A stretch of 64,000 nt of DNA, taken from Haliclystus octoradiatus (lineage: Eukaryota > Cnidaria > Staurozoa > Stauromedusae > Haliclystidae). A program made the position numbers and the translations under genes. The stretch spans positions 10,294,922 to 10,358,921 of the forward strand of contig OU744454.1 in assembly GCA_916610825.1 (NCBI GenBank), read 5' to 3'. Positions 1 to 64,000 of this stretch are shown here, one piece after another (position 1 is the first letter of the stretch; each line of letters opens with the position of its first letter). The notes under the pieces were generated by a model, which was not told the origin of the DNA, did not search any database, and saw only the letters and a program-made list of their open reading frames with translations.

Positions 1-602
1 CAATGTGTATAATCGCCTGCTGCCTTTGGGCAGTGCACTACTAACTTTGTGCCGTCTCTCTGTCGCCTCAATACTGCTGGAGCTTCGGACCCATGGAAGT
101 AAAAAATGTATAGGTTGAAACTATTCAATCAAATAAGAAAAAAGCTATAACAATAAAAAAAATGATATTTGATAAAAATTATATATATATATATATATAA
201 ACATCAGGGATCAGAATACTAGATTTTGTAGCACCAATAATGCCAGTTCCAATTGTTTTTGCAACTATAAATGTAGTCAAATATGACTTTTGCTCTGCGT
301 ATATTAATCGTTTTTTTTATCAGGTGGATTTGGTACTCCTCAATTAATAGCACATGATTATTTCCTTTCCTTTTCGCATTCCATGTTTCAGGTTCTTCTG
401 TCATCTGGGAAATAACAAATGTAAAAATTCATTTAGGATTAATCTCAAAAAATTCTCTTAGTTATCATACGCCATTCATTTTTCAAACGTCTATTTTTAC
501 AAGCCATTTGATTGCTCTGCTTAGAGGCCATCTTCTTGGAGGTGAGGATGTTGGACTCAGAATAGTAGTCTATAAGTAATTAAAATGCAATTGACATTCT
601 GC
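1..602. repeat. First copy of an identical 602-bp direct duplication (second copy 2751-3352)
   Basis: Bases 1-602 and 2751-3352 match at a constant offset of 2750 in every line I compared, including an AT microsatellite of equal length near 180-199 and 2930-2949. The match stops after about base 602, where the flanks diverge. The left limit is unknown because the first copy runs off the window. The block contains the 5' part of a minus-strand piggyBac-like fragment. Equal microsatellite length suggests a very recent duplication, gene conversion, or an assembly artefact. Confidence 0.9.
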
Positions 603-761
603 ATTCATAGATTGATCGTCGTCAAACGGACAAGATTCATCGTTCATAGGTTCAGAATCCAATAAGGACAGAATCTAATAAAGACACGTCTGAAACACTT
701 TGATCGCTACTATATGATCCAGTTGTTTTTGACTTTAGACATTGGGAAACTGTTATTGTCC

Positions 762-1139
762 TCAGTGCGTTTTTAAATTCAAGTGCTGTTGACACAGGAA
801 TTTTGAACCTAACAGTAGAAAACAGATTTCTAAGGCGTCCACGGAAAAGCGACTCATTATAACAAACTTATATTTCTTGTCAATTAAAAGACATTCTTGC
901 AGTTGTAAAGCACTCGATGTTGCCAAAATGATTCCAGCCTGAACAGGTTTGAATAGGGCAGAATGTTCATCACTGATCTTAATATCATAAAACAAGTCAA
1001 TTATATCCCTCAAAAATAGATCAGCTTCGTCTTGTTTGTCTTTGCTAAATAGACTGAAGCCTGTTGAACAAGATCGAGACGTCATGAGATCAAACCATTT
1101 TCCAATGGTCTCACTAAGGCAGGAACTATAGAGAGGCAT
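762..1139 (-). pseudogene. P-element-type transposase fragment
   Basis: This 125-codon minus-strand open frame matches the C-terminal half of P-element/THAP9-like transposases as I know the family. It has a 'KWFDLMTSR' block followed by 'FKPVQAGIILATSSALQL' and then 'MSRFSVDALEICF', which corresponds to the family's conserved R-x-x-QDALE-x-x-F region. No THAP zinc finger and no N-terminal catalytic part are visible nearby. It is therefore a decayed fragment and not a working gene. It sits between the two copies of the 602-bp duplication. Confidence 0.65.
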
Positions 1140-1140
1140 G

Positions 1141-2394
1141 TTTCAATCAGTAATTTTTGCTGCAGAAGGAATCTGATTGCACCACCAGTTTTTCTTCTTA
1201 AAAGGTTTGATGCTAGCCAACTTTCATTTTCTCGAATGACCCGGATTTATACATTTTTCATTTAGGTGTGGTGCAACCTGTATAAGATTTTTTTATATAT
1301 CTATTCACGCCCTTATTCTGAGCAAATTTATTACTGTTATATACATTTTGAGTTGTTGCTGTTTATAATTTGATATAAGTAAGTTGCTAACTGTTTGTTG
1401 TTTCAAGGATGAAATGTATGTAAAATTTATTTACGTTATTTTAATTTTAAATTATTTTCAATTATTTTCACTCTCTATACTGTTTACAAATTGAATGTAA
1501 GATTCCGATAGCTTCACAATTTAGGATATGGTATAGATATAACATATAATGAAGATGAGCCACAGTTTTTACATCATACATTCATCGGTTGGCATGTGAA
1601 ATCCATTTGTCAGGCAAATGAGATGATGAAATCCATGCATAGGCAATCAGGTAATATAATGCATGTTTATTTTGTTTGACATCTGCCATCCATTTGTTTT
1701 CAAAACCGGAGCATATTGATAATCGCCTTCTTATATAATTTTTAATTATTTTAATAACTACACTATTCATATAAGCAAACTATTTCCAAATCATGATGTT
1801 GAAATTTCAAGATTTTGTAAGGAATCACAATTCTATCTAGAGAGAGAATAATTCCTTGATGTGCATATATCCGTAGATAGCGTACCGCTGTGCAGAAGGG
1901 TATGACCAGCATTGAAAATGGGACAATGGAAACCAAGTTATGTCTTAAATCATGTTTTTTTATTTCACTCTCAGGTAAGAATATTCCCTGTTACCTAGAT
2001 AAATGATTGCATAGAATTTTTCAAGAGGTGTGGCACATCCGGAAGAAAATATAGCTCTTCGTTTTTCAAAACAGAATGTGTACAGGAGTTACTCAATATT
2101 CTCTCTACCAGCTATACAATTATGCAAATAAAGTAATAACAGCCTATAATAGCATTGATTACCTCCACCCATATCCATTGTAACACTAGAGACTTTCAAT
2201 CCTACTTTATTGGTTTGTTCTATTATTGAAATAATCTGTTGTTGAAAATGAGCTTCCTGTGATTCCATATAACACTACCTGTTGCCATCTGCTTGTCAAG
2301 CCATCAAGCATATACACAAATCCATGAGTAGCCATTTCATCATCCATGGATTATTTGTTTAGTCAGCTGTTTTTTTTGTATATCAAAGATGTTA
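1141..2394. other. Non-coding, AT-rich
   Basis: I see no supported gene here. The short open frames are neither conserved-looking nor bounded by splice sites. The stretch lies between P-element-like and piggyBac-like fragments and is probably decayed transposon or spacer DNA. Confidence 0.4.
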
Positions 2395-2410
2395 TTAATT
2401 TATCTGTAAC

Positions 2411-2878
2411 ATGAAGCACGCGATAAGCACGTTGACCAACGGAGTGCGTCGGCCGCGACATGAAGGTGTGTCCATACGGCGTTTGCATGAAGCGGCAGGT
2501 GGACTGATCATGGAGGAAGGACCAATTCTTGGGTTTTTCGATATAATTATCAGCATCTGCGCTACAAATCTGCGATTATCGAGGATTGAAGTTTTCACTT
2601 TTGTCAATTTTGATACGCAATAGAAGCATTGACAAGATTTCTGTCAAAATCTCAAAATTATTTCTATGCCACCACTTCTTCGACCTCTGACCATCGCCAT
2701 GAACATCACAGAGCATATCAGCTTTATCCACACACCCCATGTGCGAATTACAATGTGTATAATCGCCTGCTGCCTTTGGGCAGTGCACTACTAACTTTGT
2801 GCCGTCTCTCTGTCGCCTCAATACTGCTGGAGCTTCGGACCCATGGAAGTAAAAAATGTATAGGTTGAAACTATTCAA
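2411..2878 (-). pseudogene. piggyBac-type transposase fragment
   Basis: The minus-strand frame 2878-2576 has the late piggyBac (DDE_Tnp_1_7) signature: 'LRRQRDGTKLVVHCPKA' followed by 'MGCVDKADMLC', which corresponds to the family's MGGVDxaDql block, and then 'SKKWWHR'. A second short minus-strand frame (2607-2395) follows. It contains 'DTPSCRGRR' and may be the shifted C-terminal region, which in this family ends in a Cys-rich finger. The first catalytic Asp region is absent, so this is a broken fragment. Its 5' half lies inside the second copy of the 602-bp duplication, and the same half is also present at 1-128. Confidence 0.65.
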
Positions 2879-3352
2879 TCAAATAAGAAAAAAGCTATAA
2901 CAATAAAAAAAATGATATTTGATAAAAATTATATATATATATATATATAAACATCAGGGATCAGAATACTAGATTTTGTAGCACCAATAATGCCAGTTCC
3001 AATTGTTTTTGCAACTATAAATGTAGTCAAATATGACTTTTGCTCTGCGTATATTAATCGTTTTTTTTATCAGGTGGATTTGGTACTCCTCAATTAATAG
3101 CACATGATTATTTCCTTTCCTTTTCGCATTCCATGTTTCAGGTTCTTCTGTCATCTGGGAAATAACAAATGTAAAAATTCATTTAGGATTAATCTCAAAA
3201 AATTCTCTTAGTTATCATACGCCATTCATTTTTCAAACGTCTATTTTTACAAGCCATTTGATTGCTCTGCTTAGAGGCCATCTTCTTGGAGGTGAGGATG
3301 TTGGACTCAGAATAGTAGTCTATAAGTAATTAAAATGCAATTGACATTCTGC
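2751..3352. repeat. Second copy of the 602-bp direct duplication
   Basis: This block is identical to 1-602 as far as I can see, including the AT run. It ends at 3352, where the sequence departs from the first copy. If this is a tandem duplication, the unit is 2750 bp and this copy is truncated. Confidence 0.9.
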
Positions 3353-4048
3353 CTTAACATGTCTCTTATATAAAGCAAATATATTACTTACTTTTAATTT
3401 ATGAACAACATGTGGAATTCAAACTAACGGTTTGAAATTATGGGTGAGATCAAGGGGAAATTTTCCCAACCAGGTAACTAAAATAAATAACCACTTGTCA
3501 AAAGAACATGAACAAAACACCTCATTCCCAGGCAGAAAAATATAATAGCAAAATCTTTATTTGTTTTTGGCCATATTTTGAAGATAAAACACACCATTCT
3601 CTTGAATAAAGTAACTTATATAAAACTCATATGATACCAATTTTATGATCTTAATATTCAGTATTAGTTTTGAAGAGTTTAGATGTACGAAAGAAAGAAA
3701 CAGACACTAAAATAAACCAGTAGTTGTCTTAGAAAACACTTAACCGCCCAACCCTTTTTGTAGGTTCTCTTTTACTATTAATAGATCTAAATATAATCAA
3801 TTCAAGGTATGGACAGCGTTTCTGATTTTCTCCTGGATGGCCAATTTGCAAAACAACTAAACATAAAATGCAGGAATCAAATAATCAATTGTTATGGAAA
3901 GTATATATTATGTTCTGTTTGCTTCTCGGTATGAAGCTGCAAACATGACTTTGTAAATGTTGACAACACGTGAAATCCATTACGATTCATAAGTAATGAA
4001 ATTAAATGAAAAGAGCAATAACTCACTATCGCATAGTTTTGGCCGAGA
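3353..4048. other. Non-coding, AT-rich
   Basis: I see no supported gene. It lies just downstream of the 3' end of the minus-strand spliced gene at 4049-5332, so it may include that gene's 3' untranslated region. Confidence 0.35.
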
Positions 4049-5332
4049 TTAAGATCTTTTTGCCATCCCAAAGTAAACAATATTGTCAATATTCGACTTC
4101 AGGCGAAAGGCACATTCCTCCATAAAGCAACCATTTTCTTTCCCACCAAGAATTCTTCTTACTTCCTCGACAATCTGCAGACAACAAAGAAATTGCAAAA
4201 TATTTTTCAATGCAAAGACAAGCGGTTATCACTCTCTAGATAAATCGTAGATGAGTCAGAATACAATCGTTGCTTGGTAAACAAAGTAAATATAATTATA
4301 ATGAGTAGATCATCGTACTTGTATGATAGATTCAGAGAAGCATGGATAGCGTGTGAGGAACCGATCAAAACGCTCTTCTGGTGGTCCTGATCCAAATTTA
4401 ATCGGGATTGTATAGAAGGCCTTTGAACTTTCCAGCCTTATAGGGAGTGAAGTGGAGAGCTTCAAAAGCAGTTGATCAGTAACATTGACCAGGTCCCTAT
4501 ATGACATAGAGGAATCTGTGGTATTCAGGAATTCTCTATAAACCTACAGAGGAATGAAACAGTAAATTCATATCATTTATTTCAACTGAAATTGTATACA
4601 TAATTAAGCAACACATTTCATAACTTGTAATTAAAAAGATAACTTTAACTACACTGATAAGCAGACCAAAATTTAAATTCATCTACAAGGCTTGCTCCGC
4701 CTTTTCCAACACGATGCTTACGCTCACTGCGTGATGAATAGAGTAAGCGTGTTAGGCAATCCTCGTTTGGGGTGGGCTTATTTAGCTCCTCTTGCATCGT
4801 TGTAATGGATACATACTGCATAGCAATCAAACTCTCCTCTTGACGAGCTAGCAACAACATCCTGAAATAAAAAAATAGACATTAAGTAATCAACTGTGCA
4901 GAAAATAGCACACTCACATTGCATATTTTGCCTATCAATACAAAACATGGTAGCCCTAATAAAACTTGTCTCCATATGGTGTTGTGGTTACAGGTCTACC
5001 TAGGTAATAGCAACATCTAAATAGTTTATCTTATTCTATCAACTAATCCTTTACGGTATATGGAACATGGAATGATGTATATTATTTTGAAGTTGCCATT
5101 TTCACACAGGTAATAACATTCACACATTCACAGCTGTTTGTAATCTTAACATACCTTTCTTTCTTTTTATCTTGGAGAGGATGAAGCATCTAGCTTAACT
5201 ATGACTGGTCGCAGTTTGCCCAAGCTAGATGCACCATATAATTTCTTTGCTTTGAGGACTGCTTCGCTGACATCTTTGTTATTAGTTCGATAAGATTTGA
5301 ATTTGCTTCTCATCTTCCCTTTCCATAATGTC
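4049..5332 (-). CDS. 3' exons of an unrecognised spliced gene
   Basis: I do not recognise this product. On the minus strand, an exon at 4543-4319 encodes 75 codons in phase 0. It is preceded by TGTAG and followed by GTACGA. Its frame continues cleanly into 4174-4049, which is preceded by TCTGCAG and encodes 41 residues ending in TAA. The join reads 'RYPCFSESIIQ' then 'IVEEVRRILGG'. Upstream candidate exons are about 4861-4655 (acceptor TTTCAG, containing 'MQEELNKPTPNED') and about 5332-5167 (acceptor ACTCAG, containing 'WKGKMRSKFKSYR'). I could not find matching donors for those two, so only the last two exons are firm. It lies directly downstream of CACTA-like transposase fragments on the same strand, so it may belong to that element or to a domesticated relative. 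Confidence 0.45.
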
Positions 5333-5588
5333 CTGAGTAAAAATGATGAATAACAACTTACACAATATAGCAGCATAACTGTGTGTTCAATGTGAGATTA
5401 ATAAATAATTTAAATGTTTACTAGCACGCCATTACAGCTAACTGGTTTCACTGCCAGAACTGGATGGGCAGCACACATTGTCTCATACTGGGCACTAGTG
5501 ATATGCCTAAAATGAAATGCACTTGGATAGAAATTGGATTAAAAGGGTGCTTATTAGCAAATCTTGAAAATAATATCCATTATTCTAC

Positions 5589-6923
5589 TTACGGATTCCT
5601 ACCAAGCATTGGAATAATATTTTCAACCAAGCAAGTTACTATACTGTTTGAGACCTTTTCCCGGTTTTTCACAGTTCTGTTGTCAGAAATGTTTTTAACA
5701 GTTATTTTGCTAAAAAAAAATTGTAAAATTAGTAAGCTTGATTGTACTTCCAAACTGTTTATACTAATAATAGTCATAAGCTTTTCACATATCAAGTATC
5801 TGAGAACAGCACAATTAGTTATCGTAACAACACCCTCAAGAAAGTCATGCATAATATCAGGAGGAAAAAGTTTAGTGAAATCAATGGTATTGTCAAAGTT
5901 TTCAATCTCTGATAAACAACATTTGGACGACACACCAGTCTCGCAGGATTTTGAAGGGTCTTCATTTACATCTTCTACACGATTTGCATGTCCATCTTTT
6001 GTTCTTAGAGTGACTTGGTCCACCGAAGAAACAGAAGAGATTTCACCGTAGGAAGTCATACAGAATCTACAACTTTTCCCACTACGGAAAGAACTTGGAA
6101 GCCTGCAACTGTATGTTGATTGAGGTTGTCACCACAGAATGTAAACATACGGGGATAAAAAGTTTGCCATTTAAAAATATGGGATTGTTGTTCATTTCTA
6201 TCAGTTCCTCTTATAGTGATGAAAATATTTTGTTATATCCAAACACTTTCCTATCATTGTCTAAACAGAAAGAGCTTAAAAAGCCAAATGCAGTTTTGTA
6301 TCTATATTTCAGAGGTGGTAGTATACAGCACAAATTTTATGTTTAGTTTTACTACTTCCAATTGGGTTGCACACTTCGAACTCGTCCATATAAAATATGA
6401 GTGGCAACTAAAAATAAATTGGAGAAGGAGTGGATCTCTTTGGTAATTCAGAACCATCGCAAAAGTCAACATAAAAAGTGTCAGAAGGCGGTTGAACAGA
6501 GCTGTTAATGATTTCTGCATATATTTCATCAGAATTTAGCAAGGATTCAAGAGTTTTTCGCAAAGAAACATATTGCAAATAGCTTCTCGTACCATTTTCC
6601 TTGACACCTAATACAGTAGGAGTAGGATTAATGATATTCAGCTCCTTATTCATATACTGCTGTGATCTATAATCACTTGAAATTGGTTTGAACATTGACT
6701 CAACAAATAAATTTCTACCTACAATGCTTGAAAAGTTTTCATGTATAATTGAAGCAGAATTATTATTTGAGATAATTATCATGCAAGTTAATGAGCTCAG
6801 AGTGATATAATTCAACAGATGATGAAAAATCACTAAAAATTGTACGAGCAGTAGACAATGGTAACAAATGTTGTTCCCTCGCTTTAATAAATAATTGACC
6901 AATGTATTTTTGAAGAAACACAT
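5589..6923 (-). pseudogene. CACTA/EnSpm-like transposase, frameshifted
   Basis: Three minus-strand blocks occur in the order I expect for transposases with the DxMHDxLEG motif (Tnp2/Plavaka-like). First, 6923-6433 has 'PTPTVLGVKENG', 'YLQYVSLRKTLESLL' and 'FYVDFCDGSE'. Second, near 6140-6100, a GDNL motif and 'AGF' lie in one frame, with 'SGKSCRFCMT' continuing in another. Third, 6059-5589 has 'FPPDIMHDFLEGVV'. The change of frame between the GDNL and CRFC motifs means this copy is broken, unless an undetected intron lies there. Assignment to the superfamily rests on motif memory, and the class could be a neighbouring one. Confidence 0.55.
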
Positions 6924-7596
6924 CCCTAATTCCTAGTTGTTTTCGAAATGTTCTACGGGATTGGACAAAGCTGAGAAGATTGATTTAAACTGCCTGAAGA
7001 ATCATCAAAAAGCATTGAATCACATCCAACATCATTACCATCATCATCATGATCATAACTAGGCATATCCATACTGGATATCTTAATTTCCTCTTTATGC
7101 TTACAACTATACCATGAGATTTAAAAGCTGAAAAAGATTCTCGGATGTTTGCATTTGCCAAGTTTTACACCAATTGAATAAATTTTGCGTAGTAATACCG
7201 AGTATATTATTGTTAATGTTTTCATCATCCCTTGAGCAATGCAATGGGCATATGATAATTTATTAATTACGTAATCCAGTCCAACCATAGCAACAGACAT
7301 TCCATTTAGTAAACTGCGCCTTGTCGAAGATACAATAGTAGAGCCATACGTAAGATAATGGTTCCAAAATGCATTTCTAGTCCGTGATAATTTTGCCATT
7401 GTCACATCATAAATATAGCATCATTTCACTCCCCTGGCCAGAAGATAGACTTCTACATGTTTGTCCACAATTCAAGTCTGTCCTTTTCATTCGAACATGT
7501 ATGGGACTGTAACAACAATAATATAAGCTAACAAATCAACATCCATTCGTTCCTGTTTATGGACTATCTAATAATTTTTGGTGTTTATTTTTTCAG
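6924..7596. other. No recognised gene; possible remainder of the minus-strand transposon
   Basis: A 94-codon minus-strand open frame (7405-7121) is present, but I do not recognise its product and it has no supporting motif. The right part runs into the intron before the DGAT2-like exon on the plus strand. Confidence 0.3.
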
Positions 7597-7751
7597 TCGG
7601 TTCCCCTATTGAAGTGCCTAAAATTGAAACACCAACGCTGGAAGACATTAATAAGTATCAAGAATTATATATAACTGGACTGAAGAAAGTGTTTAACGAT
7701 AATAAACATAAATATAATTATAATCCTGATGCGGAACTTATCATTACTTGA
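7597..7751 (+). CDS. Terminal exon of a DGAT2/MOGAT-family acyltransferase
   Basis: A polypyrimidine tract and TTTCAG at 7591-7596 precede an open frame that begins in split codon phase. It encodes 'VGSPIEVPKIETPTLED', then 'YQELYITGLKKVF' and 'HKYNYNPDAELIIT', and ends at TGA. This matches the C-terminal end of diacylglycerol and monoacylglycerol acyltransferases of the DGAT2 family, where a 'VGxPIxVPKxExPTxxDIxxY' segment is followed by an LxxLFxxxKxK helix. These enzymes add fatty acyl groups to glycerides at the endoplasmic reticulum and lipid droplets. The catalytic HPHG region belongs to earlier exons. I did not find those in the 7.6 kb to the left, which is full of transposon fragments, so they are probably outside the window. 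This may also be a stranded exon. Confidence 0.75.
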
Positions 7752-8177
7752 AGTGTAAATTGCGTAATTAGCATGTATATATTCCAATTTATGTTAGCTT
7801 TTAATAACGATGCTTGATTTCATTTCTTTTGTTTGGCGAACAATTCGCAAGGCGCAGTCACGCGACAAATATCAACACACAGCTGGACGTCTTGGTGAAG
7901 CACCAAACATTTCTAGGACAAACCTTTACTAAATATAGCACATTCTAATCTCATTCAAGACTTCGCTGAAAGTCCGATTCGTCTTTTGAGAATGGAATCG
8001 TGATATATAATTATTCAGACATCATATAGCAATTTTGTAATCTTTTTCCCGTGTCTATGACCATTTTATATGCATTTGAGCTAAGAAGGGTTTGACCGTA
8101 AAATTACTGCCCTTGTAAAAGCTGATCTGCTGTGATTCTATTGTTTTGATCGGTTCAACCTGGGTAATATGAAGAAG
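7752..8177. other. Probable 3' untranslated region and spacer
   Basis: I see no gene. The stretch follows the stop codon of the DGAT2-like terminal exon and probably includes its 3' untranslated region. Confidence 0.3.
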
Positions 8178-8252
8178 GGATGATAGCTCAGATGGCAGAG
8201 CAACCGGACTTTGAATCTGATCATATCTGGTTGAGGGTGGTTTACTAGTCTT
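8178..8252 (+). pseudogene. tRNA-Gln-like sequence (tRNA pseudogene or SINE head)
   Basis: The stretch begins with an A-box-like 'TAGCTCAGATGGCAGAGCA', followed by an anticodon arm with loop CTTTGAA, which would give anticodon TTG (Gln). The expected B box is degenerate (TGGTTGAGGGTGG in place of GGTTCGAxTCC), and the acceptor ends pair poorly. I infer a decayed tRNA gene or the head of an old tRNA-derived SINE. Confidence 0.4.
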
Positions 8253-8992
8253 CTATGGTACATGTACTATATAGTAAGAAAGTAAGATTATATTTTTAAT
8301 TAAATCAATGAGGTTATAACATGAAATGAACAAAAGACATCTCAAAACTTGTAATTGTGATGACGTGGACAACAAAACCATACAGCCTGGAATTTGATTT
8401 TAGAAAGACAAACACCGGTGCATCATTGCACACGTGCACAAGTGTATTTCCCGGATATTGGGAGATTTTTTCTTTAGATAGAGAACATTTTTCTATTCCT
8501 ACATGTTCTTCTTGTGTTTTTACTTTGCGCGAGCATTTCCCCTTCAAATATGCGGTCTTGTCATTCAGAACTATTCGTATACATTTCTTCTGTAACATAT
8601 GCAATCTTGATATATTTTTGTGAAATCATTATAATTCAATCTTTATATTAATAGTGCTGTCTATTTGTAAATAAATTATTTCTATATTTCTATAATTGTG
8701 GTCTGTCTGTCCGAGACTTATGTACGTCCCCCTGGCGAAATAATACTGATAATCCTTTATTAGGAAATTATGCAAACATTTGTGTCGATATAACCTTTTA
8801 CAGTAACAGATTTGCTGTATGAATATTATGATATTCTGGCGTTGTTTTGAAATAATAAACTTCTCTGGATACTTTATTTGATATCATTGCATTAACAAAT
8901 TTAGATATTTCCACCATTTCATAGGTTGATTTGACATTTAACTAGTAATTATACCTAATTGGAGAACTCAATTCTATTATTTTATTGCACTG
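8253..8992. other. No recognised gene
   Basis: Overlapping open frames occur on both strands near 8314-8623 (96 and 88 codons). Neither shows a recognisable motif or flanking splice signals. Confidence 0.3.
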
Positions 8993-8994
8993 TA

Positions 8995-9850
8995 CAGTCA
9001 AATCTGCTATAACGGCCACTCTGATAGAACGGCCACTCATACAGAACGGCCACATTAAGTATTTCTCCTGCCATTTTCTTTTGTTTTCTGTCCCTATAGA
9101 GCGGTCATCTCTCAAACGCGGCCAGCGGCCACTTTTTATCATTTGTTTTGTATCCAAACATCTCATACAACGGCCACTTTTGTATATTTTGTCCATGTTT
9201 CTTTGAAAGTTATACAATTATTTTGTAAAGAAGCGATTTCAAAACAATAGTTTGCATGAATAGTTTATGTAATTCAAAGCCGACGTGATCGAATTGCGTT
9301 GAATTCTTTTGTTTGTTCAAGTGTGAAAGGTCAACACATTAGTGTGAATGTCAAAAAAACGTGAGCAGTTTGAATGAATGTTAAAGCGACGCGACTAACA
9401 AACAAACACGGAGAGAATATTTTTTTGCAAGTTTGCAACTCTAACCACGCTCTCATTATTCTAACCAAAATATCATAAAACTGAAAAAGTCTTATCTTTT
9501 TCGAAATAAATTTAATTGTTGCTGTATTTTATTCATCTTTTTTTGCTGACTATAATTTATCATTCAACTCTTCTTGAACTTTTCTATTTTCTATCAACAT
9601 TTACTTTTTTGTTATTTAATATAAAGTAATTTATTATTTGAATAAATAGTTATACTACAGTTGTAGTTTCATTTCTCAATTCTCATTTATTTATCTGTGA
9701 TGAATTTGAAATAACTTTGTGTTGGTTTGCTTTGTCCATTGTTCTATTCTATTGTTCTATGATTCTATTGTTTTTGACAGAACGGCCACTCTTATATAGC
9801 GGCCAATTTACGGCCGGCTATTTAGTGGCCGTTATAGACAGATTTGACTG
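8995..9850. mobile_element. Non-autonomous pogo/Tigger-like transposon (MITE)
   Basis: The left end reads CAGTCAAATCTGCTATAACG and the right end is its inverted match, with one extra base pair in the stem (CAGTCAAATCTGTCTATAAC on the complement). Both ends abut TA (8993-8994 and 9851-9852), the target duplication expected of mariner/pogo transposons. The CAGTCxAxxCT...TATAACGG pattern is typical of Tigger-type ends. The subterminal regions hold many copies of ACGGCCAC: at least five at 9010-9180 and inverted or related copies at 9780-9830. No transposase frame is present in its 856 bp. Confidence 0.8.
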
Positions 9851-9905
9851 TATTATTCAGTTATGTTATTATACCATCTATTATTCAAAGAACATCCCAT
9901 ATTGA

Positions 9906-10529
9906 AATGTCAAGGTATCTTAATCTATTTATACATTTAATCATTCTAAATATTCATGTCTCGCAACAATGATCCAACCTCAGGCACTCAAATCCAGTTC
10001 AGTCACTCCCGTTGGATCTACTCTTATTTTGAATTCAGCACTCTTGTAATGTCTTCCTATAGAGCTACGCCCCACGCTCAGTGTTTCCACAATGGGCCTG
10101 CTGAGAAACTTGCAAACATCGCTGATCACATAATGCATCTGGTTCCACCGCAGCTGTCCACCACACAATCACACTATGTAATATATTAATATATAATATT
10201 AATAATATTCAACTATGTATAAACCGGGACAACATTACCAAACAGCCACAACCTCCTATCATGTTGCTATTCCCAGTGGAGTACAATCGTTTCACGTTAA
10301 TCTACCATCCAAACTTTGTCGTGCACATTTATGTTACAGACGTATTGCTCGCTCATGCCGACATTGGTGCCAATTCCCCAGGTCTGCCTTCTCGTGGCAA
10401 TCTCGATCCGCGATACTTATGCTCGGACATTTCAACGATTTATTGACCAAGGTTTACGACCATTTGATTTTGCTTTTGCATATATACATTGACGATATAC
10501 AAATTGTATCATCAACTATCATTGTATCC
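9906..10529. other. No recognised gene
   Basis: Open frames overlap on both strands at 9956-10189, and the plus-strand frame that later enters the LINE fragment begins at 10215. I recognise no product before about 10530. It may be a decayed retrotransposon. Confidence 0.3.
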
Positions 10530-10790
10530 TTCAAAACATACGTCAGGCGTATATTAGAAACGAGTTCCACTGTATGTAACCCTTGTCTGATGAAGGACAT
10601 TAAATCTCTTGAAAAAATTCAACGCCGATTCACACACTTTGTGTGTAGAACTGCAAATCTAGCTTTCAATGATTACAACGATCGTTTAAAACATCTTGAT
10701 CTTGAAACATTAGAAATGAGGAGGATGAAGATATATCTAGTTATGACGTTCAAAATCACACACAATCTGATTGATCTATCTCTAACCTCC
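10530..10790 (+). pseudogene. LINE reverse transcriptase, C-terminal fragment
   Basis: The frame encodes 'TYVRRILETSSTVCNPCL', then 'IKSLEKIQRRFTHFVCR' and 'DRLKHLDLETLEMRRMKI'. This is the conserved region after the palm of CR1/Jockey-type reverse transcriptases (YVRPILEYxSxVWxP...IExVQRRFTR...LxxLxLxTLExRR). The catalytic palm is absent upstream, so the copy is 5' truncated or internally deleted. It abuts an oppositely oriented reverse-transcriptase fragment at about 10790. Confidence 0.65.
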
Positions 10791-10916
10791 ATCATATGTG
10801 GACTTTGGACTTTGGCAAATCATTTATAAAAATTAGAAACAATAAAGGTCCTAATATACTTCCATTGGAAGTATATTAGGTCTTCCATACTCCCTTGTGG
10901 TATACCACAAGAATTA
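10791..10916 (-). pseudogene. LINE reverse transcriptase fragment with a palindromic insertion
   Basis: Read on the minus strand, the fragment gives 'CGIPQGS', an interruption, and then 'NGSILGPLLFLIFINDLPK'. These are the two halves of the RT motif CGIPQGSILGPLLFLxxINDLP. The interruption coincides with a near-perfect palindrome at 10850-10880 with two 15-base arms (left arm CCTAATATACTTCCA) and one central base. The RT motif itself supplies one arm. Confidence 0.6.
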
Positions 10917-11434
10917 AGCTGGTGAGAAGATATTACACCATGAAATGATATATACAACTTGACGTCTTGATGTCAGATAGTTTGTCATCCAGCATAGCTC
11001 TTTGTTATGGAATCCATAATGATTCCATTTTTTAAAAGAAATGTAGAATAGATAAAATAGAATAGTGTATTTTAAGGCCTTTAAACAATTTAATACAAGT
11101 ATGAATCTACGTTTTTTTTTATACTTTAACTAACAGATATTTCGTTATTTTGCTGTTGTTCCTAGAAGCCTGGTTTTTATCAACTACTTTGGTTTATTTT
11201 GTCGATTTTTTAATAAAACTGATTTAATTTTCTGTTTATATTTACTGTTACTATCACTATGTTAATCGATATATTTGTTTATAAGTTTTGCAACACGAAA
11301 AGATCGCTTTCCACGGTCTGAATTGACACGTGGGAGAATGTATAACTGTTTTCATGTGTTATATGGAGACTGTGATATTTTAAAAAATCGTTCTAAGTTT
11401 GGGCCATTTTCTCCTAGAGCTGATCGATGAAATT
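10917..11434. other. No recognised gene
   Basis: AT-rich spacer between retrotransposon fragments. I see no open frame or repeat of note. Confidence 0.3.
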
Positions 11435-12783
11435 TTATGGCAGTTCTCTAAGTTCAACAGTGTCTTCAATTGTGAGCCAGTTTAGTTCATTTAATACGTT
11501 TAAGTATCGTATTTTTTTTCTACCATCGATCAATTTGGATGCCCAGTTTTGAATACATTCCTGTACTTTATACCATTGAGTTTTGTTACATGACGACCAT
11601 ACTTCAAGTGCATAAAGGCTTGGTTCAACAATTTTAGATTCAATAACTCTAATGAATACTTCAGGTGGAATATACTTTTTCTGTTTTGCAGTTGCACGTA
11701 ATCTATAGGAGGCTGTTCTTATGATTTGTTTTATATGGTTTTTGAAAGTCATTTCACTATCGAATATTACACCAAGGTTTCGTGATGCTCTTACGTACGT
11801 TAATTGTTCGTTGTTTATTTCTATTTCAGGTAATTCGTAGTTGTTTACTTTTGAGTGGCCTATAGCTAATATGTTTGCCTTTTTTGCATTTAATAAGAGT
11901 GAGTTTGAATTGAACCAAGATGTTAGTGATTTAAGGTCTTCATTGATTTTGTGTTGCATTGATGAAACAGAGCCGTATAGGTTGGGTTTAAATGTATAAA
12001 GCTTTTGTGTGTCATTAGCAAATTGTCCAAGGATTCCATTTGAGATAGCATCTGGGAGATCGTTCATATATACTAGGAATAGCAAAGGTCGAAGTATGGA
12101 GCCTTGTGGTATCCCACACGTTAACGTCTGATGTCAAATTTCCAATATTCACAACTTGCTCTCGATCAGTCAAGTATGATGACATCCATGATTAGTATAT
12201 CGTCACTCAGCCCAAAAAGTTTGAGTTTGTGTAGCAGTATGCTATGTTGTAAACCCGGGGGGGGGGGGGGGGGTACTTGAGTACATTTCAGACGGGGGTG
12301 TGCCATTTTGGTTTTTCGGTAAGCACCCTAAAATTGCAGCTTCCCTAGAAAGCTATACCCCAAAATTGCACTTCCTTAGAAAACTATACCCCAAAATTGC
12401 AGAAAGCAGGAAAATTTCCACAAGCCTGGGCGAACTTGTAAATCAACATCTGTGAAGTTATGCCCTTTTAGAAAAATACAAATATGTAAGATTAAGAAAT
12501 TGGGTAGGCATTAATATTCGACAATAACATTATTTTCAGGAATTTTCTCATTAAAAAACATAGACATTGGCATTGAGCTCGAAATGTTCTTTATCGTACA
12601 TTTTCTATTCAAAGGCAGGACCTAATCACTAGCGCCATGAAAATTCATATTGGCTCACTGGGCTCTGAAGTTGAGCAATGATGAATGATGATAATAATTA
12701 TGGAAATCTCAAGTGAAGAAATCTTTCATTCATTAGTTGAGAAGATAGGCCCAACTGATTAACAATACACAATAGAGAATTTC

Positions 12784-12910
12784 AAATGAACAGCTAAATA
12801 AGTTTATTATGACTGTTCTGTTTAGTGTTGTGAATTGCTGTAATTTTAAATGAACAGCTAAATAAGTTTATTGTGACTGCTCTGTTTAGTGTTATGAATT
12901 GCTGTAATGA
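12784..12910. repeat. Two tandem 64-bp repeats inside element A
   Basis: A unit beginning AAATGAACAGCTAAATAAG at 12784 repeats from 12848 with only a few substitutions. The period is 64 bp. Confidence 0.85.
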
Positions 12911-13104
12911 CTGATATATGATAATTCTGGAAGTGTTGGGATTTTCATTCAATGAAGGATCATCAATTATTATCAATGAAGTTAAATAAAATTAAACACA
13001 CACACAACACTAAATGTGTGCCTGTGGCTCGTACCTGACTGGAAGCCTGGAGCTCTCAGCTCTCCAGCCTCTCCTCTCTCTCTCCTCCTGGAAGGACTAC
13101 AATT

Positions 13105-13200
13105 ATGTATCCAGCATACCAAAATCCCGGTGTTGGATCATTAGCTCAAGCAGGCTATGCACCGGGCCTTGCACATCCACATCCACAATTATATATTTGA
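13105..13200 (+). CDS. Short open frame inside element A, possibly a captured exon
   Basis: A 31-codon frame starts at ATG and ends at TGA. It is rich in Gly, Ala, Pro and Tyr ('MYPAYQNPGVGSLAQAGYA'). Its composition and the GC- and pyrimidine-rich 90 bp before it differ from the AT-rich body of the element. The N-terminal style resembles low-complexity leaders of annexin- or RNA-binding-type proteins, but I cannot assign it. It may be a gene fragment picked up by the transposon, or chance. Confidence 0.25.
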   Translation: MYPAYQNPGVGSLAQAGYAPGLAHPHPQLYI

Positions 13201-15394
13201 TAAATAACATTTTGCTTTCTCGAGATTCGTCAAAGTATACCATTGTGCATGCACAATAAATAAAGAAGGCCTGCTTCACATGCCCTTATGGTTCAAACTC
13301 GTTCTCAGCTGAGAAAATAATGGAAAATGAGGCTGGTTACGTCAGGGAGTGGTGGAATTGAGGGGAAATTGGAACTTGGCAAACTACTTGAAAATCCAAC
13401 ATAACAATTGAAACAAAACAGAACTTTTAATAATAGAAAAATATTGGAATAATGAAGTAAACTTGGTATGGATTAGTAATTACTTTGAAAAAATTTGTTT
13501 TGACAAAATTTTGAATTTTTTACCAACAATTTTGAATTTTGCCAAATCTTGGACCCCAAAATTGCACTTCCTTAGAATAAATACCCCCAAAATTGCAGGC
13601 AAATTGTTAAAATGATACCCAAAAAAAATGGCACACCCCCGTATAGCGACTATATGGAATTACCCCCCCCCCCCCGGGGTTGTAAACTGTCAAATGCTTT
13701 GGATAGATCCATTAGTAGCAATAGTGAAAGTTCATGTTGGTCCATGGTCTTATAAATATGTTCAGTAATATTCAATAAAGCAGAGATAGTTGAACGTCTG
13801 AGCTGGAACCCATGCTGGTATTTGTTTAGCAGTTTTGAAATGTATGGATAAAGTTGGAAATATACAATTCGTTCTAAAATTTTGGATAGCAATGATAGAC
13901 GGGCAAGTCGGTTGATCTTGATCAGGCATAGACACAGTTGATGATTTAGGAATAGGTGAGACAATTGTGAATTTGAAGTTTGTTGGGAATATAGACGTTT
14001 TTATTGAAAGGTTGACTAGATCTCTGAGATAAGTGACAATAGCAGGAATCGCGGATTTGATAATATATTCATTAAGTCCATCATTACCTGACGATTTCCA
14101 ATTTGGTAGCTTACCAACAGCTTTGATGATGTCAATTTCTGTCACAGGTGATAGCTCAAATGATTGATGAAGTGGCGTTATCGTAGAGTAGTTGGGGGTT
14201 GTATGTGAGGTTCTTTTGATGTTGTTTCCTACATCGCTGAAAAACTGATTGATTTCGTTTAACTCTTGGCTTAGTTGTTGCGTTGCATTTATGTTTCTGT
14301 TTCTTTGTTAATCGTTTAACTTGATTCCATATCTCCGTCATACTTCCACCACAGTCAGTATATTTTGTTCTGGTATAGTCTCTTTTTGCTTTCCTTAATT
14401 TGTAATCTTGTTGACGCTTTTTTGTCATTGCAACAGATCTAGCTTTATTTCTTTCTTTTAAATCGTTTCTTAATTCAATTGTCACCCAAGGTGCATAGTT
14501 TGGACGTAAGACGATCGTCCTTTCAGGCGCATGTTTTTCAAGCAATGTATCATGTAATATATGTTGTAATATTACAGCTGAGTTTTCAATGTCTTCATTT
14601 TCTAGTGCAGTTTTAAATTCTGTCATATCTGAGTTGAATAGATACTCGCAGAAAACCTCCCTGTTGAATTGGTTAAATGACCTGATAGTTTGAAATATCT
14701 TTTTTGATTTGTCACAAGTGCATCTTAAAGTTGTTAAGAGGCCAGCCAAGATGATCAGACCTGCAAACTGGTATCGGGATACATGAGTCAGCATTTCGCT
14801 AATGGATGTAGAATAAATCACGTAGTCAATGCAAATTTCAGTCGATTCAGTAACACGGGTTGAGTCAGAATTATGGGACGTCAAATCGAATTGTGACAGT
14901 ATGTCTAATACAGCAGTCTTTGATGAAGAGGTTTTGTAGTAATTGATATTTAAATCACCTGACAAGACAAAGTTGCAATTTTATCAGTTAATGTTTGTAA
15001 AGTTTGTCTAATGAGATTTATAGCATGTACATAGTTGTCAAGCCGTGGGTTATAGAAGTTGATGATATAAAAAATGCTGTTATTCGATGTTTGTACTTTC
15101 ACCGCTATCTGCTCATTCATTCTGATCCGTGTGCTTTGATTGTCATTGATATATCCATTGTTACTTTAAGATTATTCTTGTAAACTATTTCTGAAACGCC
15201 ATGTATTCCATCTCTATATAAATCGTAGCCAATTATTATACAGTCCATAGATTCAGGCTGCAACCATGTTTCTTGTAATAATATAATGTCAATGCTATTT
15301 TCTAAAATATATATATTTAATTCGGAGAGTCTGTCAGGCGATAGGCATTGCGCATTGATCGATAATATTTTAATAAATGTTGATTTCGCTTGTG

Positions 15395-15769
15395 AATTAC
15401 GTCGGTTGTTTCTCTGTCTACTATATATGTTGGTTGTCGTATTATGTTTATTAAATGTTAATCAATCATTCTTATTCTGGTTTTGATTTCTTTTCAAAGA
15501 TTTTAGTTGAGTTAAGGTGAAGTTTCTAATCACCCATCTAGCATTTGGTTCTATTAAATTACTTTGATTTCTTATTTTGCATTCTCGCGTAAGCTTGACG
15601 TTAATTTCTGTTCTTCAATTGTGTAATCAGGTGAAATATAGACACGGTATAACTCACTGTCTTTCAGATTTCTTGCATTTTCAGCAATTTCATTTTATCT
15701 TCAAAAGTTTTTAGTTTTACTAAGAGAGGCTGAGCAACTAATGTTGCTCAATTCTCAATTCTCAGTTAT
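15395..15769. other. No recognised gene
   Basis: Probably the 5' part of the LINE and spacer between it and the next LINE fragment. I see no open frame that I can assign. Confidence 0.3.
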
Positions 15770-16100
15770 ATGCGAGACTGTATCAGATGCCTTTATTAAA
15801 TCCAAAAATAGTGCATTATGATATTTATTATTTGAATTTTGAAATTAGGTATTTAGAATATTAATGACACAATGTACAGTTTCAAAACGAGAACGAAATC
15901 CGAACTAAAAAGAACTGAAAAAAGTTGTTGAAAAGAAGGGAGATTTGATTTTAAGCTGCTCTTTCTAGAACTTTCAACCAAGAAATTGGTCTATGTTTGG
16001 TAAAATGATGGGCATCTGTTGATTTGAAGAGTGGAACTACTTTAGCACATTTTAATAAAGATATGATCCAATGTGACTTAGTATGATACACGTTTACATA
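15770..16100 (-). pseudogene. Second LINE reverse transcriptase fragment
   Basis: The minus strand reads 'KCAKVVPLFKSTDAHHF', then 'RPISWLKVLER' and, in another frame, a piece resembling 'GFRSRFETVHCVI'. These correspond to the RT blocks 'KxAxVVPLFKxGD...RPISLLPxxSKxLER' and 'GFRxxxST'. It is a frameshifted and partial copy in the same orientation as the larger LINE to its left. Confidence 0.5.
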
Positions 16101-16698
16101 TCTTTTATTAATCCAAAGTTTCAAACGTCCAATTTGTGGCTTTCCGAATAATGTACAGCTTTGTCTAATGTGATATCAAAGCATAATATCTCTTTATGAA
16201 ATTCACTGAAAAGTTTGTTTTCCAAGATTTATTGAGGTCAAATACAATAAAGAATGATATTAAATAACAAAATTCGCTGCATATAACAGTAATTTTGTAA
16301 ATTATTTGTATGTAAAGAATATTTCAAACACTTTGGCGGAACACTTCAAAGCTACATCGTCTTAGTTTATAATCTATTTATTATCACTTTATTTTTCTAT
16401 ATCTAGCAATCTATCCAAAAACATTTCTGTTCCGCTTAGTTTAGATACAAAATATATGCAAAACACCTATTTCAGGTCACGTGACTTCATAGCTACATTA
16501 TTTTGGCTATTGCTACTCAAAAATATAATTATAAATTGATATATCATGTTATGTTACAGTATTGTATAATATTTTACATATTTGAAACCCGGTGTGAAAA
16601 TGTTATGCTATATATACATTTGATTTAATGTAGACTTTTACATATTTTTGTTCATTACTAAACATCATAGAATGTTTATTGTTGTCGAGTAAAAATTT
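16101..16698. other. No recognised gene
   Basis: AT-rich sequence between a LINE fragment and an inverted-repeat element, with no motif I recognise. Confidence 0.3.
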
Positions 16699-17098
16699 TC
16701 ATTATACTAGTAGCGAAAAATAAAACACACGATAATCTGCAACGGTTTCGATTTATTCTTAAATCATCGTCAGGCAATTGAAAGAGAGAGAGAACAGGTT
16801 TTACATCGTATTTATAGTTAGAAATTATTTACATGATCTATTGAAATTTGGGGCTCTATATACGACTATAACACACTAAACAATACATGAAACATTATGA
16901 CGGTAGGGATGGTCGGATATGGATAAAATACAAAACAAATATGAAATAATAATTACTGTTATACAAAGAAAACATAACTATAAATACGATGTAAAACCTG
17001 TTCTCTCTCTCTTTCACTTGCCTGACGATGATTTAAGAATAAATCGAAACCGTTGCAGATTATTGTGAGTTTCATTTGTCGCTACTAAGTATAATGAA
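16699..17098. repeat. Long inverted repeat (two arms of about 120 bp) with hammerhead-like cores
   Basis: The left arm (about 16,699-16,820) is the reverse complement of the right arm (about 16,975-17,098) with only scattered differences. A spacer of about 155 bp lies between them. Each arm carries a short GA/CT microsatellite and a segment reading CTGACGA, a 6-bp hairpin, then GAAA. Hairpin elements of this kind may be Penelope-like terminal repeats, a foldback MITE, or an inverted satellite pair. No coding frame lies in the spacer. Confidence 0.8.
17018..17059 (+). ncRNA. Hammerhead-ribozyme-like core (mirror copy on the minus strand near 16,736-16,779)
   Basis: The order of parts fits a type I hammerhead. 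TTGC forms one side of helix I. Then comes CTGACGA (17022-17028), a 6-bp helix II GATTTA/TAAATC with an AGAA loop (17030-17045), and GAAA (17046-17049). After CCG, a GTT could serve as the cleavage triplet, and GCAG pairs with TTGC through one wobble. Helix III would be only one or two pairs, as known for minimal hammerheads in Penelope-like elements. One unpaired T at 17029, between CTGACGA and helix II, departs from the consensus. Activity is not shown. Confidence 0.4.
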
Positions 17099-17458
17099 GT
17101 CGAAATTAAGAACCTCTCGAGTAATAAGTTGCTATAAAAATTCGATATTGGAAGTATATCTTGTTGTCAATCCTTCTAGGCGTACCATTTATACAAATTT
17201 ACAGAATGATGTCGAATGATAAATAACATGATTATGAATAAATCAGTTACTGCGATAGAAACACCAAAACAGCTTATTCTGCTGTCAGATTCGTGATTTG
17301 CATATTTATTCATAATTTCTTGAAAGGTTCGCGTTGATTTATTGGATTGATCCATAGTTGATCCATTAGAGTATGTTTAGTACTATTATGTTCACTAGCG
17401 TCAAAGATATATAAAAATACTAATATACGTGATGGTAAATCTAAATTCACAGAATTAT
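17099..17458. other. No recognised gene
   Basis: AT-rich spacer between the inverted repeat and element B. Confidence 0.35.
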
Positions 17459-17466
17459 GTTTTGTA

Positions 17467-17983
17467 CCCGGGGGGGTAACTCCAGCTCTGCAGGGACGGG
17501 GAGTGCCACTTTGGAAAAAGGTGAAGTACCCTAAAAGTTCCAAAATTTCTGTTGATGCTACCCAAAAAGTTCCAAATAAATAAAAACCCAACCCAAAAAG
17601 TTCCAAAATCTCAAAGCAAATCGGTCAACTTGATGCATGATACCCACGATTTTCTATCGGATTTATTATTTATATACAAGCTGGATAAGAATTAATAGGT
17701 TTAACTGGGGTAGCTGGCTATAACCTAGGATTTGTTATATTTTTAATCTTGTGTGTGCTTCATGATCAGATGCCTTTCCTGACGTCAACCGATATCCATA
17801 ATAAGCAATTTGAGCAGAAAATCAGCCTCAATATTCCCATCAAAGCTGCTATAGTTAAAAGTAGGATACCCATAAAATTCCAAAATTTTAAATCTCATAC
17901 CCAAGAAGTGTTTTCTCAGCTGGAATATAGACCCAAAAAGTCACACGTCCACGTATGGCCGTCATGTGGGAGCTACCCCCGGG
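17467..17983. mobile_element. Element B: second CCCGGG-ended transposon with 8-bp target duplication
   Basis: GTTTTGTA occurs at 17459-17466 and again at 17984-17991. The element starts CCCGGGGGGGTAACTCC and ends with the inverted GGGAGCTACCCCCGGG. Near the left end, GACGGGGAGTGCCACTTTGG resembles the GACGGGGGTGTGCCATTTT of element A. Several CCCAAAAAGTTCC copies replace the CCCAAAATTGCA copies of element A. At about 17,772-17,795 it includes a piece like the 3' tail of the SINE at 28,391-28,612 (shared TGCCTTTCCTGACG). It has no transposase frame. Confidence 0.75.
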
Positions 17984-17991
17984 GTTTTGTA

Positions 17992-20900
17992 GTTGTATCA
18001 CGAAAAGGATTTACTATCAGACAAAATGAATTTACTTTACAAACATTTGATGGCGATATGAAATCTATTTTATAAAAGACAATTTACATTTTATTCTTAT
18101 CGGGTTAATATTATGATGAAATATGGTTGTTAGCTTGTTATTGATTGGTTTATCAAATCGGAGAACCAGTAATTATGTATATAAATGTCATTCTGAGATT
18201 TTCCTGCTCGTAATTATTATTTAGGCTCTCATTAAATTGGCGGCAAGTTCTGTTTTCATAATTTAATAAACAACAGATGTCAGTAAGGATCGACTATGAT
18301 ATATAAACTTTTTTCTTTTTTATTCTTTTAACACATCAGTGTCTCTTTATGTTGATTTCCACCTGCTCCACTTCTCCAAACTATTATAATGGTTTTGAAT
18401 TCATCTTTTGAAATGAACTTAAAAAAATAATTTTTAACGTTAGAAATATTATAGTTATTATTTATCACAAATATATGCTTGAATTTTCAACTCGATTTTA
18501 ATTTCAAATTAGATATACTCGAACTTAACTTTATTATGTTGATCAACGATAATAACAAGGCGCAAAATTTCAGATTCGGAATTGTAGCAAAATGTTGTGT
18601 CTTGTTCATGTCAACTGAGCAATATAATGAAATTTTTAATATAACGTTATACAACTCTTTCCTTAATTAGGGACGTAAAATATGCAAATCAAACTCGTGA
18701 ACCCAATTGTTCATATTTTTATATTAAATTATACTTATATAAATACATTTGTGCAACGCCTTGACCAACTCTGAACTTTAAATTCTCTGTACAGGCTTTG
18801 ATAATCTCATTAAATTTTAATCGCATAGTCGAATGCCAACGTCATTTTAAAATTTTCTTGCAAATTCTTCTAATTTATGCCCCGCGCTAGATTTTTCATT
18901 TAACCATAACGTTCGGCCTACATTGCTTTCATTTTAAAACAGATTATTTATCAATGTTCCCACAAATTATAGATTAAAGTATCCCATTTAAAAGAAATGA
19001 AAATTTTCACTGAAATGCTTGTATTTCAATTTTAAGAAAAGTAATGAACTGCGTTTTTTTTATTATTAAATTAAGGTCCTAAAATCTGTATAATTTTCAA
19101 AACGTTTGTGCCCTGCTCTAGATTGTTGATTCCACCACAACATCACAGATTATAACAACTAGATACGGCACTGGCTCTCGAAAATTTTGATTGGTTAATC
19201 AACTGCCATTATGTATTTTGCCTAACTTTTGACACATCTCATCGTTCTCCATTAAGATTTTAGGGAATTATCGACAGAATGACACCCTGGAAATAATCAC
19301 CTTTTGCAGCTGAATTCAGCACCCTCACGCTACTCCATGCAAGTGATGGATAGATAAATGTATCGGAAGTCTATTCCAAGGACCCTATTTGGAATGCATT
19401 ATTTCCGATCGAAACGTCGACCAGATTCGACCAGTCACTATGGTCGAAACGATCAGACTCACTCACAAATCACGGCTTTTCAAATTCAGAAAATCCATGA
19501 ATGCTTTCGATAAATTAATGAAATCATTTTATAAAATATGATTTGCATGTAAATTTTATTTACCGATAATTGTTTGAATTCATAATTTATTGTCAGTTTT
19601 TCTCTTCAGTAAAAATAATAATTGATTCTGATTTCTGTTCAACTTTCATAAACCAATAAAAAATTGTCTTCCAGTGCACAATACACCATCATCAAATGAC
19701 CATATCAAAGTGGATGATGTAATTTCGTATTGTGTTTTTTTTTGCCTGACAAACAGGCGTGACAAAAGTGTTAAGGCCCGAGCAACCGATTCAACTTTTG
19801 TTGGTTCGACTTTGTCGTATGCAAAAGTTGAACGTTGTTGGATGCATAGGTAAACGTCGATTTGACTTTATAGCCAACTGCATACGACTTCTTTTTTCAA
19901 GGCGTAAATTGGACATTAAAGCAATATTGAAAACTATTCGCATTCTGCATGTTACCAAATATGACAAGTTAAAGGCAACAAATAAATTAAAACGAGCGTT
20001 TGTCTCAAATATATGTAGTTTTCGTATTTAGCTTTTGATTGGAAAGTTTCTGATATCCTTATTGTTTAGTAATTTCGATTAAGAACAATTGACTAACTCA
20101 TGATAAAATTCTTAGAAATGCAACCAGAAAGATTTCCGACTATTGTGCCTGCCTGCGTATACGATATCGTGTAGTGTCCCCGACATGAAAATCTCAGCAA
20201 AATTCCTCAGCATCCGTACGACTCTGTTGAAAAGTTTTTGAACTGAATCAAAATCTTTTTCAGTCCGTTCGACTGCATGGGAAAACGATCCAACTTTTTC
20301 TATCGAACATAATTTCCATACCATAAGTTCTGTACAAGGTTATCTCGACACAAATATGTTTGCTTAATTTTCCGATTACGGATTATCTGTATTATTTAAT
20401 TCACCAGTGAGACGAACATAGGTTGCTGACAGACCACAAATAAATATAGAAATAATTTCAAAATAACAGACAGTTGATACGCTGCCGTATGTACACTGAT
20501 AATCATCATATACATAACAATATTATTTACTAGTTACGATTCAATACAAACTGTTGTCTACTCCCTCTCAAGGATGCGATTGGGGACATAGGGTATGAGA
20601 GATTGTGCATATAAAAAACAAACACGCAATCGAAAATAAAATCGGTCAAGAGATGATGTATTTGTCATCGTTGATTAGACTTCATGCTTGTTTATATTTG
20701 ATTTTAAAATCGTACGGATCTACAAAACAAAAAAGGTTCGTTCAGTTCTGACTCACTTGGCTGCATCACATTTTGCACAATTATCTTCAAGCGTTTCATT
20801 ACGTCTTGTGTACCCTCTCTTCTGGTTGTCATATTTAGACAGTGTAAAGCTAATCCAATGTATAATAACGTCATATATTCTATCCCACCCACCTAGAGTG

Positions 20901-23900
20901 GGGGCAACGCGTTACGGTCTCTCGCTATGATACTATCTATAGCTAATGATGACGTCACAATATCTATTAATAATCATTATACATGCATATTCTTCTTGAG
21001 GCAAAATAATATTATATGAAGAATAATTGTGATGAGCTATTTAACTTCGTGGGCAACACAGTGCATTTTTGTATAGTGAATACTCAATTGTCCATGATAT
21101 TTAATGGCAATGTTCTAATATAAATAGTTCCTGTTAGATAATAAGAATATACTGTACATGGTTTAATTATACTACATCCCTATTTAGGCATTCAAAAGGG
21201 CGTATATGTGTTTCCTATAATATCATATTGCTTGTAAATCAGTAAAAAGTTACGTAATTATATAGACTTCAAGTTGTTTGATTGACTTATGTATCAGAAG
21301 TGTTTTAGAGAAGGAAGCCTAGCTCACAGAGAATGATTTTCAGAAGCGTTCTCTTCCATTGAATAACAAAATATGAAAGATTGAAAATAATTGGTTCGAG
21401 AAACAAAACAAATTTAAAGAGTTTTGAATGACCAACAGCCTTTGCTTTGTTTTGTTGTCTTGATCACAAGAATCGAGGCTAATCCTCTGGAAAGTGACGT
21501 CAGCGCCCACGTCAGAAGATTGTCCTCGTGGCTGTTGCTACAGAAAGACAAGAGAGAAAGCTAGAGAAAATAGTCTGGTTTATCAATTTCAGTTTTGGAT
21601 AAATCTCAATTCTTACTTGTCGAAATGCAAAGTCTATGGCTATAGATAGCCAACAAATGTGTACGGCTCAAAAATAAATAGCGGAATGGGAGTCACAGTA
21701 TGATCATGTCTGAGAAGTTTGACGCAAATCAAGACAACTTGGATAAAATGTACTTTCAAATCAACACTAAATAAATTCATATGATTCTAAATTTTACAAT
21801 TTACGTGCATATATACTGCAGAAAAAAACAATGCAATATAAAACATACATAGGTATGTAACTAACTATTTTTAGACGAAGCCTACGTGTAACGTGTTTAC
21901 AAACATAATTTGGAGTCAATGATCAAAGTATCCGCATTAAAAATCGAGTTCACCTGGCGTTAAAATTTCATTTTGTTTTGGCGATAAATTTCGATTTTGA
22001 ATGCAAGCAAATCTATTCCCGTTCTTTCAATCCCTAATATTCTTATATCAAGTAAACACCAACATGAAATTTTGAATCAGTCGAGTTCAGTTGCAGCTTT
22101 CAACTCTGTCTTCCTTCCTCAAGAATAATAAAGAGGTAAATAGTTGTAGCATTGAGTTCCATTGCCTTATTTTTTATGTCAACCGTTGGGCCGGCTTGTT
22201 GTGCTTTCTAATTCGTATGACGCTGGTAGCAAGTGAATTGATTTTCGTGGTACACATTTATTCAAGCGTCGAAAGCCCTTACGACGTCCACCTCTATTGC
22301 TCTTGTAACTTTTCAAACCAGTTCGTTGATAAATAACTTGGCAGAATGCTTCTATGTTCGTTTTACGAAATGTTTTGCAAAATCGCGCGTGTGTGCAAAG
22401 GAGACACAAAGGCGGGCCGTGTATCATGAAAACGAGTGATTGAAATCTGGGTCCAGATTTCAGAGACAAAAATATGCAAAGGCTGCTGGTCATTTTATGG
22501 TCTTTAAGCTGTAAATGATAGATATTTAATAATAAAGATGGTTTTGTTTTAGAATAGTTCTAGATACAATCTAGATAGCTCAATGGAAAATTCAGAGCAT
22601 TATAGCATTACTAGCAATGATCATCCCCCGCACTGCTAGATTTACGTGGGTTGATTTAGTTTTAAAGTAACTACATTGTCTAGAAAGCGTATTTTAGCTA
22701 TTCGAAACCGAACACCAAGCCAAAGTTATTTTATAACAAAAGCAGGGCAATGAATTTGATTCCAAGAAATAATTCACGTCAACAATAAAAAATGTTTCAA
22801 CTATATGTTGATGTGTTTTTGAATGGCGTAACGCTAGGTACGGTTACGGGACATTCCTGTAACGTGACTGTCTGTACTACTACTAGACACGCATGCCATT
22901 TTTGTATTTTAGCCTGGACCCGAGCACGATTTTAACAGCAGTGCGCATGTGCAAGAGAATGTTGTGTTTTTTTCAGCCATTTTGGAACTATGTGAAATGG
23001 TTTGCAATTGTTTAACAAGAGTAATATAACCATTTATTAGTTGCCTTTCTCCATATTCATTTGATGGACTCTCAAAATAAGAATAAAAATTTACTTCAAT
23101 GTATGCTTTGTTATCAATCTCATCAGCATGTTGCGCGAGAGTAAATCAGATCAATGCTATTGGAATTGCTAAATGGACAAGGAGTTTGTGGAGTACGGAC
23201 AACAACTCTTACGCTCTTACGCTTATTCTTTGCCCGGATTCTTTGTAGTCAAGGACAGCTTTTTTCTAGTTCTTGTCCCCAGTTGGAATCGTAAACAATA
23301 CTTTTATTTCGATTACTATTTCGTATATTAACACAACAATTAATAATTTAATAGTCTATGTTTGTTTTCACTGATAAAAGTTGTATTTAATCGCGCGCTT
23401 CGCTTAAAACAGGAAACCTGATGCCAAAAGAACAAGAACTCTGGTGCCGAAAGTACGAAAATGGCGTCCAAAAAATCACGTGAATGCCATCTATCCAATA
23501 CGAGACGATAGCGGCACATGAACACGTGCCCCAACTCTTGTAAATAGATGGCTCTGAATATTACTACTACTACTTCGCCAGGTGAAAATTGTTATCAAAG
23601 TAAAAGCTGCAAAAATATTAATCAAAAAGGTCAATCATGCATGTGAAGACAGATTTTCTCTTGTCGCAAAGCTATTACATCACAGAAGAAAGATATGTTT
23701 TCTTTTCATGCGAGAAACAGAAGGCAAAATCTAAAACATGAAGGCTGTCATAACCATATTTGGATGATGCTAATTCTAATGATCTGTTTTTTAAACCTGC
23801 GAAGCAACAATTGGCAGAGAAAACTGCTCTGAAAAATGCCTGAAATTTCTTATACGATTTACTAATTACGGATGATTGATTGAGTCCTAATTCCGTTGAC

Positions 23901-25340
23901 CACTGACTCATCTGGAAATGAAAAGTGTAAAAGCACTTTTAGTAAGGCAATTATGCCATCTGCCTGATTTATTTCAAGTTCAGCAGAATAGTTTTCATTA
24001 TAAGCAATTTAAATGTAAGTTCAAATGGATACACTCTGAAACAGTCGAGTATTCTATAGTTTCTACTAGCTCTGTACAACTTTGGTGCATTCATCATTAT
24101 CTATAGTTAAGATTTTAGGTTTTTCAAATCCACATCTCGTCTCAAATGGTATAAAATATAGAAAATGACATACGACATAGTTTAATATGTAGCCATATAT
24201 TTTTTATGAATTCGTAGTCTGAGGTCATAATAAGAAATTAAATTTATATAAAGACTTCCTCTCTGTGTTGGTTGTACATATGTTCCTTTGAAAGAAAACT
24301 AAAAATATATGAAGTATCAAAATTGATGATTACATGCGGAGGGTAACTTCCATACTTTTGGCACACATGAGCGCTCAAATATTAAAGGATATCAAAAAAT
24401 TCTTTATCATAAAACTTCTAGAGGGATACTTTTTGACGCCTTTGTAAAGTTTTTTGCATAACATTTTTTATGAGTGAATCTGTCCTTTTGAAACAAATAT
24501 TTGGGTCTACATCTTTTTCATGATGTGAAACATTTTCATGGTTATTTTGCCAATTATCTACTGGAACAATGCCGTTGAAGCGCAATGGAGGCTATATATA
24601 TAACTATACGGGTTAACATGATAACAATCAATATATGCTTATGGAGAAATCCGATGCCGAAATACATTGCTTCTTATTTGTATGCATCATTCTAGTTGGA
24701 TTGCAAGCCTTTGCCAGTATGGTTCTAGCAAATGATATCATCTAAATATATTCTAGTATACATGAGTCACAAAGCATGTAACATACTACAATGGCATTTC
24801 ATATTATGACATCTGAGACAGTTAACTTATTTACAAACAATGCTATAATGCTCTGAGAAACCTATCAACCATGATCGAACTGATGGATCGAAAATATAAT
24901 TGAATAGCTACTATTTTTATCACCATGAGGATAGCATATGCAAATGATAAATACAGTTTGTTAAACAGAAGTTGTTCATGAGGGAATTACAAAATGTATC
25001 CAACTTTAGCATGACATCACCTCTGCCATAATTCATTTCCAGAGGCGTATTATGTTGATCAAATATACAATACATAGGCATTTGCATATCTCTCTGAAGA
25101 TGTTGAAATTAGAGAACAACATCCATCCATACTTCCGATATTACTATATTATCTACATTTTAAAAATATCTGTGTTCTGGTTTAGTTCCCGATTTCGAAT
25201 ATTTTTTACAAACTTAGAGTACATCTACGAATGGTTTGGATTGTAGATAAATTGAAGACCTTGGGGCATTGTCTTTAAAGAATAGTCTGCATTTTTGTTA
25301 AGATAAAAGTCTGACAAAATATCCACATGTGTCTTTAACA
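17992..25340. other. Long stretch without a convincing gene
   Basis: Only short open frames under about 105 codons occur, and none shows a motif or paired splice sites. Between 19,770 and 20,300, CAACTTTTG/GTTGAAAAG-type blocks recur in opposite orientation and may mark a decayed MITE. The DNA is AT-rich and otherwise without features I can name. Distal regulatory DNA of the gene to the right could lie here, but nothing shows it. Confidence 0.4.
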
Positions 25341-25523
25341 ATCTTTACAACAGTATTATCTAAAAAGAATTATCAAGAGACAATGAGCTTGACGTGATGT
25401 GGACTTGTATAATACTGGCTGCGCATCACTGATTTTTCATCATAGCAACATTGCATACATTCGAGAGCAGTCACCATTTCATGAGCTTTATTCGTGGTCA
25501 TTTGGTTTGTGAAACACACAAAA

Positions 25524-28500
25524 ATGATAATTATTGCTGTGTTTTCATTTTTATTTCTTCATACAGCAGATATAGTTAATTGCCAAGGAGCAATCGACGA
25601 TAAAATTATATTAAAGGATGGTTTGGTGAAGCAAATTAACATAGATGACAATGGCCAAGAATGGTTATCGTCTGCTTCTGTGACGAAAATTGAAGTTTTA
25701 AATAATGATAAATTCCCAAATTCTGATATACAGTCATGTCGAAAGACACCTACTTCTACGCCATCTTCTGGCAGCATAACATTTAAAGAAATTGCTCAGG
25801 TAAGAATTCAAAAATCTTTCTGTATTGTACACATTTAAATTAGTTACGATTATAGAAATGCGCAAGTTGTAGATATATAGGCTAGAATGTTATGTCACAA
25901 TAATTCATTTCAACTGAAAAATAATAACGGTTGAATAATTTTGTTTCCTATTAAAAATTATTCCAGCTATAGGATCCATTTTTAGACATTAAGTCATTCA
26001 ATTTCCTTATATTTTTTATGTACCGTTGGTAGTTTGTACTCCGTAGAACGTTTTGTTGTTGATGATTAAGCTAATTAGACCGAATCTATTGTTCGAAATT
26101 GAACGCATCGTTGCCAACAATATAATCGGCAGTAGCATCGTAAACGGAAAGTAATTCCTTACCTAACAATAGATTCATTATTAGTATTCTAGACAAAGCA
26201 AATGCAACGTCTTCTGTTATATGATTGTGCTTGTCCAAGATACAACGTGCCGAATTTTGTAAAAGTCATTGGAAATACGCCAGTTTCACCCTATTATATG
26301 ACTAGGTGTTGTTCCATTAATAGATATGTTGTTTTTAAACGATTATTGATGTATTTATTCCGTTTTCTAATTAATTAATGGTTTCCATTTATCAATAATA
26401 CAAACACGGCGATTTATATTTCATAATTCACTAAAGCTGTATACGGTATATATAATATATATAATCTGTAATCAGATTAAATTGCCTGATGATCACCTTG
26501 GCGTGAAACTAATAGTAGCAAATATGAATGTCTGATTTTTTCGTTTATTAATTAAAATAGATAAAAGAATCCTTAATTATTCCTTTAATTATCACTCACA
26601 ACTCAGCAGTACAGTGTGAAACAGTTTCAGTTACCAACTCACGAGCAGTGAAAAATTGAGCCAGGAATATGATTAAATTAAGGTTAAATGAGCTGAAATC
26701 TATATTTAATGTGACTTTTCTATGGTAATATTTCAGTGTTTATATACATATTATTATTGTTAATTATGAGTTACAGAGAGCTCTACTTATCATAGCCACA
26801 CTGAAGTCTTCAAGTGTAAATGATTTAATTTTGACATTATCGATAATGACAATATTGATACCGGTAATGACAATAGGTGGCCGAAGGATTTGCTACCAAT
26901 TGTATATAGTTTGTAAATGTTGTCAGATTGATTCAGTTCAAGATGGCTAGTCTGAGTTGGCAGCAGCATCGCTGCATGTAGCCCCTGTTGAGCCTGCAGC
27001 TGATAGTCTTTAGAATGCACATGCTTTGTCTAGACATATTGCGTCTGACAATAGTAACAGGAATAGCTCCAAAACTGCACTGCGGGGGTAGAAGTAAGTA
27101 TTGTGATTCACAATGGCCATTAAATGTTCTGTTTTTTTTATCCCATTTGGTGTAATTAACATAAACTGTTTACCTCTATTGTCACAAAAGTATTTCGATT
27201 ACTTCAAGGAATTTTAGTCATGAGAACTTGAAAATTTCTTCCTAATATCATGTCCAGAATCATGCATGACGCAAAGAGAACCTCTAAGTCCCAAGTTGAA
27301 ATTTATAGGCATATTTTTGAAGAGCTCTTTCCTGGGGATATGTAATTTATTGAAATACTAAAATCAAATCAATGCTAATCAATCTATGATAAGGTACAGA
27401 AGCGGTGACAGGAGTTGGTCCCTAGGTTGTTCCACTACTTTCGAGAGGCGATCCATCAAAAATGGTTTGGCACGCCTGAAAGTACAGCAATTGATTTTTG
27501 ATAGACATAAAATTGAAAGTACGGCTGATTCAGGCGTACAACACTGAGAACAGCGGTGGTTTAGTACAGTACATTCCTAGATTTTGAATAAATCATAATT
27601 GTGATCACATTTGAGTATTCTTTGTCATTTATTTATTTTATCGAAAATAGAATAATCTATCCCTATATCATATGCTCTTTTCCATCATTTTAATATGAAA
27701 AGTATATTAATTATGTCTTCCCTTTACAGATTTCAGAACAGAATGTCCCTGCTCTTTTCCCAGGATGCGGTAAACCGGGGCGGTAAAGTTAAAAAAAAAA
27801 AGCAACTGGTACGCCACTCTTGATTCGACGTATAATCCGACTTTTTTACTTTTCATGTCGGTCGACTTTGTACAGCGTACCAAAAAATGTTGGTAGAGCT
27901 CATGAAAGTACAGCGTATAACCTAGGGGTGATACTGGCAACCACATGACCCCTATAGCCGCTAAGGAAATGTGAAATATTTCCATATTGGTTTGAGAATT
28001 AATAATATTTAATCCTATTTTATTCAGTGCGTGCTGGAAACTTATTATTCCGCTTTTGATATCATGGGAAAAACCAACTTTTCAAATTTGCTTTATCCTA
28101 TTTCTTATTGATCTTTTCAATGGCATTTGAAGGAGACATTCTTAAATTAAAGTATCCCAGCCATTCCATTTCAAATAATAACACTGCAGTGCTAAACAGA
28201 CTACTCCATACATTAAACATTAATTTCAACTATAGATCCGTAATATATATTTAGGATAGAATATAATCTGGTTGCTAATTAGCAGTTGCAGACCCCCAAT
28301 AGGCTGCTGTTTTAAGGGAAGACACATGCAGTTATAGATGTAATAGTAATAAGCTATGTAAAACGTTGTCTCACTGATTGAACATATATATTTTTTTTTT
28401 TTTTTGGATTTATCATTTTTCCACGAACCGGGTAAGCTTACAGCTTTTTTTCACCGGGGTGTTTGGTTAATTTGTTAGTATTTTGAAGCTTGTGTGCGTT

Positions 28501-31500
28501 TAATAGCCGGGTGCCTTTCCTGACGCCAGCCTATCGTGCTCCGGACAGGGATTGAACCCGAGACCCGTGGTCCAACGCCCTAGCCACTACACCAAGGCCG
28601 TGAGGGCTCAATGCAAAATATAGCAGAGCTTAAATAGTAAAAGTCAGAGAATCAGACAGTCATGTTTGCTACTTGAAGTTTCACGCCGAGGCGATCATCA
28701 GTCTTATTAGTAATAAGCTACATATAGATGAGCTCAACTGCATCATAAACTGCACATGGACTGCACAATCGTCTTGGGTTGAAAGAAAAGGAGTGCATAC
28801 CCAAGTATGTCAAAACTGTTGAACTGAAATTTATTTGTTTTCATTTTTATTCCAGGCAATTGGCATTAAACATCAACATCGATTAACAGATCCAATTGCC
28901 CCATCCTGTACTTTTGATAAATTTCTTAAAACAGTCAACTCGAGTGCAGTGCATCGATTGAAAGGGCAGTACTGTGATCCTGATCATGCGACTGGTGGCG
29001 TTGCATCTGGTGATTATGACAACGATGGATATATCGATCTGTTTTTCACTGTCTTCAACGGCAACAGCGTCCTCTACAGAAACAATGGTAGGTCACATCA
29101 GACAAGTACATGTTTATGGCCATTAGCCTTCTCCAATACTGCTCAGTGAGCGAACAAGGAACTGACTTCAGTATATACTTAGGTCAAGATGAGTTATCAA
29201 TGTGGTAAAAATATTCATCACATGAAAAAACATCAGTGACATACCAGAGTGCTCAAACTACCGAAGTAATGGGCAATGTATATACAATAAATAGAGTTAC
29301 GTTAGCCTGAATCACAGAATGTCCAAGACGTTTGAAAACCCAAGGATTGCAGGCCAGTGTGTGATGTGGAAGGAGCTGATTACCTTACAGATAAGAAAAC
29401 CTTTGATCTAATATTCATGTCTGAGTTTCTTATCACGTTTTCTGTGATAATTTACATTTCAGGTGATGGTACGTTCACTGATGTCACTTCCGAGACAGGT
29501 GTAGGACCCGTGATGTATGGTAACGGTGCCGGATTTTTTGATGCTGACCAAGATGGTGATTTAGATCTCTACGTAACAACCCTGGGTGACAATCGTCATT
29601 ATCTCTATATTAATTACGGTGGTCATTTCAAAGAGGAAGCAATGCTAAGATATGCTGATTTAAAAGCACCCAATAAAAGGGCATTAGGTGGAATGACACC
29701 CAACTTTGGAGATTATGATAATGATGGGTATTTAGATATTTACGTATCAGAAGTAATTCGACATGACTTTGGTTATGGACTGGTAAGATTTCTGTAAATT
29801 ATTGAAGCAATATTAACCTGCCAGAACTAGATAAATAATCCAAATTTTAGAACTCCATTGTGTTAATATTAAACCATCCAGCTATGAACTAATATATTTA
29901 ATACATAATATGTATCATGTTAATTAATCTACTTTTCTATATACAGTAGTAATCATGACTCACATATTTTACAGCAGAAATAAAGTACACTGCAGCTTTT
30001 TATAATAATAATAATAATAATAATTGAGCTTCGCTAATAAAGTAATTTGTCTTCGATCGTATCTTCACTATAGCCATCGAGATCAAGACTGTTGCACAAT
30101 CGAGGAGCAGCCAATCCAGGGTAAGCGTTTTATTGGATGCATTATTGTTATTACGTTGATTGCTAAACTCTTATTGAGATAGTTTGAGAACATTATGTGA
30201 TCAATGAGGGTCGATAAAGGATATAAAATAAAACCAGTTCATGTTAAATTAATTTCAATGTTACAGTTTGCAAGGGAAAATGTATCATATATAAAATAAT
30301 GCACGGAGTACTGCAGTACGGATTTGGAAAGTGTCTTCAAACGATCAGTCTGGTTGCTTAATTTGAAATGTTACATGTTTTATGTGCATGTTTCAAGTCA
30401 TGCAGACGCGAGAACATCAATTCTCATAAGACATCTTCCTAGAACTTTCTGATTGATTCGAGGTCGTTATATTCTTGCTTTGAGCTGGATATTATCCATT
30501 CTAAATATGTGGTTTGAAATGCAATTCCATTGAGAATATTCACGAAAACGTTAATAATGGAAGCAAATTTGGACGTTGGTTCAAATGAAATCTCTCTTCT
30601 AATTGTGAACGCGAAATGCTTTGATGTAGTAATTTGCCTTTCTGATTCTTTATCATATTTTCTTCAGATACTTCGAAGACATGACAGAAATTGCCGGCGT
30701 TAACTTTGATAATGTATGGAGTGTAGTCCCGAATCCTGTGCACGTTGCAACTTTCACATTTGGTTCTTCTTTCACGGTAATAAGTACAACGTGTGTCAAA
30801 TTACTAACTTTTGTTGCAAATATTTATACAATTGACAATACTGTGTATTCATTCTACTTTGTAATATTGAAATTTGTCTCAAATGATGCAATATTTCGAT
30901 ATGCATCGATCCTGTTAAAAAGTCTTTTTTGATTTTGAACAGGATTTTGATAACGACGGCTACCCAGAATTACTTATTTCTGCTGATTTCGACCAATCAC
31001 GCTTGTTCTGGAACAATAAAGATGGTACCTTTAGAGAATGCACTTTGAACTGTGGTATCAATCAGAATGGTGATAACGCAATGGGTCTTGCTATCGGTGA
31101 TTTCAACAATGATGGCAAACCGGATTGGTTTTCATCCGCTATTTATGAAAATATGTCTACATGCGGTCCAGCTGGTAACTGCGACTTTCCTGGCACCGAT
31201 GGAAATACATTATACATCAACAACGGTGATGGAACATTCTCTGATGTCACTGCAAAGGTAAGTGGCCTGAATAAGCACAATGAAATAATTTCCTTTAACA
31301 ATAATTCCGGTTCCGTTTTTAATATCAGCTATTTATATACTGTCTATTTTCTGATCTCATGATTATTTTCTTCCACAAAAGATCACTCACACTATACTAA
31401 TCAGGATAAAATTATAAAATGAATAGTAGATAAATAAATTACATGTAATCTATACAACAACGTATAAATTAGCATAGTATAGTCCCCCTAATAAACAAGC

Positions 31501-33106
31501 AATTGCGCTTAAGGGGTGCCTACAATCACGTAATTATGTCTAATAATTATTTGATTGAAATATATATTCATTCATGTTCATTTATTTAGGCTGGAGTGGC
31601 TAATGGTGGATTTGGTTGGGGTGCTGTTTATTTTGATTTCAATAATGATGGCTATTTGGATATTATTCAAACTAATGGTAAGCTACGAAAATCATATATG
31701 TATAAATAAATGCTCAGATGGTTATCATCAAGATTCATTACACGCAATATGCTATGTCATATTTTACTCTAAGCATGGCACTATCACTCGTTATCAGCTG
31801 AACATGCAATAAAAAAGGCATAACAGAGAATTCCCATAATCTAGGTTGGTTTTCTCTATAACATATGATATTTATTACGTTTTATAGGTCTGGCAAAATC
31901 CTTTGGTACATCCAAGTTTTTTTACGAAAACATGCGATTGTTTGAGAACACTAAAGTTGCATCTCAACCTGGAAACGTATGGACAATGAAAGAGGTAGGA
32001 AAAACATTAGCAAAATTGGTCTAAATACCTCTAAAACCTAAAAGACTACCTCCTGGCCAATCATTATAAATGTCTCAAGGTTGTTTGATCTTTTAAATAG
32101 ATAATGTTTTGTAAGTTGTGTGATAAATACTAATAATTATAATCAATATAAATAAGAATAAATGAAAGACTACAGATTTTAGTACTGCACCGAAATGTCT
32201 AGTCTTTGGCTTATATATTTATATTTAACGCTCTTTCAACTGACACCGAGCATTGTTTTACTGCTATTAGATAATATCTAATACTCAAATAATCAATAGA
32301 AATATTATTAAAATCATTAAATTCACAAAGATGCTTTTGTTAATTAAGAGTACACGAAACAGTAGATAGGATGTGTAATTAAGAAATGAATAATCTGTTA
32401 TTAATTATCGTAAAATTCATGCAGACATCTTGTTGTTGTTTTTTTTATTCCAAACTTTCATTATGCACTATACTGGCACCGTTTGTGATAGTGTTCCAAT
32501 TTATGTAATTGTTTTAGGCGGCTGTACAGTATGATATGCATTTTCATGGACAAGGAAGAGGACTTATCAAAGTTGATTTTGATAGTAAGTGTAGTAAACT
32601 TATTATTAAATTGTAGATGAATAATAAATATTTTAGTATAAATTTAGATTACATTTACCTTTGATCTGAAATGAGAAAGAGATACTGGATGCTCGTTGCA
32701 GCCCACAAAGCGATGAATACTATATGGGGAATACTGTATGATATGAATCCTTCCCATGTTTGATTGAATAATATTAGAAATGCAATGCAAAGGTGTTCCA
32801 AAACCTTTCGAAACTTACTACTGGAGCATCACAAATACCTTTCAAAGTTTTAAATCCTCCTAATCCATCCAAAGCAGTTTTTCTCTTCAATTAACTACTA
32901 TCTCGTTCATGCTTCTAATAACTTTTACCATTACCATTTTAGACGACGGTGATGAAGATGTAATTGTAGCTGCCAACAAAGGACATGCACAAATATTCAG
33001 AAATGAAGGCGGTAACCAAGGAAATTGGCTCAAAGTCGTAGCAAAGAATCGGTAATAACATAAATACTACTTACAAATTCTAATTGCGTCAACAAAAAGC
33101 ACTCTG

Positions 33107-33138
<32 letters not shown>

Positions 33139-36100
33139 ACTGTTTTTCATTTTGTTTTTAGTTGTCTTCAAAATTCTAATAAACTCTGTGAAAGTTACGG
33201 CGCAGTCATTACAGTTGTCCATGACAGCGGGAGACAACAGGTTAGTAACTCAACTGTGTTGCATAAAAATGTATTAATAGTCATGTTAACATACATTGTA
33301 ACTAATGATTTATTATTTTCTTAATTGTTGCTATTAACTAACATTTATTTTTCGAAGAACACATTTATGACACTAGTATAAAAGTAGTTAGTGTCGTTAT
33401 GATATGCATAAAAATGATCATATACTATCACTAACCTTATTTGTCGCATTAGATGCAAGAGGTAGGCTCAAGTTCTCACTATCTTGGCCAGAGTGAACGC
33501 GATGCACATTTTGGTTTGGGTTCTAGTTCAAACACTGTCACAGTAACTATCAAATGGCCTGCCCAGAACGTCATGCTAACCGTTAACTTGGTACCTGTTA
33601 ATACTGTACTCAGAGTGGTTCGCCCTGCAAGGTGAGTCTATAGTTGATCAAAAACATAAACATTAGCTGTGATATCATGATAGATAATTTCAGGGATAAT
33701 TTAATTGTATACTATAGTAATTTGTAATCATTGTTTTCCTATTTTAGCACTCAGCAAGTTTCATATGTTCAGCTCAATCAGTGCCCACAGTTTTCAATTC
33801 AATCTGTCACTCAGCAGGTATTTGAAGAAATATTATTCGTAATGGTGTATATTATATGTCATCACAAATTGATACAAAGACATGATACTAACTCCTGGAC
33901 TATTTCGTATCAACCATAACCATATCAATCTTCGCAAAAAGTGCATTTTGTCGGATCGGAAGGAATCGCTTAGCTTTGCTTAGCAACATCCCATATATCA
34001 AGTTACCGTCCTTTCGTGTCAGCCGTCAGGGAATCACCGCCCATGTAGGCGTCCAGGGAATGCCTCCTTGAAATTCTTGAAACCTTCTAATCCAGTCTCC
34101 ACCCATACCATTATTATAACAATTGTACCGCTACTTCCAGCCTACTACGAAAATATGACGTCCTGACGATGAACTTTCATTAACAGGTCGTTTTCTCAGT
34201 TATTGTTTTCGTAAAGAATGAAAGCAAACAGTAGATGTGGCACAATCAGAAATTATAAAAGTCTGACGGTTGTTCTTGCCCCTGTTGCACCCCTTGGATC
34301 CACCCCTGTTTCATGTTTTGTTTTTGTATTGAAATTGAATTTGTTCTGGTATGGTTGCATGTTTTGGATTCTTTAGCGGATTAAGGCATGCTTCTTAGAA
34401 GAACGGATTAGATCCGTTAACTGAATGCATACTTGATTTATTCCATCCTTAGCCGCAAGGCATGGTAGTTGAAGTCAGTGCAGACAAACGTTCACTGTCC
34501 CTGGTAGTCGCTGATAACACGAATAACGTCGATATTGGGTTAAAGACTTTCCAATACTCCATCACTATGTCACCAAATCCAAATGAATTGGATGGATTTA
34601 TAAAAACAGCAACAGTGACCCTTGATCTTCGTGCCTCCAAGTTCAGTGGATGTCCCATGGCTGCAGTCCATTCAGTTACTGATGAAAGGTATGCCGAAAA
34701 TAAAAACTATCATCAAATCTGAACCGCATTTATGCAACAACATATACGGTATTCGTTTTTGAATACCTAGAATCAATTATTAAGTAGATGCATGGGCTCA
34801 ATCAATTTAAATGACCACAATATGACATTGCAAACGTGCCAACTGAACATCCATATTATTCTATATATCAAACATTCGGAATTTTCAGACCTTAAGCAGA
34901 TTATTTAGCTTTTTCACACTTATTTCTCCTTGGTGATGTCTATTTATTGACTTTTTCCCCATTGCAATTTTTACAATTAAAGCCTTAAGTCAAACTATTG
35001 TTTAAATTGAAATTCTTATAATGAATCAAATATAATAATTATCAATATATTTAATTCATTCAATTTCATAGACGATTTGATGGTATTTCAAATAACAAAG
35101 CTCATCTCACTTGGGGTTCACCAAACACTGAACTGAAACGAGTCGCACCCAGTGATTATTCTGATGGGGTTGAAATGCCTGCTGGTGGATGTGGTTATGC
35201 TAAGATCTCACAGAATGCATGTCCCTATCCTAAACATTACAGTGGATACGGATCCACAAGACCATCGTCTAGACACATCAGTAACACATTGTTTGCTCAG
35301 GTAAGCAATATATTAAGTCAGTTGGAGCTTTTACTTGTTAGATGTATTATTTTAGAACATAAAAAGGTTTTGCTACGAATCTTTCTTGCAATCTGATTGG
35401 TTAACGCCTATGAAGCTGTCTCACGACATCAAGATGGTAAAAACAAAAAGGAACAAAAACCTACGAAACCATATTTTCAAAATGGCTGACCGCAGCTTCG
35501 AAAATTGAAATTCAACATGCCAAGCAACTCTCACCTTAGCTTTCATCTTGTAATTTGTTTAATATAACATATATAGATTGATGGAGACTCCGGATAGAGA
35601 ATTGGCACTGACAAATCATTAACTGTCCCATAGCGTAATTTATTGTCTAATAACTCAGGTTTGGTGTTTGTGTTGCAGCCGAAGAGCATTCTTAGCGCAA
35701 GAAGAATGAATGATATGACAATGCATTTTGGTCAGGTAAAAGATTAAATTATGAAAAAGGCAAATTGACTATTTGGACGTCTATACATTCCTTTTTGATC
35801 TATGTACTGGCAACTATTGCATTTCAGATACTTGCGATGCTGTGCTCACATAGGCTGATTTATCCTATAAGTTGGATTCGAATTTTTTAAAGCCAAAAGG
35901 CAAGGGAGGATGTTGACAATGTGAGATAAATCACATTTCTTTTGAGTTGCGGATTAAATGCCCCGAATCCAATTGTACTATTCCATCCGCGATCACAACA
36001 ATCATCTCAATTCAAATGGTTTTTAAGGGTTCACGGGTTGCCATATGCTTCATCGTAAAATTCCTGCAAAAATGATGCTGGGAGACACGAGTAAAGCGTA

Positions 36101-39100
36101 AAGAATAAACGAGCCACATTTGAAGTTATTCTATTTTCCCGAGTGTCGGACAACATCCCGAGTGCAGGAATTTGCGACGGAGCATGGTGAAAGCGACTGA
36201 AGAACGTACTTATTTAACTAAAAATAAGTCAAGAAGGTTGTGACTTATAATTTAAAAAGATGTGTGCCAGCAAACACTAGATTGCAATTAACATTATCGG
36301 TTGAGATGGTTAAATAATGTACTTTAAAATTCAATGGATGTCAAATAGAATTTCTCGTTTTCATTAGTTTTTCAGTCATGATATTGATCTTACGGTTGAG
36401 CTGCCGAAATCCACTCCAGAAGTTGTGCCAAATGGAATATGGATGCAAGTTGCTGTTCCAAAGGTATGACAGTCAAAATTTCACAATTTTTGTATAATTA
36501 AAAAGAGGAAGTGACAATATTGGAATCATAAGAGTTAGTGTATCATTGTTTTGTAATTTGGTAGCCAGAACATCGTTTCAATTTCCTTACATTACATTAG
36601 AGGGAATTAGAGGGAGAAATATGCCTGGAATATTCCTGCTTATTAGCATAAATTGAGTAGTACAGAAATCTGCTAATATCTATTCCAGGTATTACTGGTG
36701 AGAAAATAATGTAAACATTTTGTTCTAAAATAGACACCGAAAGACGACATATCTGAAGTGTGTTATTTATAAAAGAGATATTTCATATTCTAATCTTATA
36801 TACCATAATCGAGCAATGTGTATTTATTTATTTATTTTGAGCTGATATTTAATTTATGTATTTCTATCTCTTTTAGGGTGACACATATTTTGACCCAATG
36901 CGTACTGGCAACAAATATCTCACATTTCTAAGATCAGTATATAATAAGTACGTGAAGCTAGTAATTGTGTATATTGTATGTATAGGAAATGATCACAGTA
37001 GTGAGCTGTAATTCATATTCAAGTAAATACTCCATTACTTAGCGCTTCATGTCCAATTAATGTTATCATCATGATCGTCATCGTTTATTGATGAACCTGC
37101 TAAATTAACATTAACTTTTTTCGCAGGACTGATTATAAAACTAAGCTATCTGATTACTAAAGTAACAAACATAAAAAACTTTAAACCGCAACATCAATAC
37201 AAACTTTAAACAAAATTAAGAGCCAATGTTTATATCATGGTATTTAAATGCTTCTCAAGAAGACATTTGTCCGTCTTGTCACGCACAGATCAAAATACAG
37301 ATAAAATATTTATAAAGAAGGGTTCTAATGATCCGTCTATCTACTTGAACATTTCTGATTTTCTTTAACAACAACTCTGCTTAATAGGGAGTTCATCTAG
37401 CCCATGATCTGTAGTGGAGAAAATAAAGATATAGAATCTGTATGATGAAGATACATTTTGAAATAAGCTGCAAGGACAAAGGACTTGAGGGGCACGACAT
37501 TACGCCAACATATATATATATTGTGCTTATTTCATTTAGATCATAAAAATGCCAATAGTTGCTCAGCTGAAATAAACTGTATTTTTACAAATTTCAATTG
37601 TTTTCAATTCAAGATGTTCAGCAGTTTATCCAACTGGTTTACCACGTCAACAATTGAATGCAATTACATCTTTCATCGATGCTGGCAATGTCTATGGCTC
37701 AAACTATGCAAGAAGTCAAGAATTACGTTTACATATGAATGGAAAAATGAAACAGGGAACAGATGGAATTCTACCAGTAAGTTGTCACAAAGGAATACCT
37801 CATGTTTTCAACTCATTCAACACAATTCATTGATTAGATTTTAATTTATATGTTGTTTTTGTATGATAGAAAAATGTCAACCGTATTCCAATTGCCAATC
37901 ATCTTAATCGAGACGCTGCCCATCTTTACATGGCTGGTGATGTCAGAGTAAATGTCCAGCCTGGTTTAATGGCCATGCATTCATTGTTTGTAAGGGAACA
38001 CAACAGACACTGTGAAGAATACATGAAAGACAACCCAAATGTACGTATCACAACTCACAACACCGTATTCAATATATCCAATGAAAATATAGGCCGTTAT
38101 ACAAACCTAAATTTAAACACACATTTTCTATATAGTTGGGAAAAAAATTAACGTAACTTATTATTTGTATCATTTTATCTATAGGCAAGTGATGAAGAAA
38201 TATTTCAATATGCTCGTCGTTTTGTCATTGCTGAATTGCAATCGATAGCTTACAATGAGTATCTGCCTTCTTTATTTGGGGGAAAGACCCACATTCCTGA
38301 TTACACAGGATACAAGGTTGATACTGATCCAGCAGTCGATCACTTGTTTGCTACTGCTGCTTTCAGGTAAGAAAAATAGTAGATGGGATCACCTTCTGTT
38401 TCGACCAACAGTAGCCTGCGTCCAGACTAAAACGTTACTTAAAGGAAAGTGTAAATTTGCAAGCTAGGTCAACAGCGAATCAGCCACAAAGCGTAAATAT
38501 AAATGATGAACAAAATGTATGGATAAATAACATTGTCTTCTCACAAGGGAGCCTTCAAGCTGTTCTTCAAATGAAACTAAATCTTTCTTGTCACAGATAG
38601 ATATATTACATAGATTTCTGATGCTTCGTAACGTGCTGATAATGTGGAATGTTATCGATGATCATGTCTTAATCAATATGAAATTATAGTGCATTGAATT
38701 TACAACCGGGAACGAGGAGATGTTAGCTTCGATAGCGGAAGCAGATGATTTCTATATAAGTGTAATACCTTTTCAACAAATAGAGACGAATCATTCTTCG
38801 AACTATATAATTACAGTTTAAATAATTTTATCATTCGCAGAACAGTTAATAATCAACCTTGATTTAAAGTTCTAAGTAAGGGTTACTACCTTGCTACGGA
38901 CCTTGCCATGCACCCCCGGGCATGCACCTTGCTTTGGTCTTATGTATATTACATAAGTATATAATATAAGCCTATAATATTTAATCAGAAAAGATTTTCT
39001 GTTGGTTGTGGAATGGGGAATCTTGTTATGAGGTATACCATTAAGTGGACTATACATGACTCACATGGGATTGTAATAATAATTAGGAGCATATTTATAT

Positions 39101-41473
39101 TTGCATTCCAGGTATGGTCACTCTCAAGTCAACACTGAGCTCTTCCGTCTTGATGCTAACTTTCATACATCTGAGTACGGTCATGCATTACTTCGAGACT
39201 GTTACCATGCACCAGAGAAACTTTCTGACGAAGGAGGTCTCGATCCTCTCCTCCGCGGAATGATGTATTTTCCTGCTCAAGAAATGGACACTCACATGGT
39301 CGATGATATGCGAAACTTGCTTTTCACAACTGGATATAGACAAAGCATAGATTTGGCCGTGTTGAATATCGAGAGAGGACGTGACCATGGCTTGCCTGAT
39401 TATAACACTGCTAGAAAGTTAATGGGATTTGAAGGTTAGTAAACGAATATTTTCTTCCATTTATTTTTAACTATAGTAATTATTCTTGTATAATTTCTAT
39501 AAAAGGGACATCGCCCTCTTGCAATACGAAACGCAAATGTCACAGATTATTCCAAGTAATGACGTTATTACTGATTAATACGACAGTATCAAAACCACGA
39601 GAAACAAGCTATCTCATCCTAGTGAAAATTGTTTTAGTAAAGACAATTTATAATTCTTCTGCTTATAGGAGTGAAAGACTTTTCGGAGATCAGCAGCAAT
39701 ACTGAGGTGGCTGAAAAACTAAAGGAATTATACAAAACAGTAGATAATATTGATTTGTGGGTTGGCGGACTGAGTGAAGATCACGAAGAAGGCTCCGAAA
39801 TGGGAAAAACGTTTAGAGCAATTTTAATGGCAACTTTCTTGCGTCTCAGAAACGGGGATAGATTCTGGTATCAAAACATTATGTCGTCACAAGTAAGTTC
39901 AACTTTTCAAATATCAATGGTCATGCCTAAATATCAATAGAAATAGAAGAGTCATCCGGTCACGGTCGCGGATGTATTCGGCAGGGTGACACCTTCTCAA
40001 TTACATGTAAAATGTTTCAAAATAAATTTCAAAATATGACTATGCTGAAACCAGATGATGATTTGTGTAGCAGTTATAATGATATTGGTAGTTTTTTCTC
40101 TGGAATTCATTGGTAATTTCCGAATATCTGCCTTTGATTTTATAGGAAATCAAAAAAGTTGAGGCGATGACATTAGCTAAAATGATTCAAATGAACACAG
40201 GATTTCAGAACGTACCTTCATTTAGTTTCTTTGCCATGGATAGCTGCAGTGATGTGAAAGATTTTCAATGCGTTAGGAAAGAAAGTGAGGACGTGACTGT
40301 TTTGAAAACTGAAAATGTCGAATTAAAAATGCTGGTGAAAATGTCCCACGCAGACTATTTGAATGCAAAGAAATATTACAAAGAAGCAGATAAAGACAAA
40401 GACGATTTTCAATCACTAAGCATTGGGCTAGGTGTCGTAGCTGGTTTCTTCATTATTTTGAGCTTACTGCTATTACTGGTATTACTAATAAATTTTTGCA
40501 GAAGAAAGAGAGAAACAAAGTCATCCACAAGTAAGAAAAATAACAATGATATAGGCTTACATAATATATATATATCTACTGTAGAACATAACAAGGTTTT
40601 GCTGTGAATAATTCTCGCAATCTGATTGGTTAACGCCTATGAAGCCATCTCGCGACATCAAAGCGGTAAATGAAAACAGGACAAAAACCTATGGAACCAT
40701 ATTTTCAAAATGGCTAACCGCAGCTTAGAAAATATGAAATTCAATGTGCCAAGCAACTCTCATCTTAACTTTTTTCTGGTGGTGTCATAAAGAGAATTAG
40801 GAGAATTACATAGTTGATCAGGGTTTGTAATATCAACAAATGTTCTTAAAAAGCGTACCAAACAGTCACAAGTTGGGGCTGGCTACGTTCTAAACCAAAC
40901 AGTTCACGGAAAGTGTGAACTATTTGTTTAATATCGAACACTTCAAGATGGTGTGATTGCGGATATATGTTAAGCAGCCAATTGTCATATGGTTTACCTG
41001 GTTTAACCCACCTTACAGCAAGAACGTACGAGCAAATATTGACAAAACATTTTTACATCTATTTAATAATACGGCCTGTGTAGTAATGAAGTCTCTTACA
41101 AAAAAATCAACCAATAGAGCCACTTTGACAATCAGATAGTTATTGAAAATGGTCTACGATTATTCACTATGATGATATTATGATCTAATTAGAGTCAAAA
41201 AATATTTTAAAATTTGCACCGGACATAGTTCCAGGCTCTTTTCATTTCTATCTGAGTTTAACAATATGACTTGACAATGGACTCAATGGACATTAATTGA
41301 ATTTTAAATAATAAATAATAGATTTCAAGACGGAGTTTAGTCAGTCTGTTCATCTTTTAACTACCTTTTGTTTTTCTGCTATTTTCTTAGATTACAAGGT
41401 CCATGACAACCGAAGCAGTCCTTCAACGAAGAGTGACCTTGGATCAAGGAATAATGGGTTTGCATACCCTTAA
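25524..41473 (+). CDS. CRTAC-type beta-propeller, ASPIC/UnbV and haem peroxidase membrane fusion protein
   Basis: Twenty-five GT-AG exons join in phase to 1405 codons: 25524-25799, 28856-29087, 29463-29782, 30074-30120, 30668-30776, 30943-31257, 31590-31677, 31888-31994, 32518-32584, 32943-33051, 33162-33240, 33453-33631, 33748-33817, 34453-34688, 35072-35300, 35679-35735, 36368-36463, 36877-36947, 37614-37776, 37870-38040, 38185-38366, 39112-39434, 39669-39892, 40146-40530, 41391-41473. A signal peptide opens the protein. Residues about 93-545 hold FG-GAP/VCBS repeats with calcium loops (DYDNDG, DADQDG, DFNNDG). ASPIC/UnbV covers about 548-643 and a linker about 667-744. The animal haem peroxidase (745 to about 1280) has distal Gln840, His844 and Arg976, proximal RYGH (His1071) and 'LNIERGRDHG'. 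Myeloperoxidase's two haem-ester acids are Ser843 and Val979 here. A helix (1342-1367) and a 38-residue basic tail follow. I infer an extracellular, membrane-anchored peroxidase. It could be two genes, but no stop, poly(A) signal or second signal peptide separates the halves. Confidence 0.88.
28391..28612 (-). mobile_element. tRNA-derived SINE in intron 1
   Basis: On the minus strand the head carries an A box (TGGTGTAGTGGCTAGG, plus coordinates 28579-28594) and a B box (GGGTTCAATCCC, 28548-28559) at tRNA-like spacing. A body follows that includes GGCGTCAGGAAAGGCACCCG, and the element ends in a run of about 15 A (plus-strand T run at 28391-28405). This is the full pol III SINE plan. It sits antisense in the 3-kb first intron of the fusion gene. 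Confidence 0.85.
30003..30024. repeat. (AAT)n microsatellite in intron 3
   Basis: About seven AAT units. Confidence 0.9.
33114..33138. repeat. (AT)n microsatellite in intron 10
   Basis: About twelve AT units lie some 25 bp before the acceptor of exon 11. Confidence 0.9.
35355..35555. repeat. Dispersed repeat in intron 15, related to 40,582-40,785
   Basis: Two stretches of about 200 bp in introns 15 and 24 of the fusion gene align in the same orientation with scattered substitutions and small gaps. They share blocks such as GCAATCTGATTGGTTAACGC and CCATATTTTCAAAATGGCT. This is probably one family of short mobile element, inserted twice. Confidence 0.75.
36039..36190. repeat. Small inverted repeat (MITE-like) in intron 16
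   Basis: A block at 36,039-36,095 containing AAATTCCTGCA is repeated in inverted, diverged form at 36,138-36,190 (TGCAGGAATTT). Together they would form an imperfect hairpin. Confidence 0.5.
40582..40785. repeat. Second copy of the 200-bp dispersed repeat, in intron 24
   Basis: This aligns with 35,355-35,555 in the same orientation. It lies next to the left arm of the inverted repeat at 40,795-40,937. Confidence 0.75.
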
Positions 41474-42833
41474 CGGATTTATTATTTTAATGTACTGCTT
41501 GAATCACAAAAAAGTTGATAAAATGGATCATTACAGCGACAATTCAATCAGCGTTGATACATCCACATACTTCGTATATAGTTTGTGTTCCGTACGCCTC
41601 CGGATTTGCTGGCCAATGAATTAGCGTATTTTTCACTATCTCATCAATCTAGAATTAATATTAGCACTTTTTAGAGGTTTAAATGCATACACCAACTCAT
41701 CCAAAGTAATTCAAATTGTATTTATTTTATCAAGTAGAAGGTAAATTTTCAAAGAGTGTATGACCAAATTTATATTAATAAAGGGAACAGATAAGTCTGA
41801 AATGTCTTTTGTTTAGGAGTAATAATTTCGTCTCGCCTACAAGAGTGTGCGTGTGATTTGTAGCCAATATGAGAAAGGATTGCTCGTTGATGAGGGTTTC
41901 CACTAGACAAAAGTTTCGCTGCAACAAATTTTCCAAGGATGAAAAAGCTAATACGCATTCGTAGTGTGACGCACAAGCCACTCAGGATCAGCATTGACAA
42001 TTGGCTTCAACGAAATTTGTAGTAGGAACTGTTCCTATTTCTTTGCGATTCGCTTCGGCGAAAGATAATCAGAACCAATCAGAACACAGCATTAATGTTG
42101 TCATAGTATCGTTATGTTTGTTAAACCTGTTCCACATGCCCTCTGTACTCCACTTTACCAACTGCCCTTTCGTATAGGAATAGAGTAGCGGAATAATGGG
42201 CCTTGTGGAGCTAGGCTATATGTTTGTAGAAATTTCTTTGATTATCGCAAATATTCAACAATTATTGCCCCTTTATATAAGTTTATATTTAATATGATTT
42301 TGCAAACAATAATTTTCTATCAAACAATTTTTTTAAGTACAGATTAAATACAGGTAAACAGATTTACTTGACATCGTCTCCTGAATTCTTAAATGATTTT
42401 CAGATTAAAGTATTCTGATTCAAATTCATCTTTTTTGCCAAAAGAATTATCTTCTCTGCTTCCTTTTTCAAATTAATTCTTATCCCAAAACGCTTGATAT
42501 ATGAATTTGATTGAGTTTTTTTTATATTCGAAGCAGTACGGATATGAAACATTTGCAGCCACAAAAGCATAATTAATTTACAAAACTGTTGTATGAACTA
42601 CCAACAGAAACATTGAACAAAGGAATTTTATAGACTAATATTTAATTTATGATTTTTTTCGCCTTCTCGTTTTCTCCTTACGTGCCTCTCGTGGTGCTAT
42701 CAGAGCATAGTTAACGGAAAGTATGAACTATTTGGTTTAGAACATAGCCAGCCCGAGTTGTGACTGTTGGGGACGTTTTTTCAGAGCATTTTTCTGATCT
42801 TTCAATCCACGATCAAGTATGTAATTCTCCTAT
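40795..42833. repeat. Inverted repeat pair enclosing the last exon of the fusion gene
   Basis: The left arm (about 40,795-40,905) and right arm (about 42,720-42,833) are inverted copies of about 115 bp at roughly 75-80% identity by eye. They share GGAGAATTACATA, AACAGTCACAA and GGCTGGCTACGTTCTAAACC blocks. Exon 25 (41,391-41,473) and the poly(A) signal lie between them. The arms may be the ends of a 2-kb transposon or two separate insertions in opposite orientation. Confidence 0.6.
41777..41782 (+). terminator. Poly(A) signal of the fusion gene
   Basis: An AATAAA lies about 300 bp after the TAA stop at 41,471-41,473. It is the first one downstream of the last exon that I noticed. Confidence 0.5.
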
Positions 42834-45800
42834 TTGCGTTTTCTGCGTAAAGCTAATTGGCGTTTTAGTTGACGTTCATAACTTCATATTGAGCTTTTAA
42901 TGATGGCGATGGCGGTTTAAACTTTGCAGTTTCCAGATTTTGTAAGAGTGAAATTGTTGGAAACACAATGTAAAATTGTTTGAAATGATGGAATCAGTAC
43001 AGCTTCATATGCAACAAAGTATTTATATTTATGAAGAAGATATATTTAACTGAGATGAGATGGATAAGTGAAAATATTCAAGTGAGTTTGTCTGAATTCG
43101 AACTGACACGAGTTGACATAAGCCTAGCGCGAGTTGAGATTCTTTTCTTCGTTATTGGCGTTGATTTCTTCATATTCTAATTCCCCATTTTGCCTCAATA
43201 GCAAAATAAGCAATACCTTTGAGTCAGTTAGTTAGTTAATTTGTATGTGGGTAATATTGCGAAGATGTTTGTGCGATTTTATGGTCGCACACCTCACTTC
43301 ACACAACAAGCATAGGCCTATTATAATTTTCTAAGGGTTAGGCGAAATTCACAAGCTTTGTTAAAAAAACATCATCGTAAGAACATGATACATCATCATT
43401 TATCCAGAGCCTTCAAGTTTGAATTAATTATTTTTCCATAGAGCAGAGACATTTGAGCTTAAGATCAATTTTGCTTCTTAAAAAGTCATTAACAGACACA
43501 ACTGCCTCGGACTTTGCTGAAATACTCTCGGGAACTACGTAAATATAATAGTAAAACCAATTTAATATAACACAGTATCACACGTTTAAGGGCCATCCAT
43601 GAAGTACTCAGAGAGTCAGAGTCAGACTGGACCCTCCCTGTATTCAGCAGTACACTTTCAAATAACCCGCCTACCTTTCATGTACGCCAGGCTACTTGCA
43701 AAGATTCCCCCTCTTCTCACTAGTCTCTGCTTTTGTTGTTGTGGTTTGAGCAAGCAAGGCAACAGATTATTTAAAATTGCTGATTAAATTGCTTGAGATA
43801 GATTGTAGAGCTTTTGTTACTCTTCGTGTGCCTCCAGTGCCAAACCTTTTCAGGGATGATTTAAAGATACATCTGTAGGCCTACTGTGATGATTGGTACC
43901 CCTCCACCTTGTACCCGCAACTGTACGCTTGTGATGTAATTTCCGAAATCTCCAATAACGAAATATCACCAGCAATCGTCTGCAAATTATTAGTGAAACG
44001 TAATTCTGTTGCCCCAAAACATTTCCAGGGAACACTCTTTCTTCTCAGGGGTGCAATCACCCTTCTCTGCAATCTGGTTTAGGCCTATTATGACCGCTGA
44101 TTATTTCACATTGAATTTACATCCTACACTATTTACATCCAGAAGCGGATAAAAATTGATATTTTTTATGATTCATAAGCCAAACCTCAGCAGAAAATTC
44201 ACATTTCTTATTTATAAGAGCAATTACCGGAAGGCTATGATATTTCACATAAAACTAAATGCAAGAAGAAGTAGGCCTAATTCATCATTTATGCTTTTAA
44301 ATACACCCTCAAAACGTTTTATTAAATTTGACTCCTGCAACCTATTGTTTCCCGCTACATAAGATCAGACTTTTCATTAGATATTGAACAACATCATATT
44401 TTGGTTGTAATCATACTTCAAGTTCTTTCAAAATTTCTGACGGAATTTATAGAAAGAGCGCTGGATTTTTTCATGAAATGTATCGTTAAGTTTTATTATT
44501 GACTTTCCTTCCATGCCAAGTTGTTGCTGTTGGCCAATTTTTTTTTGGTTTAAATGATATTTTCTTTGCAAAAGTATGTCTTGGAAGCCATTATCAGATT
44601 GGTATCAATCTTGCAGCATCTTTTAGCATGCATTAAAGATGTTGTCATTGAGGCGACCATCATCCATTTCAATTAGCTATCAAAAAAGACATAACTAAGT
44701 TAATGATCTGTCCATTCTACACATCACACATGTCACAAGAAACATAACAGACCAAATGGTTACTCCTGTGAGAGATTGTTACAAATTCAACTTGATAATG
44801 TAGTACCTTCCTTCATGCATCGATAATACATGTATGCGATTCATGTTGAATGGATTTCTGATACCTGTAATGCAGTTGAGCCAATTTACACCTCGCTGGA
44901 AAGCTTCAGATTCAGGTCTTCACATCTGCAAATGACAATTGATTGTTTCATTGTTAACATAGTGTTATATTCAAGCTTTCTAGCAAAATTTGGCCCTCCC
45001 TGTAAGCAGCAGTACATTTTCAAATGACCCCTGGAGGCTATCTGTTGTTTCTACTTATTCTATTTATCCACTCTTGACCTCCTTGTTGGGCCAATTTTTT
45101 ATGTAAATTATTCTTGGTTAGTGTGGATAGATTAATGTTGCAAATTTTCGAATTTCAGGAGAAGTCAACTGCGTAGCCTCCAGATGTCGCTATGGTGTAT
45201 TCTAGATTATTATGTGTGTCATTAGTTGGGTCTGTTCTAAGTTTATGATATACAACTATTGATTATAAGATTATTGACTGTATAATATTTGCTGCTTATA
45301 TTTGATCATTATTAAATGGAGTGTGTCATGTTTCAAATGCATCACTTGCTACAAATTATCATTCGACTAATATATATTTTTTGTTCATATTCACTTGTAT
45401 TTGAAATAATAGCTAGATATAATATTTGAAATGAAATTCTATGGTACAGTTATAAATGTTTGGAGGTCATAGTTTTCAAAGTTACAATTCTTTGTTGCCC
45501 TTCAGAAAATTGAGATCATTTTTAGATTTTGTTGTTGTTTTGTTTCCCAATTTTTTCAGGGGCCGTTTGCCCGTTTCAGGATTTTTTCAAGGGCTGTTCT
45601 CATTGCTTGAGGTTTAATACTGGTTTGTTCTATTTGACCAGATTCTATTATGATGGGATTACGTTCCAGTTCCAGAGTACTGACTTCATCTTCTTCCAAT
45701 TTTTCAACTGATGCTACTACTGGATTGATCCATTTCAAATTATTAATCAAAATCCGTGATCCATGTTAAAACGAACAATAAAAGGATTGATCTCTTTGAT

Positions 45801-48800
45801 CTGACGACACGTGTGATTTGAATCATATTTCCCGCCAAAAATCATGGATTTCTAAGCGTGGGACGTTTGATTTAAAAGTCAAGACTTTGATTGAGAACGG
45901 GAGAAACAATTCAATTTTTTCATAATTTACGTTATATGTGAAGATATTATTACGGTTATTATTATTACTGAACAGTAAAGGAACATCATCTAAACTTTTT
46001 GCGAATTTTTTGGGGGACTTTTGTTATGCAATTCTTCGGCATGTTTATTCAAAATGACTCTCAACTCGTGTCAGCCTTAATTCAACTTGTATCAGCTTCA
46101 TAAAAACATATCAAAATAGCAGCCAATTTCATCGCTCTGGATGCTTTCTTATAGGGCATAAATGATCCAAACTGATGTAAAATGATGCTGTAAGACTTTG
46201 ATGGGTTTTCTTGGTATATCGTAAGCATAAACAACAAACTACTTCTGTTCTTTTTTATATTTCTATACTATCAACTCGTGTCAGCCTCAATTCAACTTGT
46301 ATCAGCTTCATAAAAACATATCAACATAAACAGCTAACATCATCGCTCTGGATGCATATATTATTGCGCTTGCCTGGCAAAATATGTTATCCTACATATT
46401 TCCCTTATAATTTTGATGAGCAATGAAGTCAAGGCAATCGTGAAAGCTTATATGTTGCAGCACGCTTGCAGTTACTAAACTACGAGACAAACGCCATTAC
46501 TGAATGCGATTAAGTTGACGATAGACGCAAAAGCAACATTACGTGGAAACGTAACCGCGCTCGTACTATTGAAAAAGTAGACTGGATACTAAATAGAGCT
46601 GACGCGAGTTGAATTTTCCGTTTACCGTAGGCGGGTTAAAATTAAAAATGGTAGCTTTAATTTTCTATTGTTTCGAACGTTTCCGCTGTAGACATCTTTT
46701 GTTCTCTAATCGTTTCATTTCAGCGCGCATGCTTAGATTGTCTTCAAATTATTTAACTCGGGTAGGCGGGTTACTCAGGTGGCCCTTGTAAACACACAAC
46801 ACATTTTAACTCGGTAAGGCGAGTAACTCGCCTACCCGGGCAACTCGCCCTCCTTGTAAACAGGGCCTTAAACTCAACTAAAAGCTAAGAGGAAAAATTG
46901 ATATCGAGAAATTTACTTTTCTCTTCTTGATATTTAAAGAATGGATGCTTAACATCGTTTTCTTACATGGTCATGGATTCTTATCTTTGAACAATACTTT
47001 CTATTATTTTATGTGTGTTATTCATTATGGAAAACTGAATGGGAAAACTTGAAATGGAAAGAAAATGTTTCTACCTATAATTTGAAGAATTTCGTAAAAA
47101 GCCGTGAATGTGAAGAAAGAAATGTTTGCTAATTGCCTATTTAAAAGAGCAGACTATTGAATTTATGATAAGTTTTTAGAATGTTGCTAACCTTCATTTG
47201 GAGAAATGGTTTAATTATTTGAAATTTTAGCGGTTGATTTTGTGTAGCCTATGTTATGGTTTTGGTAGTTTATGAAAAGCTTATCTTTCTACGCCAGGAA
47301 TTTAGTTTTTCTACTCATATCTAGGAACTTGAAAAAATTGGCCAGAAAAGGATAAGGGGATGTATTAATGAAATGAAGTTATGTTATCTTATGTTTTCAC
47401 AATCATCAATACTGTAAAATTAGGGCAAATTGTTTTTGAATTGTTAATTTTTTGCAAAATATTTCTATACTTTAAACATGTTTGTTTACTGGCTCAGATA
47501 TTTCTCCTGCAAGCCATTTGATTTATTTTTGAACAAATGAGAAACTGCATGAAACAGTAACTCAATGAAATTGTATATGACTCTACAAATATTCACTGTA
47601 TTTGCTTTTTACTCTTTATTATTTGCTAGTTTATAATGCCATATTTAAATAATTATCGGTTGTTTGGTATTTTCATAAATTTCTTGAAATCGACGGGGTC
47701 AAGCAATGGCGTTATTGGCGTTAACCAATCAAATTGCAAGAATAAATCGTAGCAGATCCTTGATATGTTCTAATGATATTTGGCGCACGAGAGGCACGTA
47801 GGAGAAAACGAGAAGGCATCAGAAAATTTCGAGCCGCCGAGTGCACCAAATATCAATAGCTCATATGAAACTGTGCGCCAATTGCTTTGAATTATAACTG
47901 GCACAACTTTTGCAAGCATCTACATGTCTTTCTTTCTCATACAATGTTTTTGTAAACTCCTGATCAAATTGGAAATTCTCTTTCGTAAAAAAAGGATCGA
48001 AATGTAAGATCGATTGTGTTTTCGGATCTAGTTTTGCTATGATGATTTGGCGTCAAACTCTAACCAATCAGATTGATCGAATCATTTTCGTTATAAGACA
48101 AAATATATCTTAGTAGTTAAGCATTTGTTGGCGGGCGATTGTTCTTTAATTTACAGTTGTAAGTATTCTTGCTCTTTTCCAGACGGTCATTGAATTGTTA
48201 TGATTATTTATTATTTTGCTTATATTGTCGTGCAGCTTTAGCTATCTTTATTCAATTTCCTATTGAAAATTTTGTGTAGTTTGTGAGCGTCATGAAAATG
48301 TTTATTAATTAGATGTAAAAATGTTTTGCCAATATTAGTTCGTACATTCTTGTTTTGTAGGTGGGTTAAACCATATGATTTGCCTTCTTCTATCTCTTCT
48401 ATTATTGGAAATTGTGCTTTTTCCTTTTTCCTTTGTTAATCTTTTACTGTCAACTATATAGCAAATTCTTGTAGCTTGAAGCTCTTGTAAGTAATTATCA
48501 ATATTGGCGTTAGGTTTATTTGAAGAGGCAAAATGAATGTCTTCGATTTGCGAGTAGTCACTGGCACCTGTAAAACTTGGACAATCTATAGCTCCAACTT
48601 ACAATATAACTTATTCGGTCTTCGACGATCCGTGTGGCAGCATGGTGGCAGTCTCGAGGTAAAACATAATGCTGGCAACGTATGACTGCACATCTAGCTT
48701 GAACGCGTTTGTCAACCAACAGGGCTGTCAATAAGCCTCTTATTACATGAAGTGAAAACACAGTATAGTTGATTAATATCCTGGTTGACAATAAGAGCAT

Positions 48801-49050
48801 AAATGAGGAATAACAGTTCAAAATATAGGTATTTGACATTTCCAATGTTGATATACAAAGTAAATAGATTCTTACATAAAACAAATTAAAAAAATGCACC
48901 GGCTCTTAAACCAATTTGTAGTGTCAGCGGAGACCGGACAAAGGTCAAGCAACACCAATTCGGAACAAATTGTTTAAGCACGTTTATTGTCTAGCTTACC
49001 GTCTTGAGCCTGTTCTCTGCAATAGAGAATTATATTCTGTTAGAAAAAAT
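42834..49050. other. Repeat-rich stretch without a convincing gene
   Basis: Four items stand out. GCCTTCTCGTTTTCTCC... at 42,661-42,693 recurs inverted at about 47,808-47,840. An approximately 90-bp block containing CTCGTGTCAGCC occurs at about 46,061-46,146 and again at 46,269-46,356. A block with CCCTCCCTGTA...CAGCAGTACA occurs at about 43,629-43,675 and 44,993-45,029. At 46,720-46,870, GGTAGGCGGGTTA-type motifs in both orientations end in TTGTAAACAGGGCC, which looks like a transposon terminus. A 64-codon minus-strand frame (45,750-45,556) has a coding-like composition but no recognised family. Confidence 0.45.
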
Positions 49051-49563
49051 ATGGAAGATAATGCCAATGCTTGTGTTTATTATTTTTCCTACGGATCGAA
49101 CATGAATCCTGATCGAATGAGAAGCAAAGGAGCACGTTTTACAAGCAGAGAACTTGGCAAACTCTCTGGATATCGTCTCTGTTTCAATAAAAGATTCGAA
49201 GCAGATCCTAGATACTGTTTTGCAAACATTTCCATGGCTGATGAAAAAGATTCTGTATTTGGAGCTTTATATTCATGTACAAGCACTTCATTGCAACTGC
49301 TCGATTGTTTTGAAAAGGTTTCTGAAAACCATTCTGCAAGACATAAAGTTCAACTCGAATTGGCCAATGGGGAAGCTGTAACCGCAATAACATATATTAC
49401 GAATGAGAAATTCATTACGGAAGGATTGTCTATTCCATCTGGTTATATGAAACATATATTAAAAGGAGAAGATATCCTACCAAGTAATTATACAGAGTTT
49501 CTGAAAAGATTTAAAGTCGTTGAGACGAATGAAGGAGCCAATAACATGTGGAGCTCATGCTGA
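49051..49563 (+). CDS. Gamma-glutamylcyclotransferase-like protein, tandem copy 1
   Basis: This is a single-exon gene of 170 residues. The start is the first ATG of the frame. The fold signature 'YFSYGSNMNPDRM' (YGSN at 14-17) binds the gamma-glutamyl moiety in GGCT enzymes. 'VFGALY' (69-74) and 'LDCFEKV' follow, with Glu88 at the position of the catalytic Glu of human GGCT. The family releases 5-oxoproline from gamma-glutamyl peptides or amines in the cytosol. The length is close to the usual 160-190 residues. The C-terminus is about 12 residues longer than in the two neighbours. AATAAA lies at 49,755-49,760. It is the most diverged of three head-to-tail copies, about 0.7 kb apart, all without introns. 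The exact substrate cannot be read from sequence. Confidence 0.85.
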   Translation: MEDNANACVYYFSYGSNMNPDRMRSKGARFTSRELGKLSGYRLCFNKRFEADPRYCFANISMADEKDSVFGALYSCTSTSLQLLDCFEKVSENHSARHKVQLELANGEAVTAITYITNEKFITEGLSIPSGYMKHILKGEDILPSNYTEFLKRFKVVETNEGANNMWSSC

Positions 49564-49754
49564 CAAGACGTGTGGTGATCGTGGTGTGTCTATGGTTTAC
49601 GATTTTTATATACTTTATACTTAACCACTCGTTCCTGTTATTTAAAACCCTTTATTACATAATGTCTTAATGTCTGTTTTCCTGTTAACTTATCTATGTA
49701 TGCAACATGTATTCAGTCCTTTGAAAAAAAGTTATATATAACTTAAGGTTTCTG

Positions 49755-49760
49755 AATAAA
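49755..49760 (+). terminator. Poly(A) signal of cyclotransferase copy 1
   Basis: AATAAA about 190 bp after the stop codon, followed by an ATG-rich microsatellite. Confidence 0.55.
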
Positions 49761-50269
49761 TGATGATGGTGATGATGATGAACTCGTTCAGTTTTATAAT
49801 TATTTTGTTTTGAAATTTGCTTGCAAGCGCTAATCTTTGTCTGTCAGTTCAAAATAGACTTGAATCTTAACATGGATCGAATACCTTCGTCTTCGCCTTC
49901 TTCAAAGAATTCTACTAATGCCAGTCTAGCATGAAATTCAAGACGAATAAATAATTCTATGAAACTGTAATGTCTTGAATACTTCCCTCTATTTGATTCA
50001 GGAAAATATCAACAATAGTGACAACAGCGTTATTATTTGAAGTTACTATAGAATGAAGGGAATTATGTAAACATCAAAGAGCCTTTGGAATTGATGCACA
50101 AAGCAATCTTCTCTTGGTTGGCTGGACACCACAACATGCATGCACTTCTGAAAATCAAAAGTAATTAAATAAACAACGTTTCAAATCACACATTTGCAAG
50201 AATTTCCTAAATTGTAAGAAGCTAAACGTGTCCGTAGCTACTAGTAAACGACTTTTATAATCGTCCAAA

Positions 50270-50746
50270 ATGAGTGAAATCAACTCGAGTGTATATTATT
50301 TTGCATATGGCTCAAATATGAACCCTAAAAGAATGCAGAATCGTGAAGCAGAGTATTCCAAGAGAGAGCTGGGTAAAGTTGCTGGTTATAGATTGGATTT
50401 CAATGTGCGTTCGGCTATAAAACAGGTTTGTCATGCAAATATTACACGAGGAGAATGCACAGACTTCGTATTTGGTGCTTTGTACCATTGTTCGAACTCA
50501 ACATTGGAGAAGTTGGATCATTTTGAAAACATTGTCGAACATCAATACGAAAGGGATACAGTACCTGTTGAGTTGGTCAATGGCCATGTTGTTATGGCAA
50601 CTGTTTATGTCGGCGGGAAAAGCTACCTCACTGAAGGACTTCCAATCCCATCCTGGTACATGGATCATCTTCTCAAAGGACAAGATATACTTCCAAAGGA
50701 ATATACAGAATTTCTACAGCACTTTGAAGTGATAGACGATGTTTAA
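50270..50746 (+). CDS. Gamma-glutamylcyclotransferase-like protein, tandem copy 2
   Basis: This single-exon gene has 158 residues. 'VYYFAYGSNMNPKRM' opens the fold (YGSN 13-16). 'FVFGALYHC' is at 67-73 and 'KLDHFENIV' supplies Glu86 as the likely catalytic acid. The C-terminal 'GQDILPKEYTEFLQHFEV' matches the other two copies. The ATG at 50,270 is preceded by stop codons in frame and gives the same N-terminal length as copy 3. It lies 706 bp after copy 1 in the same orientation and has its own poly(A) signal at 50,880-50,885, so each copy looks like an independent transcription unit. Confidence 0.85.
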   Translation: MSEINSSVYYFAYGSNMNPKRMQNREAEYSKRELGKVAGYRLDFNVRSAIKQVCHANITRGECTDFVFGALYHCSNSTLEKLDHFENIVEHQYERDTVPVELVNGHVVMATVYVGGKSYLTEGLPIPSWYMDHLLKGQDILPKEYTEFLQHFEVIDDV

Positions 50747-50879
50747 GGACTTTTACCGTTTTGACGACAAATTAGTGTCAAACTCATTAGTCAACAATTA
50801 TCCTTACGTAACTCATTCGTTTTATAGGATATGCCGGGAGGATATCTTTAGTATTGTTTTCGTAAACATAACATTTGCG

Positions 50880-50885
50880 AATAAA
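50880..50885 (+). terminator. Poly(A) signal of cyclotransferase copy 2
   Basis: AATAAA about 135 bp after the stop codon. An (AT)n run follows at about 50,907-50,927. Confidence 0.55.
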
Positions 50886-51442
50886 TAATTATGATATTGG
50901 AAACCCATATATATATATATATATATCTATTGGTTTTTAAATTAGAATAAAACAGACACACACATCACCAATAGTTTTGTTTATAGAGGCCATGTAACTC
51001 AGCCAGGGTCACTATATAATCATTATAACTAACTCAATATACAATCAAATAACCGAGTATATGAAAACAGAACCGTTCTTTATGAACTCACACTGAGTCT
51101 TTACAGGACGACCTCAATCTCACGAAGTCTCGTTTTACAAGAACAATACAATTACGCAGGGAGAACAATATTACAGTACAGTCACCAAGAGAGGAAGGTA
51201 AGAAAGATGGGAAATTGCCAATGGTTTGTTTTTTGAGCCACACTCGCAAAAATCTCTCAAAGGCACTAAATTTCTCACGTCGTTCCTAAACTCAGCAAAA
51301 ACCGATAGAATAGATAACAGTAATGGACTCTGTTACGCATCAATGAACATGTGGATTTAATACCTGTTTCAACAGCATTTGCTTGAACAAACCGCGCGGT
51401 TTTAACCACTAAAATGCCGAAAAGGCATGTGTATTTTACGAC

Positions 51443-51922
51443 ATGGCAGTCTACTACTTTGCGTATGGATCTAACATAAACCCTGATAGAATGAGAAGGA
51501 GAGGAGCAGAGTATAACCACCGAGAACTTGGTAAATTAAATGGTTACAATTTATGCTTTAATAAAAAATCATCTAAATACCCTAAACATTGTTTCGCAAA
51601 TATCAGAATTGGAAACGAGACAGATATTGTATTTGGTGCTTTGTATCATTGTACAAATTCAACATTAGAAACGTTGGATTATTTTGAAAATGTTTCAACT
51701 CGACAATATGCAAGAAATGAAGTTTCAATTGAATTAATAAACGGGGATGTTGTTATGGCAACTGTATATATAGCAGAAGAAAGTTACATAAGCGAAGGTC
51801 TTTCTATTCCATTAGATTACATGGAGCATCTGCTGAAAGGAGAAGATATCCTACCGACGGATTATATGAATTATTTAAAGATGTTCAAAGTTGAAGGAAG
51901 AAAGGATGATGCTGTAGTTTAA
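51443..51922 (+). CDS. Gamma-glutamylcyclotransferase-like protein, tandem copy 3
   Basis: This single-exon gene has 159 residues. 'VYYFAYGSNINPDRM' has YGSN at 8-11, 'FGALYHC' is at 64-70, and 'TLDYFENV' gives Glu82 as the likely catalytic acid. The sequence 'KGEDILPTDYMNYLKMF' ends the fold. It is closest to copy 2 in the middle block 'VVMATVYI' and to copy 1 in the N-terminal block 'NPDRMR', so exchange among copies is possible. AATAAA at 51,947-51,952 lies only 25 bp after the stop, and a LINE tail fragment follows at about 51,993. Confidence 0.85.
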   Translation: MAVYYFAYGSNINPDRMRRRGAEYNHRELGKLNGYNLCFNKKSSKYPKHCFANIRIGNETDIVFGALYHCTNSTLETLDYFENVSTRQYARNEVSIELINGDVVMATVYIAEESYISEGLSIPLDYMEHLLKGEDILPTDYMNYLKMFKVEGRKDDAVV

Positions 51923-51992
51923 TTTTGTTTCCTCGTCATCAATGAAAATAAATTATTTACACAAAGACAATTCAAAGGTTGAGCATGGCACT

Positions 51993-52283
51993 GTACCTAG
52001 AGTACCCGCTAGAGTATTACCAGCAGCAACTATACCATCCATAGGTGTCGCCTGTCTTTAGCTGGACATTTCCTCAGAAGACCAAAAACACCATTATCTA
52101 TAATGATTTTAAACCAACCACCTGGATTTCAATTATCACGTATAAAAGAGGTCATAAAAGAAAATTATATATACATCTCAACTGGAAGAAGACCTTCGCA
52201 CGATAAATCACAATATAAGGAAAGCTGCGAGCATAGCAAAGAACCAAAAACTGTGGGAAAACGCATATATAACAGTAAATAAT
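51993..52283 (+). pseudogene. LINE 3'-end fragment
   Basis: The frame encodes 'RLSLAGHFLRRPKTPLS' and 'MILNQPPGF'. It then shifts to another frame with 'QLEEDLRTINHNIRKAA' and 'NQKLWENA'. This resembles the C-terminal tail of RTE-like or related invertebrate LINEs ('RRLRLAGHCxRHPE...LxLWxPxHG...YxDxLxxDTGL...DRxxWR'). It is frameshifted and short. Confidence 0.45.
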
Positions 52284-53652
52284 GTGATGATGACAGTCGT
52301 TATAGCAATTATCGCCATATTTCGGTAAACCTGTCTTGCGAAAGCCTCAAACAGAATAAGCGGAAAAATATGCGAGAATTCAACCCTGATAGAGCGGCAA
52401 CCACTACGTACACACATGATAACACCCTGTTCGCAATAGTCATTCGCCAGAATAGGAAAACAGATTGAATTCATGTTGAAATGAAGAATAAATGAAGTAA
52501 AGTCGCTTCAGCCTTTGAAAGATTAACACGAAAGTCCACAGACAGGGAGTGTATAATTATAATCTTATAAATGTAATCTTTAATTTTCACGACTAATAAA
52601 TTATAAACTTGATTATATACCTTGAATTTCATTTATAATACCAAGCGAGATTTCCCATTGTTTGCTGGCTACGGTATTTTCCGCATTTTTATTATTTTTA
52701 TCTTAGCCAATGAGTAACGCATATCACTTCCTCACGCGCGAAGAAAACATTACGTCCAATCAAATGCCGAGTACTCGCAGAGCTTCATCGAGCCTCACTT
52801 GTTTGTTTCACTATACGTCCAAACTCTTGAATAATATCCGAGCCCTCACAATACCCATAAAGTAAACTCTAAGTATCGAATAGGAGTCACATCATGCTGA
52901 ATTGTGGTTTAACAAAGTTAGAATAAAATGGGAAATTATGATGATGCTGAGAGTTAGGCTAGCAAGAATTCAGAAAAAAGGAAGAGAAACACAGTGGCTG
53001 TATCCAAGTTTACAAAACCAGATGGAATTATCAATTATTTATTTCGAGGGAGGCCTGGAAGACGAATGCACTGTTAGGCGAGGTGAGGCGAAGCCAGAAC
53101 CTTATTGCATTCATGGAAGCCTTTCAAGCAATAAAACCTTTAAATGCTAATTCTGTAGCATAGAAAAGTCATGCCAGACGTGTAGCATTAATCATCTCGA
53201 GAATTGATGATGATTGTCGTGTCTTGTTTCAAATTACAGAGTCATCGAGCACGAGGTGGTTACTAAAATATATGAAAATCAGTAACTTCACGGATATTAC
53301 CTTAATTTCTGTATTTAACATTAAGACAGCTCAATTAAAATACCACGGCAAAGACATAAATTCAATTAAAGTAAAATCATTTGTTTATTTCCTTGATTAA
53401 TGAATTCTGCAACCATGTCATCCATTCATATAAAATATAAACGAAGATGATGTCATTTCGTTCCTAAGGTTAGCCAATATTATGAGCTGTATTACATGTA
53501 ATCGAATATCAGTTCTGTACAAGTTAGAGTGTTGCTTGTTCATAAGGCATTGGTTCAAATCTTTCTTAAGTTGTAGATTTACTGTGTGCGCATTCAATCT
53601 GATTGATCTTCATTGATTTACAGGAACAGTTTGATACTGCATTGATTTGTGA
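52284..53652. other. No recognised gene
   Basis: An 82-codon plus-strand frame at 52,902-53,150 has no known motif. The right part is probably the 3' untranslated region of the minus-strand mrpl17 gene; a minus-strand AATAAA lies near 53,394-53,399. Confidence 0.35.
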
Positions 53653-54964
53653 TTAGACAAGTGTGCCCCTATCTGGTATTTCATTCCTTTTCTCAGATGC
53701 CAATAGTTCTTCCTGTTTCTTAATTAAAACATCTTTTTCAACTTCTAGAGGTTTTAACATATTACCATTAAATTCAACAATACCCATTGGTGTACGTTCA
53801 CCTTGCTTTGGAGGTAGACGGAAAACTTTTGTATAACCTTCAGACTTTGAAGCAAACCGAGGTACAAATACATTGAAGACTTTTGGTACTAATTCTTTTT
53901 TCTAAATTTCAAAGAAAATAAAGAGAGTTTAATAGAAAGCTTACATTTATCAATCAATTAATATATGTAAGAACATCTGAACAACTTCAAACAGATAATT
54001 TAGCTTGGGAGGAGAATATATCTAGGCTACTGTCGAAATAGAATCGTAAGATGAGAGCATAGTGGGTTAGGTCAGTGATTTTCATTTCCAGTGAAAACTG
54101 TTCATGAATGTTAAATGACCCGTTTTTCATGAGCTGTCCAAGCTGTTTTCCTGAACACTTCGATATTAATTTTGCCGTGCCAAAAACTAATTGGAAAACC
54201 TTCTGAAATATTTGTGCTGGCCAACGGGGAACCATGATCCTGCAGTTTGTCATAGCCTGACCCTTAAGTCCTTGTACGACTATAATTAATTAACGCAAAT
54301 CAGGGAACAGATTGATGGCGTCTCAGAAAAGACAATAATTTAAACATTTTTGTGATCTATCTTTTCCAATCTTTCTATATATTAGTTGTAGTTGCAAACG
54401 GTTCATTGTAATTAATGTTGCTGTATCATTTATATATATCTGATATTAACCGCTTCATTGGATGTGTGTTGTATGAAAAATCAATGAAATACAGGCCATT
54501 TAACGTTCACAACTTATTATAAGTTGTTCATGAATGGTTCATGAACTCAACATTTTTTTGCAGGGGATTTCAATCAAGAGAAAACGATATGAACCCTGAC
54601 ATTGAAGGAACCCTTTAGTTCATTACATTGAATATTAGTTTTCATATCCCGACAAGAAACAATGGCTGCACAAGAGATACATCAAATTATAATGTGACAG
54701 AATGAAAATCTTTCTAGATATATTTTGAATTCCATGTAGCCAAAACCCAATGAAAAATGTGAAATATGTAACAACAAGAATTTGAAATGTCTCATATATT
54801 AACAAATCATAAATTGACACATAACTGCACAAACAAAATTTTGTGATGAATTTTATTTTGATTTACAAGAACGTCATTTACTGAAGACTGAATATTTAAT
54901 AAATTCTTACCATTAACCAACTATAAACTATTGGTTCGTTATCGGCTTTAGCAAGATCAATCAT
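53653..54964 (-). CDS. mrpl17: Mitochondrial ribosomal protein L17 (bL17m), last two exons
   Basis: The minus-strand exon 54,964-54,911 (18 codons, 'MIDLAKADNEPIVYSWLM') lies between CTTTAG and GTAAGA. It joins in phase to 53,901-53,653 (82 residues and stop). The join reads 'WLMKKELVPKVFNVFVPRF', followed by 'GYTKVFRLPPK' and 'MGIVEFNGNMLKPL'. This matches bL17m, where a 'WLxEKxLxxKLFxVLxPRY...GGYTRxLxxP' segment precedes 'AxIEYKGN'. The protein sits at the exit side of the mitochondrial large ribosomal subunit. The N-terminal exons, which carry the HERIE helix, should lie to the right on this strand, but I could not place them before 56,305. The gene call is strong and the 5' end is missing. 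Confidence 0.82.
54096..54575. repeat. Repeat with GTTCATGAA motifs in the intron upstream of the mrpl17 last exon
   Basis: Two blocks (about 54,096-54,160 and 54,490-54,570) carry GTTCATGAATG and GTTCATGAACTC and end in TTTTTTTGCAGGGG. The first aligns with the reverse complement of the repeat at 59,269-59,403. They appear to be copies of one short element in opposite orientation. Confidence 0.5.
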
Positions 54965-56304
54965 CTAAAGAAAGAACATTGTAAAATTAGCATCACCGTG
55001 AGTTAAACATCATTATCATTAATGGAATATTATTGCTGGCTTCCTATTGGTTAATCGAGCATTGACAATTCCTAGTGTCTTCGAACGTGACGTAATAATC
55101 CGAGACTCCAAACTAAAGATTTATTAGGCTACATTTACAGAAGCAAACCTATCAACTTTGTTAGATAAAAAAGATGCGAAAATTATAAAGCTAGGACAAT
55201 GGAATATAAATAATTCTTCATCTAGTCAATTCGATAACTTTAAGTCTCTAAATTATAAACACATATTTAAACAAACTTAATGTGATGAATTCGTAATCTT
55301 TCGTAATCTAATCTTGATGAAGGTATGGATTAATAATAAAAAAATTATCAAACCCGATTTCGCATGACACTGAGAATTATTCTTGAGGAAAAAGTTCGAC
55401 GAAGAGAATCCACGCGACCAACATGTTGATATTTGGTACCATTTTGAAGCCAATAACATTGCGTGCGTCATACTGAGAGTTTCATCAACGTGCACATTGA
55501 AAATTCAACTGCAGAAATGATTTCTTCAATGTTTATAAACAGGGTGAATACGGTCAGAGCGCTAAAGCATAGCAAAGCATGCGCTCCTGAGTTATCTCTT
55601 GAATCTACAGCTTTCAATGAGCTAAAGAAATTATGAATATTAGCATGGTTTGTAATTTATGAATAATTTCATCGATTTCTGGGAGTAGATGAATGATAAA
55701 GCTGTTAATAGATGTCAATAAACATTTGTTTTCTGTATTGTTGAGAGTTTAATTTCATAGTCCAGAGTCACCCCGTTCAACTAGGGGCTAAAGAATGATA
55801 AAATACTCGGCCCTCGATTCCAACAATCTACCCTTTTAAACATGGCAAATTAGCTATTAAATGATATATGATTCATTTTTTCGAGTGAAATCTAAAATAA
55901 TTACAAGTAACCAACCGATAGGCGTCCAATTGTACCAGTCTCTCCTAGTAATATAATTTTCAAATTCTCAAAGAATTTGGCAATTTATGCACTTCAAGAA
56001 TGTTATTGCATTGTAGTTTTGGAGGTGAACATTTGTGTTTTTATTATTGTTGCATGTACGTAGCTTGTTGCCACCCCCGCCCCTAACTTTTTTCGGAGCT
56101 GCCGCCGCGCATGGATTTTTCGTAACGCGTAACCCACATTCCATAACCGTAACCCACATTCCAGTTTCGTTTTCATGTTTTTCCCCTCGTCTCTGTGTGA
56201 GGAAGAAGTAGAAAAAGCGCGAAAACATGAAATCAGAATCAAAACGCGAAATCTAAGAGTAATGGTTCACTTCAAATTAATTATCTTGATCAAATATATT
56301 CAGC
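54965..56304. other. Region that should hold the mrpl17 5' exons and a divergent promoter
   Basis: No exon is certain. A minus-strand frame near 55,480-55,380 and a short Rossmann-like frame at 55,978-55,901 were considered and not accepted. The stretch 56,070-56,250 is the most GC-rich part and lies just upstream of the start of the plus-strand HMG/zinc-finger gene, so it may be a promoter. Confidence 0.3.
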
Positions 56305-59300
56305 ATGGATTTGGATGAATTCGACCACTCTTTAATAGAAGCGCTGTCTGATTTGGTGAGTATTACTTAGAGGCTCAACAAAATTACATGTTTTATTACA
56401 GGATATGTGTAAAGAGAATGTCGAAGGCAATGGCATGGAGCTATTTCTTTCTCTACCTTATAAGTAGCCTTATGTGCTATTTAAACAATTTCGAGGTTAA
56501 ATAATATTTGAAACTCAATTACATACCCTTTATCTTTTACAAAAACACTTAAATAAAGGCTCAAGTTTAAAAAGAATCAGATTTGCAAGTATTTATTTAT
56601 TTATTCATTATTTCTAATTTATTGTACATGGTATACATCTTTTTTATAAAAAAATATTATTTTCAAATGTTTCTAGAGTACATGTACATTATTTGCGTTT
56701 AATTGCAATGCTGTTTCAATAATGAATAAATAAAATAAATAAATATTACTGGCATAAGTTATTGGCTATTGCCAGACATTTGTTAATTTTCCAGTCTCCA
56801 GTTAATCCCCAGTTTCCACATAGGTGCTAATACTGATTATAAGACCTATTCCAGTCAAGTAAAAGTTGTCAAATCATGATGTAATCATATTATTATCATG
56901 TGTGTATCAGCGGCTTTCCCGGAGGGTGAGCCCCAGGAACCCTAGGGGATTTGCTAAATTGGTCTCACCAAACTGATTTAACCCCCGTGGGTGAGGGGCA
57001 ACATTGATTCTTCAATTCCCCCGGGGCCGGACATATTTAGCTTTCATTAACAAATTCAAGGTGAGAATGTATCTAATAAATAAATAAAGTCACACATATG
57101 CATAATAGAGTTAACAGGGGATTGTATACCATTGTAGGATTTAGTTATGATATTGTTTATATGGTAACACATTTTTCTGGTCTCAGTTGTATATCTGTGT
57201 GAAGTGTTGTCGTTACGATGTGTTGAATATTTGATGTCATGTAATATTTTAGGTATTATGCATGTTGTTCACGTGATTGTATTGTTTGAGTGCATGTGAT
57301 GCCATGTGATAATTAGTAATGTGTTGTGATTGGTGCTTCGTATTGTCATGCGATTAGTAACTGTTATATGTATTTTGAATGCCTGTTGTTTCGCCCTCTT
57401 GCTTGTTGACTGTATAGGAATATCTGCAGAAAACATATTGGCAATGAATAGGACAACAAAAATACTAATACAATTTCTCATACATGAATGTGTAATGTAC
57501 AACAATTCTCATGTGTTTTCAATTGTGGCGGCGATATTTTTTATAAAACCTGCTGACCATAAATTACATTGCCTGGGGTTTTCCCCGGGGTATAAATAGA
57601 ATTTGCAAAAAAGACAAAACCCTTTGCTCCCCTAGAGCTCTATTTTGTAACAAATCTCAACTAATCCCCTTGGAAGCCGGGAAAGCCGCTGATACACTCA
57701 TTACACTTTCCAATAATTTTCATACAAATTATGATTGAAAGTTAGGTCAGTTAGACTACCCCACAGCGCCAGTGCTTGTTTATTTTTGGAACATAAAACG
57801 AATTTACAGACACATTTGTGTGCACTGACAAGGAATAGAATCCCTGCCTCTCGCTCACATAGTGCGGACATTCTACCATGGTTACCATGCTACCAGTGCA
57901 CCAATGATATGATCATTTTCTAAACATATATCATCTATACTATTTCCCAGGGTTCTTCGGATTACAGGAATACGATAGAATCTGTTTCAGAAAATATTGA
58001 AGATTCCATTAATGATGAAGATACTGACCGTGTTAGACCTCAAACATATCTTGGGAGGAAATCTGGCGAAGTGACAGGATATAACTTGTTTTTCCGTGTT
58101 TCAATGGTAAGTTGAATTGTGTTGATCTGTTTTTACAGTCAAACAAAATTTATAAAGTCCACCCATATCCCTAATATGATGTGCCACTGACTGCGATTTT
58201 ATAAGAAAATAAATTTTGGCTGATGGTCAGTGTTATAATTTGTTTTCTTGATTGGAGCTCTGATTTAATGATCATAATAATCTATATTAGTAAAAGTAGC
58301 TGACAATCATATGATCGTATAACATCAGAGCCTCTATAAGTTGGTGGACCAGCTATACCAGTTGAGGTTCAATATGCGATTAAGGTGAATGCGAGAGAAT
58401 ACATAAAATACGTTACTATTTACAGTGTTGGGAATATGTGTTCAACAAAAGTTACAATATAAATCACAGTTGACAAGACAAGCCAAGCCGACAATCACTA
58501 GGCCTAAACCTCAAAGCGTTCTAAACGTTGTTCTTAATTCAACTTTCTTTTCTATTTTATTTTTTGAAATACATATATGCTGTTCCTAGCTTGTCTATCA
58601 GAGTGCTTTCACGTATAGTACTTGTACAGTACTTGTATTTCAAGTGCATATCGTTTCCATCTGGTAATTTTGAACTGATTTAAATAATGTATTTGTTCAG
58701 AATTTGAGCCCTGGTATTCTTATAACAAAGTGTATGCCTAATCGCATGTTATTTCAAATTACTGTATTTGAAATAGAAAAAGATTAAAAGAATTCATCCA
58801 GATTTGGACTTCTCCGTATTGAGCAAAATGATTGGACAGCTATGGCAAAAGACATCGCTATGCATTAAAGAGGTTTGTTTAATATTAAGCAAATATCAAA
58901 CACTTTCTGTTAAATAAGTGTTAAATATAAACATAGAAGCCAGCCTGAGTGTTTATATAATCCATATTGAACAAAATAGAAATATCTAATGACTTATAAG
59001 GTTGGCGTGAAAGAGACAGAAAACACTTCTTCTTCAAAAAGATAATGATTGAAATAAGAACAAGTTATATTTGTAAAGAAGAGTTCTGATTTTCTGTCTC
59101 TCTCTCTCTCAGAAAACCCTGTTAGTCTCACACATATTAGATATTTTTATTTTATAGATCAAATATCAAACACTTTATTGTTCAATATGGATAATATAAA
59201 CACTCAGGCTGTTTTCAACAAATATTTTGCTGTGCAATTATGATGACGAATACCATGTTGCAAAATACAGTTCAGAAGTTCATGAACCGTTTATGAACAG

Positions 59301-60073
59301 TTCATGAACCTTTGCAGACAGTTCATGAACAGCTCATGGAATATTGGGGCCATCTAATGTTCATGAACTTTTCATGGACTTCTGAACTCTTTTTAGCAGG
59401 GGAAAGCTTAAATCATGACTTAAATTTTCGGTAACTTTTGGTAAGTTCAATTAATTCAACATTGTGTGTGTTATATTGCGTATATCAACACCCTTTCAAT
59501 ATTCTGGGGGGGGGGCTGTAAGAAGCTGTCTATCTTCAGTTCAACAGTCCCAAGAAAAGGTAGTCTTGCCTTTCGAGGTTATTCTTTCAAAAAATAGGGG
59601 CCTGCTCACACACTTGATTTTCATTGCGGCCTTATTTTAAGCATAATTTATACAAAACTATACGGGCACTCTATACACTTATGTCCATTTGTTTTTTCCA
59701 TAAGGATTGTGCAAAGCGTGCAAACATTATCAATACGAGGCTGATACAAGGAAAGAAGTTTATTTGTCATGTATGCAATTGGAAATTCTCGAGAGAGGTG
59801 AATCTGAACCAACACATAAAGGATCATGGGAAATCCCATAAATGCCCCTCCTGCAAGAAAGAATTTTCATCACAAAAGTTGGTACAGTCCCATTTCAATG
59901 ATACACACAGAGAGAAAGTTATACCATGCAATATCTGCAAGAAATATTTTGCAAGTAAATTCAGGTTGAATGAACACAAGAAGATTCACACCAGTACAAA
60001 ATTTAAATGTAATGTTTGCACTAGTGTTTTTTCGACGGCCTCAAACAGAAACAAGCATTTAAAAAAGCACTAG
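56305..60073 (+). CDS. HMG-box plus four C2H2 zinc finger protein
   Basis: Four exons (56305-56355, 57951-58106, 58777-58872, 59705-60073) join in phase 0 at every junction to give 223 residues. An acidic leader of about 55 residues comes first. Residues about 60-115 form an HMG box: 'TGYNLFFRVSM' ends exon 2, exon 3 adds 'KKIKRIHPDLDFSVLSKMIG' and 'QLWQKTS', and exon 4 opens with 'DCAKRANI'. Four C2H2 fingers fill the rest: CHVC...H-x3-H, CPSC...H-x4-H, CNIC...H-x3-H and CNVC...H-x3-H. All metal ligands are present. HMG boxes bend DNA and C2H2 fingers read it, so a nuclear DNA-binding role is inferred. All introns contain repeat sequence. Exon 3 rests on its perfect phase and its fit to the HMG fold. 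Confidence 0.78.
56902..57697. mobile_element. Non-autonomous transposon with 20-21-bp terminal inverted repeats, in intron 1
   Basis: The left end GTGTATCAGCGGCTTTCCCG and the right end CGGGAAAGCCGCTGATACAC are perfect inverted matches. Subterminal sequence is rich in C and G runs (CCCCCGGGGCC on the left, TTTTCCCCGGGG on the right) and unlike the AT-rich surroundings. CAGCGGCTTTCCC resembles hAT-type ends (CAGxGGxTCTCxx), but I could not find a clean 8-bp target duplication. The 796-bp body encodes no transposase. Confidence 0.75.
58941..59211. mobile_element. Foldback MITE in intron 3
   Basis: CAGCCTGAGTGTTTATATAA at 58,941 recurs inverted at 59,178-59,211. The inner parts (AAATATCTAAT and AGAGACAGAAAA) are also mirrored, so most of the 271 bp can fold on itself. 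An AAATATCAAACACTTT block lies just outside the left arm (58,894-58,909) and again within the right half (59,161-59,176). Confidence 0.65.
59269..59403. repeat. Short palindromic element with repeated GTTCATGAAC
   Basis: AGTTCAGAAGT at 59,269-59,279 is inverted as ACTTCTGAACT at 59,378-59,388. Between them GTTCATGAAC, itself a palindrome, occurs four times with variants. The 3' side ends in TTTTTAGCAGGGG. A related copy lies in opposite orientation at about 54,096. Confidence 0.65.
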
Positions 60074-60117
60074 CGATAGGTATTGATGTTCTTCTTCTTA
60101 AATTAAAATAATCAATG

Positions 60118-60179
60118 AATAAAGTTATTACTGATAATTTCTTATTTGGATTCTATTACATGTGTCCGTCAAATTTATT
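60118..60179. terminator. Convergent poly(A) signals
   Basis: AATAAA for the plus-strand HMG/zinc-finger gene is at 60,118-60,123. AATAAA on the minus strand, suited to the MULE gene, is at 60,174-60,179. The two genes therefore probably overlap or nearly meet at their 3' ends. Confidence 0.45.
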
Positions 60180-60307
60180 GTTAGATTTTTGAACTTCGTA
60201 ATGAAATGAAAAGGAAAAATTACAACCGGCTATATGCAAAATTATGTTCGATCTACTTATATATATATGTTATGTTTGCTAATTTTTGGATTTTTGCCTT
60301 CAATCAG

Positions 60308-63061
60308 TTAGGCACTGGTACTGATTCTATGCAAAAGTGAATCAATTTTGAATATCGAGTTTTTGAGCGATAATTTTGAGTGTAACAGTTGAGAAATTTC
60401 GCTTACTTTGCTGTTTTCTGTTTTTTTTTTATATGATGGTTTACAGCGTGAATGCATAGCTCGGCCAGCTTTCTTTGCAGCAGGTACATTTTGTTCTAAT
60501 ATTGTAGCCAGACAGTGTGTTCTTTTTTTTGATTGACGGGTATTGTCATCAAGGAGAAGAGGGGTGTCAATTTGTTTAGAGCCCTTCATAAGAGCTTTTC
60601 TAGTTTTACTTGGTCCCTTTCTTCTCTTGACAGCATCAGGTAATACACCAATTGCACCGCGTCTGAAGTTCTTTTTTGCTCTGCCTACTATTTTAAACTT
60701 TGAATGGACTATTGATTGTTTACCAACAAATTTGTTATCGAAACAATGGAGGGCACTTCCCAATTTCCCATGAGACATTTTGCATACTTTCGCACTAAAT
60801 TTTGTAATTCCTGTTAACACATTGCTGTCTCCGGTCCGGATCGCATTCTTTATGACATCAACAGCATCCTCAAAGCTGCGCAAAGCAGTTTCTGTTGACG
60901 GAGTTATTTGTATAGATATGGGGCATTCTTCACTGAGACACTCATTTGACACAATGACGTCAGCACAAGGCAATGTGAATTCGGAGGCATTACTTGGTGG
61001 ATCCACACCGGCTTCTACTCCGTCCGAGTCACATATCTGGGTAAAATCCTGATAAAATTCTATTGGAAGTGCTTCCTCATGTGCAATCTGGGCATACCCT
61101 CCGCGTTCATTCTGGCTGAATACTGGCAGAAAATTGTCATTACCTATTTTAAACTTCTTTGTTACTGCAAACTGATGTTTGCATGGGCTACCATCGCTAC
61201 CAACCGGACAGCTACAAAAACCAGATAAAATGTCTATGTCATACAAGACACCCGACGATGATGAAGACAAAACACTGTAAAATCCTAGGTCTTTGTCAAG
61301 AGCAATGACGTTGTCAGGGTCAATGTCTTTCTGTTTTGTTGCGGTATATCGTTTGCTGTAGGTTCCATCCAGAGACCCATTGGCAACCTTGAGCAGCTTG
61401 TCTTGGTAGTGCTGTTCAAGATCACCAATAACCATATCAATGAGTTCTATTACATTATATGATTTTACCCTCTGTAACATTTCCTGTTTGATGACGAGAA
61501 ACTGGGATTCAGCATAGTTTTGAGTATGGTTTCCTCTTATTGGAAGAGATGTTCGATAAGCCAAACACCAGTATGCAATGTTTGGCTGTACATATTCTTC
61601 ATAGTAGGCTTTAAATAATGGCGAACGTTGTACTATTTCACTCTGTAGCATTGATTCTGCATGTTCTTTGGCATCAGAATCTGTCAATGAGTACATAACT
61701 TTTTTAATACATTTCATTATGGTTGGCCTGTCGTCTTGCATAATTTTATTTTTCTTGTCGAAGAGCCACCTCCAAATCGCTTGTAGGACATGAAAGGTGC
61801 ATAGCATCAATCTCGCATTTGGCCACGACGAAGAAATTGCTATCCTCTCTTCACTGCAGTTATCTGTTAAAAACACCATTGGCCCTAACTCTGTCCCTCT
61901 ATTAAAAAAGGCATAAACCGGTAAGCACTCCTTCAGTAATTCAAATGCCTCATTAAATGTTTCTTCCGTTTCGTCACTCATAATTATTATGGCTAGTGGC
62001 AACCCACCTGCCACAGAATGGGTGCAAAGCATCAGGAAACGCAAATTGTGGTCATCCAGATTCGAAGTGCTATCTGAAAAGACTAGTTCAGAAGAATGCA
62101 GCAGATGCTTGTGCACTCTTGCCATCAAGGGTGTGACAATTGCAAGCACTAGTTTGACCCGTTTTGATACTTGATCAACAGTCAATTTATGCTTCATTTT
62201 GCCATCCTGAGCTTTAAATTTCTCATTATATTGGCTGACCTTATCATTCAATCGCGAAATCAACTTCTCCCCATTTTTGGCCCCATACAGACTACTATTG
62301 AATAATTTATAATAATATTTGAAGTCAGTTAAGCGAGGCATGATAGATCTGTCTGCAAATTTGAGCTCAAATTCTGTATCTGATTTACAGCTTTCTCTAA
62401 GTTCCTTTTTAAAAGCTCCATAAGCCAATGAGGGAGTATATCTATTCTCAAATAGCTTAAACATCTTCTCTTTGCTATCACGACTGCAATCTCTGAATGA
62501 TAAAGCATTCAATGGAGTCACAGCATGGTTATGCTGATGCTTAAAATCTATGAAACAATGTTTTTCGTCATCATTAGTTTTTGATCCTTCAAATTTTATT
62601 TTAAATGAGATAAAGAATGAGCATATCGTGTTCTTGATTCTACGCCTAGGTGCATAGAGACATTTAGACCTTGTGTTGTGCTGACATCGAAAACGCATTG
62701 TGAAATTTTGTTGCAGTTGACTTCCTGAATTGCATACGCCATAAGTTTTGCTTATCCTCAGAGTTTGCTTTGTTGTTTCTTGATAATCTTCTACAAAATC
62801 AGAAATATCTTCTTTTGAACTTATATTACATTTGAGCTGAGCATAAAAGGTCTCTTCGTGTGCACCTTTGTTGAATGCCATCATTTCGTAGTGAAATTTT
62901 GTAGACAGTAATGGTAGCATGTACTCATTATAATCTTCAACATTTTTCTGAATCGTTTTTGGGATAGTTTTTGAAACGCTATCCAAAGCTTGGTGAATGA
63001 CATCATTATCCAGAACAGGAATATGTATTGTTAAATCATCTAAATTGAAAAAGGATGGCAT
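60308..63061 (-). CDS. MULE transposase with SWIM zinc finger, apparently intact
   Basis: This uninterrupted minus-strand frame has 917 residues. An N-terminal region with spaced Cys and His (about 125-180: 'RFRCQHNTRSKC' and 'CFIDFKHQHNHAV') is likely the zinc-binding DNA-recognition part seen in MULE proteins. The DDE core has Asp330 in 'LVFSDSTSNLDD', Asp400 in 'MVFLTDNCSEE', 'CTFHVLQAIWRWL' (421-433), and Glu518 in 'NYAESQF'. The SWIM finger is 'FCSCPVGSDGSPCKHQF' (C616, C618, C627, H629). A basic tail of about 200 residues follows. Members of this family cut and paste Mutator-like elements. I found no terminal inverted repeats around it, so it may be a domesticated gene or an element whose ends lie outside my reach. 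Confidence 0.88.
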   Translation of the reverse strand: MPSFFNLDDLTIHIPVLDNDVIHQALDSVSKTIPKTIQKNVEDYNEYMLPLLSTKFHYEMMAFNKGAHEETFYAQLKCNISSKEDISDFVEDYQETTKQTLRISKTYGVCNSGSQLQQNFTMRFRCQHNTRSKCLYAPRRRIKNTICSFFISFKIKFEGSKTNDDEKHCFIDFKHQHNHAVTPLNALSFRDCSRDSKEKMFKLFENRYTPSLAYGAFKKELRESCKSDTEFELKFADRSIMPRLTDFKYYYKLFNSSLYGAKNGEKLISRLNDKVSQYNEKFKAQDGKMKHKLTVDQVSKRVKLVLAIVTPLMARVHKHLLHSSELVFSDSTSNLDDHNLRFLMLCTHSVAGGLPLAIIIMSDETEETFNEAFELLKECLPVYAFFNRGTELGPMVFLTDNCSEERIAISSSWPNARLMLCTFHVLQAIWRWLFDKKNKIMQDDRPTIMKCIKKVMYSLTDSDAKEHAESMLQSEIVQRSPLFKAYYEEYVQPNIAYWCLAYRTSLPIRGNHTQNYAESQFLVIKQEMLQRVKSYNVIELIDMVIGDLEQHYQDKLLKVANGSLDGTYSKRYTATKQKDIDPDNVIALDKDLGFYSVLSSSSSGVLYDIDILSGFCSCPVGSDGSPCKHQFAVTKKFKIGNDNFLPVFSQNERGGYAQIAHEEALPIEFYQDFTQICDSDGVEAGVDPPSNASEFTLPCADVIVSNECLSEECPISIQITPSTETALRSFEDAVDVIKNAIRTGDSNVLTGITKFSAKVCKMSHGKLGSALHCFDNKFVGKQSIVHSKFKIVGRAKKNFRRGAIGVLPDAVKRRKGPSKTRKALMKGSKQIDTPLLLDDNTRQSKKRTHCLATILEQNVPAAKKAGRAMHSRCKPSYKKKTENSKVSEISQLLHSKLSLKNSIFKIDSLLHRISTSA

Positions 63062-64000
63062 TTCTTATTTGGTAGAATTAGCAATTAAGTTACAATTCAC
63101 AAATTACAATGATGTTGTTTTATACTCAATATTCAGTGCTCAGGAGTGATAAATGTATGAAAAATATCAAAATATCATTGAAATGGCACCAGTAACCCAC
63201 TAGAAGTCCTTGAAGGCATAAAATGTTGAATGTAGGCTATAAAAGAAGCCAAAATCTATTACTCAGTAAAAACTATTTCAAAACCAGAAGACAATTTATT
63301 ATGCACAATCCATAATTGAAATGTAACTATTTCATGAAAGAATTACCCCACTGCACAAGCAATTGTTAAATTGCACATGATTGACTGCAAACACCAGCAA
63401 TTTGCATGTATAGAAACATTTATTTGGTCCAAGAGACAATGTAGGCTGTAAAATACCACGTATTGTACAGCGCAAGGAAGACACAGTAGTTGGTTACTGA
63501 TAGCTTTATTGAACACGATGTACACTGAACAACTGACCAAGTTAACAATTTACTAGGACTTTATGAATAATAAAGGGGAATAACAAGTTAACATTACGTC
63601 AATAACACAACTATGAAAACATGCATCGAATTACTAGTCAGCATTGCTTACAATAACAAACAACGTAAGTAAAACTAGATTGATTCAAACACGGAACAGA
63701 TACAACGAACAAACTGAGGCATGTTACGTCAATGGGTAACATGATTCATAACAAGGAACCACAAAATGATCAAACGTAACATTACATAAATATACTATGA
63801 CAAGGCATATACATTAGGATTAATACTAATGTTTCATTTTGAGTGAATGTCCTCAAGCAGGATCTAGTTATCTTGATAAACTTTCTGTGATTTATTATTG
63901 ATACAAAAACTAATAATATTCTAACCATTTGTTGGAGCATATTCTTGCAATGAGCAGGATTCGCTTTGTCTTGGATTTTCTTCAACTTCAACACCGTCAC
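63062..64000. other. Upstream flank of the MULE gene
   Basis: I recognise no gene. A 72-codon minus-strand frame runs in from the window edge (64,000-63,782) and could be part of another gene outside. Confidence 0.35.

Follow-up and report, generated by a model that had tools for sequence, protein, structure and literature searches.

Does the 64,000-nt stretch of cnidarian DNA analysed here (the window) encode a single protein in which a calcium-binding propeller is joined to a haem peroxidase, and, if so, what are its relatives and what might it do? Exon bounds, assigned manually by reading the bare sequence of region 25,001–43,500, define a gene at 25524–41473 (+) with 25 exons summing to 4218 nt and encoding 1405 aa. 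All 24 introns (11,732 nt summed) are GT–AG, and the joined 4218-nt frame contains a single stop, at its end. These independently set bounds agree exactly with the initial annotation, which had described 25 GT–AG exons in one frame of 4218 nt with a single terminal stop. The features of the gene are as follows:

Exon 1, 25524..25799 (+): signal peptide, about aa 1–20; N-terminal module, aa 22–74, with conserved ND and Cys72; propeller start
Exon 2, 28856..29087 (+): propeller; calcium loop DYDNDGYID
Exon 3, 29463..29782 (+): propeller; two calcium loops
Exon 4, 30074..30120 (+): propeller
Exon 5, 30668..30776 (+): propeller
Exon 6, 30943..31257 (+): propeller; two calcium loops
Exon 7, 31590..31677 (+): propeller; calcium loop
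Exon 8, 31888..31994 (+): propeller; best identity 28%
Exon 9, 32518..32584 (+): propeller; start of the seventh calcium loop
Exon 10, 32943..33051 (+): end of the seventh calcium loop
Exon 11, 33162..33240 (+): ASPIC/UnbV start
Exon 12, 33453..33631 (+): ASPIC/UnbV (whole domain aa 569–635)
Exon 13, 33748..33817 (+): linker; Cys655, invariant across the seven rows of alignment A1
Exon 14, 34453..34688 (+): linker; weak likeness to the C-terminal half of a Big_9/cadherin-like Ig domain
Exon 15, 35072..35300 (+): peroxidase start (RRFDGISNN)
Exon 16, 35679..35735 (+): peroxidase; distal Gln840
Exon 17, 36368..36463 (+): Ser843 (at ester Asp94 of MPO), distal His844, calcium Asp845
Exon 18, 36877..36947 (+): peroxidase
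Exon 19, 37614..37776 (+): peroxidase; calcium loop TSFIDAGNVYG
Exon 20, 37870..38040 (+): catalytic Arg976; Val979 (at ester Glu242 of MPO)
Exon 21, 38185..38366 (+): peroxidase
Exon 22, 39112..39434 (+): proximal His1071 and its Asn partner
Exon 23, 39669..39892 (+): peroxidase
Exon 24, 40146..40530 (+): peroxidase end, stalk, membrane helix near aa 1347–1365
Exon 25, 41391..41473 (+): cytoplasmic tail and stop; weak conservation, best identity 23%
Possible poly(A) signal AATAAA, 41777..41782 (+): 304 nt past the stop

Other features were observed elsewhere in the window:

48922–49560, 50261–50743 and 51413–51919 (+): three tandem gamma-glutamylcyclotransferase-like (GGACT/AIG2) open frames
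60311–63064 (-): 918-aa open frame with a MULE transposase domain
11438–14980 (-): apparent remains of a LINE-type element, with a weak reverse-transcriptase match below the cut-off and companion frames without Pfam matches
59618–60070 (+): C2H2 zinc-finger frame

The protein is organized into a signal peptide, an FG-GAP propeller, an ASPIC/UnbV domain, an An_peroxidase domain and one membrane helix, in that order. Pfam matched FG-GAP_3 in five stretches (3.8e-45), UnbV_ASPIC at aa 569–635 (6.2e-14) and An_peroxidase at aa 745–1272 (2e-145), the last over profile positions 2–523 of 530, nearly the whole model. Seven D-x-[DN]-x-D-G calcium loops lie in the propeller, a number that would fit a seven-bladed fold, and hydropathy reaches maxima solely at residue 2 (signal peptide) and residue 1347 (a strong helix, membrane). 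Pfam and hydropathy together agree with the earlier description of a signal peptide, calcium repeats, ASPIC/UnbV, a full haem peroxidase and a membrane helix. By eye, the tail encoded by exon 25 resembles the [DE]LG-x-x-N of P0001 and P0002. NCBIfam gave no match for any of the four proteins run, and Rfam and tRNA searches of the 64,000-nt window returned no matches. Codon counting places the probability of 1405 stop-free codons at ~5e-30; since the exons had been picked as open, homology is the better argument.

Propeller and peroxidase belong to one intact cnidarian gene. Homologues of the window protein align end to end (alignment A1), and three of them are complete: P0001 (1391 aa, on a contig of 4432 bp), P0002 (1384 aa, 4611 bp) and P0241 (1385 aa, 4444 bp); whole frames on contigs of mRNA size favour one mRNA. 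Compared per exon with up to seven cnidarian-clade homologues, 21 of the 25 exons reach a best identity of at least 35%, the weaker ones being exons 8 (28%), 13 (25%), 14 (31%) and 25 (23%), with 13 and 14 forming the disputed linker. No AATAAA or ATTAAA occurs between 33,178 (exon 11) and 34,699, hence none in intron 13; intron 14 holds two such sites, at 34,699 and 34,976, and a stop lies directly upstream of exon 14 in its frame. The initial annotation had named a separate signal peptide before exon 15 as a mark of two genes; hydropathy revealed no hydrophobic leader within exons 13–15. Its reading of one fusion gene is upheld by homologues that span both halves, Hydra and Clytia database proteins among them. 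That two adjoining genes, one CRTAC-like and one peroxidase, were wrongly joined across exons 12–15 might be argued from the weakly conserved linker exons 13 and 14, the AATAAA after exon 14 at 34,699, propeller-less relatives with their own leader in Oculina (P0246) and Orbicella (P0250, leader by eye), and four loci, among 80 from prokaryotes and all of them from Verrucomicrobia, where a separate peroxidase gene directly follows a CRTAC sequence, but it is rejected as highly improbable on the three homologues whole on mRNA-sized contigs, the Hydra and Clytia proteins covering both halves, and the lack of a poly(A) signal in intron 13 and of a visible leader in exons 13–15.

The N-terminal module (residues 22–74) and the linker could together make up a single Big_9 Ig domain that the propeller interrupts, an idea that is only suggestive. 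Of eight joined segments, two matched Big_9, below the cut-off, and the window's own did not; hhalign gave a 54% probability with the C-terminal half alone, and the linker appears weakly Ig-like. Two relatives with related features were also observed: P0220, a eukaryote-like protein of 1255 aa, has a Big_9 domain ahead of its peroxidase, and P0247, a fusion relative, has the N-terminal module and, by eye, an apparent remnant of ASPIC, with no propeller match, as if the propeller had been lost.

The architecture, for which the initial annotation knew of no described protein, is not unique: it recurs with the same domain order in several cnidarians and outside Cnidaria. Both the propeller and the peroxidase profile match 17 of 353 sequences (348 database proteins, the window protein and four PDB pieces), 12 of them cnidarian and five other. 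The earlier proposal had been to look for the VCBS/ASPIC and An_peroxidase pair in other genomes; the window protein is no orphan. The cnidarian carriers comprise the window protein, two from Hydra, those of Clytia, Actinia, Actinostola, Orbicella and Paramuricea, and four more placed in the cnidarian clade. Hydra, Clytia and further relatives have the complete fusion; it is represented by partial models in Actinia, where the model stops inside the peroxidase, and in Orbicella, Actinostola and Paramuricea, whose propeller sequence is limited to 325, 128 and 120 aa, respectively. Outside Cnidaria, the carriers are P0006, P0125, P0127 and P0128, all probably protist, and P0190 from Durusdinium trenchii; P0006, P0128 and P0190 are incomplete. 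Judged from these carriers, the fusion constitutes a family with members in both hydrozoans and anthozoans, filed in databases as 'Peroxinectin', 'thyroid peroxidase-like' or 'uncharacterized'. Because the cnidarian relatives P0246, P0247, P0249 and P0250 carry the peroxidase with no propeller match (P0248 is open at its start), the propeller is apparently dispensable for some roles.

The protein searches covered the best 120 of 6962, the best 120 of 583 and the best 120 of 317 matches. Among the best 120 of 317 from the profile search, bacterial-looking proteins rank below the cnidarian rows, with bacterial P0244 among the cnidarian ones. Known members P0190 (a piece of which was in the query), P0006, P0125 and P0127 are absent from these matches listed, so their silence on bilaterians, sponges, ctenophores and other protists is weak evidence. 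No description of a propeller–ASPIC–peroxidase architecture was found in the open-access literature, a scope that most subscription journals fall outside, and the available parts of PMC5080974, PMC3390340, PMC12225738 and PMC7563517 do not describe it.

Phylogenetic analysis of the two halves links the cnidarian proteins to the protist-like ones. In a 50-row peroxidase tree (without the long-branched Dictyostelium PoxA and P0250, with P0220 added and bacterial-type rows thinned from 49 to 24), cnidarian and protist-like rows unite with support of 100/99 beside bacterial enzymes, and a quick tree of 76 rows also joins them (SH-aLRT 82). P0220 falls in this clade, its own position weak (89/40), and the nearest row to the window peroxidase is that of Paramuricea, an octocoral (95/90). 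For the propeller, a 58-row tree, which excludes P0102 and five rows outside 300–620 aa, groups the cnidarian with the protist-like rows at 89/92 among bacterial CRTAC proteins, and a 35-row tree, which keeps 21 bacterial rows and leaves out P0026 and P0064, does so at 83/93. Both halves seem to point to the same history, the propeller half with only moderate support, and the closest relatives of both cnidarian halves are probably the same fusion in probable protists.

These relationships raise the tentative possibility that an ancient bacterial-type CRTAC–peroxidase fusion with non-ester haem moved between single-celled eukaryotes, dinoflagellates included, and a cnidarian ancestor, the direction of transfer being our inference, and that Cnidaria added the membrane anchor and kept the fusion in hydrozoans and anthozoans. 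Independent assembly of the cnidarian and protist fusions from similar bacterial-type domains is a rather unlikely competitor. Its precedent is a separate FG-GAP and peroxidase fusion in planctomycete-like proteins; in addition, an alternative tree that groups the cnidarian propellers with P0014, P0018 and P0022, all bacterial, is compatible with the data (p 0.16, 35-row set), and a C-terminal membrane helix is found in none of seven protist-like rows (P0190 being cut off before that point). Against it, cnidarian and protist sequences come together in the trees of each half (100/99; 89/92; 83/93) and have the same domain order and the same loss of both ester residues. The planctomycete-like proteins themselves (P0132, P0138, P0174 and P0176) carry FG-GAP, with no ASPIC, plus peroxidase, and form a separate fusion event in the trees.

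A scan of prokaryote loci with two peroxidase peptide patterns gave at least 553 loci, of which the best 80 were kept. Both domains occur in one frame in none of these 80, and a prokaryotic fused ancestor was rejected on that count. Viral carriers were likewise set aside, with one locus among 64 pattern matches, at 32%, and exon 1 had no match in a phage collection. In 4 of the 80 loci, all from Verrucomicrobia MAGs, a haem peroxidase gene is immediately preceded, on the same strand, by a CRTAC1-family sequence:

L031, 2575–6475: CRTAC–peroxidase neighbours
L036, 2102–6032: CRTAC–peroxidase neighbours
L035, 1–3379: CRTAC–peroxidase neighbours
L024, 3–2330: CRTAC–peroxidase neighbours (CRTAC fragment)

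The three long CRTAC neighbours score 172–181 bits and the L024 fragment 29 bits, and the loci are alike by eye. This neighbourhood has the same order as the cnidarian fusion and is a hint at most.

The catalytic center was compared residue by residue, using MPO mature numbering (Gln91, Asp94, His95, Arg239, Glu242, His336 and Asn421). The equivalents of Gln91, His95 and Arg239 are kept in all 17 cnidarian and all seven protist-like rows, proximal His336 in 16 of 16 cnidarian rows reaching that far and Asn421 in 15 of 15, both again in 7/7 protist-like rows; P0005 and P0251 are cut off, short of the proximal His/Asn region. The two carboxylates that form haem esters behave otherwise. Asp94 is missing in 16 of 17 cnidarian rows (kept in Rhopilema P0249) and Glu242 in 14 of 17 (kept in the coral rows P0245, P0246 and P0250), so that both are missing in 13/17 cnidarian rows, in 7/7 protist-like rows (P0220 included) and in none of 205 other rows, some of which are only presumed bacterial and which exclude P0005 (cnidarian) and P0220 (eukaryote-like), counted in their own groups. 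Those 205 rows have Asp in 198 (six gaps, one Asn) and Glu in 204 (one Asp). Both carboxylates are present in four T9SS-type bacterial rows, two arthropod rows, two MPO rows and 8s6c, and PoxA lacks the ester Asp only. The window protein has GQFFSHD and RVNV instead of GQxxDHD and RxxE, with neither ester carboxylate. By sequence it has the An_peroxidase fold with distal Gln–His, Arg and proximal His–Asn of the peroxidase–cyclooxygenase superfamily, and it lacks the ester carboxylates GQxxDHD/RxxE that mark this superfamily outside families 4 and 7.

The available text of PMC4420034 presents the superfamily as unique in its modified, ester-bound haem, and that of PMC5787809 reports that redox potential tracks the number of haem esters; for PoxA, with its one ester, it describes efficient oxidation of iodide and thiocyanate, poor oxidation of bromide and none of chloride. 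With neither haem-ester carboxylate present, the window enzyme probably holds haem b without ester bonds and at low potential, and oxidation of chloride or bromide would be unlikely. Haem state may vary within the family, as Glu persists in three coral rows and Asp in one from Rhopilema.

A membrane helix near the C-terminus was found in 13 of 14 cnidarian rows scanned. We moderately favour a type-I membrane protein, namely a propeller-targeted cell-surface peroxidase with probably non-covalent haem and one-electron or easy-halide chemistry, its targeting and chemistry being predicted from sequence. The secreted ectodomain would be anchored by the single helix, with the peroxidase membrane-proximal and a short cytoplasmic tail; the propeller and ASPIC domain would offer an integrin-alpha-like surface for a matrix, cuticle, symbiont or cell-surface ligand, and binding would hold the anchored peroxidase at the ligand site. 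Local H2O2 could then feed one-electron oxidations, such as tyrosine cross-linking of matrix or glycocalyx, or alternatively iodide/thiocyanate oxidation yielding mild antimicrobial oxidants. The earlier suggestion that the propeller tethers or targets an extracellular peroxidase stands in part: the enzyme is predicted to be membrane-tethered with the propeller as its likely targeting module, and 'tunic' as a target is inapplicable because the host is a cnidarian. A catalytically silent adhesion or receptor protein with a mere peroxidase fold would agree with the lost ester residues and with an integrin-alpha-like propeller plus membrane anchor, but the catalytic residues are conserved across the family, which makes this reading improbable.

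Comparison with known systems sets the cell-surface peroxidase apart from named families. Hydra 'Peroxinectin' V9GVG1, LOC100209490 and uncharacterized proteins of Clytia and Actinia share its domain order at 43–45% identity and do not differ in kind, the architecture being unnamed in their records. Like CRTAC1 and the bacterial CRTAC1 family, the window protein has multiple FG-GAP blades followed by ASPIC/UnbV, and bacterial members P0007, P0009, P0014 and P0015 show 39–44% identity over 36–41% of the query. CRTAC1-family proteins typically end at ASPIC or EGF and are secreted; CRTAC1 has no peroxidase, whereas the window protein continues with a peroxidase and membrane helix. Peroxidasin, MPO/LPO, DUOX and arthropod peroxinectin share the catalytic fold and residues (compared for MPO), and MPO and two arthropod rows keep both ester carboxylates. 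Among peroxidase domains outside fusions, the bacterial-type ones come nearest, both in trees and in PDB comparisons, and they may belong to Family 6 (peroxidockerin); relative to peroxidockerin, the window protein has no dockerin (E 0.001), adds the propeller and membrane helix, and has lost the ester Asp/Glu. Peroxidasin (family 2) has LRR and Ig domains, for which the window protein has no Pfam match at E 0.001; DUOX (family 7) combines an NADPH oxidase domain with a peroxidase without proximal His, whereas the window protein lacks that domain and has His1071. For arthropod peroxinectin (family 3), the two arthropod rows, which include no crayfish peroxinectin, lie apart from the cnidarian rows. 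Dictyostelium PoxA also lacks an ester Asp; according to the available text of PMC5787809, it keeps the Glu ester and is secreted, with no propeller in the solved chain, unlike the membrane-anchored window protein.

The half initially labelled an 'animal' peroxidase groups with bacterial and protist-like enzymes, and MPO and the two arthropod rows stand apart from the cnidarian rows in the 50-row tree, these being the only animal families in the peroxidase trees (no peroxidasin, Duox or true peroxinectin row). Holding the cnidarian rows with the MPO/arthropod rows is rejected by an AU test at p 0.042, a value barely under 0.05 from a test that was set after the trees were seen. In comparisons with PDB entries, the window peroxidase reaches 399.5 bits against 8s6c (a lactoperoxidase by its deposited name, sitting among bacterial rows in trees), as compared to 297 for Dictyostelium PoxA and 249 for MPO. 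The propeller matches solved CRTAC1 (9etn) only distantly, at 75 bits, and the propeller trees include no animal CRTAC1 row. For the cnidarian domains, bacterial families look like closer kin than CRTAC1 or MPO do. Uptake of a CRTAC1 domain, within the animal lineage, by an ordinary peroxinectin or peroxidasin of animals is unlikely: relatives are filed as peroxinectin or thyroid peroxidase-like, and the window protein contains KGD at 872–874 (PKGD in 15 of 17 cnidarian rows), but the bacterial-type 8s6c scores far above MPO, the peroxidase tree and AU test point the other way, the CRTAC1 match is weak, and the GD of KGD is common to at least 131 of 209 other rows, which leaves KGD as weak evidence for integrin binding.

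Beyond the initial annotation, the more interesting point, as read from the sequences, is the kinship with bacterial and protist proteins together with the loss of haem-ester residues. An enzyme with complete catalytic triads and neither ester carboxylate would broaden the correlation of redox potential with ester number reported in PMC5787809. A cell-surface haem peroxidase behind an integrin-like propeller constitutes a gene family without a name of its own in hydrozoans and anthozoans. The available parts of PMC9578555 and PMC7563517 report, respectively, coral peroxinectin-like genes that are under selection and heat-responsive, and sea fans that induce peroxidases against fungi; these genes and peroxidases can now be checked for family membership. 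If the fusion did move between single-celled eukaryotes and a cnidarian ancestor, it would represent a separate peroxidase class common to corals and to algae like those living in them.
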